Below, piece by piece: positions 1 through 50,831 of a DNA stretch of 50,831 nt. The notes beneath the pieces are model-generated. The model ran no database searches, was not told the origin of the DNA, and was given only the letters and a program-made list of their open reading frames with translations. Where the stretch lies: positions 1-50,831 of the forward strand of contig NZ_FREX01000001.1 of NCBI RefSeq assembly GCF_900143565.1. The letters are read 5' to 3'. Positions within the stretch are counted from its first letter, which is position 1, and each line of letters begins with the position of its first letter. The stretch is from Pseudovibrio sp. Alg231-02 (GTDB lineage: Bacteria > Pseudomonadota > Alphaproteobacteria > Rhizobiales > Stappiaceae). The translations under genes and the position numbers were made by a program.

Positions 1-2
1 TT

Positions 3-65
3 CCTGAGCAGGTCACCGATAAGTTCCGCGTCATTTCACGTCAAAACGATCAGGTTTTGAAGTGA
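3..65 (+). CDS. Possible 3' end of an upstream gene
   Basis: Frame 3 is open from the window edge to a TGA at 63-65 and reads as a plausible hydrophilic C-terminus ending VISRQNDQVLK. Only about 20 residues are visible, so no family can be named. It may be chance. Confidence 0.2.
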   Translation, partial: PEQVTDKFRVISRQNDQVLK

Positions 66-109
66 GATGGGTACATCAAAGATTTTGAACCAAGAGTTCT
101 GATATCCGT

Positions 110-3100
110 ATGACGACTTCCCCTACGAGAACATGTTTTGAGCACTTTCTGAACCATCTGCGGCGCGGTGGGCGTATAACCAAAATGGCTGGCACTACAG
201 CAAGTCGAGCGCCTTATCTTGCCGCTGCGCTAATTGCATCAGGGCCTTTGGTGTTGTCTGGAGAAACCGCCGACGCCCTCATAATGACTTGGGACGGGAG
301 CACATCGACCGATTGGTTTACAGGCAGTAACTGGGATCGCAATACTGCCCCGAATAGCTCGCAAGATGTTCAGATCAACACTACGACACCCAATCCGGTC
401 ACCGTTACAGACAAAACCACCAACGGAACTGCTCAAGCGAAACTTCTATCGGTCGGCTATGCAGGCGATGGCTCTCTGACGATATCCGATGGTGGCGAGA
501 TGAGTAATACCCATACCTATATCGGTCATTTCAACGGCTTAGTCGGCAGTGTTGAAGTGACCGGTACCGGATCAACCTTGGTCAGTTCAGAGACGCTATC
601 ACTCGGCTATGCAGGCGATGGCTCTCTGACGATATCCGATGGTGGTATGGTGAGTAACATGACGGGCATTATTGCCGGTTTCAGCGGCGCAACCGGCACT
701 GCTGAGGTGACTGGCACTGGGTCAACCTGGAGCAATTCGGGCAATCTGATTGTCGGTAGCAGCGGCGATGGTACTCTGACGATTTCAGAGGATGCAATAG
801 TGAGCGTGTCCGGTGTGACCCGGCTGGGCTCTGACTCACCAGGTTCTGGCGTTTTGAACATCGGTGCTGCAGCTGGGGATGCTGCGGTGGGGGCGGGAGA
901 GCTCAACACAGCAAAGGTAATCTTTGGTCCAGGAACAGGTACTATCAACTTCAACCACACGGATAGTGACTACACCTTCTCCGCAGATATCAGCGGGACT
1001 GGCAGTGTCAATCAGCTTTCGGGCACCACGATCCTGACAGGGACCAACACTTACACCGGCGAAACGATTGTGTCTGGCGGTACGTTGAAGTTGCGCGGCG
1101 GGAGTGTTTTGACCGATACTGCAGCGCTGAGGGTCGGCTATGCCGGCACCGGCGCATTAACCATTGCAGAGGGCAGTGAGGTCAACAGTGGATATCTGAA
1201 TATTGGCCGTGTGTCGGGCAGCGTGACTGTGACGGGTTCAGGATCTTCGTTAGATGTTGCTGCTATCTCAATAATTGGCTTGAATGGGACCGGAGCGCTG
1301 ACCATTTCCGACGGCGGTAAGGTTACCAATGGTCTGAACAGCATCATAGGTGGACTAGATGCCACAGGTGCCGTGACTGTGACGGATGACGGATCCGTCT
1401 GGGAGTCAGGCCCTCTTTTGGTCGGCCAGTATGGTGCCGGCTCCCTAAAAATAGAGAATGGCGGCAAGGTTACTTCTGATAGCACCACCATTGGCTTCAA
1501 CCGCGCCAGCTTCAGTGGGGCCAGTTCGGGTATTGTTACAGTGACGGGCGAAGGCTCCGCTTGGGAAAGCAGTGATCGTATTAAAGTCGGAGATAGAGCG
1601 CCCGGGACGCTGACGATAGCAGATGGCGCTATCGTGGATGTAGATGGTGATGTCGTGCTGGCCTTCGGCGCTGTTTCTCAAGGCACACTCAATATCGGCG
1701 CCGCGGCAGGTGAGACGGCTGTGAAGGCAGGCACCCTTGATACAGAGGCAGTGATATTTGGCGAGGGTACCGGGGTGATCAACTTTAACCACACGGATAC
1801 CGCTTACGTGTTCGCTCCAAAAATCATAGGAGACGGCGGGGTTAACCAGCTATCGGGCACCACGACCCTGACCGGTGCCAACACCTATACCGGCGGCACT
1901 ACCGTTTCAGGAGGCAAATTGGTTGTTGATGGCACCATTGGCGATGTTATAGTCAATGGCGGTAGCCTTGGCGGCTCGGGCACGATCAACGGTTCGGCAA
2001 CAATCACAAGCGGAACGATTGCTGCAGGCAACAGCCCTGGCACACTGACCATCGACGGCGACCTCAATCTTACTTCCGCCTCAGTTCTGGATTTCGAGCT
2101 TGGATCTCCTTCCGGCACATCGGGCGTGGACAATGACCTCATCGCCGTTGGCGGTGACCTGACGCTGGATGGATCGCTCAATGTCACTGATGCGGGTGGC
2201 TTTGACGCCGGGGTGTATAACCTGATCACTTATCGCGGCAGTTTGACTGATAACGGTCTGGTGGTGGGCACCGCGCCCACAGGCTTCCTTTACAACGTGC
2301 AGACTGCAACAGTCGGACAGGTCAACCTTCTGGTGAACCCAGACCAGCTGAGCTTCTGGAATGGCGTGGTAACAAGTGCTGATGGAACCGTTCATGGTGG
2401 TTCTGGTAGCTGGAGCAGTGCCGGGAGCAACTGGACCGATGCCACCGGTTCAGCAAGTGCACCTTATCAACCGGATAGCACGCTGATTTTCCAGGGAACA
2501 CCGGGCACAGTCGCGGTGGATAGCGCCGGGGTTTCGGTTTCCAAAGGCATGCAGTTTGCCGTGGACGGCTACAGCGTAACTGGCGGAGATGTGGCTCTGA
2601 ATGCTCGTTCTCAGTTTGATAACATTTCTTTCAGGGTCGGGAACGGAACCAACTTGGGCACCGGTTTCACCTCAACCATTGCTTCCAACCTGACCGGGAC
2701 TGGATCACTGCAAAAAACGGGTCTTGGAACTCTCGTCTTGATGGGTGACAACACCTACAACGGCAGCACCACTGTTTCAGAAGGAGTACTGGAGTTCAGG
2801 GATGGTGCTACCCTCAGTGAAGGCCAATTTTTTCGCGTTGGCGGTTCTGCAACAGCATCTCTGATCATTGCAGATGGCAGCGATGTTTCTGCAAGAATAT
2901 ATACCTTTGTCGCTACGGGCGCCGGTTCGTCTGGAGCTGTAACGGTAACAGGCCCTGGTACACGTTTTCAAGCTGGGAGTACTTTTGGCATTGGGTACGA
3001 TGGAAACGGAACCCTGAGTATCTTGGAGGGCGGTTTAGTTTCCGGCATTTATGGCAATATCGGCTCGTATGCAGGCTCCACCGGAACAGTGGAGGTGACT

Positions 3101-5200
3101 GGAGAAGGGTCGCATTGGAAGAACAATTTCGGTTTGGATACACAAGGTATCAGTCTTGCCGTGGGACGTGACGGGACCGGAACTCTGACCATTGCCGAAG
3201 GTGGTCGGGTGACCAGTCAAAAAGGGGTTATCGGTTCTGGAGCTGGTTCTTCGGGGGACGTAGTCGTGACCGGAGATGGGTCTCTCTGGGGAAACAGCCA
3301 CTATATGAACATCGGAATGTTCGGAAGGGGTACCCTGACGATCTCAGATGGTGGCGTGGTTGAAGTAGAGAACAGCGTTCATCTGGGCAGACAGACAGGT
3401 TCCAGTGGTACGCTCAACATTGGTGCTGCTGCAGGTGACCTGGCTCAGGCAGCAGGTGTTTTAGATGCCGCAGCGGTTAAAGTTGGTGATGGTACCGGGG
3501 TGATCAACTTCAACCATACGGATACTGACTACACCTTCTCACATGCGATCTCGGGAGGTGGTACTGTCAATCAGCTTGCCGGCACCACGATCCTGACCGG
3601 CACCAACACCTATACTGGTGGCACCACTGTTTCAGGTGGCGAGCTGGTTGTTAATGGCACCATTGGTGATGTTACAGTCAACGGCGGTAGCCTTGGCGGG
3701 TCAGGGACTGTAGGGGCTGTTGCTTTCCATTCAGGTGCCGTAATCGCTCCGGGAAACTCCATCGGGACTCTGAATGCGACTTCTCTTGTTTTCAATAGTG
3801 GTTCAACCTTTGAAGTTGAGTTGAACGATGGGGGCAATGCAGCAGGCATCAACAACGATCTGCTGGCTGCCAGCGGTACCGTGACAATCAATGGCGGAAC
3901 GGTGCATGTTAAGCCGGAGAACGGAACCGACGATGGTTCAACCTACGCTGCAAATACGGTCTATACGATTATGAGCGCTGTAGGGGGCGTCTCCGGAACA
4001 TTTGATTCATCCACCCCAACAGATGACTTCGCATTCCTTGATTTCGCTCTGTCATACGATGCCAACAACGTTTATCTGAGTTCCCAAATGGCATCCAGCA
4101 CGTTCTGCATGCCCGGGATGAGTGCTAATCAGTGCTCTACAGGTGAAGGTACGTTCTCACTTGGCAGTGGGCCTTTATACAACGCGGTGCTCAACCTTTC
4201 AGGTGAAGAGGCACCGCAGGCGCTTGATCACCTTTCTGGTGAAGTACACGCTTCGATCAGGACAGCGCTGCTTGAGGACAGCCGCTTTGCACGCGAAGCA
4301 GCGTTGAACCGTATGCGTATTGCAACGGGAGCTGTGGCCGCCGACGGACAGGCACAGGCTGAAAAACGTATCAGCGAGAGCGCCTCTTTCTGGGGGCACG
4401 GCTTTGGCGCCTGGGGGAGCTGGAGTGGAAACCACAACACTGCAGGGCTTGATCGCTCGGTCGGCGGGTTGTTTGTGGGAGGCGATGTCCTGATCGGTGA
4501 TAATACCCGTCTTGGAGCTTTTGGCGGTTACGATGATAGCAGGTTAGAGGTGAATGGCAGAAGGTCCTCTGCAACAGTAGATACAGTGTATTTGGGTGCC
4601 TATGGTGGAGCTCAGTTTGATGCTCTGGGGCTCCGTGTTGGTGGCAGCTATGCATGGCATGATATCGACACAGCACGCTCGGTTGCTTTTACTGGCCTCT
4701 CTGAAAACCTGGCTGGTTCCTATGATGCGCGCACTGCTCAGTTCTTTGGTGAGGTGGGATATCGGTTTGATCACAACACGAGCAGTCTGGAACCTTTTGC
4801 CAATGTGTCCTACGTCCGCTTATCTAGCGACGGGTACTCTGAAACCGGCGGCACAGCGGCTCTGACGGCTGGTCACGAAACCATAGATAGCACCTTTACC
4901 ACTATCGGGTTGCGAGTAGCAACCCTAGCTGACCTTGGTGAGTTCAACGCGAAGCTTTCAGCTCAAGCCGCTTGGCAGCATGCGTTCGGCGACAAGGAGC
5001 CGTTTGCCAGCCATGCCTTTAATGGTGGAAGTACCTTCTCTGTCGCGGGTGCGCCGGTTGCCAAAGATGCCCTGGTGCTTGATGTGGGCGCAGCAGTTGA
5101 CCTGGGAGAGGATGTAGCCATTGGATTGTCCTACAATGGTCGGTTCGGTTCTGGGCTCACCGATCAGGGGCTCAGGGCAAACCTTACCTTGCGTTTCTGA
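110..5200 (+). CDS. Large autotransporter (type Va secretion) with repeat-rich passenger
   Basis: Probably a secreted or surface-anchored adhesin-like protein. The 1696-residue product has a signal sequence, a beta-helical passenger, and a C-terminal outer-membrane barrel from about residue 1425 that ends in the terminal aromatic residue (LTLRF) expected for BAM recognition. The passenger carries many copies of a module built around GxGxLTIxDGG and VTGxGS. It also has three or more autotransporter-associated strand repeats of the type TILTGTNTYTGxTxVSGG (near residues 305, 585 and 1165). The ATG at 110 gives an extended signal region of about 56 residues. The in-frame ATG at 185 gives an ordinary 31-residue signal peptide ending near ETADA, and neither start has a clear Shine-Dalgarno sequence. 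A perfect hairpin follows the stop. The ligand cannot be inferred. Confidence 0.93.
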   Translation: MTTSPTRTCFEHFLNHLRRGGRITKMAGTTASRAPYLAAALIASGPLVLSGETADALIMTWDGSTSTDWFTGSNWDRNTAPNSSQDVQINTTTPNPVTVTDKTTNGTAQAKLLSVGYAGDGSLTISDGGEMSNTHTYIGHFNGLVGSVEVTGTGSTLVSSETLSLGYAGDGSLTISDGGMVSNMTGIIAGFSGATGTAEVTGTGSTWSNSGNLIVGSSGDGTLTISEDAIVSVSGVTRLGSDSPGSGVLNIGAAAGDAAVGAGELNTAKVIFGPGTGTINFNHTDSDYTFSADISGTGSVNQLSGTTILTGTNTYTGETIVSGGTLKLRGGSVLTDTAALRVGYAGTGALTIAEGSEVNSGYLNIGRVSGSVTVTGSGSSLDVAAISIIGLNGTGALTISDGGKVTNGLNSIIGGLDATGAVTVTDDGSVWESGPLLVGQYGAGSLKIENGGKVTSDSTTIGFNRASFSGASSGIVTVTGEGSAWESSDRIKVGDRAPGTLTIADGAIVDVDGDVVLAFGAVSQGTLNIGAAAGETAVKAGTLDTEAVIFGEGTGVINFNHTDTAYVFAPKIIGDGGVNQLSGTTTLTGANTYTGGTTVSGGKLVVDGTIGDVIVNGGSLGGSGTINGSATITSGTIAAGNSPGTLTIDGDLNLTSASVLDFELGSPSGTSGVDNDLIAVGGDLTLDGSLNVTDAGGFDAGVYNLITYRGSLTDNGLVVGTAPTGFLYNVQTATVGQVNLLVNPDQLSFWNGVVTSADGTVHGGSGSWSSAGSNWTDATGSASAPYQPDSTLIFQGTPGTVAVDSAGVSVSKGMQFAVDGYSVTGGDVALNARSQFDNISFRVGNGTNLGTGFTSTIASNLTGTGSLQKTGLGTLVLMGDNTYNGSTTVSEGVLEFRDGATLSEGQFFRVGGSATASLIIADGSDVSARIYTFVATGAGSSGAVTVTGPGTRFQAGSTFGIGYDGNGTLSILEGGLVSGIYGNIGSYAGSTGTVEVTGEGSHWKNNFGLDTQGISLAVGRDGTGTLTIAEGGRVTSQKGVIGSGAGSSGDVVVTGDGSLWGNSHYMNIGMFGRGTLTISDGGVVEVENSVHLGRQTGSSGTLNIGAAAGDLAQAAGVLDAAAVKVGDGTGVINFNHTDTDYTFSHAISGGGTVNQLAGTTILTGTNTYTGGTTVSGGELVVNGTIGDVTVNGGSLGGSGTVGAVAFHSGAVIAPGNSIGTLNATSLVFNSGSTFEVELNDGGNAAGINNDLLAASGTVTINGGTVHVKPENGTDDGSTYAANTVYTIMSAVGGVSGTFDSSTPTDDFAFLDFALSYDANNVYLSSQMASSTFCMPGMSANQCSTGEGTFSLGSGPLYNAVLNLSGEEAPQALDHLSGEVHASIRTALLEDSRFAREAALNRMRIATGAVAADGQAQAEKRISESASFWGHGFGAWGSWSGNHNTAGLDRSVGGLFVGGDVLIGDNTRLGAFGGYDDSRLEVNGRRSSATVDTVYLGAYGGAQFDALGLRVGGSYAWHDIDTARSVAFTGLSENLAGSYDARTAQFFGEVGYRFDHNTSSLEPFANVSYVRLSSDGYSETGGTAALTAGHETIDSTFTTIGLRVATLADLGEFNAKLSAQAAWQHAFGDKEPFASHAFNGGSTFSVAGAPVAKDALVLDVGAAVDLGEDVAIGLSYNGRFGSGLTDQGLRANLTLRF
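454..645 (+). repeat. Exact 42-bp duplication inside the autotransporter passenger
   Basis: Positions 454-495 and 604-645 are identical over 42 bp and encode the same module core (GYAGDGSLTISDGG). They lie 150 bp apart, an exact multiple of three, so recombination between them would remove 50 codons in frame. Confidence 0.85.
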
Positions 5201-5235
5201 TCATCTTTGAGCTTCCATCACCGCACAGACCATCA

Positions 5236-5262
5236 CGCCGCTGTCCGCAATCGACAGCGGCG
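5236..5262 (+). terminator. Hairpin terminator after the first autotransporter
   Basis: The arms at 5236-5245 and 5253-5262 (CGCCGCTGTC/GACAGCGGCG) form a perfect 10-bp GC-rich stem with a 7-nt loop, 36 bp after the stop codon. No strong T-run follows, so termination is probable rather than certain. Confidence 0.6.
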
Positions 5263-5469
5263 GGCAAAACTTCTTAAAACAGAACGAGAATTAAAATGCG
5301 ATATCCTTGCATGAGACGCATGGCGATTGGACTGTTCCCTGCGCACTTACCTCATCACACGATGGCCACAGCATCTGTTCTCGTAACCAATGATAGCAAT
5401 GTGTCACAGCACTTAGCCAAATAACGACATTATTTCGATGGCAGCGTATTAACATTAGGGAGAGAGCCT

Positions 5470-7926
5470 ATGCAAAAAGACCACCGCATTCGCTTAGAAA
5501 TCACCAATAACACCTCATCCATTTTCACTTTTGAGCAAGCTCACTTAGAATATGGTCAACTCGCAGATGATAACGAGTGGCCAAAAGAAATAACTACTGA
5601 TGGTGGCCAAGTAACCGTCGAGTGTGATGAGGCGAACAGGTCTGTCGCAGGGTGCGCTGGCTGGGTAAAATACAAATCTGCGTCGCCTGAAAACCCTATC
5701 AGCATCTATTTCACATTCGCCAATCCGATTGGGAACGTGAACAAAATCGATGCCGGCACAAGCGATCAGATATACGAAACCATGACTTCTCAGTTCCTGC
5801 CGGTGCAGAGAGTTTTCCCAACCGAAGGTTCCGAGGGGCACTATTGGATGGTGGATGCATCCAGTACAGATGGAAAAACCAACGAAGCAAGATTTGTGAT
5901 TGAAAGCGGTGATACGACGGAAATTATTCCGGAGAACCTACAGCTGGTAAATGCAGCTGCTACTTTTGACAGTGTCAATGCAAACTCCGGCGGGACTGGC
6001 TACTATTTGACCATCCACACTTCGATCTACTCACATTTTAAAGGAGTTGGCGCTTTTGGATCAAAGTTAATCTTCACACACACAGACGTACTGCTTCCCC
6101 ATCAGCAAGGTACATATATGATTGGAGATAAAATCCAAAAAAAACATGGTGGCAGCTCAACAATTAAAGCAACTTATAATACCGAACATGATCCCGCATG
6201 GGGTCATCCAGGAGGTGTTCAAGTATGCGGTAGCTATATGGCACTTGCTCTGGAGAAAAGTGACAAACATAACACCTGCTCAGAAGTACAAATCTACGAT
6301 GTCCGCCCCACGGCAAAAAACAAACCGATGAAACTTCTGACCACGATCCCGAGAGACGATAGCGGGGTAAATGGCGCAGGGATGACGAAAGAAAAGTCAG
6401 TAGGTGATGAAAAAGGGAAATACATTGTCATTGCAGGGGATAGCCCAGGGCTAAGCGTCTATCGATCTAAAACAGCTGAAATTAGTACACAACCCGACCA
6501 GTTTGATCTCATTCAGTTGATTTCAAAAAAAGATCTTCCTGACACATTTAGTCCGGAGGGTGGCTTCGCTCTCGCGACACAGGAAGATGGCCAGCTCTTT
6601 ATTTTCACGATGCACGGCACCGATAGAAGTTTTGGTTTATATCGGCTCCAGATTGAAGGAGATCATAACGCAACTGTAACGCAAGTTCGTGCTCCAATAC
6701 TATTGGAAACTGGCCCCTCCTCATCAGCCGACACGGAAGCAAGATACGACGATATGTCAGGTGCTATCAGCTTAGCTGGTCTCAAAGCGAACTATATGCC
6801 AGGTGTGGATATGATGTCACCGTCTGACCTGGGCGCCAATTTCAGATGGGGAAAGGGTCTTCAGATTACATCATCCACCAGTATTGAAATTTTTGCAACA
6901 TCCAGAAGTGCTTTCCCATATCCGCCTTTCTTCCCTGGAGTGTTTTCAGTCGCGACTTGGAAGGCGGACACCGCTATCGATGCTGTCTGGTGGCCTAGCA
7001 TTTATTACACTACAGGCTCCTCGGTGGCGATCGCTACAGATTACAACTCAGGCTGCCTGGAAATGAACCGTGGCTCCGGCGGAAACAGCAACAAACTTTA
7101 CTACCGAGTAGGAAGGGCACATTTCTCCGACAATCGTATCGACTTTGGAAACGGTATATATTTTACAAGCAGCTCCGACTTTGCCGTATCTATGGATAAT
7201 AAAGACCACTGTATCTGTGTACATAGGGAAAGTGGGAGTGGCAATAAGCTATATTATGCCGTTGGACTTGCGGATATAGGTGCCAAGACAGTCAATTGGG
7301 GCAATAATCAAAATTACACCACCGGGACCAAGGTCGCAGTCGCCATGGATAATCATGGTAACTGCGTTGAGCTACACACCGGTAGCGGCGACGACAAAAA
7401 CAATCTCTACTACATGGTTGGGATCGTTAACTCCACTGCAAAGACAATACATTGGGGAGATAGCGACAAGTATGACACGGGCGCTGACATTGCCATCGCA
7501 ATGGATGATCATGGTAATTGTGTAGAGACACATAGAGGCAACCCGGCTTCTGGTAACGACGATAAACTTTACTACCGCGTTGGCAGAATAGACTTCAGCA
7601 AGAAGACCATAATTTGGGGTGATAGTATCCAATACGATTCAGGCTCAGATCACTCAGTAGCGATGGACAATAGTGGTAATTGTGTGGAGGTTCATCGAGG
7701 TCGCGGTAGCAGCGTTGACCTATACTACCGTACTGGAAAAATACAATTTGAGAAAAAAAAGATAGACTGGAGTGAAAGTAAGAAATACGACCATGGCTCT
7801 AATCTTGCTGTAACCATGGATAATAATGGCCACCTTATAGAAGTGCACAGGCATTCGGAAGGTGGCGATGACAGCAATAAGCTATACTACAAAATTGGTT
7901 TGCCGGATCTGGACCCCGCTGACTAA
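5470..7926 (+). CDS. Toxin/lectin-like protein: aegerolysin/ET79-like N-terminus plus six-unit C-terminal repeat
   Basis: The 818-residue product has no obvious signal peptide or membrane segment. Residues 1-150 resemble aegerolysin/ET79-type beta-sandwich lipid-binding proteins: an opening RIRLEITNNTS strand, a GWVKYK segment, and an ANPIGNVNK segment matching their NPxxGxN region. Residues 170-490 are unassigned and beta-rich. Residues 505-813 contain six tandem units of about 48 residues with the pattern IxWGxSxxYDxG, then VAMDxxGNCVEVHxG, then LYYxVG. This repeat suggests a beta-propeller, probably sugar-binding. The start has a good ribosome site (GGGAGAG, 8-10 nt upstream). The gene is flanked by hairpins and appears monocistronic. 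A contact-delivered toxin or lectin is my inference; the fold assignments are by eye. Confidence 0.75.
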   Translation: MQKDHRIRLEITNNTSSIFTFEQAHLEYGQLADDNEWPKEITTDGGQVTVECDEANRSVAGCAGWVKYKSASPENPISIYFTFANPIGNVNKIDAGTSDQIYETMTSQFLPVQRVFPTEGSEGHYWMVDASSTDGKTNEARFVIESGDTTEIIPENLQLVNAAATFDSVNANSGGTGYYLTIHTSIYSHFKGVGAFGSKLIFTHTDVLLPHQQGTYMIGDKIQKKHGGSSTIKATYNTEHDPAWGHPGGVQVCGSYMALALEKSDKHNTCSEVQIYDVRPTAKNKPMKLLTTIPRDDSGVNGAGMTKEKSVGDEKGKYIVIAGDSPGLSVYRSKTAEISTQPDQFDLIQLISKKDLPDTFSPEGGFALATQEDGQLFIFTMHGTDRSFGLYRLQIEGDHNATVTQVRAPILLETGPSSSADTEARYDDMSGAISLAGLKANYMPGVDMMSPSDLGANFRWGKGLQITSSTSIEIFATSRSAFPYPPFFPGVFSVATWKADTAIDAVWWPSIYYTTGSSVAIATDYNSGCLEMNRGSGGNSNKLYYRVGRAHFSDNRIDFGNGIYFTSSSDFAVSMDNKDHCICVHRESGSGNKLYYAVGLADIGAKTVNWGNNQNYTTGTKVAVAMDNHGNCVELHTGSGDDKNNLYYMVGIVNSTAKTIHWGDSDKYDTGADIAIAMDDHGNCVETHRGNPASGNDDKLYYRVGRIDFSKKTIIWGDSIQYDSGSDHSVAMDNSGNCVEVHRGRGSSVDLYYRTGKIQFEKKKIDWSESKKYDHGSNLAVTMDNNGHLIEVHRHSEGGDDSNKLYYKIGLPDLDPAD

Positions 7927-7955
7927 GCTCTTCCCTTGCAAAGCACAGCGTACTT

Positions 7956-7983
7956 CAAACTCCCCGTAGTGACGGGGAGTTTG
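7956..7983 (+). terminator. Strong hairpin terminator after the toxin-like gene
   Basis: A perfect 12-bp stem (CAAACTCCCCGT/ACGGGGAGTTTG, 7956-7967 and 7972-7983) with an AGTG loop lies 30 bp after the stop codon. The A/T ends of the stem partly replace a U-tract. Confidence 0.75.
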
Positions 7984-8454
7984 GTATATGAGCGGCGATA
8001 TGTGCGATGAAAAATGAGCAATCATAGAAAAGCTGTATACGTCCGCTGTACCCGACCTATAAACTAGGGATAGATGTTGGAGAGTAATAAACTTTCATTC
8101 TGACAAGCAGACAAAGCGGCAGAAGTCTGCCGATACGAGCGACTTATTAAATGCATACTGGTCGCAACACACATTCTCACAACAACAGCTTTTTGAGGAT
8201 TAAAGATTCATACCAAAGGGCCTCTGCAGACTTTGACCGGAACACAGGGCTTCGCGGGTGCAGCAAATAGCTTGTGACCAATTGTGGACGTTCAACTTAT
8301 ATCTAAGTGCTTCCGAACAGAGCATGACTTCAACTATGGGTCGATTCTAGTCTGCTTGTTACTGAGTGATCTAAGTTGCCATTTCTGCAGGCCTAGGCAT
8401 TTACAATCCCAAAGTTATGTTACTGCTGAGTGTTATCATGTTCGATGGGCGAGG

Positions 8455-8700
8455 AAATGTGAGCGTTCTTTCCAAAAAATAATTTTCCAAAGCAATGCCC
8501 CCGATCCGTGCATGCAATCGCTAGATATCGATTTCGGGCTCCTGCTTGACCTGTTTGTCAGCTCCAACAACATTTGGCATTGCACCAAGAGCCTGCTCTT
8601 TCTATTGTTTGATCTGGTTCGCGTGCATATCAAAGTCCGGAGCTAACTCGCTCAAGATCTTCTCACCGTGAATAGCAGCAAGGCAATTTTCGCTTTAAGG
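8455..8700 (-). pseudogene. Decayed IS3-family transposase OrfA fragment
   Basis: The minus strand reads AIHGEKILSELA, then DFDMHANQIKQ, stop, KEQ, and further on EPEIDI, stop, RLHARIGGIALENYFLER. This follows the OrfA pattern of the IS3 family (FDVHANQITQWKEQ ... LHAKIGELTLENDFLERAL). Two TAG codons replace the expected W and K codons. Upstream, the LKAKIAL-like start is in a different frame, which indicates a frameshift. An OrfB remnant may continue toward 8300 but is too degraded to assert. The rest of 7984-8851 shows no convincing gene. Confidence 0.65.
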
Positions 8701-8851
8701 ACCGGGTTATGATTCCGACGGGAGACGCCTGCTTAAGGTGTTCTCCTGTTCACAGCATAATGCCCGTTTCAGAAGCAAGATCCACTTAACTCAACTGGCT
8801 GAAAAACATAGGCCAGCTCTAACAATGCCAAGTTGCTCTTTGCGCACAACG

Positions 8852-10501
8852 TTACTCGTGATTGTGATAATACTGGTCGACAGATCGAATTGCCAACGCC
8901 TGAATGGTAAGTGAAGGGGCTTCACCGCCACCGGAACTTGGAAAAATGCTAGCGTCTGTAATCAGCATGTTGGGGTGGTCGTGGCTACGCCCACTTTGAT
9001 CCACCACAGAGTTGAGCGGATCACTCCCCATGCGACAAGTGCCAAAGACATGTGTCGAGGAAAAGAAGTCATAGGTCCCTTGCTCCAACCGCAGTTGCTT
9101 GACACCCGCCTTTGCGATCAGCCTACGACACGTACTTGCCATGAAATTTAACCGCTTTATTTCATTCTCTCCTAACTTAGCATGGATGCGTGGTATTGGA
9201 ATGCCATTTTGATCAGTCTCACTTGGATGAAGGTCTATGAAAGTTTCGCTATTGGGCAGGCTCTCACCAATTGCAGAAACTGCAACGGCTTTTCCGAAGT
9301 ACTTGTGCAGTTGTGCTTTAGCCTCGTGGCTATGCCCTGAGATAAGATGCTGCATATAGGCTATCGGCCCAGTTAAACCCAGATCCTGTACAGAAGAGGT
9401 AAAACGGCAACCACCTATAACATCACGAATTGCATCAGGAGCATTAAAGTCCCAGCAGATAGCATCAGCAGGCAAGCCCATATGCGTGTTTGCGATGTCC
9501 TCTGCAAACCCTGCAGCAGACCAGGCAATGAGTTCCATAAAGTTTTTGCCAACCTGACCAGAAGAGTTAGCAAGCTGCGAATGAAGCAACAAACGAGGTG
9601 TTTGGACTGCACCTGCAGCAAGCACCACTAAGCCTGCTTCAATTACTTCATATTTGCCGTTGTTTGCAAAACGTATTGTTTTGATGTGTCCTGTATCATC
9701 TGCCTCCATGCGAATGACGCTGCTCAAGGGCTTAATGGTAACACAATTGCTTTGCTCTGCTTGCCGAATGAATGTGACATCAGAAGACCCTTTGTCACCG
9801 AGAGGACATCCTCTGCTACAATTTCCGCAATAGTTGCATTGTGGCCGGTTCTCATAAGGGATTGAAAGAGCCGCTCGACTATTGGCCTGCCAATGCATGC
9901 CAAGTTTTGCTCCTGCCTCCACTAGCCTTGTTGCAGCTGGGCTAAAAAGATGGGCAGGTAACGGGAAGGCTGAAGACCTCCAACACTCCTTCTGGTTTTC
10001 TGAACCTGCTACGCCAAGTACCTTTTCCGCAATGACGTAATAAGGCTCCAAGTCATCATAAGTGAGAGGCCAATCAGCACCAACTCCAAAGTCACTAGCC
10101 ATACTAAAAGAACGAGCGTTCAATCTATGTGCCTCACCGACAAAATGTAGTGTACTCCCTCCAATACCCTGTACATGTTCATAACCGGAGCCAAGTGGCC
10201 GGCGAGTGTTCCCGGCTGAGAGGCGGCCTTTTACCGTGTTCCAACTGAAAAGATGTTTGTTTTGCTCTGATACGCGCCCAAGATCCCCAAAGGATACCTG
10301 CCCACGACTCCCTGTTTTGTTTGGAAAGTTATGGCGCTCCCAATCGGGTTGCATAAGTTTGTAGTCAGCAGTCGGATTAAATCTAGGGCCAGCATCCAGC
10401 AGAAGCACTGTTTTGCCGTGGTGTGCAAGTCGCCAAGCAGCAGCCCCGCCACCTGCACCTGCGCCAATGACGATTGCATCATAAGATTGCTTTAAGTCCA
10501 T
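8852..10501 (-). CDS. GMC-family flavoprotein dehydrogenase (gluconate 2-dehydrogenase-like large subunit)
   Basis: A 549-residue FAD-dependent oxidoreductase of the membrane-bound gluconate/alcohol dehydrogenase type. The N-terminus has the dinucleotide-binding signature (VIGAGAGGG, residues 11-19). A cysteine cluster CNYCGNCSRGC lies near residues 220-230, as in these dehydrogenases. The C-terminus has the active-site region STHVFGTCRMG followed by GGGEAPSLTIQ, which closes the FAD site. It would oxidise a sugar, sugar acid or alcohol in the periplasm, with electrons passed to a cytochrome c subunit. It overlaps the small subunit gene by 10 bp, so the two are translationally coupled. It has no Tat signal of its own, so export with the Tat-tagged partner is likely. 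The substrate is not predictable. Confidence 0.9.
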   Translation of the reverse strand: MDLKQSYDAIVIGAGAGGGAAAWRLAHHGKTVLLLDAGPRFNPTADYKLMQPDWERHNFPNKTGSRGQVSFGDLGRVSEQNKHLFSWNTVKGRLSAGNTRRPLGSGYEHVQGIGGSTLHFVGEAHRLNARSFSMASDFGVGADWPLTYDDLEPYYVIAEKVLGVAGSENQKECWRSSAFPLPAHLFSPAATRLVEAGAKLGMHWQANSRAALSIPYENRPQCNYCGNCSRGCPLGDKGSSDVTFIRQAEQSNCVTIKPLSSVIRMEADDTGHIKTIRFANNGKYEVIEAGLVVLAAGAVQTPRLLLHSQLANSSGQVGKNFMELIAWSAAGFAEDIANTHMGLPADAICWDFNAPDAIRDVIGGCRFTSSVQDLGLTGPIAYMQHLISGHSHEAKAQLHKYFGKAVAVSAIGESLPNSETFIDLHPSETDQNGIPIPRIHAKLGENEIKRLNFMASTCRRLIAKAGVKQLRLEQGTYDFFSSTHVFGTCRMGSDPLNSVVDQSGRSHDHPNMLITDASIFPSSGGGEAPSLTIQALAIRSVDQYYHNHE

Positions 10502-11004
10502 GGCGGCGGATAGCCTCTCGGTTGCGGTGCTTCATTCATGGATAGGTGAACACGGGTCTGCGGATTTGCATAATAAAAGTAATACGCAAGGTTTCGTGCA
10601 ACACCATAAAAAATCACATGCGGGAGTAGTTGGTCACTTTGGGCTAACTGATGTAATAGCTGTTGCTGCTGTGCCGAACGCAAACTCAGAAAGGGCATTG
10701 GCTTGAGATCACCTAGCCACTTACAAGTACTTACCATTATTTCACGAAACTTAGAGTAACTTTCTGCGATTATTAGAAATTCATAATGTAGATCAAGGTC
10801 TGTTGCTGAGGGGCCAAATTCGTCAGCTGGAATAATGGCATTTAAGAAAGATGCAAGTGTTGAACTGTCATGTGCAGTTATTTGGTGTTGCGAAAGGGCT
10901 GCCCCTGGCAACGCACAACAAGCTAAAAAGCTTGTAACAAGTTTAAGAGCATCCCTGCGGCGAAGTGAAAAGTAATGCGTTGACGTATTATCGCTCTCTG
11001 ACAC
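10492..11004 (-). CDS. Gluconate 2-dehydrogenase subunit 3-like, Tat-exported small subunit
   Basis: A 170-residue protein with an N-terminal twin-arginine-like signal (SLRRRDALKLV followed by a hydrophobic stretch ending PGAALSQ). The mature part matches the small 'subunit 3' partner of GMC dehydrogenases: ASFLNAIIPADEFGPSATD near the start and a C-terminal YGVARNLAYYFYY segment. It probably escorts the folded flavoprotein through the Tat pathway and anchors it. It is the first gene of a two-gene operon. The usual third gene, for a multihaem cytochrome c subunit, is absent on both sides. Confidence 0.85.
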   Translation of the reverse strand: MSESDNTSTHYFSLRRRDALKLVTSFLACCALPGAALSQHQITAHDSSTLASFLNAIIPADEFGPSATDLDLHYEFLIIAESYSKFREIMVSTCKWLGDLKPMPFLSLRSAQQQQLLHQLAQSDQLLPHVIFYGVARNLAYYFYYANPQTRVHLSMNEAPQPRGYPPPWT

Positions 11005-11501
11005 GATTACCTCATTCGAATCCGGTTACTTGGGTTCAATTGAATACGAGTACAAACAAGTATGCGCTTGTATGCTTAGTATATGAACATGCGGCCACTC
11101 GTTCTGGTTATAGTAGAAAATTTTGCAATTAAAATTACTGGTAGACATTTCGGAAAGAAGCTCACTTACCAGAATTTAGAACGGTTGAATGTCAATATTT
11201 AAAGAGGCGTGGCTACAAGAATTTGATCGTTTTTAAAAATATATGTTGATAACATACAGAAAATAACTCCACCCATTGGCAGTTGTCTGCAGCTCGTTTT
11301 TTCTCATACGTGTCAATCCTGCAGCACAACGATCTGATGATTTGCTCTCATGTTTCAAGCTTGATTTTAATCATCTTTTCTTCGGTTTTTTCACCCACTT
11401 CATTTCGGAATACTCTTTGAGTACTCGTTTAGACAGAGCGTTACATCTGTTTGCGGCATCCATATTAGAAATGCTGCGTTTTAGAGATTCTGGATATTAA
11501 A
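11005..11501 (+). other. Divergent intergenic region between dehydrogenase operon and second autotransporter
   Basis: About 500 bp of AT-rich sequence without a credible gene lies between divergently transcribed units, so it should hold both promoters. No operator could be assigned with confidence. An open frame at 11276-11500 lacks codon bias and a ribosome site and is rejected. Confidence 0.5.
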
Positions 11502-14500
11502 ATGAATTTGAGCGATCTGACAAAGTCACTTTGCATGGGAACGGCATTAACTGGCACAATGCTAATCATCCCTTCCGCATTTGCTGGTGGTGCAATGATT
11601 ATCGATCATGGCGTTCATGAGATTGTAGGAGGTCTCACCCCAACACGACCAAGCCCTTGGGACCTAGGGAATGACGGCTTGGTGGTCGGATCACTAGGTA
11701 ATGGTTATGTCACCGTTCAAGATGGAGGTCATCTCAAGACTACCAGTAGTGCTCTCGGAGAATTTCGAGGTTCAGAGGGAGCAATCACTGTTTCGGGGGA
11801 TGGAGCAACCTGGGAGGATGCCGGAGTTCTCTTCATCGGCCGTGAGGGGACTGGTTCGTTATTGATCGAAGATGGTGGTAGGGTTACTAGTTTAATGAAC
11901 TACATTGGTGAAGTTTCTGGAGGACTAGGTTCTGTCAGAGTTTCTGGAGATGGTTCGATCTGGGAAGCTGGGGAGTTCATCTCCATTGGCGAGTACGGAG
12001 GCAGCGGAGTTCTCCAAGTTTCTGATGGAGGTACTGTAAGAGCTAAAGAGATTTATCTTGGAAGTGCCAATAATACATACCATAACAATCAAAGTGCTGA
12101 TCTTATTATCGGTGGAGGGTTCATCGAAGATCCTGTAACTGGTGATGTGCTTTTATCACAACCAGTTGCTGCGGGTAGATTGGAAACTGATAAAATAGTT
12201 TTCGCGGCACCATCTAGTACGCTTGTTCTGAACCACGTTAATGAAGACTATGAACTCCAGGCCGACTTTAGTGGTCACGGTACGATACTAGCAGCTTCTG
12301 GTGTCTCAACGTTATCAGGCAGCAATTTTGATCCCAGCACTTTTGACATTACAAATCATAATCCTGAAAACGTACACTCCATAAATGTGCTCGGCGGTGT
12401 TCTGAATATCGAAGGTGCCATTTTGGGTGAGATAGGTACAGTCACCTCATCTTCTCATGACACTGCAACAACTAACGTCACTGGAGATTGGTATAATCTG
12501 TCTACTATTGTCGGGATGCCTTTGGCAGTAAACAGTCCGAGCAAAGGTGAGTTGAATGTAACAGAAGGCGGGACTGTTGTGTCCAGGACCACCAATGTCG
12601 CATACGGGCCAAAGAGCGAGGGTACCATAAATGTTTCTGGTAAAAATAATGAAACAAACAAAGCGAGCCGATTAATATCTTACTACAGTTTAGATGTAGC
12701 CAGTAATACTCCCACTTATGAGGCGGGTAAAGGCAACCTCAAAATTACTGCGGGGGGGCAGGTGGATGTAGGCAATTTTGTCTTTATTGGGGAACGTGCC
12801 TACCATAATGAAATTACCAATGTAGTGACAAAAGGCATTGGGGGCGTCAGCGTAGATGGAGAAGGATCGGCTCTGAACGTCGGCGTGCGTTTCCCAGATT
12901 ATGACCCCTCACAGCACCCAACTTCTATGAAGGTGTATAATGGTTTCTTGTCAGTCTCTAACGGAGCGAGTGTGAACGCACCCTTTATCTCACTTGGTTC
13001 TACTAATAGTCATGGCATTTCAACAAGCGGTAAGCTTATCGTAGGTGCGGCTGTCGGTGAGGCCGCCATTGCGCCGGGTTACATAAACATCCAAGATATT
13101 TTTTTCGAAAGCAGCAGCAGCGCCCTGATATTTAATCATAATATCATAGGAGATCAGCAGTATGAATTTAGCGCTAATCTAAATGGAAATGATATACATA
13201 TTGAGCAGTACGCTGGGAACACCTATCTGTCCGGAGATAACTCAGGCGCAGTGGGTACGTTAAGGCTTGAGGGAGGTCTGCTCGCATTTGATAGTGGCCA
13301 GTTTAATATTCAAAGTGGAGCAGCTGTTATCGACAGCACGCTCATTGTTGGTACAAGTAGTGATAAAAAGAGCGCCTCTATCGGTTCTGATATTGAACTT
13401 GGATCAGGCGGCTTCCTTGGTGGTCATGGCATAATTGCTGGCAGTGTCATTAACAACGGCGGGATAGTTGGTCCTGGTAACTCCATAGGCAATCTGACAG
13501 TTGAGCAGAACTATTCGGGCAAGGGTACATTGGAGATTGAAGTTGCTTCAACCCCGGTAGCAGATAGTTTTGATGTAACCGCAGACCAGCTGAAGGTTAA
13601 TGGGGCTGCTGACTTCAGTCAGACAACCCTCAGCCTTCTGTTTTCTCCACAAGTAGCATCTGGCTGGTCGTTTGACCCCATTGAACCGATGATAATTGTA
13701 GATCTTGCAGGTGATGTGCATGCTGCCAATCACGAGTTTATGGCGGTAATGGATGATCTACTCTTCATGGACACCGCCCTCGATTATACGAGCGGAGATG
13801 GCAACGATATCGAATTATCTCTGGTCCGTAATGACATCGATTTCGAAGAGCAAGCGATCACGAAAAACCAACGAGCTACTGCGAAAGCGCTCGCAAGCAT
13901 CAGGAAAGACACCGACCTTTTCAGGTCTGTGGTTATGAACGTTTCAGATGAGGCAACCGCTCGTGAGTTGTTTGAACAATTTTCTGGCGAAGGTAGTGCA
14001 AGTATCCGCAATGCATTGTTAGAGGACACGCTTATAATTCGTCAGGCAATCTCTGCACGTACGCAAGCTTCCAAATCTGCCCTCGCCTCAGGAGGCACTC
14101 AAAATGCCACGCACGCAGGCTACAGCTTCTGGTCGCAAGGCTATGGCCATTGGGGCAATCAAGACGGAACTGTTGAAGTCTCGGGAGCGACAACAGTTGG
14201 AGGCGGACTGCTCATCGGTGTTGATAGTTATGTTTCCTCAGATTTGCAGATTGGCGCCTTAGCTGGATTTGGAAGTTCCTTCACTAAAGTGGGTGATCTT
14301 AACACATCTGCAGAGGTGGACAGTTACACCCTCGGTGGTTATGGGGACTACGCTTGGGACAAGCTAAGCGTGAGTGCAGGTCTTATCAATACTTGGAATC
14401 AAGCAGCTGTAACCCGTCAGCTTAATGTTAACAATGGCCAACTAAGCGATGAGCTGTCATCCAGACAGAATATAAATGCCTTTCAGGGTTTCGCTGAGGT

Positions 14501-14945
14501 CGGTTATGGTATCGAGTTTGAAGCCACCAAGCTACAACCATTCATGGGTGCAGCCGTTGTCAATGTTTTCTCTGATGGCTTCACTGAGAGCGGGCAGGTT
14601 GCGGCTCTGAAAGCTGAAACTCAGAGCAGTACTATTTATTTTGCGACACTGGGGTTACGCGGACAGACAAGTTTCAATCTGAATGAAACTTCAATTTCAA
14701 CTTATGGTCTTGTCGCTTGGCAGCACGCTTCAACGGACGGCGTCAAACTTGAACAATCCTTTGTCCAGGGTAGTGATAGCTTCGCCGTTATTGGCTCGCC
14801 CTTGGCACAAGATCAAGCGTTGTTAGAAGCTGGGGTTTCCATAGGCTTTGGGCAGGATACGCAACTCGGACTTCACTATGCTGGCCAATTTGCTGCTTCC
14901 ACTCACAATCATGGCGTGAATGCGCGCTTGGATTGGAAGTTCTAG
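11502..14945 (+). CDS. Second autotransporter, paralogue of the first
   Basis: The 1147-residue product has a clear signal peptide (residues 1-28, ending IIPSAFA), a passenger, and a C-terminal barrel from about residue 872 ending in LDWKF. The passenger shares the modules of the first autotransporter, for example GTGSLLIEDGGRVTS, VSGDGSIWE, and a short version of the NFNHTD-type block (LVLNHVNEDYELQ). An INNGGIVGPGNSIGNL motif precedes the linker. The barrel also follows the order of the first protein (FWxxGxGxWG ... QPFMGAAVVNV). Its third positions are more AT-rich than those of the first autotransporter, so the two copies are old or were acquired separately. A short perfect hairpin follows. 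The ligand is unknown. Confidence 0.92.
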   Translation: MNLSDLTKSLCMGTALTGTMLIIPSAFAGGAMIIDHGVHEIVGGLTPTRPSPWDLGNDGLVVGSLGNGYVTVQDGGHLKTTSSALGEFRGSEGAITVSGDGATWEDAGVLFIGREGTGSLLIEDGGRVTSLMNYIGEVSGGLGSVRVSGDGSIWEAGEFISIGEYGGSGVLQVSDGGTVRAKEIYLGSANNTYHNNQSADLIIGGGFIEDPVTGDVLLSQPVAAGRLETDKIVFAAPSSTLVLNHVNEDYELQADFSGHGTILAASGVSTLSGSNFDPSTFDITNHNPENVHSINVLGGVLNIEGAILGEIGTVTSSSHDTATTNVTGDWYNLSTIVGMPLAVNSPSKGELNVTEGGTVVSRTTNVAYGPKSEGTINVSGKNNETNKASRLISYYSLDVASNTPTYEAGKGNLKITAGGQVDVGNFVFIGERAYHNEITNVVTKGIGGVSVDGEGSALNVGVRFPDYDPSQHPTSMKVYNGFLSVSNGASVNAPFISLGSTNSHGISTSGKLIVGAAVGEAAIAPGYINIQDIFFESSSSALIFNHNIIGDQQYEFSANLNGNDIHIEQYAGNTYLSGDNSGAVGTLRLEGGLLAFDSGQFNIQSGAAVIDSTLIVGTSSDKKSASIGSDIELGSGGFLGGHGIIAGSVINNGGIVGPGNSIGNLTVEQNYSGKGTLEIEVASTPVADSFDVTADQLKVNGAADFSQTTLSLLFSPQVASGWSFDPIEPMIIVDLAGDVHAANHEFMAVMDDLLFMDTALDYTSGDGNDIELSLVRNDIDFEEQAITKNQRATAKALASIRKDTDLFRSVVMNVSDEATARELFEQFSGEGSASIRNALLEDTLIIRQAISARTQASKSALASGGTQNATHAGYSFWSQGYGHWGNQDGTVEVSGATTVGGGLLIGVDSYVSSDLQIGALAGFGSSFTKVGDLNTSAEVDSYTLGGYGDYAWDKLSVSAGLINTWNQAAVTRQLNVNNGQLSDELSSRQNINAFQGFAEVGYGIEFEATKLQPFMGAAVVNVFSDGFTESGQVAALKAETQSSTIYFATLGLRGQTSFNLNETSISTYGLVAWQHASTDGVKLEQSFVQGSDSFAVIGSPLAQDQALLEAGVSIGFGQDTQLGLHYAGQFAASTHNHGVNARLDWKF

Positions 14946-14984
14946 TGTGATGTCAATCAGATATTGAGAGCGATTTAACCAAAC

Positions 14985-15006
14985 CTGCCTTAGCCAAATA
15001 AGGCAG
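14985..15006 (+). terminator. Hairpin after the second autotransporter
   Basis: A perfect 8-bp stem CTGCCTTA/TAAGGCAG (14985-14992 and 14999-15006) with a 6-nt loop, 40 bp after the stop codon. There is no T-run. The following stretch to 15322 has no gene I can support. Confidence 0.5.
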
Positions 15007-15322
15007 CCCTTCGGGTGGTATTTTGACCACTTTGAAGAAATCTTTCGGTAGAGCTGTGCAGCCAAAAAAGCACCTGTTCGTAGAGATCTCAAAAAATGTC
15101 ATGCAGACAGAACAACAGCCGGTATTGGCAAAAAAGTGAACACTTTTTGCCATGAGAGATTGCTGCCGCAGATCGAAAAGTTGAAGCACAGTGCTTTGCT
15201 TCAAAGTGACACAAAGTCTGGTATCCGGGAAGGACACATCCGTTTACTATATTTTGCAGGATGTATACATCTGAAGTATTCTTGGGCTAATCGCAAGGAC
15301 AACACCTTCCAAGAGGATAAGA

Positions 15323-15850
15323 ATGCGGGAGTTAGAAGTATTCGATGACGTGAATTTTCGACTTCTTCGTTTAGCAGCTCGGATTAAAACTGAACCGACG
15401 AAGAGGCACAAAAATCCACGGTCCCATGAGGTTGTTTCGATCATCAATCAACTGATGAACCAAGGAAATTACGTCGAAGAGTTTGCTCATCTTGAGGATC
15501 CGGACGTAAGCTATTACGAGCTACAGCCATGGCTAGAAAAATTCTTGTTAAGGTTAAACTGGCGAGTTCTGAGCAATGAAGAAGAATTTCGTTTTTTAAC
15601 TGCGCTTTATGCCACCATCGGTAAAACAAGCGACTTGCATGCTTGTTACGCTATAATCTGATGGATGGAAGAAGTTGGTGGCGAACTGGATCACAAACTC
15701 AATCAGAAATTCGTGGCTGATAGTATCGGGGCCGAGCGGATCTACGGCTGCTACTACTCTTACTCAGAGATCACCGATGGAGATCTTATCCCTAGCGTAA
15801 AAGACCCGACTGCTCATAACTGGGTGTTGGAGGGGGAAATCGTCCAATAA
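15323..15850 (+). pseudogene. Unknown gene interrupted by an in-frame TGA
   Basis: An ATG with a good ribosome site (AGAGG) opens a 112-codon frame (starts MRELEVFDDVNFRLL). It ends at a TGA at 15659-15661. The same frame then continues without a break (WMEEVGGELDH ... NWVLEGEIVQ) to TAA at 15848-15850. Together they would make a soluble protein of about 175 residues. I do not recognise the family. The simplest reading is a nonsense mutation (TGG to TGA or similar). Alternatives are two separate small genes or readthrough. Nothing supports selenocysteine. Confidence 0.5.
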
Positions 15851-16071
15851 CAGTTTTTGCAGATTGGGTAGCCCACCATCCAAATGATTTTGAACGTTGT
15901 CGGCCGTTAATGAGGAACTCTTGAGCAATCTTGCAGCATTGTGGCAATAAAAACACACCTGTCTTTTAGCGATGGAAACTATGGCCCTTTTTCGTTTCTA
16001 GCGCTCACGTATTTGTGTGCGGTGAAGGGGGCCGAAACAGAGGTTTTATCTTAATCATTAAAACCTGCTGC

Positions 16072-16102
16072 AACCCTTGATGGAACCGTCTGAAAGTCCG
16101 GT
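16072..16102 (+). repeat. Left copy of a direct repeat flanking the resolvase-like gene
   Basis: An imperfect repeat of about 30 bp. The core TGATGGAA-CG-TGAAAGTCCGG also appears at 17053-17086 as TGATGGAA-CG-CGAAAGTCCGG. Both copies begin AACCC and lie on the same strand. The surrounding 15851-16416 is otherwise without a credible gene. Confidence 0.6.
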
Positions 16103-16416
16103 TCTGGCCCGACGCATCCTGACGTAGCCATACTCATTTCCAGTTCTCTACGCCGCAGCGAACGTCAGCAAAGTCCAGACTTCAATTATGAAATCGAACT
16201 GCGTTGACAGGCAACTTCGGATCATTGGGCGTCATTTCAATATGAGGCTCTATTACTCACAGACCATACCTCTATTTGCTCTATAGTGCCGCAAACGCAC
16301 TCGGGCATTTAAAATGGATAATGTCGGAAAATAGGTAATTGCAATCTTTTAATACGCACTAATGAAGTGTAGTAAAATATTTGAAATTGATTTTTTCCTA
16401 CACCTGGGTATTCGAA

Positions 16417-17031
16417 ATGATACGTGGCTATATAAGAACCGACAAAAACGAACACACCAGAGATGACCAGATGGAAGAGTTGCGAGCCGCAAACTGCGAA
16501 ACCTTCCGTGTTGATGATGGAATTTCGCGGCGCGCCTTCCGGAAGCCTGGGCTTGATAGGCTGATGCAAGAGGCTGTTGCGGGTGATGTGTTGGTGTTTT
16601 GCTCTTTGGACCGTATCGCGGAATATCAACGTGATATCGCTGAATTCTTCGCTAAATGTCAAGTGCTCGGCGTTGATGTGGTGGTTCTTCGTGAAGGACT
16701 AAACACACTAGAAAACCCTATTGTGTTTCAGGTTATGGCGGCGTTTGTTGGCTTCGCTCGCGGGCTGGATGATGAGCGGCGGGCATTGGCGATTGAGAAG
16801 GCGAAGAGGAAGCAGGGGCGACCGTCTAAACTGAACGAAGAGCAGCAGCATGAAGCTGTTGAAATGAAGGCTTCAGGCAAGACCATCTCACAGATAGCGG
16901 CAACCTTCAGCGTTTCACGTGCCACGATTTACAGTTTGTTAGAGCCGAAGACAACGACACTCGATGCCTTCGCCAATATCCCCCGTGATGAGTTGCGGGA
17001 AATAATGTTTGGGAAGAGGGAGCAAAATTAA
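16417..17031 (+). CDS. Serine-recombinase-like protein lacking the catalytic serine
   Basis: A 204-residue protein with resolvase/invertase architecture. Residues 1-125 form the resolvase-like domain (MIRGYIRTD at the start, then FRKPGLDRLM and DVLVFCSLDRI). A long helix contains LDDERRALAIEKAKRKQGRPSKL, and a C-terminal helix-turn-helix follows (GKTISQIAATFSVSRATIY). In active relatives the first motif reads YxRVS, with serine as the nucleophile. Here it reads YIRTD, and the LDRLGR motif reads LDRIAE, so a second active-site arginine is also gone. It is probably not catalytic and may act as a DNA-binding regulator. The ATG at 16417 is preferred over the upstream TTG because homology begins there. 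Direct repeats flank the gene. Confidence 0.8.
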   Translation: MIRGYIRTDKNEHTRDDQMEELRAANCETFRVDDGISRRAFRKPGLDRLMQEAVAGDVLVFCSLDRIAEYQRDIAEFFAKCQVLGVDVVVLREGLNTLENPIVFQVMAAFVGFARGLDDERRALAIEKAKRKQGRPSKLNEEQQHEAVEMKASGKTISQIAATFSVSRATIYSLLEPKTTTLDAFANIPRDELREIMFGKREQN

Positions 17032-17052
17032 GCCCGCCATTCAAATCAGATC

Positions 17053-17086
17053 AACCCATGATGGAAACGCCCGAAAGTCCGGGGTT
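17053..17086 (+). repeat. Right copy of the direct repeat flanking the resolvase-like gene
   Basis: Partner of the copy at 16072-16102, starting 21 bp after the stop codon of the recombinase-like gene. It may be a binding site for that protein or a mark of duplication or insertion. Confidence 0.6.
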
Positions 17087-17370
17087 GTTTAGGTTTCTAT
17101 GGCCCTCAGTGTCATAGTTGGCACTATTACTTTGGTTTGATTGGTAATTGGACACGCCCCTGATGGGTCAGGCCAGTCAACGCGCCTCTCGGCGCTTACA
17201 GAGCCAAACTACCACACCACTAAGCGCGGCAAAGGAGCCGCGTTGTCTCTTCCAGAGCCACCACAGCACCAAGCCTTGCTAAGTGCCTTAGGCAGTCTGT
17301 CTCTGCCATACGGTGACTGTCCTTCGTGCAGGGTTGCACCTTCTTCTTTCTTTTTCTGTCGTTTTGATCT

Positions 17371-17546
17371 GAGGGGTAGCTGCAAGGGCTCACGCCCTCA
17401 CGAAAGCTAGTTCGTCGCTCCCCTGCCCACAATCTTCCTCACCTGGCGGCTCCGGGAGATCATGGACAGCCTCTCTTCTCACCAGCTCCCGCACACCCGT
17501 TTTTTAGACAGGAAAAATGAAACGGACCTCACAGGGAGCAAGAACA
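17371..17546 (+). promoter_or_regulatory. Structured leader, copy A, upstream of the methyltransferase
   Basis: About 176 bp that align along their length with 19737-19916. Conserved hairpins keep their pairing although the bases or loops differ: AGGGC-tcac-GCCCT here against AGGGC-ttc-GCCCT in copy B, and CGAA-agctag-TTCG here against CGA-gagctaga-TCG. More hairpins lie just upstream, such as CGCGGC/GCCGCG at 17225-17242. It may be a promoter, an untranslated leader, or a single-strand promoter. Confidence 0.7.
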
Positions 17547-18416
17547 ATGGCTAAACTCACCAAAGCAGAAGCAAAGCGCCACGCACAAGCAGTGGACCTC
17601 CTTAACAAAGACGTGCTCACCGAGAACGACAAGGATTTTGTTTTTCAAAACTGGCATGAAGGTGCTGAGTTTGAAAACGGCTCCCGTGGTGCGTTTTTCA
17701 CGCCTTGGGATCTGGCTTTTGATTTCTCATTTGACTGTGGCGGCCACCGGATCATTGATCTTTGTGCCGGCATTGGAATGCTGTCTTTTGCAGTCTACCA
17801 CCGCTTGAAAGAGCGCAACAGCAGAGCACCGGAAATCGTATGCATTGAACGCAACCCCGCTTATGTGGCCGTTGGAAAGAAACTGCTTCCTGAGGCGACC
17901 TGGATTTGTGCTGATGTGTTTGAGTGGGAAGAGCTCAACCTTGGCCGGTTTGATCAGGCGATCAGCAACCCGCCCTTTGGCAAGGTGCCGCGCTCAGGCA
18001 ATGGCCCAAGCTATAAAGGCGGACTGTTTGAGCACCATGTCATAGATATTGCCTCAAAACTTGCAGATGAGGGGACATTTATCATTCCCCAGAATTCCGC
18101 CAGCTTTGCTTATTCTGGGGTGCAGTGCCATCGCCAGACACCAACCAGCGCAGGCGGCAAGTTTGCAGCTAAACAGGGTTTTGAAATGACGGCCGGTGTG
18201 GGGATTGATACCGCCGTCTACCGCAAAAGCTGGAAAGGTGTTTCCCCGCTGTGTGAGGTGGCCCTGATCGACTTTTCACCGTGTCCGGTAGAGGAAGTCC
18301 AGCTCACTACCACACCAGTTCCAGCACCTCCTGTTGTGCCCGTGGAGCCGGTTTGCCTTCCTCCTCTTGCCGCACTCTCCAACGCGGCCCCAACCGCTCA
18401 ACTCTCCCTCTTTTGA
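17547..18416 (+). CDS. Plasmid DNA adenine methyltransferase with C-terminal beta-clamp motif
   Basis: A 289-residue SAM-dependent methyltransferase. The SAM-binding motif DLCAGIGMLSF is at residues 71-81. The catalytic motif NPPF, typical of N6-adenine methyltransferases, is at 141-144. The last five residues, QLSLF, match the sliding-clamp-binding consensus QL(S/D)LF and follow a proline-rich linker. It has no clear target-recognition domain and no restriction partner nearby. It probably methylates plasmid DNA as it is replicated, which would protect it from host restriction. The ATG at 17547 has AGGGAG in front and is preferred over 17517. It sits behind structured leader A and heads a set of small plasmid genes. 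Confidence 0.85.
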   Translation: MAKLTKAEAKRHAQAVDLLNKDVLTENDKDFVFQNWHEGAEFENGSRGAFFTPWDLAFDFSFDCGGHRIIDLCAGIGMLSFAVYHRLKERNSRAPEIVCIERNPAYVAVGKKLLPEATWICADVFEWEELNLGRFDQAISNPPFGKVPRSGNGPSYKGGLFEHHVIDIASKLADEGTFIIPQNSASFAYSGVQCHRQTPTSAGGKFAAKQGFEMTAGVGIDTAVYRKSWKGVSPLCEVALIDFSPCPVEEVQLTTTPVPAPPVVPVEPVCLPPLAALSNAAPTAQLSLF

Positions 18417-18455
18417 GGGGGACACGGGGCCAGTTTGAACAGGAGATCTGAGAAT

Positions 18456-18911
18456 ATGAAAACGAAGCAAGATGCACCAAACTGGTATTGCGAGGGATGC
18501 AAGACGTTCCATTTGCCACAACACGAGCGGCAGGTTGATGATATGGGAGATTACTACTGTGCCAGGGCTTGGAAGCGTCTGACCAACCCGCAAAACACGA
18601 CCTTTAAGCAACGGGTGAATTATGCGCGGGAAGGGTTCTGCCTTGGAGAAGACAGCCGCGCCTTTGATAATTGCTTTGAAACATATGACGGGGCTTTTGT
18701 CGTTACAGCCCTCATGCGCCTTAGTGAAACCGATCCTGAGCTAAAGCAGGCGATTTTGCGCCATATGAGCAAGGCAGGGCTTGCCGAGTGGCAGCAGACA
18801 ACGGCCAGTCTTGCTCACATCCCAACACACAAGCTCTCCAGTAAGGCAGCGGCCCATCGCCAGCAAGTTGAAGCGAGCCCGACCGGCTACCAGCAGCCAA
18901 GCCTTTTCTAA
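18456..18911 (+). CDS. Small plasmid protein with Cys pairs and clamp-like tail
   Basis: A 151-residue protein of unknown family. The N-terminus has WYCEGCKTFH, later YYCARAW, and a conserved-looking middle (FDNCFETYDGAFVVTALMRL), so a small metal-binding site is possible. The protein ends QQPSLF, close to the sliding-clamp motif and similar to the end of the methyltransferase before it. The ATG at 18456 follows AGGAG with good spacing. It is probably co-transcribed with the methyltransferase, whose stop codon is 39 bp upstream. Confidence 0.7.
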   Translation: MKTKQDAPNWYCEGCKTFHLPQHERQVDDMGDYYCARAWKRLTNPQNTTFKQRVNYAREGFCLGEDSRAFDNCFETYDGAFVVTALMRLSETDPELKQAILRHMSKAGLAEWQQTTASLAHIPTHKLSSKAAAHRQQVEASPTGYQQPSLF

Positions 18912-18933
18912 CGCACAGATCCAGAGACACCCC

Positions 18934-19482
18934 ATGTACAACTTCACAAAGCCGACTTGCTCTTTAACCGCAATCACCTTTCTGATTGAACTGCATAAAG
19001 CAGACTTGATGTTTCACCCGGACGACAGCCCTCAAGGTTGTGATTTTGGCAGAGAGCTTCCATCTTTGATGCTTGAGATGATGGATCAGTACATGGAAGC
19101 CACTCATCACTATCTTGAAGACCCAAGTGCGATTGTCTGTGAAATTGATAAGGCACCAGGTCAGCAGCAGGAACAACCTGTGAGCCGGACTTCGAATATC
19201 TTATCTGTTCTCGATCTATCGACCGCTCATCTGTCCCCCAAAACGCTTGCAATGCTTAGCGAGAAGACGCCTGAAACCTTCCCGCTCTATGGCGGCAACC
19301 TCGTGAACGGATTGTTTATCTCCGCTTGCAGAGACTACGACTACAGCAGCAAGGAGCTTCCCATTGATTTGCTTAGCTGTCTCACGGCTGCATGGGCGCA
19401 GGACTGCTCCCACATTCTCTTTGACTGTGATGGGCCGGTTGACGAGAGCCTGTACGTCTACTCTCATGACGGCCCCGAGTAG
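18934..19482 (+). CDS. DUF5983-like plasmid protein
   Basis: A 182-residue protein. The C-terminal half carries VLDLSTAHLSPKTLAML and later HILFDCDGPVDESLYVYS, the pattern of the DUF5983 family common on plasmids next to anti-restriction genes. The N-terminal half (residues 1-85) is not recognised. The ATG at 18934 lies 22 bp after the previous stop codon. The frame is open further upstream but overlaps the preceding gene and has no ribosome site. The function is unknown. Confidence 0.7.
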   Translation: MYNFTKPTCSLTAITFLIELHKADLMFHPDDSPQGCDFGRELPSLMLEMMDQYMEATHHYLEDPSAIVCEIDKAPGQQQEQPVSRTSNILSVLDLSTAHLSPKTLAMLSEKTPETFPLYGGNLVNGLFISACRDYDYSSKELPIDLLSCLTAAWAQDCSHILFDCDGPVDESLYVYSHDGPE

Positions 19483-19591
19483 GTGTGAGGAAAGCGGCAG
19501 AGGAGGGGAGCGCAAGCTACCTTTTTCGTTTTGGCTAGCTTTCCAGTTTCAGTGATCTGAGAGCGGGCGATCTGGCTTGCAAACTCTCAGC

Positions 19592-19691
19592 GGGCTCTGC
19601 CGAGCCCACATCGAGCCCGCAATCCATCTCACTCTTGTCTGTCATGGGCTTGCGGCTGGCAAGCGACCGGCGCACCGGCCACATGCCAGCC
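19592..19691 (+). other. Hairpin-rich spacer before structured leader B
   Basis: The spacer 19483-19736 has no gene. It holds GGGCTC-tgcc-GAGCCC (19592-19607), whose TGCC loop and flanks recur at 21097-21112 with a compensatory base change. It also holds a nested cruciform with outer arms GGCTGGCA/TGCCAGCC (19654-19661 and 19684-19691) and an inner CCGG-cgca-CCGG. Confidence 0.6.
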
Positions 19692-19736
19692 TTCAGCAAG
19701 CAGCACGGCTTTTCTCTTCCATTGTCATCCATGCAT

Positions 19737-19916
19737 GAGGGGCTGCTGCAAGGGCTTCGCCCTCGCGAGAGCTAGATCGTCACTCCCCTGACCACAATCT
19801 TCCTCGCCCATGGGCTGCGGGAGAATGTGGACAGCCTCTCTCCTCACTAGCTCACGCTCACCCGCTTTCTTGACGGGGAAAGAGAGACGGACACTACAGA
19901 CGCGGGAGTAACCCTC
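19737..19916 (+). promoter_or_regulatory. Structured leader, copy B, upstream of the acidic protein
   Basis: Second copy of the leader at 17371-17546, roughly four bases in five identical, with the paired hairpins kept. It ends directly at the ATG of the next gene, whose ribosome site GGGAG lies in its last 17 bases. Confidence 0.7.
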
Positions 19917-20690
19917 ATGACCATTCGTAATCTTTTCAAGTTCTTCGCCAATGTCGCTGGCTTTGCCGCACAGGCAAAAACACCAGCTGCAAAATATGCT
20001 GCGCTGCTGCCTAGCTTAGATAAGTCTGTCATTGAGGTGTTCATAGATGAAGACGTGATGCCTTTTACAGAATGCTACATTGCATTCCTGTTTCATGAGG
20101 GGGAAGTGATCACCATTCACGAAGATGCTCTCGATTTTGAGGGTGCTATTGAGAAGCTAGAAGAGCTGTACGAAGGCGCAGAAATCCTGAGGGTCTACGG
20201 CTCTGATCTTGCAATTTATGAGGGCAACCGGTGCATCCAGGCGGGGCAGGTCTTTCTTACTGAAGAGCAGAAAGAGCAGGTGGGTTGGGCTTACCTAGAA
20301 GAGGATGAGCCGGATTTGCGCGAAGATTGGCCGCTTTATGTGAAGGATTACGACGACGAGGCTGATGAAGATGAAGAGCCGGAGGAGGTTTTGCTTGAAG
20401 GAGAGTTCCAGTGTGAGGTTTCAGTTCTCCAATATGAAGGGCTCGTATATGAGGTTGATGTTGACTTCTTTGAAACACATGTAGCTAAAAGCTTTGCTGA
20501 AGTTGTCGCGGGGCTGTCAGAGCGATACGACCATGAGTTTACTTGGTCAGTAAAGGTCCGAGATTGGCAAGGCAACCGCTTCACCCATCGCCATAAGTTA
20601 GACCAAACCCGCATAGATGAGCAGCACTTGGCTCATGAAGAGCAATCTCTGAAACGTTGCGAAAATCAAGATGTTCAGTGGTTGATTTAG
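19917..20690 (+). CDS. Acidic plasmid protein of unknown family
   Basis: A 257-residue protein with a strongly acidic middle (DYDDEADEDEEPEEV near residues 143-157). There is no signal peptide or membrane segment, and I do not recognise a family. The ribosome site GGGAG sits about 9 nt before the ATG. Because it shares its leader with the methyltransferase gene, the two are probably induced together. The acidic character and the setting fit an anti-restriction or DNA-mimic role, but that is a guess. Confidence 0.7.
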   Translation: MTIRNLFKFFANVAGFAAQAKTPAAKYAALLPSLDKSVIEVFIDEDVMPFTECYIAFLFHEGEVITIHEDALDFEGAIEKLEELYEGAEILRVYGSDLAIYEGNRCIQAGQVFLTEEQKEQVGWAYLEEDEPDLREDWPLYVKDYDDEADEDEEPEEVLLEGEFQCEVSVLQYEGLVYEVDVDFFETHVAKSFAEVVAGLSERYDHEFTWSVKVRDWQGNRFTHRHKLDQTRIDEQHLAHEEQSLKRCENQDVQWLI

Positions 20691-20912
20691 CAACCGCGAA
20701 ACTACTGGACCAACTTTCCCATGGGTGCATTGCACATAGCAACTTGAGGGTGCATCTGCTACAAGCAGTTAAGAGTTTTGGGGCTAAAGCAGCGTCGCTG
20801 ATCCAGCCAGCGTATCGGGAAAGATAGGCTCTCCCGACTGAGGCAACAGCCTTGCCCTAAAACCGGAGAGTGATGAGATGTGGTATCTACCAATTTCTGT
20901 CACGCTGAAACT

Positions 20913-20958
20913 AAAAAAGACTCGGACCAGCTGGACACTGAAACTCCGAGTCTCTTTA
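20913..20958 (+). terminator. Bidirectional-looking terminator hairpin
   Basis: AGACTCGGA/TCCGAGTCT arms at 20918-20926 and 20945-20953, with an A-run before and CTTT after. The loop holds CCAGCTGG. A second hairpin, GGAAGGGGGCT/AGCTCCCTTCC with one G-T pair, lies at 20976-20998. They close the left gene group. Confidence 0.6.
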
Positions 20959-21096
20959 AAGTAAGTCAGTAGTTTGGAAGGGGGCTCAGCTCCCTTCCTC
21001 TCCGGTATACTACTCCGAGATTTACAAAAAATCAATTAGCACTGCTTTACAGAGCGCCGGTGATTTTGGGCTTGCTCCAACGCTTTCAGTCTGCGC

Positions 21097-21112
21097 GGGA
21101 TCTGCCGATCCC
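21097..21112 (+). repeat. TGCC-loop hairpin, second family member
   Basis: GGGATC-tgcc-GATCCC. Compared with 19592-19607, the fourth pair changed from C-G to A-T, which preserves the stem. Confidence 0.55.
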
Positions 21113-21159
21113 ACTCCGCCTTCCAGCATTGGCGCTGCGCTCATTTTTTTGCCAACCGT

Positions 21160-21284
21160 CTGCAAAATTGAGCACTCGGCATCGGCACCCTTGCAGGGCA
21201 CACGATGCCTCGCACTCAATTTTGCAGATCGGGGCAGGGCGGCGCTATGCAATCGCTCGTTGCACTCACAGATTGCATAACGCC
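21160..21284 (+). repeat. Two long imperfect inverted repeats
   Basis: The first has 25-bp arms at 21160-21184 and 21203-21227, perfect over the outer 13 bp (CTGCAAAATTGAG) and inner 7 bp. The second is GGCGCTATGCAATC/GATTGCATAACGCC at 21241-21254 and 21271-21284 with one mismatched pair. There is no credible coding frame. They lie between the small-gene group and the decamer array. Confidence 0.75.
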
Positions 21285-21618
21285 TTGACGCGCAGATCAT
21301 GCGCAAGCTTGGCAGCTCACACATGCTCCGCGCTACCCCAAAGCTTGCCCAGGTATTGTCGCTAAGCTCTGAAATGATCTTTCGCGAATCTTCACTTTTT
21401 CCGCCTCAATGGCTTGCGAGCTGTCAAGCGAGCAATTGATATTTTGCAATTTTCATGCGCCATGCTTCATGCACTTTCGATACTTGATCACGAAATATCA
21501 TTGCACTTGAAATGTATTTTACCCCTGGCAGTGATTTGCCACTTGACACCATTATTGGCTTTGGGATGTGCAATCGTGCAGATTTCTTCAATCGCGGAGA
21601 TAAATGCTCAATTTCTGG

Positions 21619-21760
21619 CTGTTTCTATGAGTTTCCACGAGTTTCCAGGACTTGGTGAAGTGATTTCCAAGAGTTTCCACGAGATCCCAATAGTTTCTAC
21701 GAGATTCCGCATGTTTCCAAGAGTTTCTATGAGTTTCCACGAGTTTCCAAGAGTGAAAGT
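21619..21760 (+). repeat. Array of 10-bp direct repeats (consensus GAGTTTCCAM)
   Basis: About 12 clear and two degenerate units lie head to tail at an exact 10-bp step, apart from one 2-bp insertion at 21659-21660. The best copies are at 21629, 21671, 21731 and 21741. The period matches the DNA helix, so all sites face one side. It abuts the nic candidate. It could be a binding array for TraK or a partition protein, or bent DNA. An open frame runs through it (21414-21776), but the 10-bp period is not a coding period. Confidence 0.85.
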
Positions 21761-21791
21761 TGGCAAGATAGGCTAAGCGGTGCCGCTTAGC
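21761..21791 (-). other. oriT: Candidate oriT core: inverted repeat plus IncP-like nic sequence
   Basis: On the minus strand, GCTAAGCGG-CA-CCGCTTAGC (21791 to 21772) is followed by CTATCTTG|CC. The last matches the RP4 nic region CTATCCTG|CC with one change. Cleavage would fall between 21764 and 21763. The distance from the repeat to nic is 8 nt, as I recall for the TraJ site of RP4. IncP-type traK, traL and traM lie about 0.6 kb away. Confidence 0.6.
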
Positions 21792-21801
21792 GAAAATTCT
21801 A

Positions 21802-21819
21802 CGAGTTTGAGCAAACTCG
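21802..21819 (+). other. Short perfect palindromic hairpin
   Basis: CGAGTTTG-AG-CAAACTCG, an 8-bp stem beside the oriT candidate. A possible accessory relaxosome or promoter-control site. Confidence 0.45.
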
Positions 21820-21899
21820 ACGAATTGAGCTTATTCGCACTGACGTGCTCAACGGCTTTTTTACTGCGCAAAAACAGAGGATGGATACGGGAATCTAAT

Positions 21900-21908
21900 T
21901 GTGGATAA
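21900..21908 (-). other. DnaA-box-like site
   Basis: TGTGGATAA is the reverse complement of the consensus DnaA box TTATCCACA. An AT-rich stretch follows (21909-21990). A single box is weak evidence for an origin. Confidence 0.4.
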
Positions 21909-22096
21909 CATTAGCGTACAGTTTTAAGGAAATTCTACCAAAACCCCGCAGTTTCCCTTGATACATAAAAATTGAAATAAATCAGAACTATAGTTGTGCC
22001 CGATTCTGTGCGGAACCGTGATCGAAATGGGGCTGGTCATAGTTGAGGGAATACGTTATGCACGTTTTACTTGTTGACATAGCTGTGATGCTATGC

Positions 22097-22139
22097 GGCC
22101 CCGGCGGTTATTAAGTACCACCTCATAACCGCTGGGGCC
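22097..22139 (+). other. Large hairpin upstream of traK
   Basis: GGCCCCGGCGGTTAT/ATAACCGCTGGGGCC (22097-22111 and 22125-22139) pair over 15 bp with one G-T. AAGTACCA occurs in the loop and again just after the stem. Candidate regulatory site for the traKLM operon or an accessory oriT element. The rest of 21992-22339 has no gene. Confidence 0.65.
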
Positions 22140-22310
22140 TAGCAAGTACCAAAACAGACTTGGCACTCGCATAAGGAGAACTACAACTTCTAATTTTAGT
22201 CGCAGTGAACTCTCATGTTACGAATGGCGTGAGACTTAACGCATTTCCGCATGGAATGCGATGAGTCGAACTGTGTCTAAGCCCTTTATCCAAATATTAA
22301 ACATCAGGGA

Positions 22311-22331
22311 TACCCGCTTTACCTGCGGGTA
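22311..22331 (+). promoter_or_regulatory. Hairpin directly before the traK start
   Basis: TACCCGC-tttacct-GCGGGTA ends 8 bp before the traK ATG, where a ribosome site would lie. It could mask translation or be an operator. The following bases show no strong Shine-Dalgarno sequence. Confidence 0.5.
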
Positions 22332-22339
22332 AACGAACA

Positions 22340-22666
22340 ATGGCACTTCCGTGGGGAGATGCCCGAACTCAGTTTCAACTTGTGCGTGCGCATGTCGAGG
22401 CTGAGATCGGGAGAGGTGTATCTAAACATAGGATCTTTGAGGCCCTTCTTGCTGAAGGAAAGATCTCTATGTCGAGAGCATCTTTTTATAATTGTGCGGC
22501 TAAGGCTCTGAACCCTATGCCTAAATCGTCTTCAGGAGGTGCCATTGTGCCCCCACCCCAAGCAGAGCAGGAGCGGGCGTCTCCAACAAAAGGCCCGCTC
22601 CTGACATCGCAACCTGAAGGCAATGGCCGGTTCCAAATGGCCGACGAAATTCCCAACTACGACTAG
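22340..22666 (+). CDS. traK: TraK-like oriT-binding relaxosome protein
   Basis: A 108-residue protein. Residues 12-50 (FQLVRAHVEAEIGRG, then IFEALLAEGKISMSRASFY) follow the core of IncP TraK (VRADVEAAL ... GKVKFSYETF). The C-terminal half is a low-complexity Pro/Ser tail, as in TraK. TraK binds and wraps the region next to nic and helps form the relaxosome. It is first in the transfer operon, 16 bp before traL. It is slightly shorter than RP4 TraK (about 134 residues). Confidence 0.8.
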   Translation: MALPWGDARTQFQLVRAHVEAEIGRGVSKHRIFEALLAEGKISMSRASFYNCAAKALNPMPKSSSGGAIVPPPQAEQERASPTKGPLLTSQPEGNGRFQMADEIPNYD

Positions 22667-22681
22667 CTGAATTGAGTAATC

Positions 22682-23407
22682 ATGAAGTACGTAAATATAG
22701 TCCTGCAAGGAAAAGGCGGAGCCGGTAAGAGTTTCGTATCGCTTTGTCTTTCAGAGTTCTTAAGACACAAAGAAAGAAAACTGATTGCAATTGATACGGA
22801 CCCAGTAAATCCCACATTGCATTCTTACAAAGCCCTCAATTGTAACCTTATCCGCATGATGGATAACGGAGAGATCGATCATCGCAGCTTTGATCAGATC
22901 GTTGAAGGCATTTTGGAAGCTGAGGACGAAACGCACTTCGTCATCGACACCGGTGCAACCACCTTCTTACCGATGCTCAAGTATCTGGATGAAAACGGTG
23001 TACTGGATCTGCTGCACGAGAGCGAATGTGAAGTTGCCATTCACACGGTCGTCAGTGGGGGAGGGGCGATTGATGCAACAATCTCCTGTGTCGAGAAGAT
23101 CTTCAAGGTGTTCCCCAAGCAGAAGATTATCATCTGGAAGAATGAGTATTCGGGACTAGCGGCAAAGAATGACAAACCCTTCGAAGAGATGAAGATCTTC
23201 AAGGACAACGTTGAACGCATTTACGCGGTGCCAACGCTCAAGCAACGCACTGGAAGTTCTTTCAATCACGATATTCAGCAAATGATTGAAAAACGGAAGA
23301 CCTTCAGTGAGGCGGTCAATGACGACATCTTTGGGCTTATGTCCCGCCAGCGCCTCAAGATGGTTCGAAACGATGTGTTTTCCCAGCTTGAAGCAATGAA
23401 TTTGTAA
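22682..23407 (+). CDS. traL: TraL ParA-family ATPase
   Basis: A 241-residue cytosolic ATPase. A deviant Walker A motif (LQGKGGAGKS) lies at residues 8-17, followed by LIAIDTDPVNPTLHSYKAL and HFVIDTGATTFLP. All three segments match IncP TraL closely, and the C-terminal RQRLKMVR also matches. The precise role in IncP transfer is unsettled and transfer can proceed without it. ParA-type chemistry suggests positioning plasmid DNA or the relaxosome. This is the only ParA-like gene in the window, so it may also serve partition. It lies between traK and traM. Confidence 0.85.
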   Translation: MKYVNIVLQGKGGAGKSFVSLCLSEFLRHKERKLIAIDTDPVNPTLHSYKALNCNLIRMMDNGEIDHRSFDQIVEGILEAEDETHFVIDTGATTFLPMLKYLDENGVLDLLHESECEVAIHTVVSGGGAIDATISCVEKIFKVFPKQKIIIWKNEYSGLAAKNDKPFEEMKIFKDNVERIYAVPTLKQRTGSSFNHDIQQMIEKRKTFSEAVNDDIFGLMSRQRLKMVRNDVFSQLEAMNL

Positions 23408-23425
23408 GCCTGAAGTGAGGATGTG

Positions 23426-23950
23426 ATGACCACTGAAGCTTCAGCTGCAAATGATGACAGCCAGCCAAATTTCGATTTCATGGATGAGAGTGAGCCAGAT
23501 GCTAAAGATCTGCAGATCTCAACCCTTGAAGACGTTCAGGCACTCATCGCCAAGAAGCATAACGGGCGCAGCGTGGGCTCTGACGATCCGATCTGGTTAC
23601 TCCATACAATGTTTGGGGTGCTTGTTGAGGATCTGCTGAACCTGCTTGAGGACACCAACTCACAGCAAGGCAAAGAGCGTGAAAAGCTCAAAGCGTTGCT
23701 GCCTGAGGTGGCAAAGACGCTTTCAGAAAGCTTGCAGAGTGAGCTTTCCGGTCTGAGCTCAACTCTCGGGCAATTGCGTCAGGACGCAGAAGCCAGCTCC
23801 GTTGAAAATTTGCTGAAGCAGCAAGCTCAGTTCTCCTCAGAACTTGGAACCCTCACATCCAAAGTCAGAGGCCTCAAGTGGCCTTTTGTTCTCCTAACCG
23901 CTCTCAACTGGTTCGCCGTTGGGGCTTTCTATCTCATCATGATCAAATAG
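23426..23950 (+). CDS. traM: TraM-like conjugal transfer protein
   Basis: A 174-residue protein. ISTLEDVQALIAKKHNGR and DDPIWLLHTMFGVLVEDL correspond to the conserved start of IncP TraM. A coiled-coil-like middle and one C-terminal membrane helix (LLTALNWFAVGAFYLIM) also fit. The ATG at 23426 with GTGAGG upstream is preferred over GTG at 23423. It ends 7 bp before virB2, so the IncP-type leader operon runs straight into a VirB-type channel operon. Confidence 0.8.
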   Translation: MTTEASAANDDSQPNFDFMDESEPDAKDLQISTLEDVQALIAKKHNGRSVGSDDPIWLLHTMFGVLVEDLLNLLEDTNSQQGKEREKLKALLPEVAKTLSESLQSELSGLSSTLGQLRQDAEASSVENLLKQQAQFSSELGTLTSKVRGLKWPFVLLTALNWFAVGAFYLIMIK

Positions 23951-23957
23951 GTTTGTC

Positions 23958-24275
23958 ATGCTTTCATCTCGAAATTCCAAGACGCTCCTCACCCGTGAGG
24001 TCAAACTGTTTCTCTTCGCTGTTCTGCTCTTGAACCCTGCTTCTGCCTTCGCTGCTGCAGATTGGGCTGCACCTGCTGTTGACGTATTCGAAAGCCTTGA
24101 AAGCGGCATGGTCAAGATCGGCACTGTCACCGTTGGTATTGGTCTTGTTGGTTATGGCGTTTGGTCGGCAATTATGGGTGAGATGCGCTGGCAGAAGATG
24201 TTGCATTACGTTCTTGGAGCTATTTTGATCGTCGCTGCTCCGACGGCCATTCGCACCCTTGTAAATCTAGGATAA
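23958..24275 (+). CDS. virB2: VirB2-like major pilin
   Basis: A 105-residue precursor. A long signal sequence ends near ASAFAAA. The mature part has two hydrophobic segments (VGIGLVGYGVWSAIM and YVLGAILIVAA) around a short charged loop (GEMRWQK), the VirB2/TrbC layout. It builds the conjugative pilus. It lies just upstream of virB3. Confidence 0.88.
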   Translation: MLSSRNSKTLLTREVKLFLFAVLLLNPASAFAAADWAAPAVDVFESLESGMVKIGTVTVGIGLVGYGVWSAIMGEMRWQKMLHYVLGAILIVAAPTAIRTLVNLG

Positions 24276-24281
24276 GAGCGG

Positions 24282-24605
24282 ATGCGAGTGCAGAACGGCG
24301 TTTACCGGCATCTTCAATCTCCCCCGACAATCTTTGGCATGCCGCCAATGTTCGCAGCGCTTGCGCTCGGCGGAGTGTTCTTCGTCGGGATCATCTTGAC
24401 CACGGTGATTGATGCTCCGCTGGTGATGCTGCTCTGCATTTTCTCCATTCCTGCTGCACTGGCGTACACGATTACGCTTCGGCGTAAGGACGCTCATTGT
24501 GAGGCAACGCTTTTGCTGCCTCACACCTTCTTCAAAGGCAAGAAAGAGCGCCGCCTAGTAGCTGGCGGCTCTACGGCTAAGGCTAAAAAAGGCAAGGGTA
24601 AATGA
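24282..24605 (+). CDS. virB3: VirB3-like inner-membrane protein
   Basis: A 107-residue protein. It has the typical start (VYRHLQSPPTIFGMPP), then two adjacent membrane helices (residues 23-63), then a basic C-terminus (KKERRL ... KAKKGKGK). It works with VirB4 in pilus assembly. Its TGA overlaps the virB4 ATG (ATGA at 24602). Confidence 0.88.
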   Translation: MRVQNGVYRHLQSPPTIFGMPPMFAALALGGVFFVGIILTTVIDAPLVMLLCIFSIPAALAYTITLRRKDAHCEATLLLPHTFFKGKKERRLVAGGSTAKAKKGKGK

Positions 24606-26959
24606 GCATCATTCTTTCAACTGTAGCAACATTGGGCGTTGCTGGTGGCGCAGCCATGTACGCCAACAAACTGCTGCGGGCCAATGATGGCGGTGAGTTT
24701 GAGCAAGACTGGCTCGCAGATGAGCTGGACTTTGATCATCTGCTGGAAGATCGTTCAACCGTAGTCATGAAAGATGGCACGCTGTTTCGCGTGTTTCGGA
24801 TGCGCGGCATGTCTTACGATACCATGAACTTTGCCGAGTTGTCTTCGCTTGCCAATCAGCGCACAAACATTTTGCATCAGGTCGGTGCAACCGGATCAGC
24901 GTTCCGGTTTGTGGCCGTCAAGCGCCTTAAAGATATCTCGTTTGACGCTGACTGGCCCTCACCGGCCTTGCGCGAAATTGGTGACGCGGAAAAAGAACTT
25001 TATAAACGGGCCTACTCCATGCACTGGTTTGTGGTGGTGGAGGCCAAGACTTATGAGAGCCTGAGCAAGAATAGTAAAACGTTGCTCTCTGGTCTTGAGA
25101 CCTACCAGATTGAGGTGCTTGAAGCGGCAGCAAATCTCACTGACCACTGTGAGTTGACTGCGTTCCTGACCTATCTTGTATGCGGCGAGATGCCGAACAA
25201 TATTACGCGGGTAAGTCGGTCAATTAACGCAAACCTGCCCGTTTGTGATCTCATTATCAATAAAGACGGGACTGTCTTAACCCAATCTCCTCTCAAACAT
25301 TTTCATAAGACAATAGGTGTTCATGAATACCCTGACAGCGTGTCAGGAATGATGATTTCCAAAGTGCTCGCATTACCTGCAGAGCTGGAAGTCACTCAGA
25401 TTTGCAATCCGCTCAACACCGAAAAGACCATTCTTGAATACACGCGCAAGAAGGCCGAGCAGCTCAACAGCTTCCTTACTTCAGCTTCCATGGTTGCTGA
25501 ACTCAATGAGGCCACTGAAGCGCTGACCAACAACTCCAACGCGATGTTTCAAACTCAGCTGCAGTTCACTGTTCGGGCAAGATCCGAAGAGGAGCTGAAT
25601 GAGGTTCTGGACCAGATCTCAGCCATCTTGAACACGCGCCGTGTAAAGCATTCTGTTGAAACCGCACCAGCTGCAAACAGCTGGTTCAATCGTATTCCTG
25701 GACGAAACAAGTTGGTCAGGAAACTGCGATTGATGGATTACAACATCGCCGCGCTATGGCCGTTCCAATATTCTCCAGAAGGCATGTACTCCTCGCCATT
25801 TGGTGATCGCCCGCTTCGTTTGTTCAAGACGCCATCGGGACAAAACTACTCCTTCCAGTTCCATATTGCAGACAAGCCTCAGGCTGCGGGGCACTACCTG
25901 ATCTTTGCACCCACTGGTACAGGTAAGTCCACGCTGATCATGCACCTTCTTGGCGGGATCGCCAAGTTTGCAGGGGTACGCAATTACGTCTTTGACAGTC
26001 TGGAAGGGGCGCGGTTCATGACTGAGGTCATGGGAGGCAAATACCAGTCCTTTGATCAGCTTTCCCTCAATCCTCTTGATGGCGATTTAACCGACAAAGC
26101 CACACGCCAGCGGGCTGCTACCATGATCCGGATCATGCTGGGTGAACAGTACGCGCAAGAGATGGATGACCAGATCAATGATGTGCTGGATTTTGCCAGT
26201 GTCATGGATCGAGGTGAGCGTACGTTTGACAGTATTTTCAAGACGGCATTCCCACCAGATACGGATATCAAGCGGGCCTTCTCCAGATGGGTTCATGATG
26301 AACGGCAAGGAGAGGGGGCTTATAGCCACATCTTCAATGCCCCTCATGACAGTATCCGCTCTTTCCTTGAAACCAGCCATCTCGTTGGCATTGATATGAC
26401 CGAGCCGCTAAAAGACCCGCTGCTCGGGCCAGCTCTGGTAACTCATGTATCCAGCGCCATCTATGAAGCTGCCAAGGTGAACCAAAAGGGCTTTTCCATC
26501 TTCGTTGATGAGGCCGCTAACCTTCTGCGCAACAAAGGGTTCCGTGATCTCGTTGGGCAGATGTTCATGGAATACCGTAAGCTTGGTGGTGTCGTCGGGC
26601 TGGCCTTCCAGAACCCAGATGCGCTCGTGGAGTTTGAAGGATCTGCCAAGATCATCAATAACGCTCCGAACCTTCTCTTTATGGCTGGTTGCGGCGGCAG
26701 TGATAGTACGCTGGAGCCATTTAACCTGAGTGATGATCAGATCGCATTTATTCGCGGTGAATCACCGTTGATGGGAGGACGTCAGGTTCTTCTGGTCAGG
26801 CGGGATCTGGCGACCGGTTACAATGAAAGCACCATCATTGATGTTGACCTATCCGGTCTTGGTGATGCGCTGCGCTTCTACCGCTCTGGTACCGGCCCAA
26901 TGGCTGAACTTCGGAAAATTCAGGAAGTCTGGGGGGAGCAATGGCTGTCTCACGTTTAA
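24602..26959 (+). CDS. virB4: VirB4 ATPase of the type IV secretion system
   Basis: A 785-residue protein of normal length for VirB4. Walker A (APTGTGKST) is at residues 436-444 and Walker B (GFSIFVDEAANLL) is near 640. The N-terminal VirB4/CagE-type domain includes the DLIINKDGTVL region. It powers pilus biogenesis and substrate movement at the inner membrane. Its 3' end overlaps virB5 by 19 nt. Confidence 0.93.
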   Translation: MSIILSTVATLGVAGGAAMYANKLLRANDGGEFEQDWLADELDFDHLLEDRSTVVMKDGTLFRVFRMRGMSYDTMNFAELSSLANQRTNILHQVGATGSAFRFVAVKRLKDISFDADWPSPALREIGDAEKELYKRAYSMHWFVVVEAKTYESLSKNSKTLLSGLETYQIEVLEAAANLTDHCELTAFLTYLVCGEMPNNITRVSRSINANLPVCDLIINKDGTVLTQSPLKHFHKTIGVHEYPDSVSGMMISKVLALPAELEVTQICNPLNTEKTILEYTRKKAEQLNSFLTSASMVAELNEATEALTNNSNAMFQTQLQFTVRARSEEELNEVLDQISAILNTRRVKHSVETAPAANSWFNRIPGRNKLVRKLRLMDYNIAALWPFQYSPEGMYSSPFGDRPLRLFKTPSGQNYSFQFHIADKPQAAGHYLIFAPTGTGKSTLIMHLLGGIAKFAGVRNYVFDSLEGARFMTEVMGGKYQSFDQLSLNPLDGDLTDKATRQRAATMIRIMLGEQYAQEMDDQINDVLDFASVMDRGERTFDSIFKTAFPPDTDIKRAFSRWVHDERQGEGAYSHIFNAPHDSIRSFLETSHLVGIDMTEPLKDPLLGPALVTHVSSAIYEAAKVNQKGFSIFVDEAANLLRNKGFRDLVGQMFMEYRKLGGVVGLAFQNPDALVEFEGSAKIINNAPNLLFMAGCGGSDSTLEPFNLSDDQIAFIRGESPLMGGRQVLLVRRDLATGYNESTIIDVDLSGLGDALRFYRSGTGPMAELRKIQEVWGEQWLSHV

Positions 26960-27720
26960 TCGCGGTTACTGCTTTAACGCTATCGCTCTGCATTGCCTCT
27001 GGAAGTACGCAAGCGGCTCAACCTGTCATTGATGTGAAGGGATTAAAGGCAGCAAAGGACCAGATTAGCGCTCTGAAAGAGCAGATTAAAACGCTTAAAG
27101 AGCAGCTTGATGTGGTCAAGGATGTGCGTGCTGGCGTGGATGACACGCTCAAAAGCATTGGCGAGGTCTCCAAGATCTCCATTCCGTCCATCAACTTTTC
27201 CAACATCACCAGTCAGATCATGTCAGACAACTCCTGCCTGGTTCCAGACTTTGAAAGCCTGATGCCGGATGTGAGCTTTGATGAGATGGATATCGGCTCG
27301 CTTTGCTCTCGTTCCGATGCCTATCAAAACGGTCTGGTTGCCGAACCCAAAGACATGAAGTCCCAGACTTGGGAGCAAAAGAGATCCACAATTGCTGGCG
27401 TGCAAAAAGCGCGAGAGAACACGGTTGCGGATGCGTCTTTTAAGGGACTGGCTCAGGCTGATATGGCGCAGGAAAACGCGGTTCAGACCTTGAGTGCAGC
27501 ACAAGAGTTAAAAGGGGAAGGGGCGAAAGCTCAGACCGTCAACGAGCGCCTGCAGGTGCTCATCGAGGTCAACACTGCGCTCCTGCAAAGTCAGGCACAA
27601 ACCAATCAGCTGCTTGCCCAGCTCCTCAAGGTTTCTTCTGCTAAATCTATCCTGCAGGGCGTTCCGCTTGAGAGTGAACTCGCCAAGAAAGACATGAAAA
27701 AGAAGGGAGGTTCTTCATGA
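26941..27720 (+). CDS. virB5: VirB5-like minor pilin/channel protein
   Basis: A 259-residue exported protein. The signal peptide ends near GSTQA. A coiled-coil stretch follows (LKEQIKTLKEQLDVVKDV), and a second helical region (LQVLIEVNTALLQSQAQTNQLLAQ) sits near the C-terminus, as in the VirB5 family. It would sit at the pilus tip. Identification rests on architecture and gene order because VirB5 sequences diverge. Confidence 0.8.
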   Translation: MAVSRLIAVTALTLSLCIASGSTQAAQPVIDVKGLKAAKDQISALKEQIKTLKEQLDVVKDVRAGVDDTLKSIGEVSKISIPSINFSNITSQIMSDNSCLVPDFESLMPDVSFDEMDIGSLCSRSDAYQNGLVAEPKDMKSQTWEQKRSTIAGVQKARENTVADASFKGLAQADMAQENAVQTLSAAQELKGEGAKAQTVNERLQVLIEVNTALLQSQAQTNQLLAQLLKVSSAKSILQGVPLESELAKKDMKKKGGSS

Positions 27721-27743
27721 CCTCCCTGAGCTTATCGTCATCT

Positions 27744-28409
27744 TCAGTTGGCTTGCAGGTACTTCAGCGTGCCCTCGGCCTTGCGCCGCTCGTAGGTGGT
27801 CTTGAAAAACGGATCAAGATCGGGTCTGCGCCAGTTTGGAATGCGGCAATCTTCGATCCTGAAGTTGTATCTTTTGGTGTTTCGCTCGCAATGGAATGTT
27901 TCGAACGCCCGCCAGTGTTCTGCATCAAACGGTACGTCTTGCTCGAAAGAAGTATTCCAAGACAAGCGCATCAACTCCAGATCGCGATACTTAGCAATAG
28001 CCTCTTGCTGGTCGCTCGCCAGAAAGACTTTTTTGTCAGATTTAACCCGAAATGCTTCTTCGACCTTTCCTCTTTTGAGGAACGGTACGTTTTTTACAGC
28101 AGCCTTCACACCCTGTTTGTAGGCGGCTTCAGCAGACTTCTCCCACGCTTTGTACGCGGCTTCGTACTTCGCGAGTTCATTAGAAAGATCTTCGAAGCTC
28201 TTCAGGTTGTTCCATGCCCACTTTGCGTAAGCCGGATCAACAAAGTCCGAGGCATCTGTCCCCCAGATGTGGCGCGTAGGCGGAACGGCAGACCCATCCA
28301 AAGCAATGGAACTTTTCAGTTCGTCAAGGCTGACTTCGGCCTGAGCCTGAGACACACCAGCAAGAAAGGTGAATGCAATGAGTAGTGGTTGTGTCAGCTG
28401 CCAGGTCAT
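27744..28409 (-). CDS. Exported protein of unknown family, antisense within the virB operon
   Basis: A 221-residue protein on the strand opposite the virB genes. From the ATG at 28409 it has a good signal peptide (TWQLTQPLLIAFTFLAG ... AQA). The mature part is basic and helical (SNELAKYEAAYKAWEKSAEAAYK), with FHCERNT and EDCRIPNW in the C-terminal part and no membrane segment. An ATG at 28454 has a better ribosome site and is an alternative. Its 5' end overlaps virB6 and its 3' end faces virB5. In related IncN/IncW operons the exclusion gene eex occupies this virB5-virB6 gap, so a role in exclusion is possible but unproven. Confidence 0.7.
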   Translation of the reverse strand: MTWQLTQPLLIAFTFLAGVSQAQAEVSLDELKSSIALDGSAVPPTRHIWGTDASDFVDPAYAKWAWNNLKSFEDLSNELAKYEAAYKAWEKSAEAAYKQGVKAAVKNVPFLKRGKVEEAFRVKSDKKVFLASDQQEAIAKYRDLELMRLSWNTSFEQDVPFDAEHWRAFETFHCERNTKRYNFRIEDCRIPNWRRPDLDPFFKTTYERRKAEGTLKYLQAN

Positions 28410-29421
28410 TGAATCGTACGTTAAAAATGGCGGTGACTTTGTAAATGGTTTCATGGATATAGCCTTTGACCCTATGCTGGCAATTTTTGTGAGCCTAGCA
28501 TGTTTATGGGCGGTATTCCAAGGGTTTAAGGTAGTTACAGGTGCCGCAGATATTGGGTGGATTGCCACTCAGTTCGTGTTTTTGTTCTTTGGCTTTGGCG
28601 TACTGATGGCCCTGCAATATGGCCTTGCAGGTCAAGTCTATGAAGTCACCTACAATGTCATGTTCGGCATCCCTGCTAGCATCATGGGCGGCGGCAGTGG
28701 AAGCAATGCTGTGGTGGAGCTTGTCTCAGGTATAGAGACTGCCTTCATGCGACCAATCAACATGGCAAAGTCCATGATGGATAGTGCTGGGTTCTTCGAT
28801 AAGGTTGGTTACGTGATCTTCACTGGCCTGATCATGTTGCCCTTTATCCTGATGATGATTGTGTTTGTGACACAGGTTGCCATTGGCCTCTTTCGCATCA
28901 TGATCACTTGCTTGTTTGCTCCCTACATCATTTCTTTGAGTGCCTTCCCATGGGGACGTGAGCAGATCATGAACGGTGTAAGAACTTTGCTAGGGGCAAT
29001 CATAACCCTTGTAGCTGTCACGCTGGTGTTCTCGCTCATCGTTAAAGGCGTTGAAAGTCTCGTACCGTCCGGTGACGGCATTGGCACTGATCTGGGTAAC
29101 GCAGACACGTGGTCAGCTTACATTGTTGTAATCCTCACTGCCTGGTCTGGCGTGGCGCTCATTCAGGAAGCCGTCAGCCTTGCGGGAACCATTGCTCAAG
29201 CCTCTCTCAATGCAGCGACATCAGGCGCCATGATGTCCGGTATTGGCGGTATGGCCAGCAGCTACATGAAAGGCGGTGGCGCGGCCTTTAAGGCAGGCAA
29301 AGCCGCGATTGGCGTCACTAATGATGCTCTGGGCGATGCAGCTCACAGCATGAGCAAACAATACAGCTCAGGCAACGCTCCCAAAAGTCAAGCAACCGAT
29401 GCACTCAAGTCAGAGAAGTAA
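28378..29421 (+). CDS. virB6: VirB6-like polytopic inner-membrane channel protein
   Basis: A 347-residue protein with five to six membrane helices, including LAIFVSLACLWAVFQGF, FVFLFFGFGVLMAL and LPFILMMIVFVTQVAIGLF. A Ser/Gly-rich tail follows (residues 285-347), typical of VirB6/TrbL. The ATG at 28378 has AAAGGTG 8 nt upstream and is preferred over GTG at 28369. It lies 5 bp before the small lipoprotein gene. Confidence 0.88.
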   Translation: MSSGCVSCQVIESYVKNGGDFVNGFMDIAFDPMLAIFVSLACLWAVFQGFKVVTGAADIGWIATQFVFLFFGFGVLMALQYGLAGQVYEVTYNVMFGIPASIMGGGSGSNAVVELVSGIETAFMRPINMAKSMMDSAGFFDKVGYVIFTGLIMLPFILMMIVFVTQVAIGLFRIMITCLFAPYIISLSAFPWGREQIMNGVRTLLGAIITLVAVTLVFSLIVKGVESLVPSGDGIGTDLGNADTWSAYIVVILTAWSGVALIQEAVSLAGTIAQASLNAATSGAMMSGIGGMASSYMKGGGAAFKAGKAAIGVTNDALGDAAHSMSKQYSSGNAPKSQATDALKSEK

Positions 29422-29426
29422 TTTCC

Positions 29427-29603
29427 ATGCGTAATAGATTCATTCCATTCCTTTCGATTGTCTTGCTGTTGGCTGGTTGTCAGACCACCGAGATGCCGTA
29501 TGAACCGGTAAATACCGACGAAATGCGGCCCTCTCCCTGCGCCTGTGTAGAGCTTGAATATCAACCTCAAACCTTCGAGTGGGTCGATGCTGCACAAGCT
29601 TAA
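29427..29603 (+). CDS. virB7: VirB7-like small lipoprotein
   Basis: A 58-codon gene with a lipoprotein signal: hydrophobic FLSIVLLL then the lipobox LAGC, cysteine 18 being the lipidation site. The short mature part holds a CAC pair (Cys38, Cys40) that could form a disulfide with VirB9, as Agrobacterium VirB7 does. Size and place between virB6 and virB8 fit VirB7. Its end overlaps the virB8 start by 17 nt. Confidence 0.8.
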   Translation: MRNRFIPFLSIVLLLAGCQTTEMPYEPVNTDEMRPSPCACVELEYQPQTFEWVDAAQA

Positions 29604-30363
29604 ATTTGGCAAGAAAAACAAAGCGGAGCCGGAGGTCCCAGTTGAGGGCACGGCACTGGTTGAGGTCAATGCACCCGAACTGAGTATTGAGGGTGAGCGG
29701 CCTGGGGCACATGAAGCCGTTCTGGACGCAGACCCCTTTGCTTACAAAACTGCCCATCGTCGCATGGTGAGATTGTTCAAGGTCTCAGTATTCCTCAATG
29801 TAGTCACTGGCTTGGGGTTAGCTACGGCATTGCAAGTTCTAGCAGTAGCAATCCCTTTGAAGACAACAGAAGTGGCGCTCTTGCGTGTAGATCCAGCTGA
29901 CGAGCGGATCTACCGCGTTGAGCCGATCTCGGTTGAAGTCGATGGCTTTGAGCTGATGCTTGAGAAAATGGCTCGCCGCTATGTGGCGCAGATCCTTGCC
30001 GTTGATGGCATCTCTCAAGGGTCGCGCTTCAAAGAAGTCGCAACCTACTCTGATCAGGACTTCTACCGGCAGTTTTTGAAAGAAAATGAAGGCCGCATCG
30101 ATGAGGCCATTGAAGATGGTTTGAACCGTTCCATCACTGTTGAGACGGCAAACCAGGTCGATGCCTATAACGGTGTTTATCAGTACTCCGTTGACTTCAT
30201 CCAGACCGACAAGATCGGCAGGCAGCCCCCAGAGCAAAGCAAGCTTCGGGCTTATCTGGAAATGACCACACGCCCTCAAGAAGTGACAACCGTTGAGCGC
30301 TTCGAAAATCCTCTTGGTATCCGCATTTTGAAATTGGCTGTTCAGGAAAGGCCAACCACATGA
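29587..30363 (+). CDS. virB8: VirB8-like assembly factor
   Basis: A 258-residue bitopic inner-membrane protein. The cytoplasmic N-terminus is charged and one membrane helix lies near residues 65-88 (FLNVVTGLGLATALQVLAVA). The periplasmic NTF2-like domain has VDGFELMLEKMARRYVAQIL and YQYSVDFIQTDK. The ATG at 29587 is chosen over TTG at 29554. Its stop codon overlaps the virB9 start (ATGA at 30360). It nucleates assembly of the channel. Confidence 0.9.
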   Translation: MLHKLKFGKKNKAEPEVPVEGTALVEVNAPELSIEGERPGAHEAVLDADPFAYKTAHRRMVRLFKVSVFLNVVTGLGLATALQVLAVAIPLKTTEVALLRVDPADERIYRVEPISVEVDGFELMLEKMARRYVAQILAVDGISQGSRFKEVATYSDQDFYRQFLKENEGRIDEAIEDGLNRSITVETANQVDAYNGVYQYSVDFIQTDKIGRQPPEQSKLRAYLEMTTRPQEVTTVERFENPLGIRILKLAVQERPTT

Positions 30364-31343
30364 CCTCTCGTACTTCTCTTTTTCTTGTCACATTGCTTGT
30401 TTCAAACGCTGCTTTTGCGCAGACTTCATTGGACCGTGGACCCCAAACGCCGTCACAGCGCGTTGCTCAAGGGCAGCAGGTGGCCTCTAGCGTGACGGCC
30501 AGCGTACCGCAAGACGCGCTCGATCAGGCTGCAGCACAGCGCCGTGGTCAGTTCGGACCGATGAGCCGTACGACCGTTCCATTGGGCCAGATCCAGAAGG
30601 CATGGGACAAGGCCGGTAAGGGCAGCGGTGTTCATACTCAGGTTGATTGCGGTGCCTGTGTTTACCGCGTGCGCCTTCGTGAGTTCATGCTCTCTGTCAT
30701 CCAGCTACCTGAAGACGTGAAGATCAAGAACGCTGATGTTGCGGATGCAAGCTTGTTCGATACGAAGGTGCGCACCGATAACACACTGGTGGTTAAGCCG
30801 CTGGCAGCAGGCGTTGATAGCTCCCTGCAGGTCTATGCGGAAGATGGCAGGGTCTACAGCTTCTATCTTCGTGCTGAGACGGTGAACTCAAAACATGTTC
30901 CCGATCTCCTCTTCAAGATCGAGGAGCCTCGTGTTGCGCAGTCCTCCTTTATCGAAGTTGCTGCAGGTGGACCACCAGCGCCGCTGATGAACATGCCATA
31001 TACGCCCAAGTCAGGTGATGCTCAAAAGGTTGCCGGTGACTATGTGAAGAAGGCCAACATCGACCCGTCCAAACTGCGCGGATGGGGAGAGTACAAGCTT
31101 TGGGGATCTGACAACTCACTGAAGCCTGAAATGGTGCTGCGCGATGATCACTTCACTTACATTTTCTATGGTGACAAGTGGAAGGATATTGAACTGCCGA
31201 CCGCTTATGTGGTGGTTGATGGGATTGATGAACTGGTCAACACCCGAGTATCCGGATCAACCTATATCGTTGAAAACACGAATAAACTGATCACCCTGAA
31301 GTCGGGTCAGTCCTACATGTGCATCGAATTCAAGGGTAACTAA
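30360..31343 (+). CDS. virB9: VirB9-like outer-membrane core protein
   Basis: A 327-residue exported protein. The signal peptide ends at NAAFA. The C-terminal domain has YKLWGSDNSLKPEMVLRDD and FTYIFYGDKW, matching the conserved VirB9/TrbG region. The pair CGACVYRV near residue 98 could make the disulfide to VirB7. It forms the outer ring of the channel with VirB7 and VirB10. Confidence 0.92.
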   Translation: MTSRTSLFLVTLLVSNAAFAQTSLDRGPQTPSQRVAQGQQVASSVTASVPQDALDQAAAQRRGQFGPMSRTTVPLGQIQKAWDKAGKGSGVHTQVDCGACVYRVRLREFMLSVIQLPEDVKIKNADVADASLFDTKVRTDNTLVVKPLAAGVDSSLQVYAEDGRVYSFYLRAETVNSKHVPDLLFKIEEPRVAQSSFIEVAAGGPPAPLMNMPYTPKSGDAQKVAGDYVKKANIDPSKLRGWGEYKLWGSDNSLKPEMVLRDDHFTYIFYGDKWKDIELPTAYVVVDGIDELVNTRVSGSTYIVENTNKLITLKSGQSYMCIEFKGN

Positions 31344-31344
31344 C

Positions 31345-32484
31345 ATGAGTGTATGTGAGTTATTCCTTGCGGTTGGTCTGAGCTTTGGCGGGGCGTGTGA
31401 GCCTGAGCCGGTGATCGCTCGTGGTTTGCCGCCTAGTGATGAAGGGGTGTTTGAGTATAAGCGGCCACCGGCTCCCAAGCCGGTGATACCGCCAGCACCG
31501 CCGCCGCCACGCATCATCATGGCTCCTCCCATCGTGGTTGAAAAGGAAGTCAGCAAGGACGCGCCGCCCAGAACGATCATCAAGAAAGAGTACATCACTG
31601 TTGAGAAGATTGTTGAGCCCAAAAAACCCATCGAGCCCAGCCCGTTTGAGCTGGAACTGCAGGCTGCAAGAGCTGCTCGTTTTGGGACGCAAGGCTACAT
31701 CAATTCTGAGGGTGTGCTCGCAAATGGCCTTGAGGGCAATGTTCCAGGTCTTGATTCAGGACTGACCCAGAGCGCAGCACTTAGCGTGCCATCTGCAGCC
31801 GGAGGTATAGCCGGTTCCCTAAGTGTGCCCGAAGGGATTGATCCGGAAAACAGCACTTACAAAGCGTCTGGCCGGATCTCCACCAGTGCGGTTGATAACA
31901 GCCGCATTGTCACTGCCGACCGCTACATCACCGGCATCATGGAAACCGGCATTAACAGCCAGCTAGCTGATGAGGGCTCCATCGTCATTCAAGTAAGCAG
32001 GGATGTTTACGGCTATCACGGGGCCAATCTTCTGGTTCCAAAAGGAAGCCGCATGATCTGCCGCTATGAGAGCGCGAAGAAGGTTGGACAGACCCGTATC
32101 GGCTTCCAATGTGAGCGTGTTCTCATGGCTGAAAGCCGCGCTGAAATCTACCAGCTCAAAGCCAAGGTTGGTGATGCACAAGGCTACGGCGGCATGTCCG
32201 GCCACGTCGATAATCGCTGGTGGGAGAAGTACGGCACTGCTGTGACCACCGTTGCCATTGGCGCAGGTGTTGAATCAGCCGTCACCATGGCCTCTGCCTA
32301 TGGTTTGGAAGGCTCCGACACAATCGCTTCAGCCCTGACAGGCATCTCGGAGAACGTTGGCGAGTTGTCGGCAAAGTTTATGGAAGACACGGTCAATTTG
32401 AGGCCGGTCATCCGTATTTCCCAAGGCACCAGAGTTCAGATCAGACCTGAATATGACTGGTACTTGGCTCCACCTACCCAATAG
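31345..32484 (+). CDS. virB10: VirB10-like energy-sensing core protein with unusual N-terminus
   Basis: A 379-residue protein. A proline-rich stretch (residues 30-55) is followed by a TrbI/VirB10 C-terminal domain, with ADRYITGIMETGINSQL, GANLLVPKGSRMICRYES and a final QGTRVQIRPEYDWYL. Usual VirB10 proteins start with a cytoplasmic segment before the membrane helix. This one begins almost directly with a short hydrophobic stretch (CELFLAVGLSFGGAC), so membrane anchoring may differ. The first in-frame ATG is used, one base after the virB9 stop. Confidence 0.88.
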   Translation: MSVCELFLAVGLSFGGACEPEPVIARGLPPSDEGVFEYKRPPAPKPVIPPAPPPPRIIMAPPIVVEKEVSKDAPPRTIIKKEYITVEKIVEPKKPIEPSPFELELQAARAARFGTQGYINSEGVLANGLEGNVPGLDSGLTQSAALSVPSAAGGIAGSLSVPEGIDPENSTYKASGRISTSAVDNSRIVTADRYITGIMETGINSQLADEGSIVIQVSRDVYGYHGANLLVPKGSRMICRYESAKKVGQTRIGFQCERVLMAESRAEIYQLKAKVGDAQGYGGMSGHVDNRWWEKYGTAVTTVAIGAGVESAVTMASAYGLEGSDTIASALTGISENVGELSAKFMEDTVNLRPVIRISQGTRVQIRPEYDWYLAPPTQ

Positions 32485-32501
32485 TAATGAGGGTTATTTT
32501 G

Positions 32502-35285
32502 ATGCGGAATATTTTAAGGCTTAGTTTGGTTGGGACCTTGTTGCTGACAAGTTCAGTAGCAGGCTTCTCCCAAACAGCTTCACCACCGTCTGCCGCAACG
32601 CAGGCCGTGCAAGCAGGCAAGCAAGGAACGAGTGCAGCAGAGGCCACCGCTGCACTTCGTGAGAAGCTGTTTGCTGTTGCCGTGAAGCAGACAACACCGA
32701 TTTTTGAAGGCAAAGCAGTTGAGCTTGCCTTGCAGATCAAAAAGGCTCCTCAGTTCACCGCAGGGGTCAACAAAGACGAAGTGTCAGTATCAGGTGTGAG
32801 CGCAGAAGGCTTCTCCCAGTATGTCATGCATGATGGGAAGAAGATTGGGCAAGCTGTGCTCACACGCCTGACAAAGGGCGAGCGCTTTGTCGAACTTAAT
32901 GCAGAAAACTTCTCGTCGCAGTTTGATGTTGAAGAGGATGTGATCAATCCGGAAGAAACGCTTGATGTATCGGGCAACGAGGAAGAGCTGATTGCAGCGC
33001 TCACAAAGCTTAACATGCAAGAAGAGCCGAAAGAGGACAAAGAAAAGGAAGACAAGGAAGAAGACGAAAAGTACGAAGATGTAGCACGTAACGAGAATGG
33101 TGGTTCTGGGTCAAGCTCAGATTCGTCCGGAGGTGGAGACACACCTGGTCAGAGCGGTTATGAGACGCCGGAGCGCAAGGAAGTTGAAGCCGAGGAAGCT
33201 CCTGAAGAAGATCCGGAAGAGGTGCGCCTCACCTTTGATGGCTGTTCTCCCGTCATCGACCGAAACCAAGGACAAGTACGTGTTCAGTCCAAGACACAAA
33301 CCTTGAAAAAGGGTGTTGTGATTGAAGAAAGTGCATGTTCTGACAGTGGTACAAACTTCACGATCCAAAAGAGCGCTGCAACGTGTGATGACAAGATCGA
33401 TGTAAATGCTCGCATCGCAAAGCCGCAGTACCTCGAATATTACATCAACAGCAAGCAGGAGCGTATTCAGCTTTCTGACTGTCAGCCTGACCCAGATACA
33501 ACATTCTCAATTACAGAGGATGATAGCTGCCCAATTGATATCGATTTGGAAGCGGGTATGGCTTACATCGAGACCCAAATGGTCTACACCGATGGCAACA
33601 ACAACCTGCAGACAGTGCGGACGTGTGAGCGATCAGATTTTTACCAGCCAATCAAGATGGCGCAGGTAACAGATGGATGTAACGTCCGTCATGATTTCGG
33701 CAATAAACTTTCAACCGAAATGGCTATGTGGATCTATGAGAAGGATGATCAGTTCTATCAGGCCTCCCCATGTACGGTGACAGAAAACACCTTCCCGCAT
33801 GAAAAGGTATTTAAGAAGAACGGCGTTGATATTTGTCAGATCATGGTGGATTTGACGGGACGCAGGGCTATTCCTCAGTACCGCACGGAAATTGTTGTAG
33901 GTGCTGCTGCGCAATACATCGATCAGTGTACGCCAGATTCAACCGCTTCCATTGAGATCAAGTCCACTACGGAAGGCTGCATCAATCCGGCTGAGTTCAA
34001 TCACGATATTGCAGCTGGTGTGTCGTATGGCCTGGAGCGGTTCTACTATGAGAATCCGAACAGGGTTTATGTCAGTGCGTGTCAGCAAAGCGGAACTGCA
34101 TACGTACACAACGTTGAAGTTTCTTCCTGGAAGCACGACGATGAGAAAAAAGTGGCTCAGCCTCTTTCTGACGTGTCTATCAATGTGGCCGGTCAGGTCT
34201 ATCCGCTGGCATCAAACATGCTGCTGCCTGGAGCACCTGAAGTTGCCTACACCAAGATGGAAACGGAATCCGAGCAGGTTGCATCAGGGCGCTATTTTGA
34301 GGGCTGCTATGCCTTTGTCCCGACTAAGCTGACAGATGTGTTTGAGCGTCCGGACAGTACCCGTCTGGAGATCCCATTGGGTGATGGGGACGTCTTTGAG
34401 GAAGGCTATCAGTGCAAGCCAACCATTGAAGGGTGTATCAGTCCTGCTGACTTTACGCATGATTTCACAGCTGGCGTGTCTACTGGATTGGAGCGCTTCT
34501 ACTACACCAACCCAGACAGAGTTTATGTAGGTAATTGTCAGAAGGGCGATACGAACTATACGCACATTGCGCAAACATCAGCCTGGAAGTACGACGACCC
34601 TAAACGCAAAGCACGGCCACTGTCAGATGTTTCGATCAAAATTGAAGGTCTGAGCTACACCATTGCAACTAAGAAGCTTCTGCCAAATGCGCAATATGTT
34701 GCTTACACAAAAAAGAATATCGAAGAGGTCGAGGACCCATCAGAGCGATACTATGACGGCTGTGATGCCATGGTCCCTGTAAAACGTCAGCAGGTCTATG
34801 AGCGCCCAGATGGCAGCAAGCATTCCGTCACGATCAGCAATGGCACTCCAGTAAATGAAGGTGACAAGTGTGAACGCTCAAAAGAGCAGCGGGAGCGCTA
34901 TATTCGTACGACGTTTGAAGCTAAAGGGTATGGCACTTTGTACTCATATAATCCTTCGGGCAAAGTGCGGAGTATGAGTGTTAACCAGCATGTTGGAGGG
35001 TATGGATCAAGCCCTCAATGGAAGTCATTCAGCGACAGGACAGATGGAGAATATCAATCTACGGCTTGTCGTGTTGTGCAACAAAACTGTTCTGGCCGAG
35101 TGGTTTGGGGGCGCGTGAAGAATGTCTTTGCCAACGAAGAACGCGATGTTCTTACCTTTCCTGATGGCAAGGTCGAGTACTCTGAATGGAAAGAAGTATC
35201 TCGCGATGAACGTCTTCAGTCATGTCAAGCTTCAGAACCAGCCCGATATAGCGAAAGCTATTGTGACAACGGAAGTGACCACTGA
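32502..35285 (+). CDS. Large cysteine-rich secreted protein inside the virB operon
   Basis: A 927-residue exported protein of unknown family between virB10 and virB11. The signal peptide ends near GFSQ. Residues 25-165 are soluble. Residues 165-235 are highly charged and Ser/Gly-rich (a linker). The rest holds 22 cysteines, all after residue 240. Two homologous blocks of about 150 residues (near 491-640 and 643-790) begin GCINPAEF/GCISPADF and contain GLERFYYENPNRVYV/GLERFYYTNPDRVYV, then PLSDVSI. ATG 32502 has GAGGG upstream, so it is preferred over 32487. Its size and cysteine content recall F-type TraN, the mating-pair stabiliser, without visible sequence similarity. A surface or pilus-tip adhesin is my inference. 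Confidence 0.85.
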   Translation: MRNILRLSLVGTLLLTSSVAGFSQTASPPSAATQAVQAGKQGTSAAEATAALREKLFAVAVKQTTPIFEGKAVELALQIKKAPQFTAGVNKDEVSVSGVSAEGFSQYVMHDGKKIGQAVLTRLTKGERFVELNAENFSSQFDVEEDVINPEETLDVSGNEEELIAALTKLNMQEEPKEDKEKEDKEEDEKYEDVARNENGGSGSSSDSSGGGDTPGQSGYETPERKEVEAEEAPEEDPEEVRLTFDGCSPVIDRNQGQVRVQSKTQTLKKGVVIEESACSDSGTNFTIQKSAATCDDKIDVNARIAKPQYLEYYINSKQERIQLSDCQPDPDTTFSITEDDSCPIDIDLEAGMAYIETQMVYTDGNNNLQTVRTCERSDFYQPIKMAQVTDGCNVRHDFGNKLSTEMAMWIYEKDDQFYQASPCTVTENTFPHEKVFKKNGVDICQIMVDLTGRRAIPQYRTEIVVGAAAQYIDQCTPDSTASIEIKSTTEGCINPAEFNHDIAAGVSYGLERFYYENPNRVYVSACQQSGTAYVHNVEVSSWKHDDEKKVAQPLSDVSINVAGQVYPLASNMLLPGAPEVAYTKMETESEQVASGRYFEGCYAFVPTKLTDVFERPDSTRLEIPLGDGDVFEEGYQCKPTIEGCISPADFTHDFTAGVSTGLERFYYTNPDRVYVGNCQKGDTNYTHIAQTSAWKYDDPKRKARPLSDVSIKIEGLSYTIATKKLLPNAQYVAYTKKNIEEVEDPSERYYDGCDAMVPVKRQQVYERPDGSKHSVTISNGTPVNEGDKCERSKEQRERYIRTTFEAKGYGTLYSYNPSGKVRSMSVNQHVGGYGSSPQWKSFSDRTDGEYQSTACRVVQQNCSGRVVWGRVKNVFANEERDVLTFPDGKVEYSEWKEVSRDERLQSCQASEPARYSESYCDNGSDH

Positions 35286-35325
35286 TCATCTCTGACAAGA
35301 GCTCTGAATAGAGCGTAATGAAAAT

Positions 35326-35356
35326 GTCAGCCGACAGGTCTTTCTTGTCGGCTGAC
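35326..35356 (+). terminator. Perfect hairpin between the Cys-rich gene and virB11
   Basis: GTCAGCCGACA/TGTCGGCTGAC, an 11-bp stem with a 9-nt loop, 40 bp after the stop codon and 80 bp before virB11. The T-richer side is on the minus strand. It may weaken expression of the downstream genes or stabilise mRNA ends. Confidence 0.6.
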
Positions 35357-35435
35357 TGAGAAACGAAATTTGTAAGCAATAACAACTGCTAAGTTTTAAA
35401 GTCCTGACGTTCATATCAGGGCTAACGGGTGAGCC

Positions 35436-36374
35436 ATGTCTGATGCACTGATAATGAAGCTTATGGAACCTTTATCGCAAATCTATAGTGATCCGAACGT
35501 CGTTGAGCTGCGCCAAATGCGACCGGAAACGTTCATTTTGGAGCACCGCACAGCTGACCTACAACAGATCGATGCGCCTGGTGTTGGCTTCACGCAGGTC
35601 CGCCGGATCTGTCAGGCGCTTGCCAACTACAACGGCCTGAAGTTTTCTGAAAGTTCGCACCCTAAGCTCTCTGTGTCACTGCCTGAACGCCATCGTTTTG
35701 AATGCCTGATTGGACCAAGCACGCGGACAGGCCTGTCCATGGCGGTGCGCTGCAAGCATCCCTATGAGATCAAGTTTGAAGATATGGGGCTGCGTCAGGC
35801 CATCATCGACTACATTGGCGAGGCCATGTTTAAGCGCTGGAATATCGCGGTATCTGGCTCGACAAACACCGGCAAAACCACCTTCCTGAACAAGCTGCTG
35901 GGCCTGTTGCCCGTTCATGAGCGCGTTGTGTCTTGTGAGGACACGCCTGAGCTGGAGGTTGAGCGCTTCTGGAACGGGTCAGCGCTGTTTGCATCGCGAG
36001 AGGCTTCTCAAGGGGCTGGACTGCAAACCTGGCCGCAACTGTTTGATCACAAGATGCGCATTTCTCCCGACCGCATCATCTTTTCCGAGATCTCGGTTCA
36101 AAATGCCTTCTCTGCTTTGAACGCGCTCAACACCGGCGCAAAGGGCTGGATGTGCACCATTCACGCTGACCGCGCCGAGATGGTGGTCGAGCGGTTTCAG
36201 AACAACATCGATATGTCAGGCATGAACCTGACAAAGCCCATCAGCGAGTACTTCGACACGCTGGTCGATGTGATCTTCCATATCACTCGCTTTGACCGCG
36301 GTGTGCGCCATGTCACCGACATTTATGAGGTCAAAAACAACCGATACATCCTCAAAGACGGGAAGCTTCTGTGA
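35436..36374 (+). CDS. virB11: VirB11 secretion ATPase
   Basis: A 312-residue hexameric traffic ATPase. Walker A (GSTNTGKTT) is at residues 141-149. The Asp-box region (CEDTPELEV), Walker B region (DRIIFSEIS) and His box (GWMCTIHADRAE) follow in order. It switches VirB4 and VirD4 activities at the inner membrane. Its stop codon overlaps the virD4 ATG by one base. Confidence 0.93.
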   Translation: MSDALIMKLMEPLSQIYSDPNVVELRQMRPETFILEHRTADLQQIDAPGVGFTQVRRICQALANYNGLKFSESSHPKLSVSLPERHRFECLIGPSTRTGLSMAVRCKHPYEIKFEDMGLRQAIIDYIGEAMFKRWNIAVSGSTNTGKTTFLNKLLGLLPVHERVVSCEDTPELEVERFWNGSALFASREASQGAGLQTWPQLFDHKMRISPDRIIFSEISVQNAFSALNALNTGAKGWMCTIHADRAEMVVERFQNNIDMSGMNLTKPISEYFDTLVDVIFHITRFDRGVRHVTDIYEVKNNRYILKDGKLL

Positions 36375-38431
36375 TGCATGTATTCCCTCGCGTTGTCGCC
36401 CTTGTCTCCATTCTTGCCTTTGTCGGCGTCACCCTCGCAGGCTGGTATTATACGCTGGAATTTGACCCCACCGACCCTGCGTGGTGGAAATGGCTTTATG
36501 CCTTTTACATTGAGACCAATGAACTCCCCAATGAGATCCTGATCCCGTTTGGCGGCGGGTTTGTCGCCATGATCATCATCATGATTGCCGGTCGCATCCT
36601 CATGGAACAGGCGGGTAACAAAACGGTCTCTGGGGAGCGCGATTCAGGCTCGCTGCATGGCACGGCCCGTTTTGCTGAAGATGCCGAGATCAAGGGCATG
36701 GGCTATCTGCGCGGCAAAGGCGTTGTGGTTGGTGGTCTGGAAGACAAGTTCAAAAACGCTGCCATGCTGCGCCATGACGGGCCTGAACATGTGCTTGCCT
36801 TTGCCCCGACCCGGTCCGGTAAGGGTATCAGCGTGGTCATCCCGACCCTGCTGACCTGGATGGGAAGCACCATCATCCTTGATATCAAGGGTGAGAACTA
36901 CGCGAAGACTTCGGGTTGGAGAGCGGCGCAAGGCCAGAACGTGTTTTATTTTGAGCCGACCGCAACCGAAGGCTCTGCCCGTTACAACCCCTTAGAAGAG
37001 ATCCGCATCGACACCGATTTCCAGATCGGTGATTGCATGAACGTTGCCAAGATGATCATCGACACTTCCGGCAAGGGCCTTCAAAACTTTTGGGAGCAGG
37101 AAGGGTTTTCGTGGCTGTCTACGGCCATTTTGCATGTGCTTTACCGGGTACGCAATGAGGAAAAGCGCAAGGCTAATCTGGCCGATGTGCTCCACTTCCT
37201 GTCAGTCGGTGATGATGAAGCTGGTGATGATGAGCAAAAGCTTGATGCGCTTGTTAAAGCCAAAGCGGAGGGCAAGAAAAAGGACGAGGACGGATTTGAA
37301 AAGCTGCTGCTCGATATGGCGGGCTATGAGCACGGCAATGAGGGTGCTGACAAGGAAGTCCGGCGCGGGGCATCGCGTATGCGCAAGCGGGCAGCCAATG
37401 AACGCTCAGGTGTCTCGTCCACGGCCACGGCTCAACTTGCGATCTTTGCAGATCCGATCATAGCGCGAAACACATCGGCCTGTGATTTTACCATTCATGA
37501 TCTGATGAACGCGGATCAACCGACCAATGTCTATCTGGTCCTCTCGCCTGCTGAGATTGGGCGCATGAAGGCGCTTATTCGCATCATCCTCAATCAGATG
37601 CTCACACGCCTGACGGCCAAAATGTCCCATAATGACGGTGAGACGCTTTACAAGCACCGCATGCTTTTGATGCTGGATGAGTTTCCGCAGCTCGGCAAGC
37701 TGGACATCTTTGAAAGCTCGCTTGCCTTCATGGCAGGGTATGGCCTCAAAGCATTCCTGATCACGCAGGATATCACCCAGCTTCAAAGCGCTTATACCCG
37801 TGATGAGAGCATCATCTCCAACTGTCATGTGCGCATCGCCTATGCACCCAACAAGATCGAGACGGCTCGTGTTCTGTCTGACATGACCGGCAAGACAACG
37901 GTGGTGCAGCGCAAGCGCTCGGTGTCAAAGAATCTGGAACGGGGCGGAGCCAGTCTTTCTGAAAGTGTTTCTGAGACCTCACGGCCTTTGATGACGCCTG
38001 ATGAGTGCATGCTGCTCCCTGGCCTCAAATATGATGAGGATGGCAGGGTTATTGCCCCAGGCGAGGTACTGGTGTTCACCGCCGGTAAACCCACCATCAA
38101 GGGCCAGCAGTACCTTTATTTCTTTGATGAGGTGATGAACGCCCGCTCCAAACTGAAACCTTCTGGCAACGTCAAAGCAGGGGTTCAGATTGAGAGCGAC
38201 AACAGTGCTCACCCTGCTGAAGGTGCGCCGACTTCGCCTGCGCAAGCTGCAATGCCAGAGCCCTCACCCAAGCCGGATATGGATCAACAGGCCGCGCCAG
38301 AGGTGATCCAGGAAGCTTTTGTGGCTGAGACTTGCAAATCCGAGACTGCAACTCAGAGCAATCCTTTTCTTGGCCCCCTCAGCCGAGTTGCTGAAGGCGT
38401 GGCATCGCGCAGCAAGGCAGGTGGCTCATGA
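36374..38431 (+). CDS. virD4: VirD4/TraG coupling protein
   Basis: A 685-residue inner-membrane ATPase. Two N-terminal membrane helices (residues 3-23 and 52-72) are followed by SLHGTARFAEDAEI, Walker A (PTRSGKG, near 145-151) and Walker B (LMLDEFPQLGKL). A Pro/Ala-rich tail follows (residues 590-685). It brings the relaxase-DNA complex to the channel. ATG at 36374 overlaps the virB11 stop. It is slightly longer than Agrobacterium VirD4 because of the tail. Confidence 0.93.
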   Translation: MHVFPRVVALVSILAFVGVTLAGWYYTLEFDPTDPAWWKWLYAFYIETNELPNEILIPFGGGFVAMIIIMIAGRILMEQAGNKTVSGERDSGSLHGTARFAEDAEIKGMGYLRGKGVVVGGLEDKFKNAAMLRHDGPEHVLAFAPTRSGKGISVVIPTLLTWMGSTIILDIKGENYAKTSGWRAAQGQNVFYFEPTATEGSARYNPLEEIRIDTDFQIGDCMNVAKMIIDTSGKGLQNFWEQEGFSWLSTAILHVLYRVRNEEKRKANLADVLHFLSVGDDEAGDDEQKLDALVKAKAEGKKKDEDGFEKLLLDMAGYEHGNEGADKEVRRGASRMRKRAANERSGVSSTATAQLAIFADPIIARNTSACDFTIHDLMNADQPTNVYLVLSPAEIGRMKALIRIILNQMLTRLTAKMSHNDGETLYKHRMLLMLDEFPQLGKLDIFESSLAFMAGYGLKAFLITQDITQLQSAYTRDESIISNCHVRIAYAPNKIETARVLSDMTGKTTVVQRKRSVSKNLERGGASLSESVSETSRPLMTPDECMLLPGLKYDEDGRVIAPGEVLVFTAGKPTIKGQQYLYFFDEVMNARSKLKPSGNVKAGVQIESDNSAHPAEGAPTSPAQAAMPEPSPKPDMDQQAAPEVIQEAFVAETCKSETATQSNPFLGPLSRVAEGVASRSKAGGS

Positions 38432-38482
38432 GCTCAAAAAGTCTCTTTCTTGTCGTCGTTTTAAACCCTGAGGAGATCCAAC

Positions 38483-39796
38483 ATGGCACAGAGTGAAACC
38501 AAGACCCCTGCCCGCCAGAATGCCCGCACGCCTGCTCGCCAAGCAGATGAGGGAACGTTGAGTGAGGCTGCAAACCAGGACAAGCGCGAGCGCACCTATC
38601 TGGCCGTTCCTTATGACGAGCGCGAGGAGGCTAAGAAACTTGGTGCCAGGTTTGACCGCAAAGCCAGGAGCTGGTTTGCGCCGACCGCAAAAGCCGTAAA
38701 AGCCACTTTAAAATGGTCCGTAAAAGGCAAGGCGCCTGCAGCTGAGCAAAAGCGCGATCCGCAAGGGGAGTTCAGTGATTGGATCCGGGCACAAGGCATG
38801 GATCTGCAGGGCTTGGCGCAGATGGATGGCAAATGGCACCGCATTGCCATTGCTGGCGAGAAGAAGGTCAAAAACGCCTCTTATCGTGGCTTCCTCGATG
38901 GCGCTGTTCCTAATGGCATGCTGCATAATTTTAAAGGAAGTCAGGAGAGCTGGACGTTTGACGGGCAACAGCTTTCAAAGGATGAAGTTCAACGGGCTAT
39001 TGAAGCGGGGAAAAAGGCGTCAAAGGAGAGGGCAGATGAGCGGAAACTGGATCAGGAGAAAGCTGCGAAAACAGCCTATGGGATCTGGGCCAACCTTACC
39101 GACTGGGCCAAGCCATCGAATTGCGAGTACTTGAAACGAAAAAACGTTCTTGGCTATGGCGTGAAGCTGGATAAAGACGATCGCATGGTCGTGCCTTTGC
39201 GCGATACGGATCTTAAAATCCACTCGCTGCAGTTCGTAGGCGAAGACAAACACTATCTCAAACATGGCCGCAAAGAAGGGCTGTTCCATGCCATTGATCC
39301 AGGGCGTTACTTAAACGATGCGGACAAGCTGGGACAGGGAGATACGCTCGTCTTTGCAGAAGGCTATGCGACCGGTGCGTCCGTTCACAAACTCACAAAC
39401 AAGCCAGTCATCGTGACGTTTGATGGTGACAATCTGGTCAAGGTTACCACAGCGCTGCGCGAGAAATTCCCGGACGTGACCATGCTATTTGCAGCAGATG
39501 ATGACCATCATTTGCCCCTTCGCGAAAATCCATTGCCCAACAAGGGACTGGAGAAGGCAAGCGAGGCAGCACAGGCCGTTGGCGGGTATGTGGTGGCCCC
39601 TCCCCTTACCAGCTCTGAAAAAGCAAAAGGTCTGACGGATTGGAATGATCTGTGTGTGGTGCGCGGACACGACAAAGCAGTCTTCCAATTCCTCACACGC
39701 ACTCGGGCAGCGTTAAGCCTGGGAAACGCACAGGAGCTTCAGATCGATACCACAAAATCTAAACAGCAAGGCCGTGAGCAGGAGATGAGCTTATGA
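38483..39796 (+). CDS. DUF5710/TOPRIM primase-like plasmid protein
   Basis: A 437-residue protein. Residues 35-75 (ERTYLAVPYDEREEAKKLGARFDRKARSWFAP) match the DUF5710 module common in plasmid primases. The middle carries zinc-less primase-like sequence. The TOPRIM core shows FAEGYATGASVHK, VTFDGDNL and FAADDDH near residues 290-340. It resembles TraC-type primases, which start complementary-strand synthesis in recipients. The ATG follows GAGGAG. It overlaps the next gene (ATGA at 39793). Confidence 0.82.
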   Translation: MAQSETKTPARQNARTPARQADEGTLSEAANQDKRERTYLAVPYDEREEAKKLGARFDRKARSWFAPTAKAVKATLKWSVKGKAPAAEQKRDPQGEFSDWIRAQGMDLQGLAQMDGKWHRIAIAGEKKVKNASYRGFLDGAVPNGMLHNFKGSQESWTFDGQQLSKDEVQRAIEAGKKASKERADERKLDQEKAAKTAYGIWANLTDWAKPSNCEYLKRKNVLGYGVKLDKDDRMVVPLRDTDLKIHSLQFVGEDKHYLKHGRKEGLFHAIDPGRYLNDADKLGQGDTLVFAEGYATGASVHKLTNKPVIVTFDGDNLVKVTTALREKFPDVTMLFAADDDHHLPLRENPLPNKGLEKASEAAQAVGGYVVAPPLTSSEKAKGLTDWNDLCVVRGHDKAVFQFLTRTRAALSLGNAQELQIDTTKSKQQGREQEMSL

Positions 39797-40155
39797 AAAT
39801 CGACAAGACGAATTTTAAGTTCGGAAGAGGAAAGAATGAGCGTACGGCAGCGTTCAACCTGTACATGCCCTTGAGCGTTATTGCTGATATCAAAAAGCGG
39901 GCCAAAAAGCTGAACTGGAAATACGGGCATTACGTTGCCTACGTTTATGAAAACGTTGCCCATCCGGATCCGGCAAAACTAACCGCCATTGATGAGTTGA
40001 AGAAGGTCAATCACGACCAGGCGCGTTTGGGCAACCTTTTGAACGCAGGTCTGGCCGATATTGCGCTCAGGGCCAATCACGGCGAGATGGAAAAGCTCTT
40101 GCACGACATTCGCGATACGCAGAGCGCGCTCAAAGCAAAAGTATTGGCGCTCTGA
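39793..40155 (+). CDS. MobC-like relaxosome accessory protein
   Basis: A 120-residue basic protein. The N-terminus (RTAAFNLYMPLSVIADIKKRA) looks like a ribbon-helix-helix strand and helix. The C-terminus is a long helix (LGNLLNAGLADIAL). Such proteins sit directly before MOBP relaxases and bind oriT (MobC/TraJ role). The assignment is mainly positional: it overlaps the primase-like gene and precedes the relaxase by 3 bp. Confidence 0.7.
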   Translation: MKIDKTNFKFGRGKNERTAAFNLYMPLSVIADIKKRAKKLNWKYGHYVAYVYENVAHPDPAKLTAIDELKKVNHDQARLGNLLNAGLADIALRANHGEMEKLLHDIRDTQSALKAKVLAL

Positions 40156-40158
40156 TCC

Positions 40159-41280
40159 ATGATTGCACACAAGATAGACCGTAAATCCGGACAGAATTCT
40201 TTTAAGGCGCTGGCGCGTTATGTAGCCGCCGCCAGGGAAGATAATGAGAAGCTGGGCGATCTTTGGATTGAGAATTGTGAGTTGGCAAGCACCAAAGACG
40301 AACTAGAGCTTGCCATTGTCGAGATTGAAAACACGCAAAAGCACAACACCCGTGTGAAGGGCGACCGCTCTTATCACCTGGTGATCTCGTTTGCGGAAGG
40401 AGAAGTGCCCGAGCTGGCGGCGTTGAGGGACATTGAAAAGTCTTTCGCCAAGGCACTTGGCTTTGAAGAGCATGAGCGCATCATCGGCACGCACACCAAT
40501 ACAGACAATTACCACATGCACGTGGCGATCAACCGGATTCATCCCAAAACCTACAAGGTCCACACGCCCTATATGGATTTTGACGCTCTGGAGCGCACTC
40601 GTCTTGAGATGGAAGTGAAATACGGCCTGACCCGCACCAACGCCAGGGGCGAAGTGCTGGAGAAGACCAATCCAAAGGCAAGGGATTATGAGGCCAACAC
40701 CTATGAGGTCTCCTTCTCCACTTATGTGAAGGATTACAAGCCTGAACTCTTGAAGATCCGGGAGAGTGCCAAAACGTGGCCCGAACTTCACGAGGGCCTT
40801 GCGGCGTATTCGCTGGAGCTGAAGCCGCGCGGTAATGGTCTGGTGTTCAAGGAGCTGGACGGCCCGCGTTTGGAAAAAGCCAGCACGGTTCACCGTGACT
40901 TTTCTAAAAAGGCATTGGAAGACAAGTTCGGTCCCTATCAGGCACCGGAGAAAGATCTCTCTCAGGCTCAGCGCAAGAATCGCTATGAGCGCAGGCCGCT
41001 TTATGACCGGCACCGGGAAACAGACCTTTGGGAGAAGTTCACCGATCAGCTCAGTAAACCCAAGCGTAAACGCAAACACAGCTGGAAGTCGTTTCTAACG
41101 GATTATGCTCAGCTCAATCATGCGGCCATCGAGATGCTGAAGGGTGAGGAAGCCATGTTGTCCTTGATGGGACTTGGGTCAAGACGACAACCAGGGCTGC
41201 TGGAGAAGCATTTTGGAACGAAACTGCAGAAACAAAAGCAGAAGAAGCAAAAGAAACAGAACGCAGAACTGGAGCGTTAA
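40159..41280 (+). CDS. MOBP-type relaxase (TraI/MobA family)
   Basis: A 373-residue nickase. Tyr21 (KALARYVAA, motif I) is the likely nucleophile. Motif III reads NYHMHVAINRIHP, with His119, His121 and His128 as metal ligands. The C-terminus is strongly basic (KQKQKKQKKQ). It cuts one strand at oriT and pilots it into the recipient. It lacks a helicase or primase extension; priming may come from the TOPRIM protein two genes upstream. It is the last gene of the transfer block, followed by a short hairpin (41285-41300) before a convergent gene. Confidence 0.92.
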   Translation: MIAHKIDRKSGQNSFKALARYVAAAREDNEKLGDLWIENCELASTKDELELAIVEIENTQKHNTRVKGDRSYHLVISFAEGEVPELAALRDIEKSFAKALGFEEHERIIGTHTNTDNYHMHVAINRIHPKTYKVHTPYMDFDALERTRLEMEVKYGLTRTNARGEVLEKTNPKARDYEANTYEVSFSTYVKDYKPELLKIRESAKTWPELHEGLAAYSLELKPRGNGLVFKELDGPRLEKASTVHRDFSKKALEDKFGPYQAPEKDLSQAQRKNRYERRPLYDRHRETDLWEKFTDQLSKPKRKRKHSWKSFLTDYAQLNHAAIEMLKGEEAMLSLMGLGSRRQPGLLEKHFGTKLQKQKQKKQKKQNAELER

Positions 41281-41350
41281 TGCATGGGGACCGCCCTCCC
41301 CTACCTCTGGCGCTGTGTGGTGCTCGCAGCATTAAAGGCAAGGAGCTGGT

Positions 41351-42277
41351 CTAGTGCTTTTGAAACTGGTCAATGAGATCTGATGCAGGAGGTGCATTGA
41401 ATTGAGGACGATAATCAGATCGCTGCAGCAGGTTGTTACGACGCAATTCTGTTGGCGGATGCGAGTTCAGATAGTGAGCAAGAATGTTGGTTCCGCCGCG
41501 CTCTTCACAAAGGCTACTGAAGACCTCGCACATACGCTCTTTGCCGAGCAGTTTTTGCGAGAACTCGTCCGCACGATACTCAGCCATGCGCGAGGTCAGA
41601 TTGGTCACCTTGGAGCCAATCTTGATGAGCAGGTTGCATGGCAAAACAATGAGAGAGAAAAACAGGCCGACGAATGGGATCTTGCACAGCAAGTTGTTAA
41701 GGCTGAGCGGGATCAGGAACGGCCAGAAAAGAGCTGTGGTGATGGAGGTGTGAACCGTATCCCAATGGCGCAAGTGACCGACTTCATGGGCGATCATCGC
41801 GGCCAGTTCTTCAAGTCCACGCTCGCGAAACTTGGTATCAAAAAGAGTTCCTTGAAACAGGGCAATCCGGTTGCGGCCAAACGCGCAGGCGTTGTAATTG
41901 CGCCTGTCAATCACGCGCCAGACAATGTGGGGCAGTTTGATGCCTTTGGCGTCAGCGATGGTCTGCAGGTACTCAAAGGCGGCTTCAATCTGCAAAAGTT
42001 CCCGCTCAGAAGGCCTACGAGCCCCAAGTTCGATATCATTGAAGAACTCGATCAGACCTGGCACGCGCAGGATAAGCCAGAACAAGACGATCTGAATGCA
42101 TGCAATCAGAAGGGAAGATTCTTCCGGGATCTGGAACGGGAGCCCAGAAAATGTGTTGATTGCCCAAGTAATCGGCATAGCAACCCAAAACAAAGCGATG
42201 TGAGCTGCAAAAGCAATGATGGACCACGAAATAAACCAGCTCAAATCAATAGCTATGTGTCTGAATACTCTGTACAT
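41351..42277 (-). CDS. M48-family membrane metalloprotease
   Basis: A 308-residue protein. Two N-terminal membrane helices (residues 12-40 and 56-75), a catalytic HEVGH (His164, Glu165, His168), a second pair of hydrophobic helices (residues 180-220), and EYRADEF with the third zinc ligand follow the HtpX/M48 plan. It would cleave membrane or misfolded proteins at the inner membrane. It faces the relaxase gene tail to tail. Its role on a plasmid is unclear; envelope quality control during channel assembly is possible. Confidence 0.88.
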   Translation of the reverse strand: MYRVFRHIAIDLSWFISWSIIAFAAHIALFWVAMPITWAINTFSGLPFQIPEESSLLIACIQIVLFWLILRVPGLIEFFNDIELGARRPSERELLQIEAAFEYLQTIADAKGIKLPHIVWRVIDRRNYNACAFGRNRIALFQGTLFDTKFRERGLEELAAMIAHEVGHLRHWDTVHTSITTALFWPFLIPLSLNNLLCKIPFVGLFFSLIVLPCNLLIKIGSKVTNLTSRMAEYRADEFSQKLLGKERMCEVFSSLCEERGGTNILAHYLNSHPPTELRRNNLLQRSDYRPQFNAPPASDLIDQFQKH

Positions 42278-42639
42278 TTGAATGTCCCTCCATTGGTTTT
42301 ATTTTACAAAACTCTAAAGACATTCTCAATGAAACTCGGGTGTGTTCTATATTTGTTCACAAGTAACTCAAGTATAGTTAACGCGCCCAAGTAACGGGAC
42401 TCATTATCAATAATGTAGATAGGGTCAAAAGATAAGTAAGGCTGAAGTTAATTCACTTGGATGCTTAGGGATATACATAGTTCTATTCGAGGGGTCCATG
42501 AATGATTGGTCGGAGGTCAGCCTTTATACGTGCATTACACGCAAAGTGACTAAACTTGTACTTTTTAAAAGAAAAGGGATTTGCAACAATTGCATGAAAT
42601 CTAACGAAAATCTCAAGGACTAAAGCAATCAGGGCACTG
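42278..42639 (+). other. Intergenic region upstream of repC
   Basis: AT-rich and without a credible gene. It should hold the promoters of the minus-strand protease and the plus-strand repC. I could not fix either promoter. Confidence 0.5.
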
Positions 42640-42790
42640 CCCTATAAAAAAGTAAACCCTGGAAGCCAGGAGCCGCCAGGGAGAACAACATAGAATTCAA
42701 GATTAGCACCTGAATTTTTATGTTGTCCTGCCCAAAATTGCAAGAGTGAAGAACGCAATAATTTTTGCGAACAGGAGAACTCACTCTGAA
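42640..42790 (-). ncRNA. Candidate counter-transcribed RNA controlling repC
   Basis: On the minus strand, a hairpin (CCCTGG/CCAGGG arms, 42681 to 42657) is followed by TTTACTTTTTT, a textbook intrinsic terminator. Just upstream of it on that strand lies a long inverted repeat (42726 to 42685). This is the layout of ctRNAs between repB and repC in repABC plasmids. The 5' end is not determined; 42790 is approximate. Confidence 0.55.
42685..42726 (+). promoter_or_regulatory. Inverted repeat in the repC leader
   Basis: ACAACATA/TATGTTGT outer arms (42685-42692 and 42719-42726) and AATTCA/TGAATT inner arms. In the repC mRNA this would be the target stem of the ctRNA or an attenuator. A smaller CGCAA/TTGCG hairpin follows at 42754-42769. 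Confidence 0.6.
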
Positions 42791-42828
42791 TTTGGCTCAA
42801 AGCTTCCAGTGAAGACGGAATATTTGGA

Positions 42829-44259
42829 ATGTTTATTGATGCCTATATGCCAGATGAGGCAGCGGCAGTGTTTGGAATCGGCAACACATCGCGCCAGCAA
42901 AATGAGAAGGCAGAAGTCGCGGCCAGAAGCTTTGCTGGCCTGCCAGTCGGTGTGAGCCGATGGGATGTGCTCTCGCTGGTGAAGAGGTTGCAACGCGATC
43001 TTGGCTTGACCGCAACACAAGTTGCGCACCTGGAATTCCTCGTGGGCTATACTCGCGATCAGGATTGGCAAAGTGGCAGCAATCCGATTGTCTATCTGAC
43101 AGTAAGCGCGACTGCCAACAAGCGTGTGATATGCGAGCGCCAAGTGCTCAACATCGAGCGGGCCTTAAATCGTGCTGGTTTGGTGTGCTGGCACGACAGC
43201 GGCAACCTGCGCCGGTTCGGCCATCGCTCAGCTGGTGGAGAGCTCCTGCAGGCGTTCGGTGTCAATCTTGCTCCTCTGGCCGCAAGTTACAAGCGGCTGT
43301 ACTGCATGGCGCAAGAACTGGAACAACGCGCCCTTGTCTGGAAACAGCAAAAGACAACGCTGCTGCTTCACAAAAAGGTCTTAAGAGAGCAGCTGACCTT
43401 GCATCCGGACCATCCAGCTGCAGGGGATGCGCAAAAGCTGTTGCTGTCATTGCCGCGCCGCATCGAGGCACGCTTGACCATCACCCAGCTGTTGCAATGG
43501 AGCAAGCACTTGCTGCAGCTGATCGCAGTGTTTCATGAGGCGCGTGAGCCCTCTTCCACTGACCAGATTAAGGAAGATCCAGTAGCGGAATCCGGTCCCC
43601 AAGATAGGTCTTGTCGGAAGAAAACTTCCGACAGGTCGGAAATCCAGTTCCGACACATAAATACAAACAATACAAAACAAACACTTTCTAACGAAAGAAG
43701 TAGTGAGCGGACACTGCCTGACGGCAATGACTTGAAGATTGCTTTGACCGCTAACGCGGAAAGGGCTCTTGAAAAGATCGAGCATGAAAGCGCTGCTCCA
43801 GCACGTCAACACCTTGCGGCAGATGAGGACAGATCCAACTCGCCTCCCCTGCCCGGTCTTGAACCGCCTTCAGCACAAGCCGTGCTCCTGAGCTCCGGCA
43901 TCGAGCACATCACGCTCAAACAGGTTTTAGCCTGTGCCAGCCCCATGCTGCGCGATATGATCCGCAATGCCTCAAAGAGCGGTGGTGCCGATTGGGATTC
44001 TGTCATCCAGGCCGCAACACTGGCAGCAGGTTATCTTGGGATCTCAAAATCAGCATGGCAGGAGGTTTGTAGCAAACTTGGGAGCAGTGCAGCCGCAACG
44101 CTGATTGTAATCGCAGAGCGCCGCAGCACCGATCCGGCCACCACCATCAACTCTTATGGCGGATTTGTGCGCGGCTGTCTGGCAAAAGCCAAGGCCGGGG
44201 ATCTGCATCTTCAAAAGTCTGTTTTTGGCCTGCTCAGCAAGGCAAACCTGGATGAATAA
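42829..44259 (+). CDS. repC: RepC-like plasmid replication initiator
   Basis: A 476-residue protein. The N-terminal half has FAGLPVGVSRWDVLSLVKRL, FLVGYTRDQDW and NPIVYLTVSATANKRV, then RALNRAGLVCWHDSGNLRRFGHR and FGVNLAPLAASY, the ordered core of rhizobial-type RepC. The C-terminal half is a divergent helical domain (RDMIRNASKSGGADWDSVIQAA) also seen in RepC. In this family the origin lies inside repC. No RepA or RepB is present. The ribosome site is weak, consistent with control by leader structure. An IS5-family element sits about 90 bp after the stop codon. Confidence 0.88.
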   Translation: MFIDAYMPDEAAAVFGIGNTSRQQNEKAEVAARSFAGLPVGVSRWDVLSLVKRLQRDLGLTATQVAHLEFLVGYTRDQDWQSGSNPIVYLTVSATANKRVICERQVLNIERALNRAGLVCWHDSGNLRRFGHRSAGGELLQAFGVNLAPLAASYKRLYCMAQELEQRALVWKQQKTTLLLHKKVLREQLTLHPDHPAAGDAQKLLLSLPRRIEARLTITQLLQWSKHLLQLIAVFHEAREPSSTDQIKEDPVAESGPQDRSCRKKTSDRSEIQFRHINTNNTKQTLSNERSSERTLPDGNDLKIALTANAERALEKIEHESAAPARQHLAADEDRSNSPPLPGLEPPSAQAVLLSSGIEHITLKQVLACASPMLRDMIRNASKSGGADWDSVIQAATLAAGYLGISKSAWQEVCSKLGSSAAATLIVIAERRSTDPATTINSYGGFVRGCLAKAKAGDLHLQKSVFGLLSKANLDE

Positions 44260-44345
44260 GCACCTCTTAAAAATTTGGGCCTTCGCCCCCGATCGCTGTC
44301 AAGGACAAGGAAGCTGCCGCTCCCCGACCCTGAGCCCTCCCCATC

Positions 44346-45437
44346 TGCGCTGTTGCATAAATTTGCTTCAGGCGTATATTCCGGCTGATGTTTCCTTTCA
44401 TTTCATGCCGTTTAAAGCCAATGCTGATCGCCGACATAAGTTTGCCAAAGCCAAATACAAAGTGACGAACTGGTCGAAGTATAATGAAAGCTTGCGTCGT
44501 CGCGGCGATGTCACGGTTTGGGTTGAAGAGAGCGTTGCCAAGGCTTGGTTTGCACCTGAGAACCAACGGCGTGGACGGCCCGCCAAGTTTTCAGAGCTTG
44601 CCATTGAAACCTGTTTGCAGGTCCGGGTCGTATTCGGTCTTGCTTTGAGGCAGACACAAGGGTTTGTGAGGTCTGTATTTCATTTGGTGGAGTTGGTTTT
44701 ACCGGTTCCTGACTTTTCAACCTTGTCGCGCCGCGCAAATGGCTTGAAACTTTCAAATCCCAAACTGCGAACGAATTCTGAGCCAGTAACGCTGGTAATC
44801 GATAGTACGGGCGTTAAGGTCTTTGGTGCCGGCGAATGGCAAGAAACCAAGCATGGAACTAGGATAAAGCGCAGAACTTGGCGTAAACTTTACCACGGCC
44901 TTGATCTGAATACAGGCGAAATCGTATGTTCTGAACTGACTGAGGATACGGTTGCCGATCCAACCGCTGTGCCTGATCTGTTGGATCAAGTCGAAGATAC
45001 AGTTGCCATATTTCTCGGTGATGGCGCTTATGATGGGACGCCCACGAGACAAGAATTAGCAGGCTGTTTTGAAGGTATAGAAGCCATCATTCCACCTCCT
45101 AAGACAGCTATCTTCGGCCCACAGGCTGCGATCGCTCCCAGTGCTCGCGACCGGGATATTCTTGCCATTCAAAAGAACGGCAGGATGCCTTGGCAAAAGC
45201 AAACCGGATATGGCCGACGGTCTCGAGGCGAGACCTTGATGGGCCGCATTAAGTAGGTGATCGGGACCACGCTCAGGTCACGAAAGTTGAACAATCAGAA
45301 GACAGAGGCAAAACTTGGCGTCGCAGTTCTCAACACAATGACGGCCATCGGACGCGCCACGTTCGAGAAGGTTTCTGCATGACCAGATGCATGGGATTGG
45401 CAAGCTGTAAGCTAATTTCGAATTGTGCAACAGCGCA
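44346..45437 (+). mobile_element. IS5-family insertion sequence
   Basis: The ends carry inverted repeats TGCGCTGTTGCA (44346) and TGCAACAGCGCA (to 45437) around one DDE transposase frame. No convincing target duplication is visible at the flanks. Length about 1.1 kb. Confidence 0.82.
44405..45382 (+). pseudogene. IS5-family transposase with a premature TAG
   Basis: The frame from ATG 44405 encodes all three acidic catalytic regions: VIDSTGVKVFGAGEW (D), FLGDGAYDG (D) and RRSRGETLMGR (E). A TAG at 45254-45256 follows GRIK. The same frame then continues VIGTTLRSRKLNNQKTEAKLGV to TGA at 45382, as intact relatives do (GRYKxxIG ... QTEAAIGVAVLNRM). About 42 C-terminal residues are cut off, so activity is doubtful. 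Confidence 0.82.
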
Positions 45438-45911
45438 CCTGGTTATTGGGAAAGTGTAAGAAAGAATGCTACCCGCAGGAGAGCCTTTTAAACAGTAAAA
45501 GAAGCTCTCAAGACCATTCAGATTTCTCAAGTCTACGAGCAATTCATTGAAGACAATTTGTGTTCGATCCAAGAAGCGGCTCGGAAAGTGGGCTGTCACC
45601 GCTTTGTAGGGCAACTTTAGCGACCGCACATTTTGGAGTACTCGCTCAAATAAATCTGCGCTCACCGGGTGAAGAAAATTCACGTGCTGGGTTACAGTGT
45701 CCGAATTCGAGTATGAGACTTACACTCTCTTCGAAGGCCGTTATTTGCGGTATTTAATTCCTGAAAAATGGATTTCCCGACATTTATTTTCTTTAATGAG
45801 AAGCCTAGACCAGCAACTCTAGCGTTGCCTCCCCTAAGTTAGCGTTACAGGCCCTCCTACTAAAAAGCATCCTGAGAATATAAAGGCGCTATAGCATAGG
45901 AGGATAAATAG
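45438..45911 (+). other. Intergenic region before the RTX gene
   Basis: No complete gene. A fragment near 45510-45600 reads FIEDNLCSIQEAARKVGCHR, which looks like a broken helix-turn-helix remnant, but I cannot place it. The last 20 bp hold the RTX ribosome site. Confidence 0.4.
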
Positions 45912-47552
45912 ATGAATTCCGTTGATGTCGCAATTAAACAAGGCCCACTGTTCGAGAGTAACTACCTTAGTTTACTAAATAATTATTGGAAGATTTATCT
46001 AATCGAAGAAAATCAGGTTTGGAATGCAACCCCACATGGTGAAGTAGGCTTGAAAGACGGTGTCACTGCGCGCGTGGGTAAAGGCAACACTCTTGAAGTC
46101 GCAAAGCTTTCATCAGCTATCGGAAGCTTAACTTCTGACAGCTCGCTTCGAAATGCAAATGAGCACACCAAGAGAAACGACTATTTCGAAATTGAAGAAG
46201 GGCTGCTAACCCGCGGCTTTTCAACTGCGGCTACAAGGAATGGTTCGTCGAGGGATGACTTCTTATTTGGAACAAACTCAAGCGACCGGATGAATGGCTT
46301 TGCAGGAGATGATTGGATCAGTGGCAGTGATGGCGAGGATTGGATCTATGGCGGTACAGGAAACGATAGACTGTATGGCGACGGAGGCAGTGATTACATT
46401 CAAGGTGATCAAGGAAATGACCAAATCTTTGGAGGCAATGGAAACGATCGTCTCATAGCCGGATATGGTTCAGATATTGTCCACGGTGATGGCGGGGATG
46501 ACATCCTCTTTGGGCTTGCTGGGAACAACTATCTCTTTGGTGATGACGGTTCTGATATCCTTTATTCTGGAACAGGAGAGAACTGGATTATCGGAGGGAG
46601 CGGCGAGGACTTAGTCAGCTACAAACACTTGTCAAATGGTGGTGTCCAAGTCAGTTTGTTTTATGACGAAAATAGTCGGGCGTACGTGAAAAAAGCAGGA
46701 GGAGTAACCGATGTCCTGATTGGAATTGAAAATGTTCAGGGCACCAAATACGACGATTCTATTAACGGGAATAATCAGGACAATGAAATCTATGGTGGAG
46801 CTGGTGACGACTTCATAGCTGCGGAAGGCGGAGCTGACTATGTTAATGCAGGAGCAGGGGATGATGTAGTTAAGATCAGCGGTGATGGTAACTATGTTAG
46901 AGGTGGGGATGGACGAGATGAGATTCATAGTCAGGGTGGCAACAACGTTTTGAACGGGGAAGATGGCATCGATCTGATAAGCTATCACTACGTTAAGTGG
47001 GCGGAAGGTTACACTAGGCCAATAGGTGTCCATGTCGATTTAGATCAGAAAAGAGCTACTTTTGCTGAACCTGGTGCTCGGAATTCATTTTTTGAGGAAC
47101 TCCACAACTTCGAAAACGTAGAGGGCTCAATATGGACCGACTTTATCTTTGGTGACAGCAACAGAAATGTTCTGAGGGGACTGGGAGGTGACGACTATTT
47201 ATCCGGTCGCGATGGAGATGATATTTTAGTGGGAGGTGAAGGCGACGATTATTTAATCGGTGGTAATGGCAGTGACGCGATGGCTGGCAAAAAAGGCGCG
47301 GACACTTTTGTATTTAGTAAAGGTATCCAATTTCAAGCAGATGCAGATATTATCTTAGACTTTGAAGTGGGAATTGATAGGTTAGATCTATCAGATCATT
47401 CTGCTGCAGTTAATTGGGCGAGTGCTCAAGATGTACTGGATAATTGCCAATCAAATGGAAGTCGAGGTACAATAATAACTCTTGGTAGAGATACCATTGA
47501 GCTGGCCCTCGTTGATACGAGCGACATTCTTAGTGTGGACTTCATTTTATAA
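45912..47552 (+). CDS. RTX calcium-binding protein, type I secretion substrate
   Basis: A 546-residue protein without an N-terminal signal. Two blocks of nonapeptide repeats (GGxGxDxLx type) span about residues 117-225 and 275-360, and a third group lies at 410-455. Between them are two IENVQG/FENVEG segments with VSL or VDL strands. The C-terminus (DIILDFEVGIDRLDLSD ... LVDTSDILSVDFIL) is the usual uncleaved type I secretion signal. There is no recognisable catalytic domain in residues 1-115. The ribosome site AGGAGG is excellent. The matching exporter gene starts 1.85 kb downstream, beyond an IS3-family element. Confidence 0.9.
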   Translation: MNSVDVAIKQGPLFESNYLSLLNNYWKIYLIEENQVWNATPHGEVGLKDGVTARVGKGNTLEVAKLSSAIGSLTSDSSLRNANEHTKRNDYFEIEEGLLTRGFSTAATRNGSSRDDFLFGTNSSDRMNGFAGDDWISGSDGEDWIYGGTGNDRLYGDGGSDYIQGDQGNDQIFGGNGNDRLIAGYGSDIVHGDGGDDILFGLAGNNYLFGDDGSDILYSGTGENWIIGGSGEDLVSYKHLSNGGVQVSLFYDENSRAYVKKAGGVTDVLIGIENVQGTKYDDSINGNNQDNEIYGGAGDDFIAAEGGADYVNAGAGDDVVKISGDGNYVRGGDGRDEIHSQGGNNVLNGEDGIDLISYHYVKWAEGYTRPIGVHVDLDQKRATFAEPGARNSFFEELHNFENVEGSIWTDFIFGDSNRNVLRGLGGDDYLSGRDGDDILVGGEGDDYLIGGNGSDAMAGKKGADTFVFSKGIQFQADADIILDFEVGIDRLDLSDHSAAVNWASAQDVLDNCQSNGSRGTIITLGRDTIELALVDTSDILSVDFIL

Positions 47553-47589
47553 TAATGTGAAATCGACTTCACCAAAAAAATAGGGTTAA

Positions 47590-47634
47590 ACACAATCTTA
47601 GTTACGCGACACGATAGCATAGCTAAGATTGTGT
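47590..47634 (+). terminator. Terminator of the RTX gene
   Basis: Perfect 12-bp arms ACACAATCTTAG/CTAAGATTGTGT (47590-47601 and 47623-47634) followed by ACATTT, 38 bp after the stop codon. The loop is long (21 nt). Confidence 0.6.
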
Positions 47635-47738
47635 ACATTTAGACAAACGCCTATGTTGTACCACCACGGTTATCCCAACAATTCTAAAACACAAGTAATC
47701 TACGTGAGCAGCCCCGTTTGAGAGGTCCGAGTTGAAAG

Positions 47739-48542
47739 TTAGTGCATGGTTGGCCTTTGGTCCATCGCAATGATGGTTTCAGGCGCGGGAGGGCGGTAAC
47801 CCAATGCGCTGTGTGACCGTTTGGTGTTGTAGTGTCTCCTCCAGCTTTCAATAATTATCTGGGCTTCACGAAGCGAATAGAAGATTTCCCCGTTTAGTAG
47901 TTCGTCGCGCGTACGTCCATTGAAACTCTCGCGGTATCCATTTTCCCAAGGCGATCCTGGCTCAATGTAGGCCGTTTGCGCCCCAACGGCTTTGATCCAC
48001 TTTCTGACCGCCTCAGCTACGAACTCGGGGCCGTTATCTGAACGAATATAGGCAGGTGGCCCGCGCAGAATGAACAGATCGGTCAGTGCATCAATGACTT
48101 CGTTCGAGTTCAGCTTTCGCTTCACCCGAATAGCAAGGCATTCACGTGTGTATTCATCCAGTATATTCTGCGTTCTGAAGGCTCAACCATCTTCTGTTCG
48201 ATGATGAACAAAGTCGTAGGACCACACATGGTTGCTGTATTCCGGCCGAAGTTGGACGGAAGATCCGTCATTGAGCCAGAGCCTGCCTTTCTTGGGCTGC
48301 TTCATGGGAACCTTTAGCCCCTCTCGTCGCCACAGGCGCTCGACACGTTTATCGTTCACCTGCCATCCTGCATCTCTCAGCAAGGCGGCAATTCGGCGGT
48401 AACCGTAGCGACCATACTGGAGCGCCAACTCAACCATATCCGCTACCAAGTGCTCTTCATCGGCGCGGCCCACCGGTAAGCGCCGTTGTGTAGAGCGATG
48501 CTGGCTAAGAACGCGGCATACGCGCCGTTCAGAAACCTTCAT
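47739..48542 (-). pseudogene. IS3-family transposase OrfB with an in-frame TGA
   Basis: The frame carries the DDE integrase core: [19 protein letters not shown] and [15 protein letters not shown] at 48183-48185 lies in HHRTEDG-stop-AFRTQN, where relatives have Arg, so a CGA to TGA change explains it. The frame is also open upstream of 48542 (LLSPARRRACINHVRTQ), overlapping the OrfA end in the -1 frame, as expected for frameshift fusion. Without readthrough the product is dead. Confidence 0.85.
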
Positions 48543-48586
48543 CTGAGTGCGAACATGATTGATGCACGCCCGCCGACGAGCGGGGC

Positions 48587-48859
48587 TTAGAAGTTTCCCT
48601 TGGCGGCCTCGGTGAGGATCAGCTTGTCCAGAGTCAGATCAGAAACTGCACGACGCAAACGTTCATTCTCTTTCTGCAGCCGCTTCAGTTCTTTGAGTTG
48701 TTCTGCGCCCATTCCGCCATACTTCTTCTTCCCGCGATAATAGGTTTGTTCAGTCACGCCGATCTGCCGGATCGCATCAATGCGCGATGCCCATTGCCCT
48801 GTCAGGACTTCAACTTGTCGCAACTTAACGACAATCTCTTCTGGCTTAGGTCTCTTAAT
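48587..48859 (-). CDS. IS3-family transposase OrfA
   Basis: A helix-turn-helix protein (IDAIRQIGVTEQTYYR) with a leucine-zipper-like part (LKELKRLQKENERLRRAV) and the end LDKLILTEAAKGNF. Homology starts at KRPKPEEIVVKLRQVE, but the codon at the expected start (48859) reads ATT instead of ATG. A TTG at 48823 is the next possible start and would remove 12 residues. Together with the TGA in OrfB this copy looks inactive. Confidence 0.78.
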   Translation of the reverse strand: MKRPKPEEIVVKLRQVEVLTGQWASRIDAIRQIGVTEQTYYRGKKKYGGMGAEQLKELKRLQKENERLRRAVSDLTLDKLILTEAAKGNF

Positions 48860-48922
48860 ACCCGTTTCTGATCCTCCGTTTTCCTAATCATAAACGTGAA
48901 CCACTTCTGTGGGGGAGGCTCA

Positions 48923-49398
48923 TTCATTTTAAAAAATAGCAATTTTTTTAGATACACCTCCTTTCCCTGGATTCGGGCAGTACTGTGTTAATTTTATTAG
49001 GTTGAAAGTATCGTGTAGATATATCTGATTTTTCTATTTGATCGTTGAGAAGGTACAGTGGTTATATTCAATTCTATTTATTCTAGTCGGAATATAATAT
49101 TTGAGCGTCATGTGCTTCTTCTAATACTCGCAAGGGGAAGGTTTATCTCGCGCATGGCGTCGATCACGTTAATCTGACGTTATCTACACTCTACCAATTA
49201 CTCATATAGGCTTAAACTTTACCAACCATGAGGACTAAACTTGAAAGTGAAGGCGATTAGACATTGAGGATTAGAATGCAATCAGTAGCATTTATTCACC
49301 TTCATCCCATGCCTGACGCCTCAATTCATAAATGGTAGCTCCGCTCAAGCGTATTTGCAGAGTAGTGCATTATAATCTTAAATATCACGAGCAATTAA
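48923..49398 (+). other. AT-rich intergenic region before the exporter gene
   Basis: About 475 bp, clearly more AT-rich than the following gene, with no credible frame. It should contain the exporter promoter. I see no clear operator or hairpin. Confidence 0.5.
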
Positions 49399-50831
49399 AT
49401 GAATTTCAGTAATTCAATCGGTTCACAAAAACGATTAGTCGCAGAGGCGTTTGCGGCGTCTCGGTCCGGGTATGCGGGCGTTGGGGTCTTGAGTCTGGTC
49501 ATCAACCTGTTGATGCTGACGGGTCCGATGTTCATGCTGCAGATCTATGATCGCGTGCTCGCCAGCCACAGCGTGCCAACACTGGTGATTATCGCCAGCT
49601 TCGCCGGTATCCTTTATCTGTTCTTCGCCCTGCTGGAAGGCATCCGTGCCCGTGGCCTGTCGCGTATTTCTCAGGAAATTGACGCCCGCCTGTCGCGCAC
49701 CGCGTTCCTTGCCAACCTGCGCGTACCACTGCGCATGGGCAACAGCGGCAAGAATGTGGACCCGATCCGCGATCTGGAAACCATGCGCCAGTTCTGGGGT
49801 GGTCAGGGTCCGGCCGCGCTCTTTGATATTCCATGGATGCCGATCTATCTGGGTCTGGTGTTCGTGCTGCACTTCTGGCTCGGCATGCTGGCACTGGCTG
49901 GCGCAGTCATCATCCTCTCTCTCGTTCTTGCCAACGAGTTCATGAGCCGCGATCCCTCCAGGGAGCTGGCCTCACAAAACGCACAGCGCAGCAACACCCG
50001 CTCCGGCGCTCGCCGCAATGCAGAAGTGGTGCGCGCCCTTGGCATGAGCTCCACACTCACCAACAAGTGGGATGAAACCAACGCCCGCTTTTATGATGCC
50101 CAGACCAAGGCTGGCGACCGCGCCTCCCTGTTCGCCACCGCTATCAAAGCCTTCCGCTTCCTGCTCGGTTCTGCCGTTCTGGCCGTGGGTGCATGGCTTG
50201 CGATCCTTCAGGAAGTCTCTCCTGGTGTTATGATCGCAGCTTCCATCATCACCTCCCGTGCTTTGTCTCCTGTGGAGCAGGCTGTTGGCCAGTGGCGCGT
50301 GTTCATTGCAGCCCGTCAGGCCCGCACCCGTTTGGAAAAATCGCTGGAAGGTCTGGATGAGACCCCGCCAGAAACCGAACTGCCGCTGCCAAGCAAGACC
50401 CTCAATGTACAGCAGATCGCAACAGCGCCTCCCGGTGCCCGTGCTGTCACACTGGCTGGCGTCAACTTTGAGCTTAAAGCAGGCGATGGCATGGGCATTA
50501 TCGGCCCGTCCGGCTCCGGCAAAACCAGTCTGGTCCGTGCGCTTGTGGGCGTTTGGCCAATCTTGCGCGGTGCCGTTCGTCTGGATGGCGCTGAGCTGGG
50601 CCAGTGGTCAGAAGATCGTCTGGGCACAGCAGTTGGCTACCTGCCGCAGGATGTGGAACTGTTTGACGGCACCATTGCCGAAAACATCTCCCGCTTTGCG
50701 CCAGAACGCGATGACGAGAAGATTTTGGAAGCCGCCCAGCTTGCCAACGTGCATGAGCTGGTCACCAGTCTGGCTGACGGTTATGACACGCAGGTTGGCG
50801 AAGGCGGGGCACTGCTTTCTGCCGGACAGCG
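49399..50831 (+). CDS. PrtD/HlyB-type type I secretion ABC transporter (3' end outside window)
   Basis: The first 477 codons of a permease-ATPase fusion. Membrane helices begin at residue 25 (VLSLVINLLMLTGPMFMLQIYDRVL, a hallmark of the PrtD family). The ATPase has Walker A (GPSGSGKTS, near 373-381) and Q-loop (YLPQDVELFDGTIAENI). The window ends in the signature-motif region (LLSAGQ). No N-terminal peptidase domain, so it exports substrates with uncleaved C-terminal signals such as RTX proteins. Higher GC and biased third positions set it apart from the upstream DNA. The membrane-fusion partner is expected just downstream. Confidence 0.92.
   Translation, partial: MNFSNSIGSQKRLVAEAFAASRSGYAGVGVLSLVINLLMLTGPMFMLQIYDRVLASHSVPTLVIIASFAGILYLFFALLEGIRARGLSRISQEIDARLSRTAFLANLRVPLRMGNSGKNVDPIRDLETMRQFWGGQGPAALFDIPWMPIYLGLVFVLHFWLGMLALAGAVIILSLVLANEFMSRDPSRELASQNAQRSNTRSGARRNAEVVRALGMSSTLTNKWDETNARFYDAQTKAGDRASLFATAIKAFRFLLGSAVLAVGAWLAILQEVSPGVMIAASIITSRALSPVEQAVGQWRVFIAARQARTRLEKSLEGLDETPPETELPLPSKTLNVQQIATAPPGARAVTLAGVNFELKAGDGMGIIGPSGSGKTSLVRALVGVWPILRGAVRLDGAELGQWSEDRLGTAVGYLPQDVELFDGTIAENISRFAPERDDEKILEAAQLANVHELVTSLADGYDTQVGEGGALLSAGQ

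Follow-up and report, generated by a model that had tools for sequence, protein, structure and literature searches.

The 50,831-nucleotide stretch of Pseudovibrio sp. Alg231-02 DNA analyzed here, referred to as the window, very probably carries the oriT of an IncP-type (MOBP, TraI/MobA(P)) conjugation module, and comparison gives strong support to reading the site itself as an oriT of IncP type. In the proposed mechanism, TraJ would bind an inverted repeat and recruit the relaxase TraI, which would cut the minus strand at CTATCTTG|CC and remain on the 5' end, while TraK would bind the decamer array, helically phased and located immediately before the nick, and would, with the ParA-like TraL, offer the DNA to TraG, the coupling protein. 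The side carrying the array (positions below 21763) should enter the recipient first and the traKLM-to-traI block (22.3-41.3 kb) last, and the site is predicted to function in this organism. IncP-type oriTs are known, and comparative tests indicate that what differs here is the turned and distant arrangement of the site relative to its genes.

The core site and the second IncP block

Read along the minus strand, the core of the site consists of GCTAAGCGG (21791-21783), CA, CCGCTTAGC (21780-21772), CTATCTTG (21771-21764) and CC (21763-21762). A preliminary description of this DNA had reported a perfect 9-bp minus-strand repeat followed by CTATCTTG|CC, one base from the RP4 nic and at the spacing of the RP4 TraJ site, and each of these readings holds. 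The inverted repeat (21772..21791; arms 21772-21780 and 21783-21791), perfect over 9 bp, is the presumed TraJ site. The adjoining nic motif (21762..21771, minus strand as T-strand) has a single mismatch to the decamer CTATCCTGCC of the RP4-like plasmid pBS228 (NC_008357), and matches exactly the one in an Eikenella plasmid whose tra genes are of IncP type; the nic of RP4 has the form YATCCTG|Y. The minus strand is presumed to be cut between 21764 and 21763, with CTATCTTGCC as the candidate target sequence of TraI. The repeat arm ends 8 nt from this presumed nick, the same spacing as that described for RP4 (PMC7314908).

A joint motif was defined as a decamer with at most one mismatch to GGCAGGATAG, the pBS228 nic, and, right after it, a perfect inverted repeat of 8 bp or more whose loop does not exceed 4. 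It occurs once in the window and in none of 200 first-order Markov resamplings, and among the five decamers of the window within one mismatch of the pBS228 nic, the repeat adjoins just one. A chance origin of the site and its array is ruled out by this result together with the array periodicity, unmatched in shuffles. The bare decamer GGCAAGATAG, present in 87/87 genomes of the family, was discarded as an uninformative search term.

On the trailing side, the core is followed by a second inverted repeat (21795..21826, 15-nt arms, 87% complementary) and by the IncP oriT block GCTTATTCGCACTGACGTGCTCAACGGC (21829..21856, plus strand), common to pBS228 and the Eikenella plasmid. Its TTATTCGC..GCTCAACG portion (21831-21854) stands on the repeat side of nic and is shared with pBS228. 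In that plasmid, typed IncP, GGCAGGATAG is followed directly by its repeat and then by TTATTCGCACCTGGCGGTGCTCAACG, and the Eikenella plasmid, which carries traJ-traI and traK-traL, has the same plan of nic, repeat and block. The preliminary description contained neither this second block nor the reversed facing relative to traKLM, the tie of the array to nic instead of traK, and the mosaic, all presented below.

The conjugation genes and the turned arrangement

All tra genes from traK to traI lie on the plus strand, on the repeat (trailing) side of the presumed nick. The first is a traK homologue (22340..22666, 108 aa), recognized through a 14-member alignment against pBS228 TraK (hhalign 95.8%, E 7.2e-9). 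It is followed by traL (22682..23407), a ParA-like ATPase with 40% identity to pBS228 TraL (NF010461, E 1.2e-67, below cut-off), and by a traM-like gene (23423..23950; NF010470, E 9e-5, below cut-off; PF11657 weak). The traKLM genes had been called IncP-type, with the site upstream of them. They do lie to its right, and TraK and TraL are homologous to their pBS228 counterparts, the traM-like match being weak. Pfam analysis assigns the ensuing mating-pair genes trbC/virB2, virB4, trbL/virB6, virB8, virB9, virB10 and virB11, with unassigned frames between them (23958..36374), the traG/virD4 coupling protein (36371..38431; PF02534, E 2.3e-104) and a Toprim-domain protein (38483..39796; PF13362, PF18974). 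PMC4811931, which makes no mention of "oriT", describes a Pseudovibrio T4SS cluster that includes a Toprim protein as well as a relaxase. Lastly, the traJ homologue (39793..40155, 120 aa, class A) matches pBS228 TraJ through an 8-member alignment (hhalign 95.6%, E 1.2e-8; NF010451, E 3.6e-4, below cut-off), and the traI relaxase of the TraI/MobA(P) family (40159..41280; NF041893, above cut-off) shares 35% identity with pBS228 TraI over 344 alignment positions. Nic and the traI start are 18,396 bp apart, in agreement with the roughly 18 kb given earlier.

Taken alone, TraJ and TraK of the window exceed no Pfam or NCBIfam cut-off; PF17273 is matched by 7/14 members of the TraK alignment, the TraK of the window not being one of them. 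A PDB sequence search with TraI and TraK returned no match. Most named TraK homologues are from Pseudovibrio, and the relaxase matches 4478 PLSDB records, where those very close to the window's genome may be missing, the best seven being six Roseibium plasmids and one from Thalassospira. Three of the 14 TraK proteins (P0013, P0014, P0016) are 65-66 aa long and lack the first 43 residues, by truncation or start-site call, and one short TraK is named from a Microbulbifer plasmid, reflecting cross-class transfer or contamination.

The core recurs at the same place in relatives. TraL matches were found in 23 places in 18/87 genomes of the family, and 22 of these loci were scanned for the core (L056, the second piece of one gene, was left out). 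In 19 of them, including the more distant L055 with its variant sequence GGCAGGATGG, it precedes traL and faces the same way. The scan did not find it in L041, L044 and L057; reading by eye, L041 displays the variant core GGCAGGGTAAT. The named Roseibium plasmid L005 possesses the core too, while the scan returned none for the Thalassospira loci L002 and L004; the tra gene order of L002/L003 is similar to that of the window. Within 16 Pseudovibrio genomes, a 17-base form of the core (at most one mismatch) occurs in 10 places, 8 of them sites upstream of traL, and in none when the pattern is read backwards. The matches in G020:C4 and G027:C25 were rejected as extra oriTs, no inverted repeat following them; that in G020:C4 appears by eye to lie within a transposase coding sequence.

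The preliminary description had called for an alignment with related oriTs, which was built from 14 cores of equal repeat length (10 distinct rows; the 19-nt-repeat cores L042, L043, L047, L048 and L050 and the longer repeat of L055 were set aside). The nic decamer is near-invariant and the least variable part of the site, GGCA[AG]GATA being constant, while the repeat arms vary (GCTAAGCGG, GCTAACCGG, AGGAAGTGG, GCAAAGTGA). All nine repeat pairs are kept in the 10 distinct rows (90/90 cells paired), 7/9 having changed on both sides, and pairing is far lower in every slid register. On four of five covariation measures, none of 500 shuffles reaches the observed value, and 73/500 do so on the fifth (pair types). 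A varying paired repeat next to a fixed nic is the pattern that would be expected of a dimeric TraJ target beside a relaxase site. The candidate oriT of the preliminary description is therefore supported, by the same-orientation core upstream of traL in 19/22 loci, the covarying repeat and the second IncP block.

Among the closest known systems is the RP4/IncP-1 oriT, represented by pBS228. Both have the nic (one mismatch), a repeat ending 8 nt from it, the TTATTCGC..GCTCAACG block, and homologous TraI, TraJ, TraK and TraL. In contrast, the repeat arms are perfect over 9 bp in the window and 19 bp long in RP4/IncP-1, and a clear 10-bp array is seen in the window and is not significant in pBS228. 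The gene arrangement also differs: in pBS228 the leading side, that of nic, holds traK and the repeat side traJ-traI, whereas in the window traKLM is on the trailing side and traJ-traI are 18 kb off. A closely similar arrangement is found in Roseibium aggregatum RF14 plasmid unnamed4 (NZ_CP045621) and in related loci from Roseibium, which share the orientation and the order oriT, traL, T4SS, traG and traI. The core of unnamed4 is 17.5 kb from traI, and this distance spans 17.5-21.3 kb in nine sites of the window's arrangement; unnamed4 differs by other repeat arms and a weaker array (score 0.134 vs 0.323). A further comparison is offered by R388, in which stbABC and stbDRs likewise combine a small DNA-binding protein, a ParA-like protein and short direct repeats by oriT, but which is MOBF11, has 9-bp repeats with 2-bp spacers and bears its stb genes on the first-entering side (PMC3098194). 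According to the same survey, stb/traKLM operons are on that side in all cases it covers, and the window, whose traKLM genes lie on the other, trailing side of the putative nick, is an exception.

Named-organism TraL loci were sampled as the best 80 of 516 TraL relatives. Cores were found in 18, with 10 in the RP4-like orientation (some of them short hairpins only), two downstream of traL and six in the orientation of the window, three from Pseudovibrio and three from Roseibium; the first scan returned none in the other 62. A laxer scan, covering 32 of those 62 together with L112, L153, L002, L041, L044 and L057, brought in six further RP4-like loci where a nic-like motif is present (L103, L105, L134, L135, L167, L168), RP4-like blocks without a nic motif in L098, L101 and L126, one downstream block (L129), and, from P. 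hongkongensis, one locus oriented as in the window (L041 and L100, one and the same place). Within this sample of the best 80 of 516, the turned arrangement is seen in Pseudovibrio and Roseibium only.

The place of oriT governs predictions of transfer direction, leading-region genes and plasmid mobility. At about 18,000 bases from the relaxase gene, this oriT would be missed by search rules that look beside that gene, as the preliminary description had anticipated; a survey of leading regions dropped contigs with oriT more than 3,500 bp from the relaxase or traM gene (PMC11541004). PLSDB types RF14 unnamed4 as non-mobilizable despite its core, and gives the same typing for a Thalassospira plasmid with a similar tra order and no core found. 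A search of the open-access literature for oriT and Labrenzia returned nothing on such a site by title. OriTs of this kind could be sought upstream of traK by their 10-bp array and TTATTCGC block, and the leading region of these elements would shift to the side opposite the tra genes. On this presumed leading side, the window contains two 142-nt direct repeats (17393-17534 and 19758-19899; 80% alike, 2365 bp apart), similar copies of which are present in G015:C5 and G023:C5.

The decamer array beside nic

The array had been described as starting at the nic side, which Tandem Repeats Finder confirms by calling, on the leading side, a plus-strand array of GTTTCCACGA-like 10-bp units (21621..21754; period 10, 13.2 copies, 65% matches). 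The 10-bp periodicity of the 150 bp beside nic is equalled by 0/1000 shuffles and by 0/2016 other 150-bp stretches of the window. The same autocorrelation test, taken as positive when at most 10/1000 shuffles equal the observed value (150 bp beside nic, 102 bp in L055), is positive for 26/34 oriTs and 2/6 further ones, i.e. 28/40, the duplicates L042, L043, L046 and L094-L096 not being counted and the tested loci being mutually related. By arrangement, periodic arrays are found in 18/20 oriTs of the window type, 9/18 RP4-like ones and 1/2 downstream of traL, and always on the leading side. The non-periodic ones are L150, L172, L058 (pBS228; 130/1000 shuffles), L059, L112, L114, L153, L136 (the sequence of which contains N runs), L103, L135, L167 and L168. 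Among lags 5 to 34, lag 10 is the best on 15/22 leading sides vs 2/22 trailing sides. The units differ by plasmid, with GTTTCCACGA in the window and GTTTCTCCGA, TTTCCCGAAC or GCGATTCTAT elsewhere.

In either arrangement the array adjoins nic, and in RP4 the curved leading side of oriT is where TraK binds (PMC7314908); we therefore infer that the array is the TraK site. A broader proposal, plausible but tentative, is that many IncP-type oriTs possess a phased 10-bp leading-side array that retains its period and its proximity to nic although its sequence changes from plasmid to plasmid. It would form a docking and wrapping platform for TraK, tied to nic rather than to the traK gene, as the Pseudovibrio and Roseibium plasmids illustrate by carrying traK on the opposite side. 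The absence of significance in pBS228 and in several other RP4-like loci argues against this holding universally. A search of the open-access literature combining TraK, oriT and 10-bp repeats found no paper. The separation of array and traK makes what TraK recognizes directly testable.

The array could instead be a partition or stability site, a StbA-type centromere outside the relaxosome, which seems unlikely. R388 StbA binds the stbDRs (9-bp repeats, 2-bp spacing) and confers stability, and RP4 TraK has been linked to it by iterative search (PMC3098194); moreover, RepC is the replication gene found in the window, and a Pfam scan of 30 of its ORFs recognized neither RepA nor RepB. However, the leading side of nic holds the array whether or not traK is there, which ties the array to nic, and that side is the one bound by RP4 TraK. 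Relaxosome and stability roles are also compatible.

Apparent mosaic structure, a candidate tra leader and orphan sites

The window corresponds to G000:C8:1-50831, at the end of a 1.27-Mb contig, and contains a RepC gene (42829-44259). The module looks mosaic. Measured in 500-bp bins, identity to G015:C5 is 84-95% at 22.0-31.5 kb and 71-81% at 36.5-41.5 kb where aligned, while identity to G014 is 63-83% and 84-95% over the same two segments. The window oriT is of the G015:C5 type (GATAG, GCTAAGCGG; type B), the G014 oriT being GATAT, GCTAACCGG, and TraJ and TraI in the window belong with those of G014. Across the seven other Pseudovibrio plasmids compared, class-A TraJ goes with type-A oriT (4/4) and class B with type B (3/3), the class calls being close in two cases (L009, 63% with the A and 54% with the B query; L011, 51% A and 57% B). 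G025 has a class-A TraJ, and neither TraL nor a core was found in its genome. The window is the exception, its TraJ class going elsewhere with the other oriT type; its oriT may therefore be non-cognate, and oriT and TraJ may be imperfectly matched. Over the eight plasmids including the window, which are related, the association yields a Fisher p of 0.14, so that this mismatch is a suggestion only.

If recombination combined oriT and traKL of type B with a traG-traJ-traI segment of type A, perhaps in a chromosome, the site could be an oriT by descent that has ceased to work here. We consider this rather improbable. In its favor are the identity switch along the module, the agreement of class and type in the seven other plasmids, a genome with one relaxase match and one TraJ match, and the contig itself: it carries three S4-domain genes, which we take to be chromosomal, so that the module may be integrated or misjoined. 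Against it, the association is not significant once the window is included, two TraJ labels are close, the two oriT types differ by a single repeat position and by a single base next to nic, and the named tra genes are open frames. That the repeat is a mere operator or terminator of the traK operon next to a coincidental nic-like match is highly improbable: the RP4 TraJ repeat does double as an operator (PMC7314908), but no part of the site varies less than the nic decamer, the joint motif was absent from the resamplings, the second IncP block is there, and a terminator search of 21500-22400 reports no terminator-like site. A promoter scan of the same region returned one weak match, no more than shuffles give.

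Between oriT and traK lies a conserved two-hairpin element (22089..22185, plus strand), a candidate tra leader RNA. Its fold has a z of -4.1, and in an alignment of 16 rows 91.6% of cells are paired, with changes on both sides in 12/23 pairs; four of five covariation measures beat 500/500 shuffles, the value for pair types being reached by 480/500. Rfam reports nothing at gathering threshold in the window, and one match at E 1.9 in 21760-22345. A model built from 16 copies finds at least 26 full-length copies in at least 18/87 genomes, at least 19 at tra loci and at least 7 elsewhere, these counts being lower bounds because only some first-look candidates were scored. Three of those elsewhere (L185, L190, L191) are preceded by a complete oriT core, with no match to traK, L, M, J or I of the window in the surrounding 3.5-5.5 kb. 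L185 keeps, by eye, the start of a Roseibium-type TraK frame, and the search of G035, the genome of L190, found neither TraI nor TraL. Such orphan cores could be relics or sites mobilized in trans. The copies L186, L187, L188 and L189 (G024:C56, G017:C29) have no oriT core within 900 bp upstream; one of them precedes a fragment of TraK (41% over 58 aa), and three are on one contig. Finally, partial relaxase matches away from contig ends, perhaps decayed copies, were observed at L028 and L032 (G041:C21) and L027 (G049:C1).
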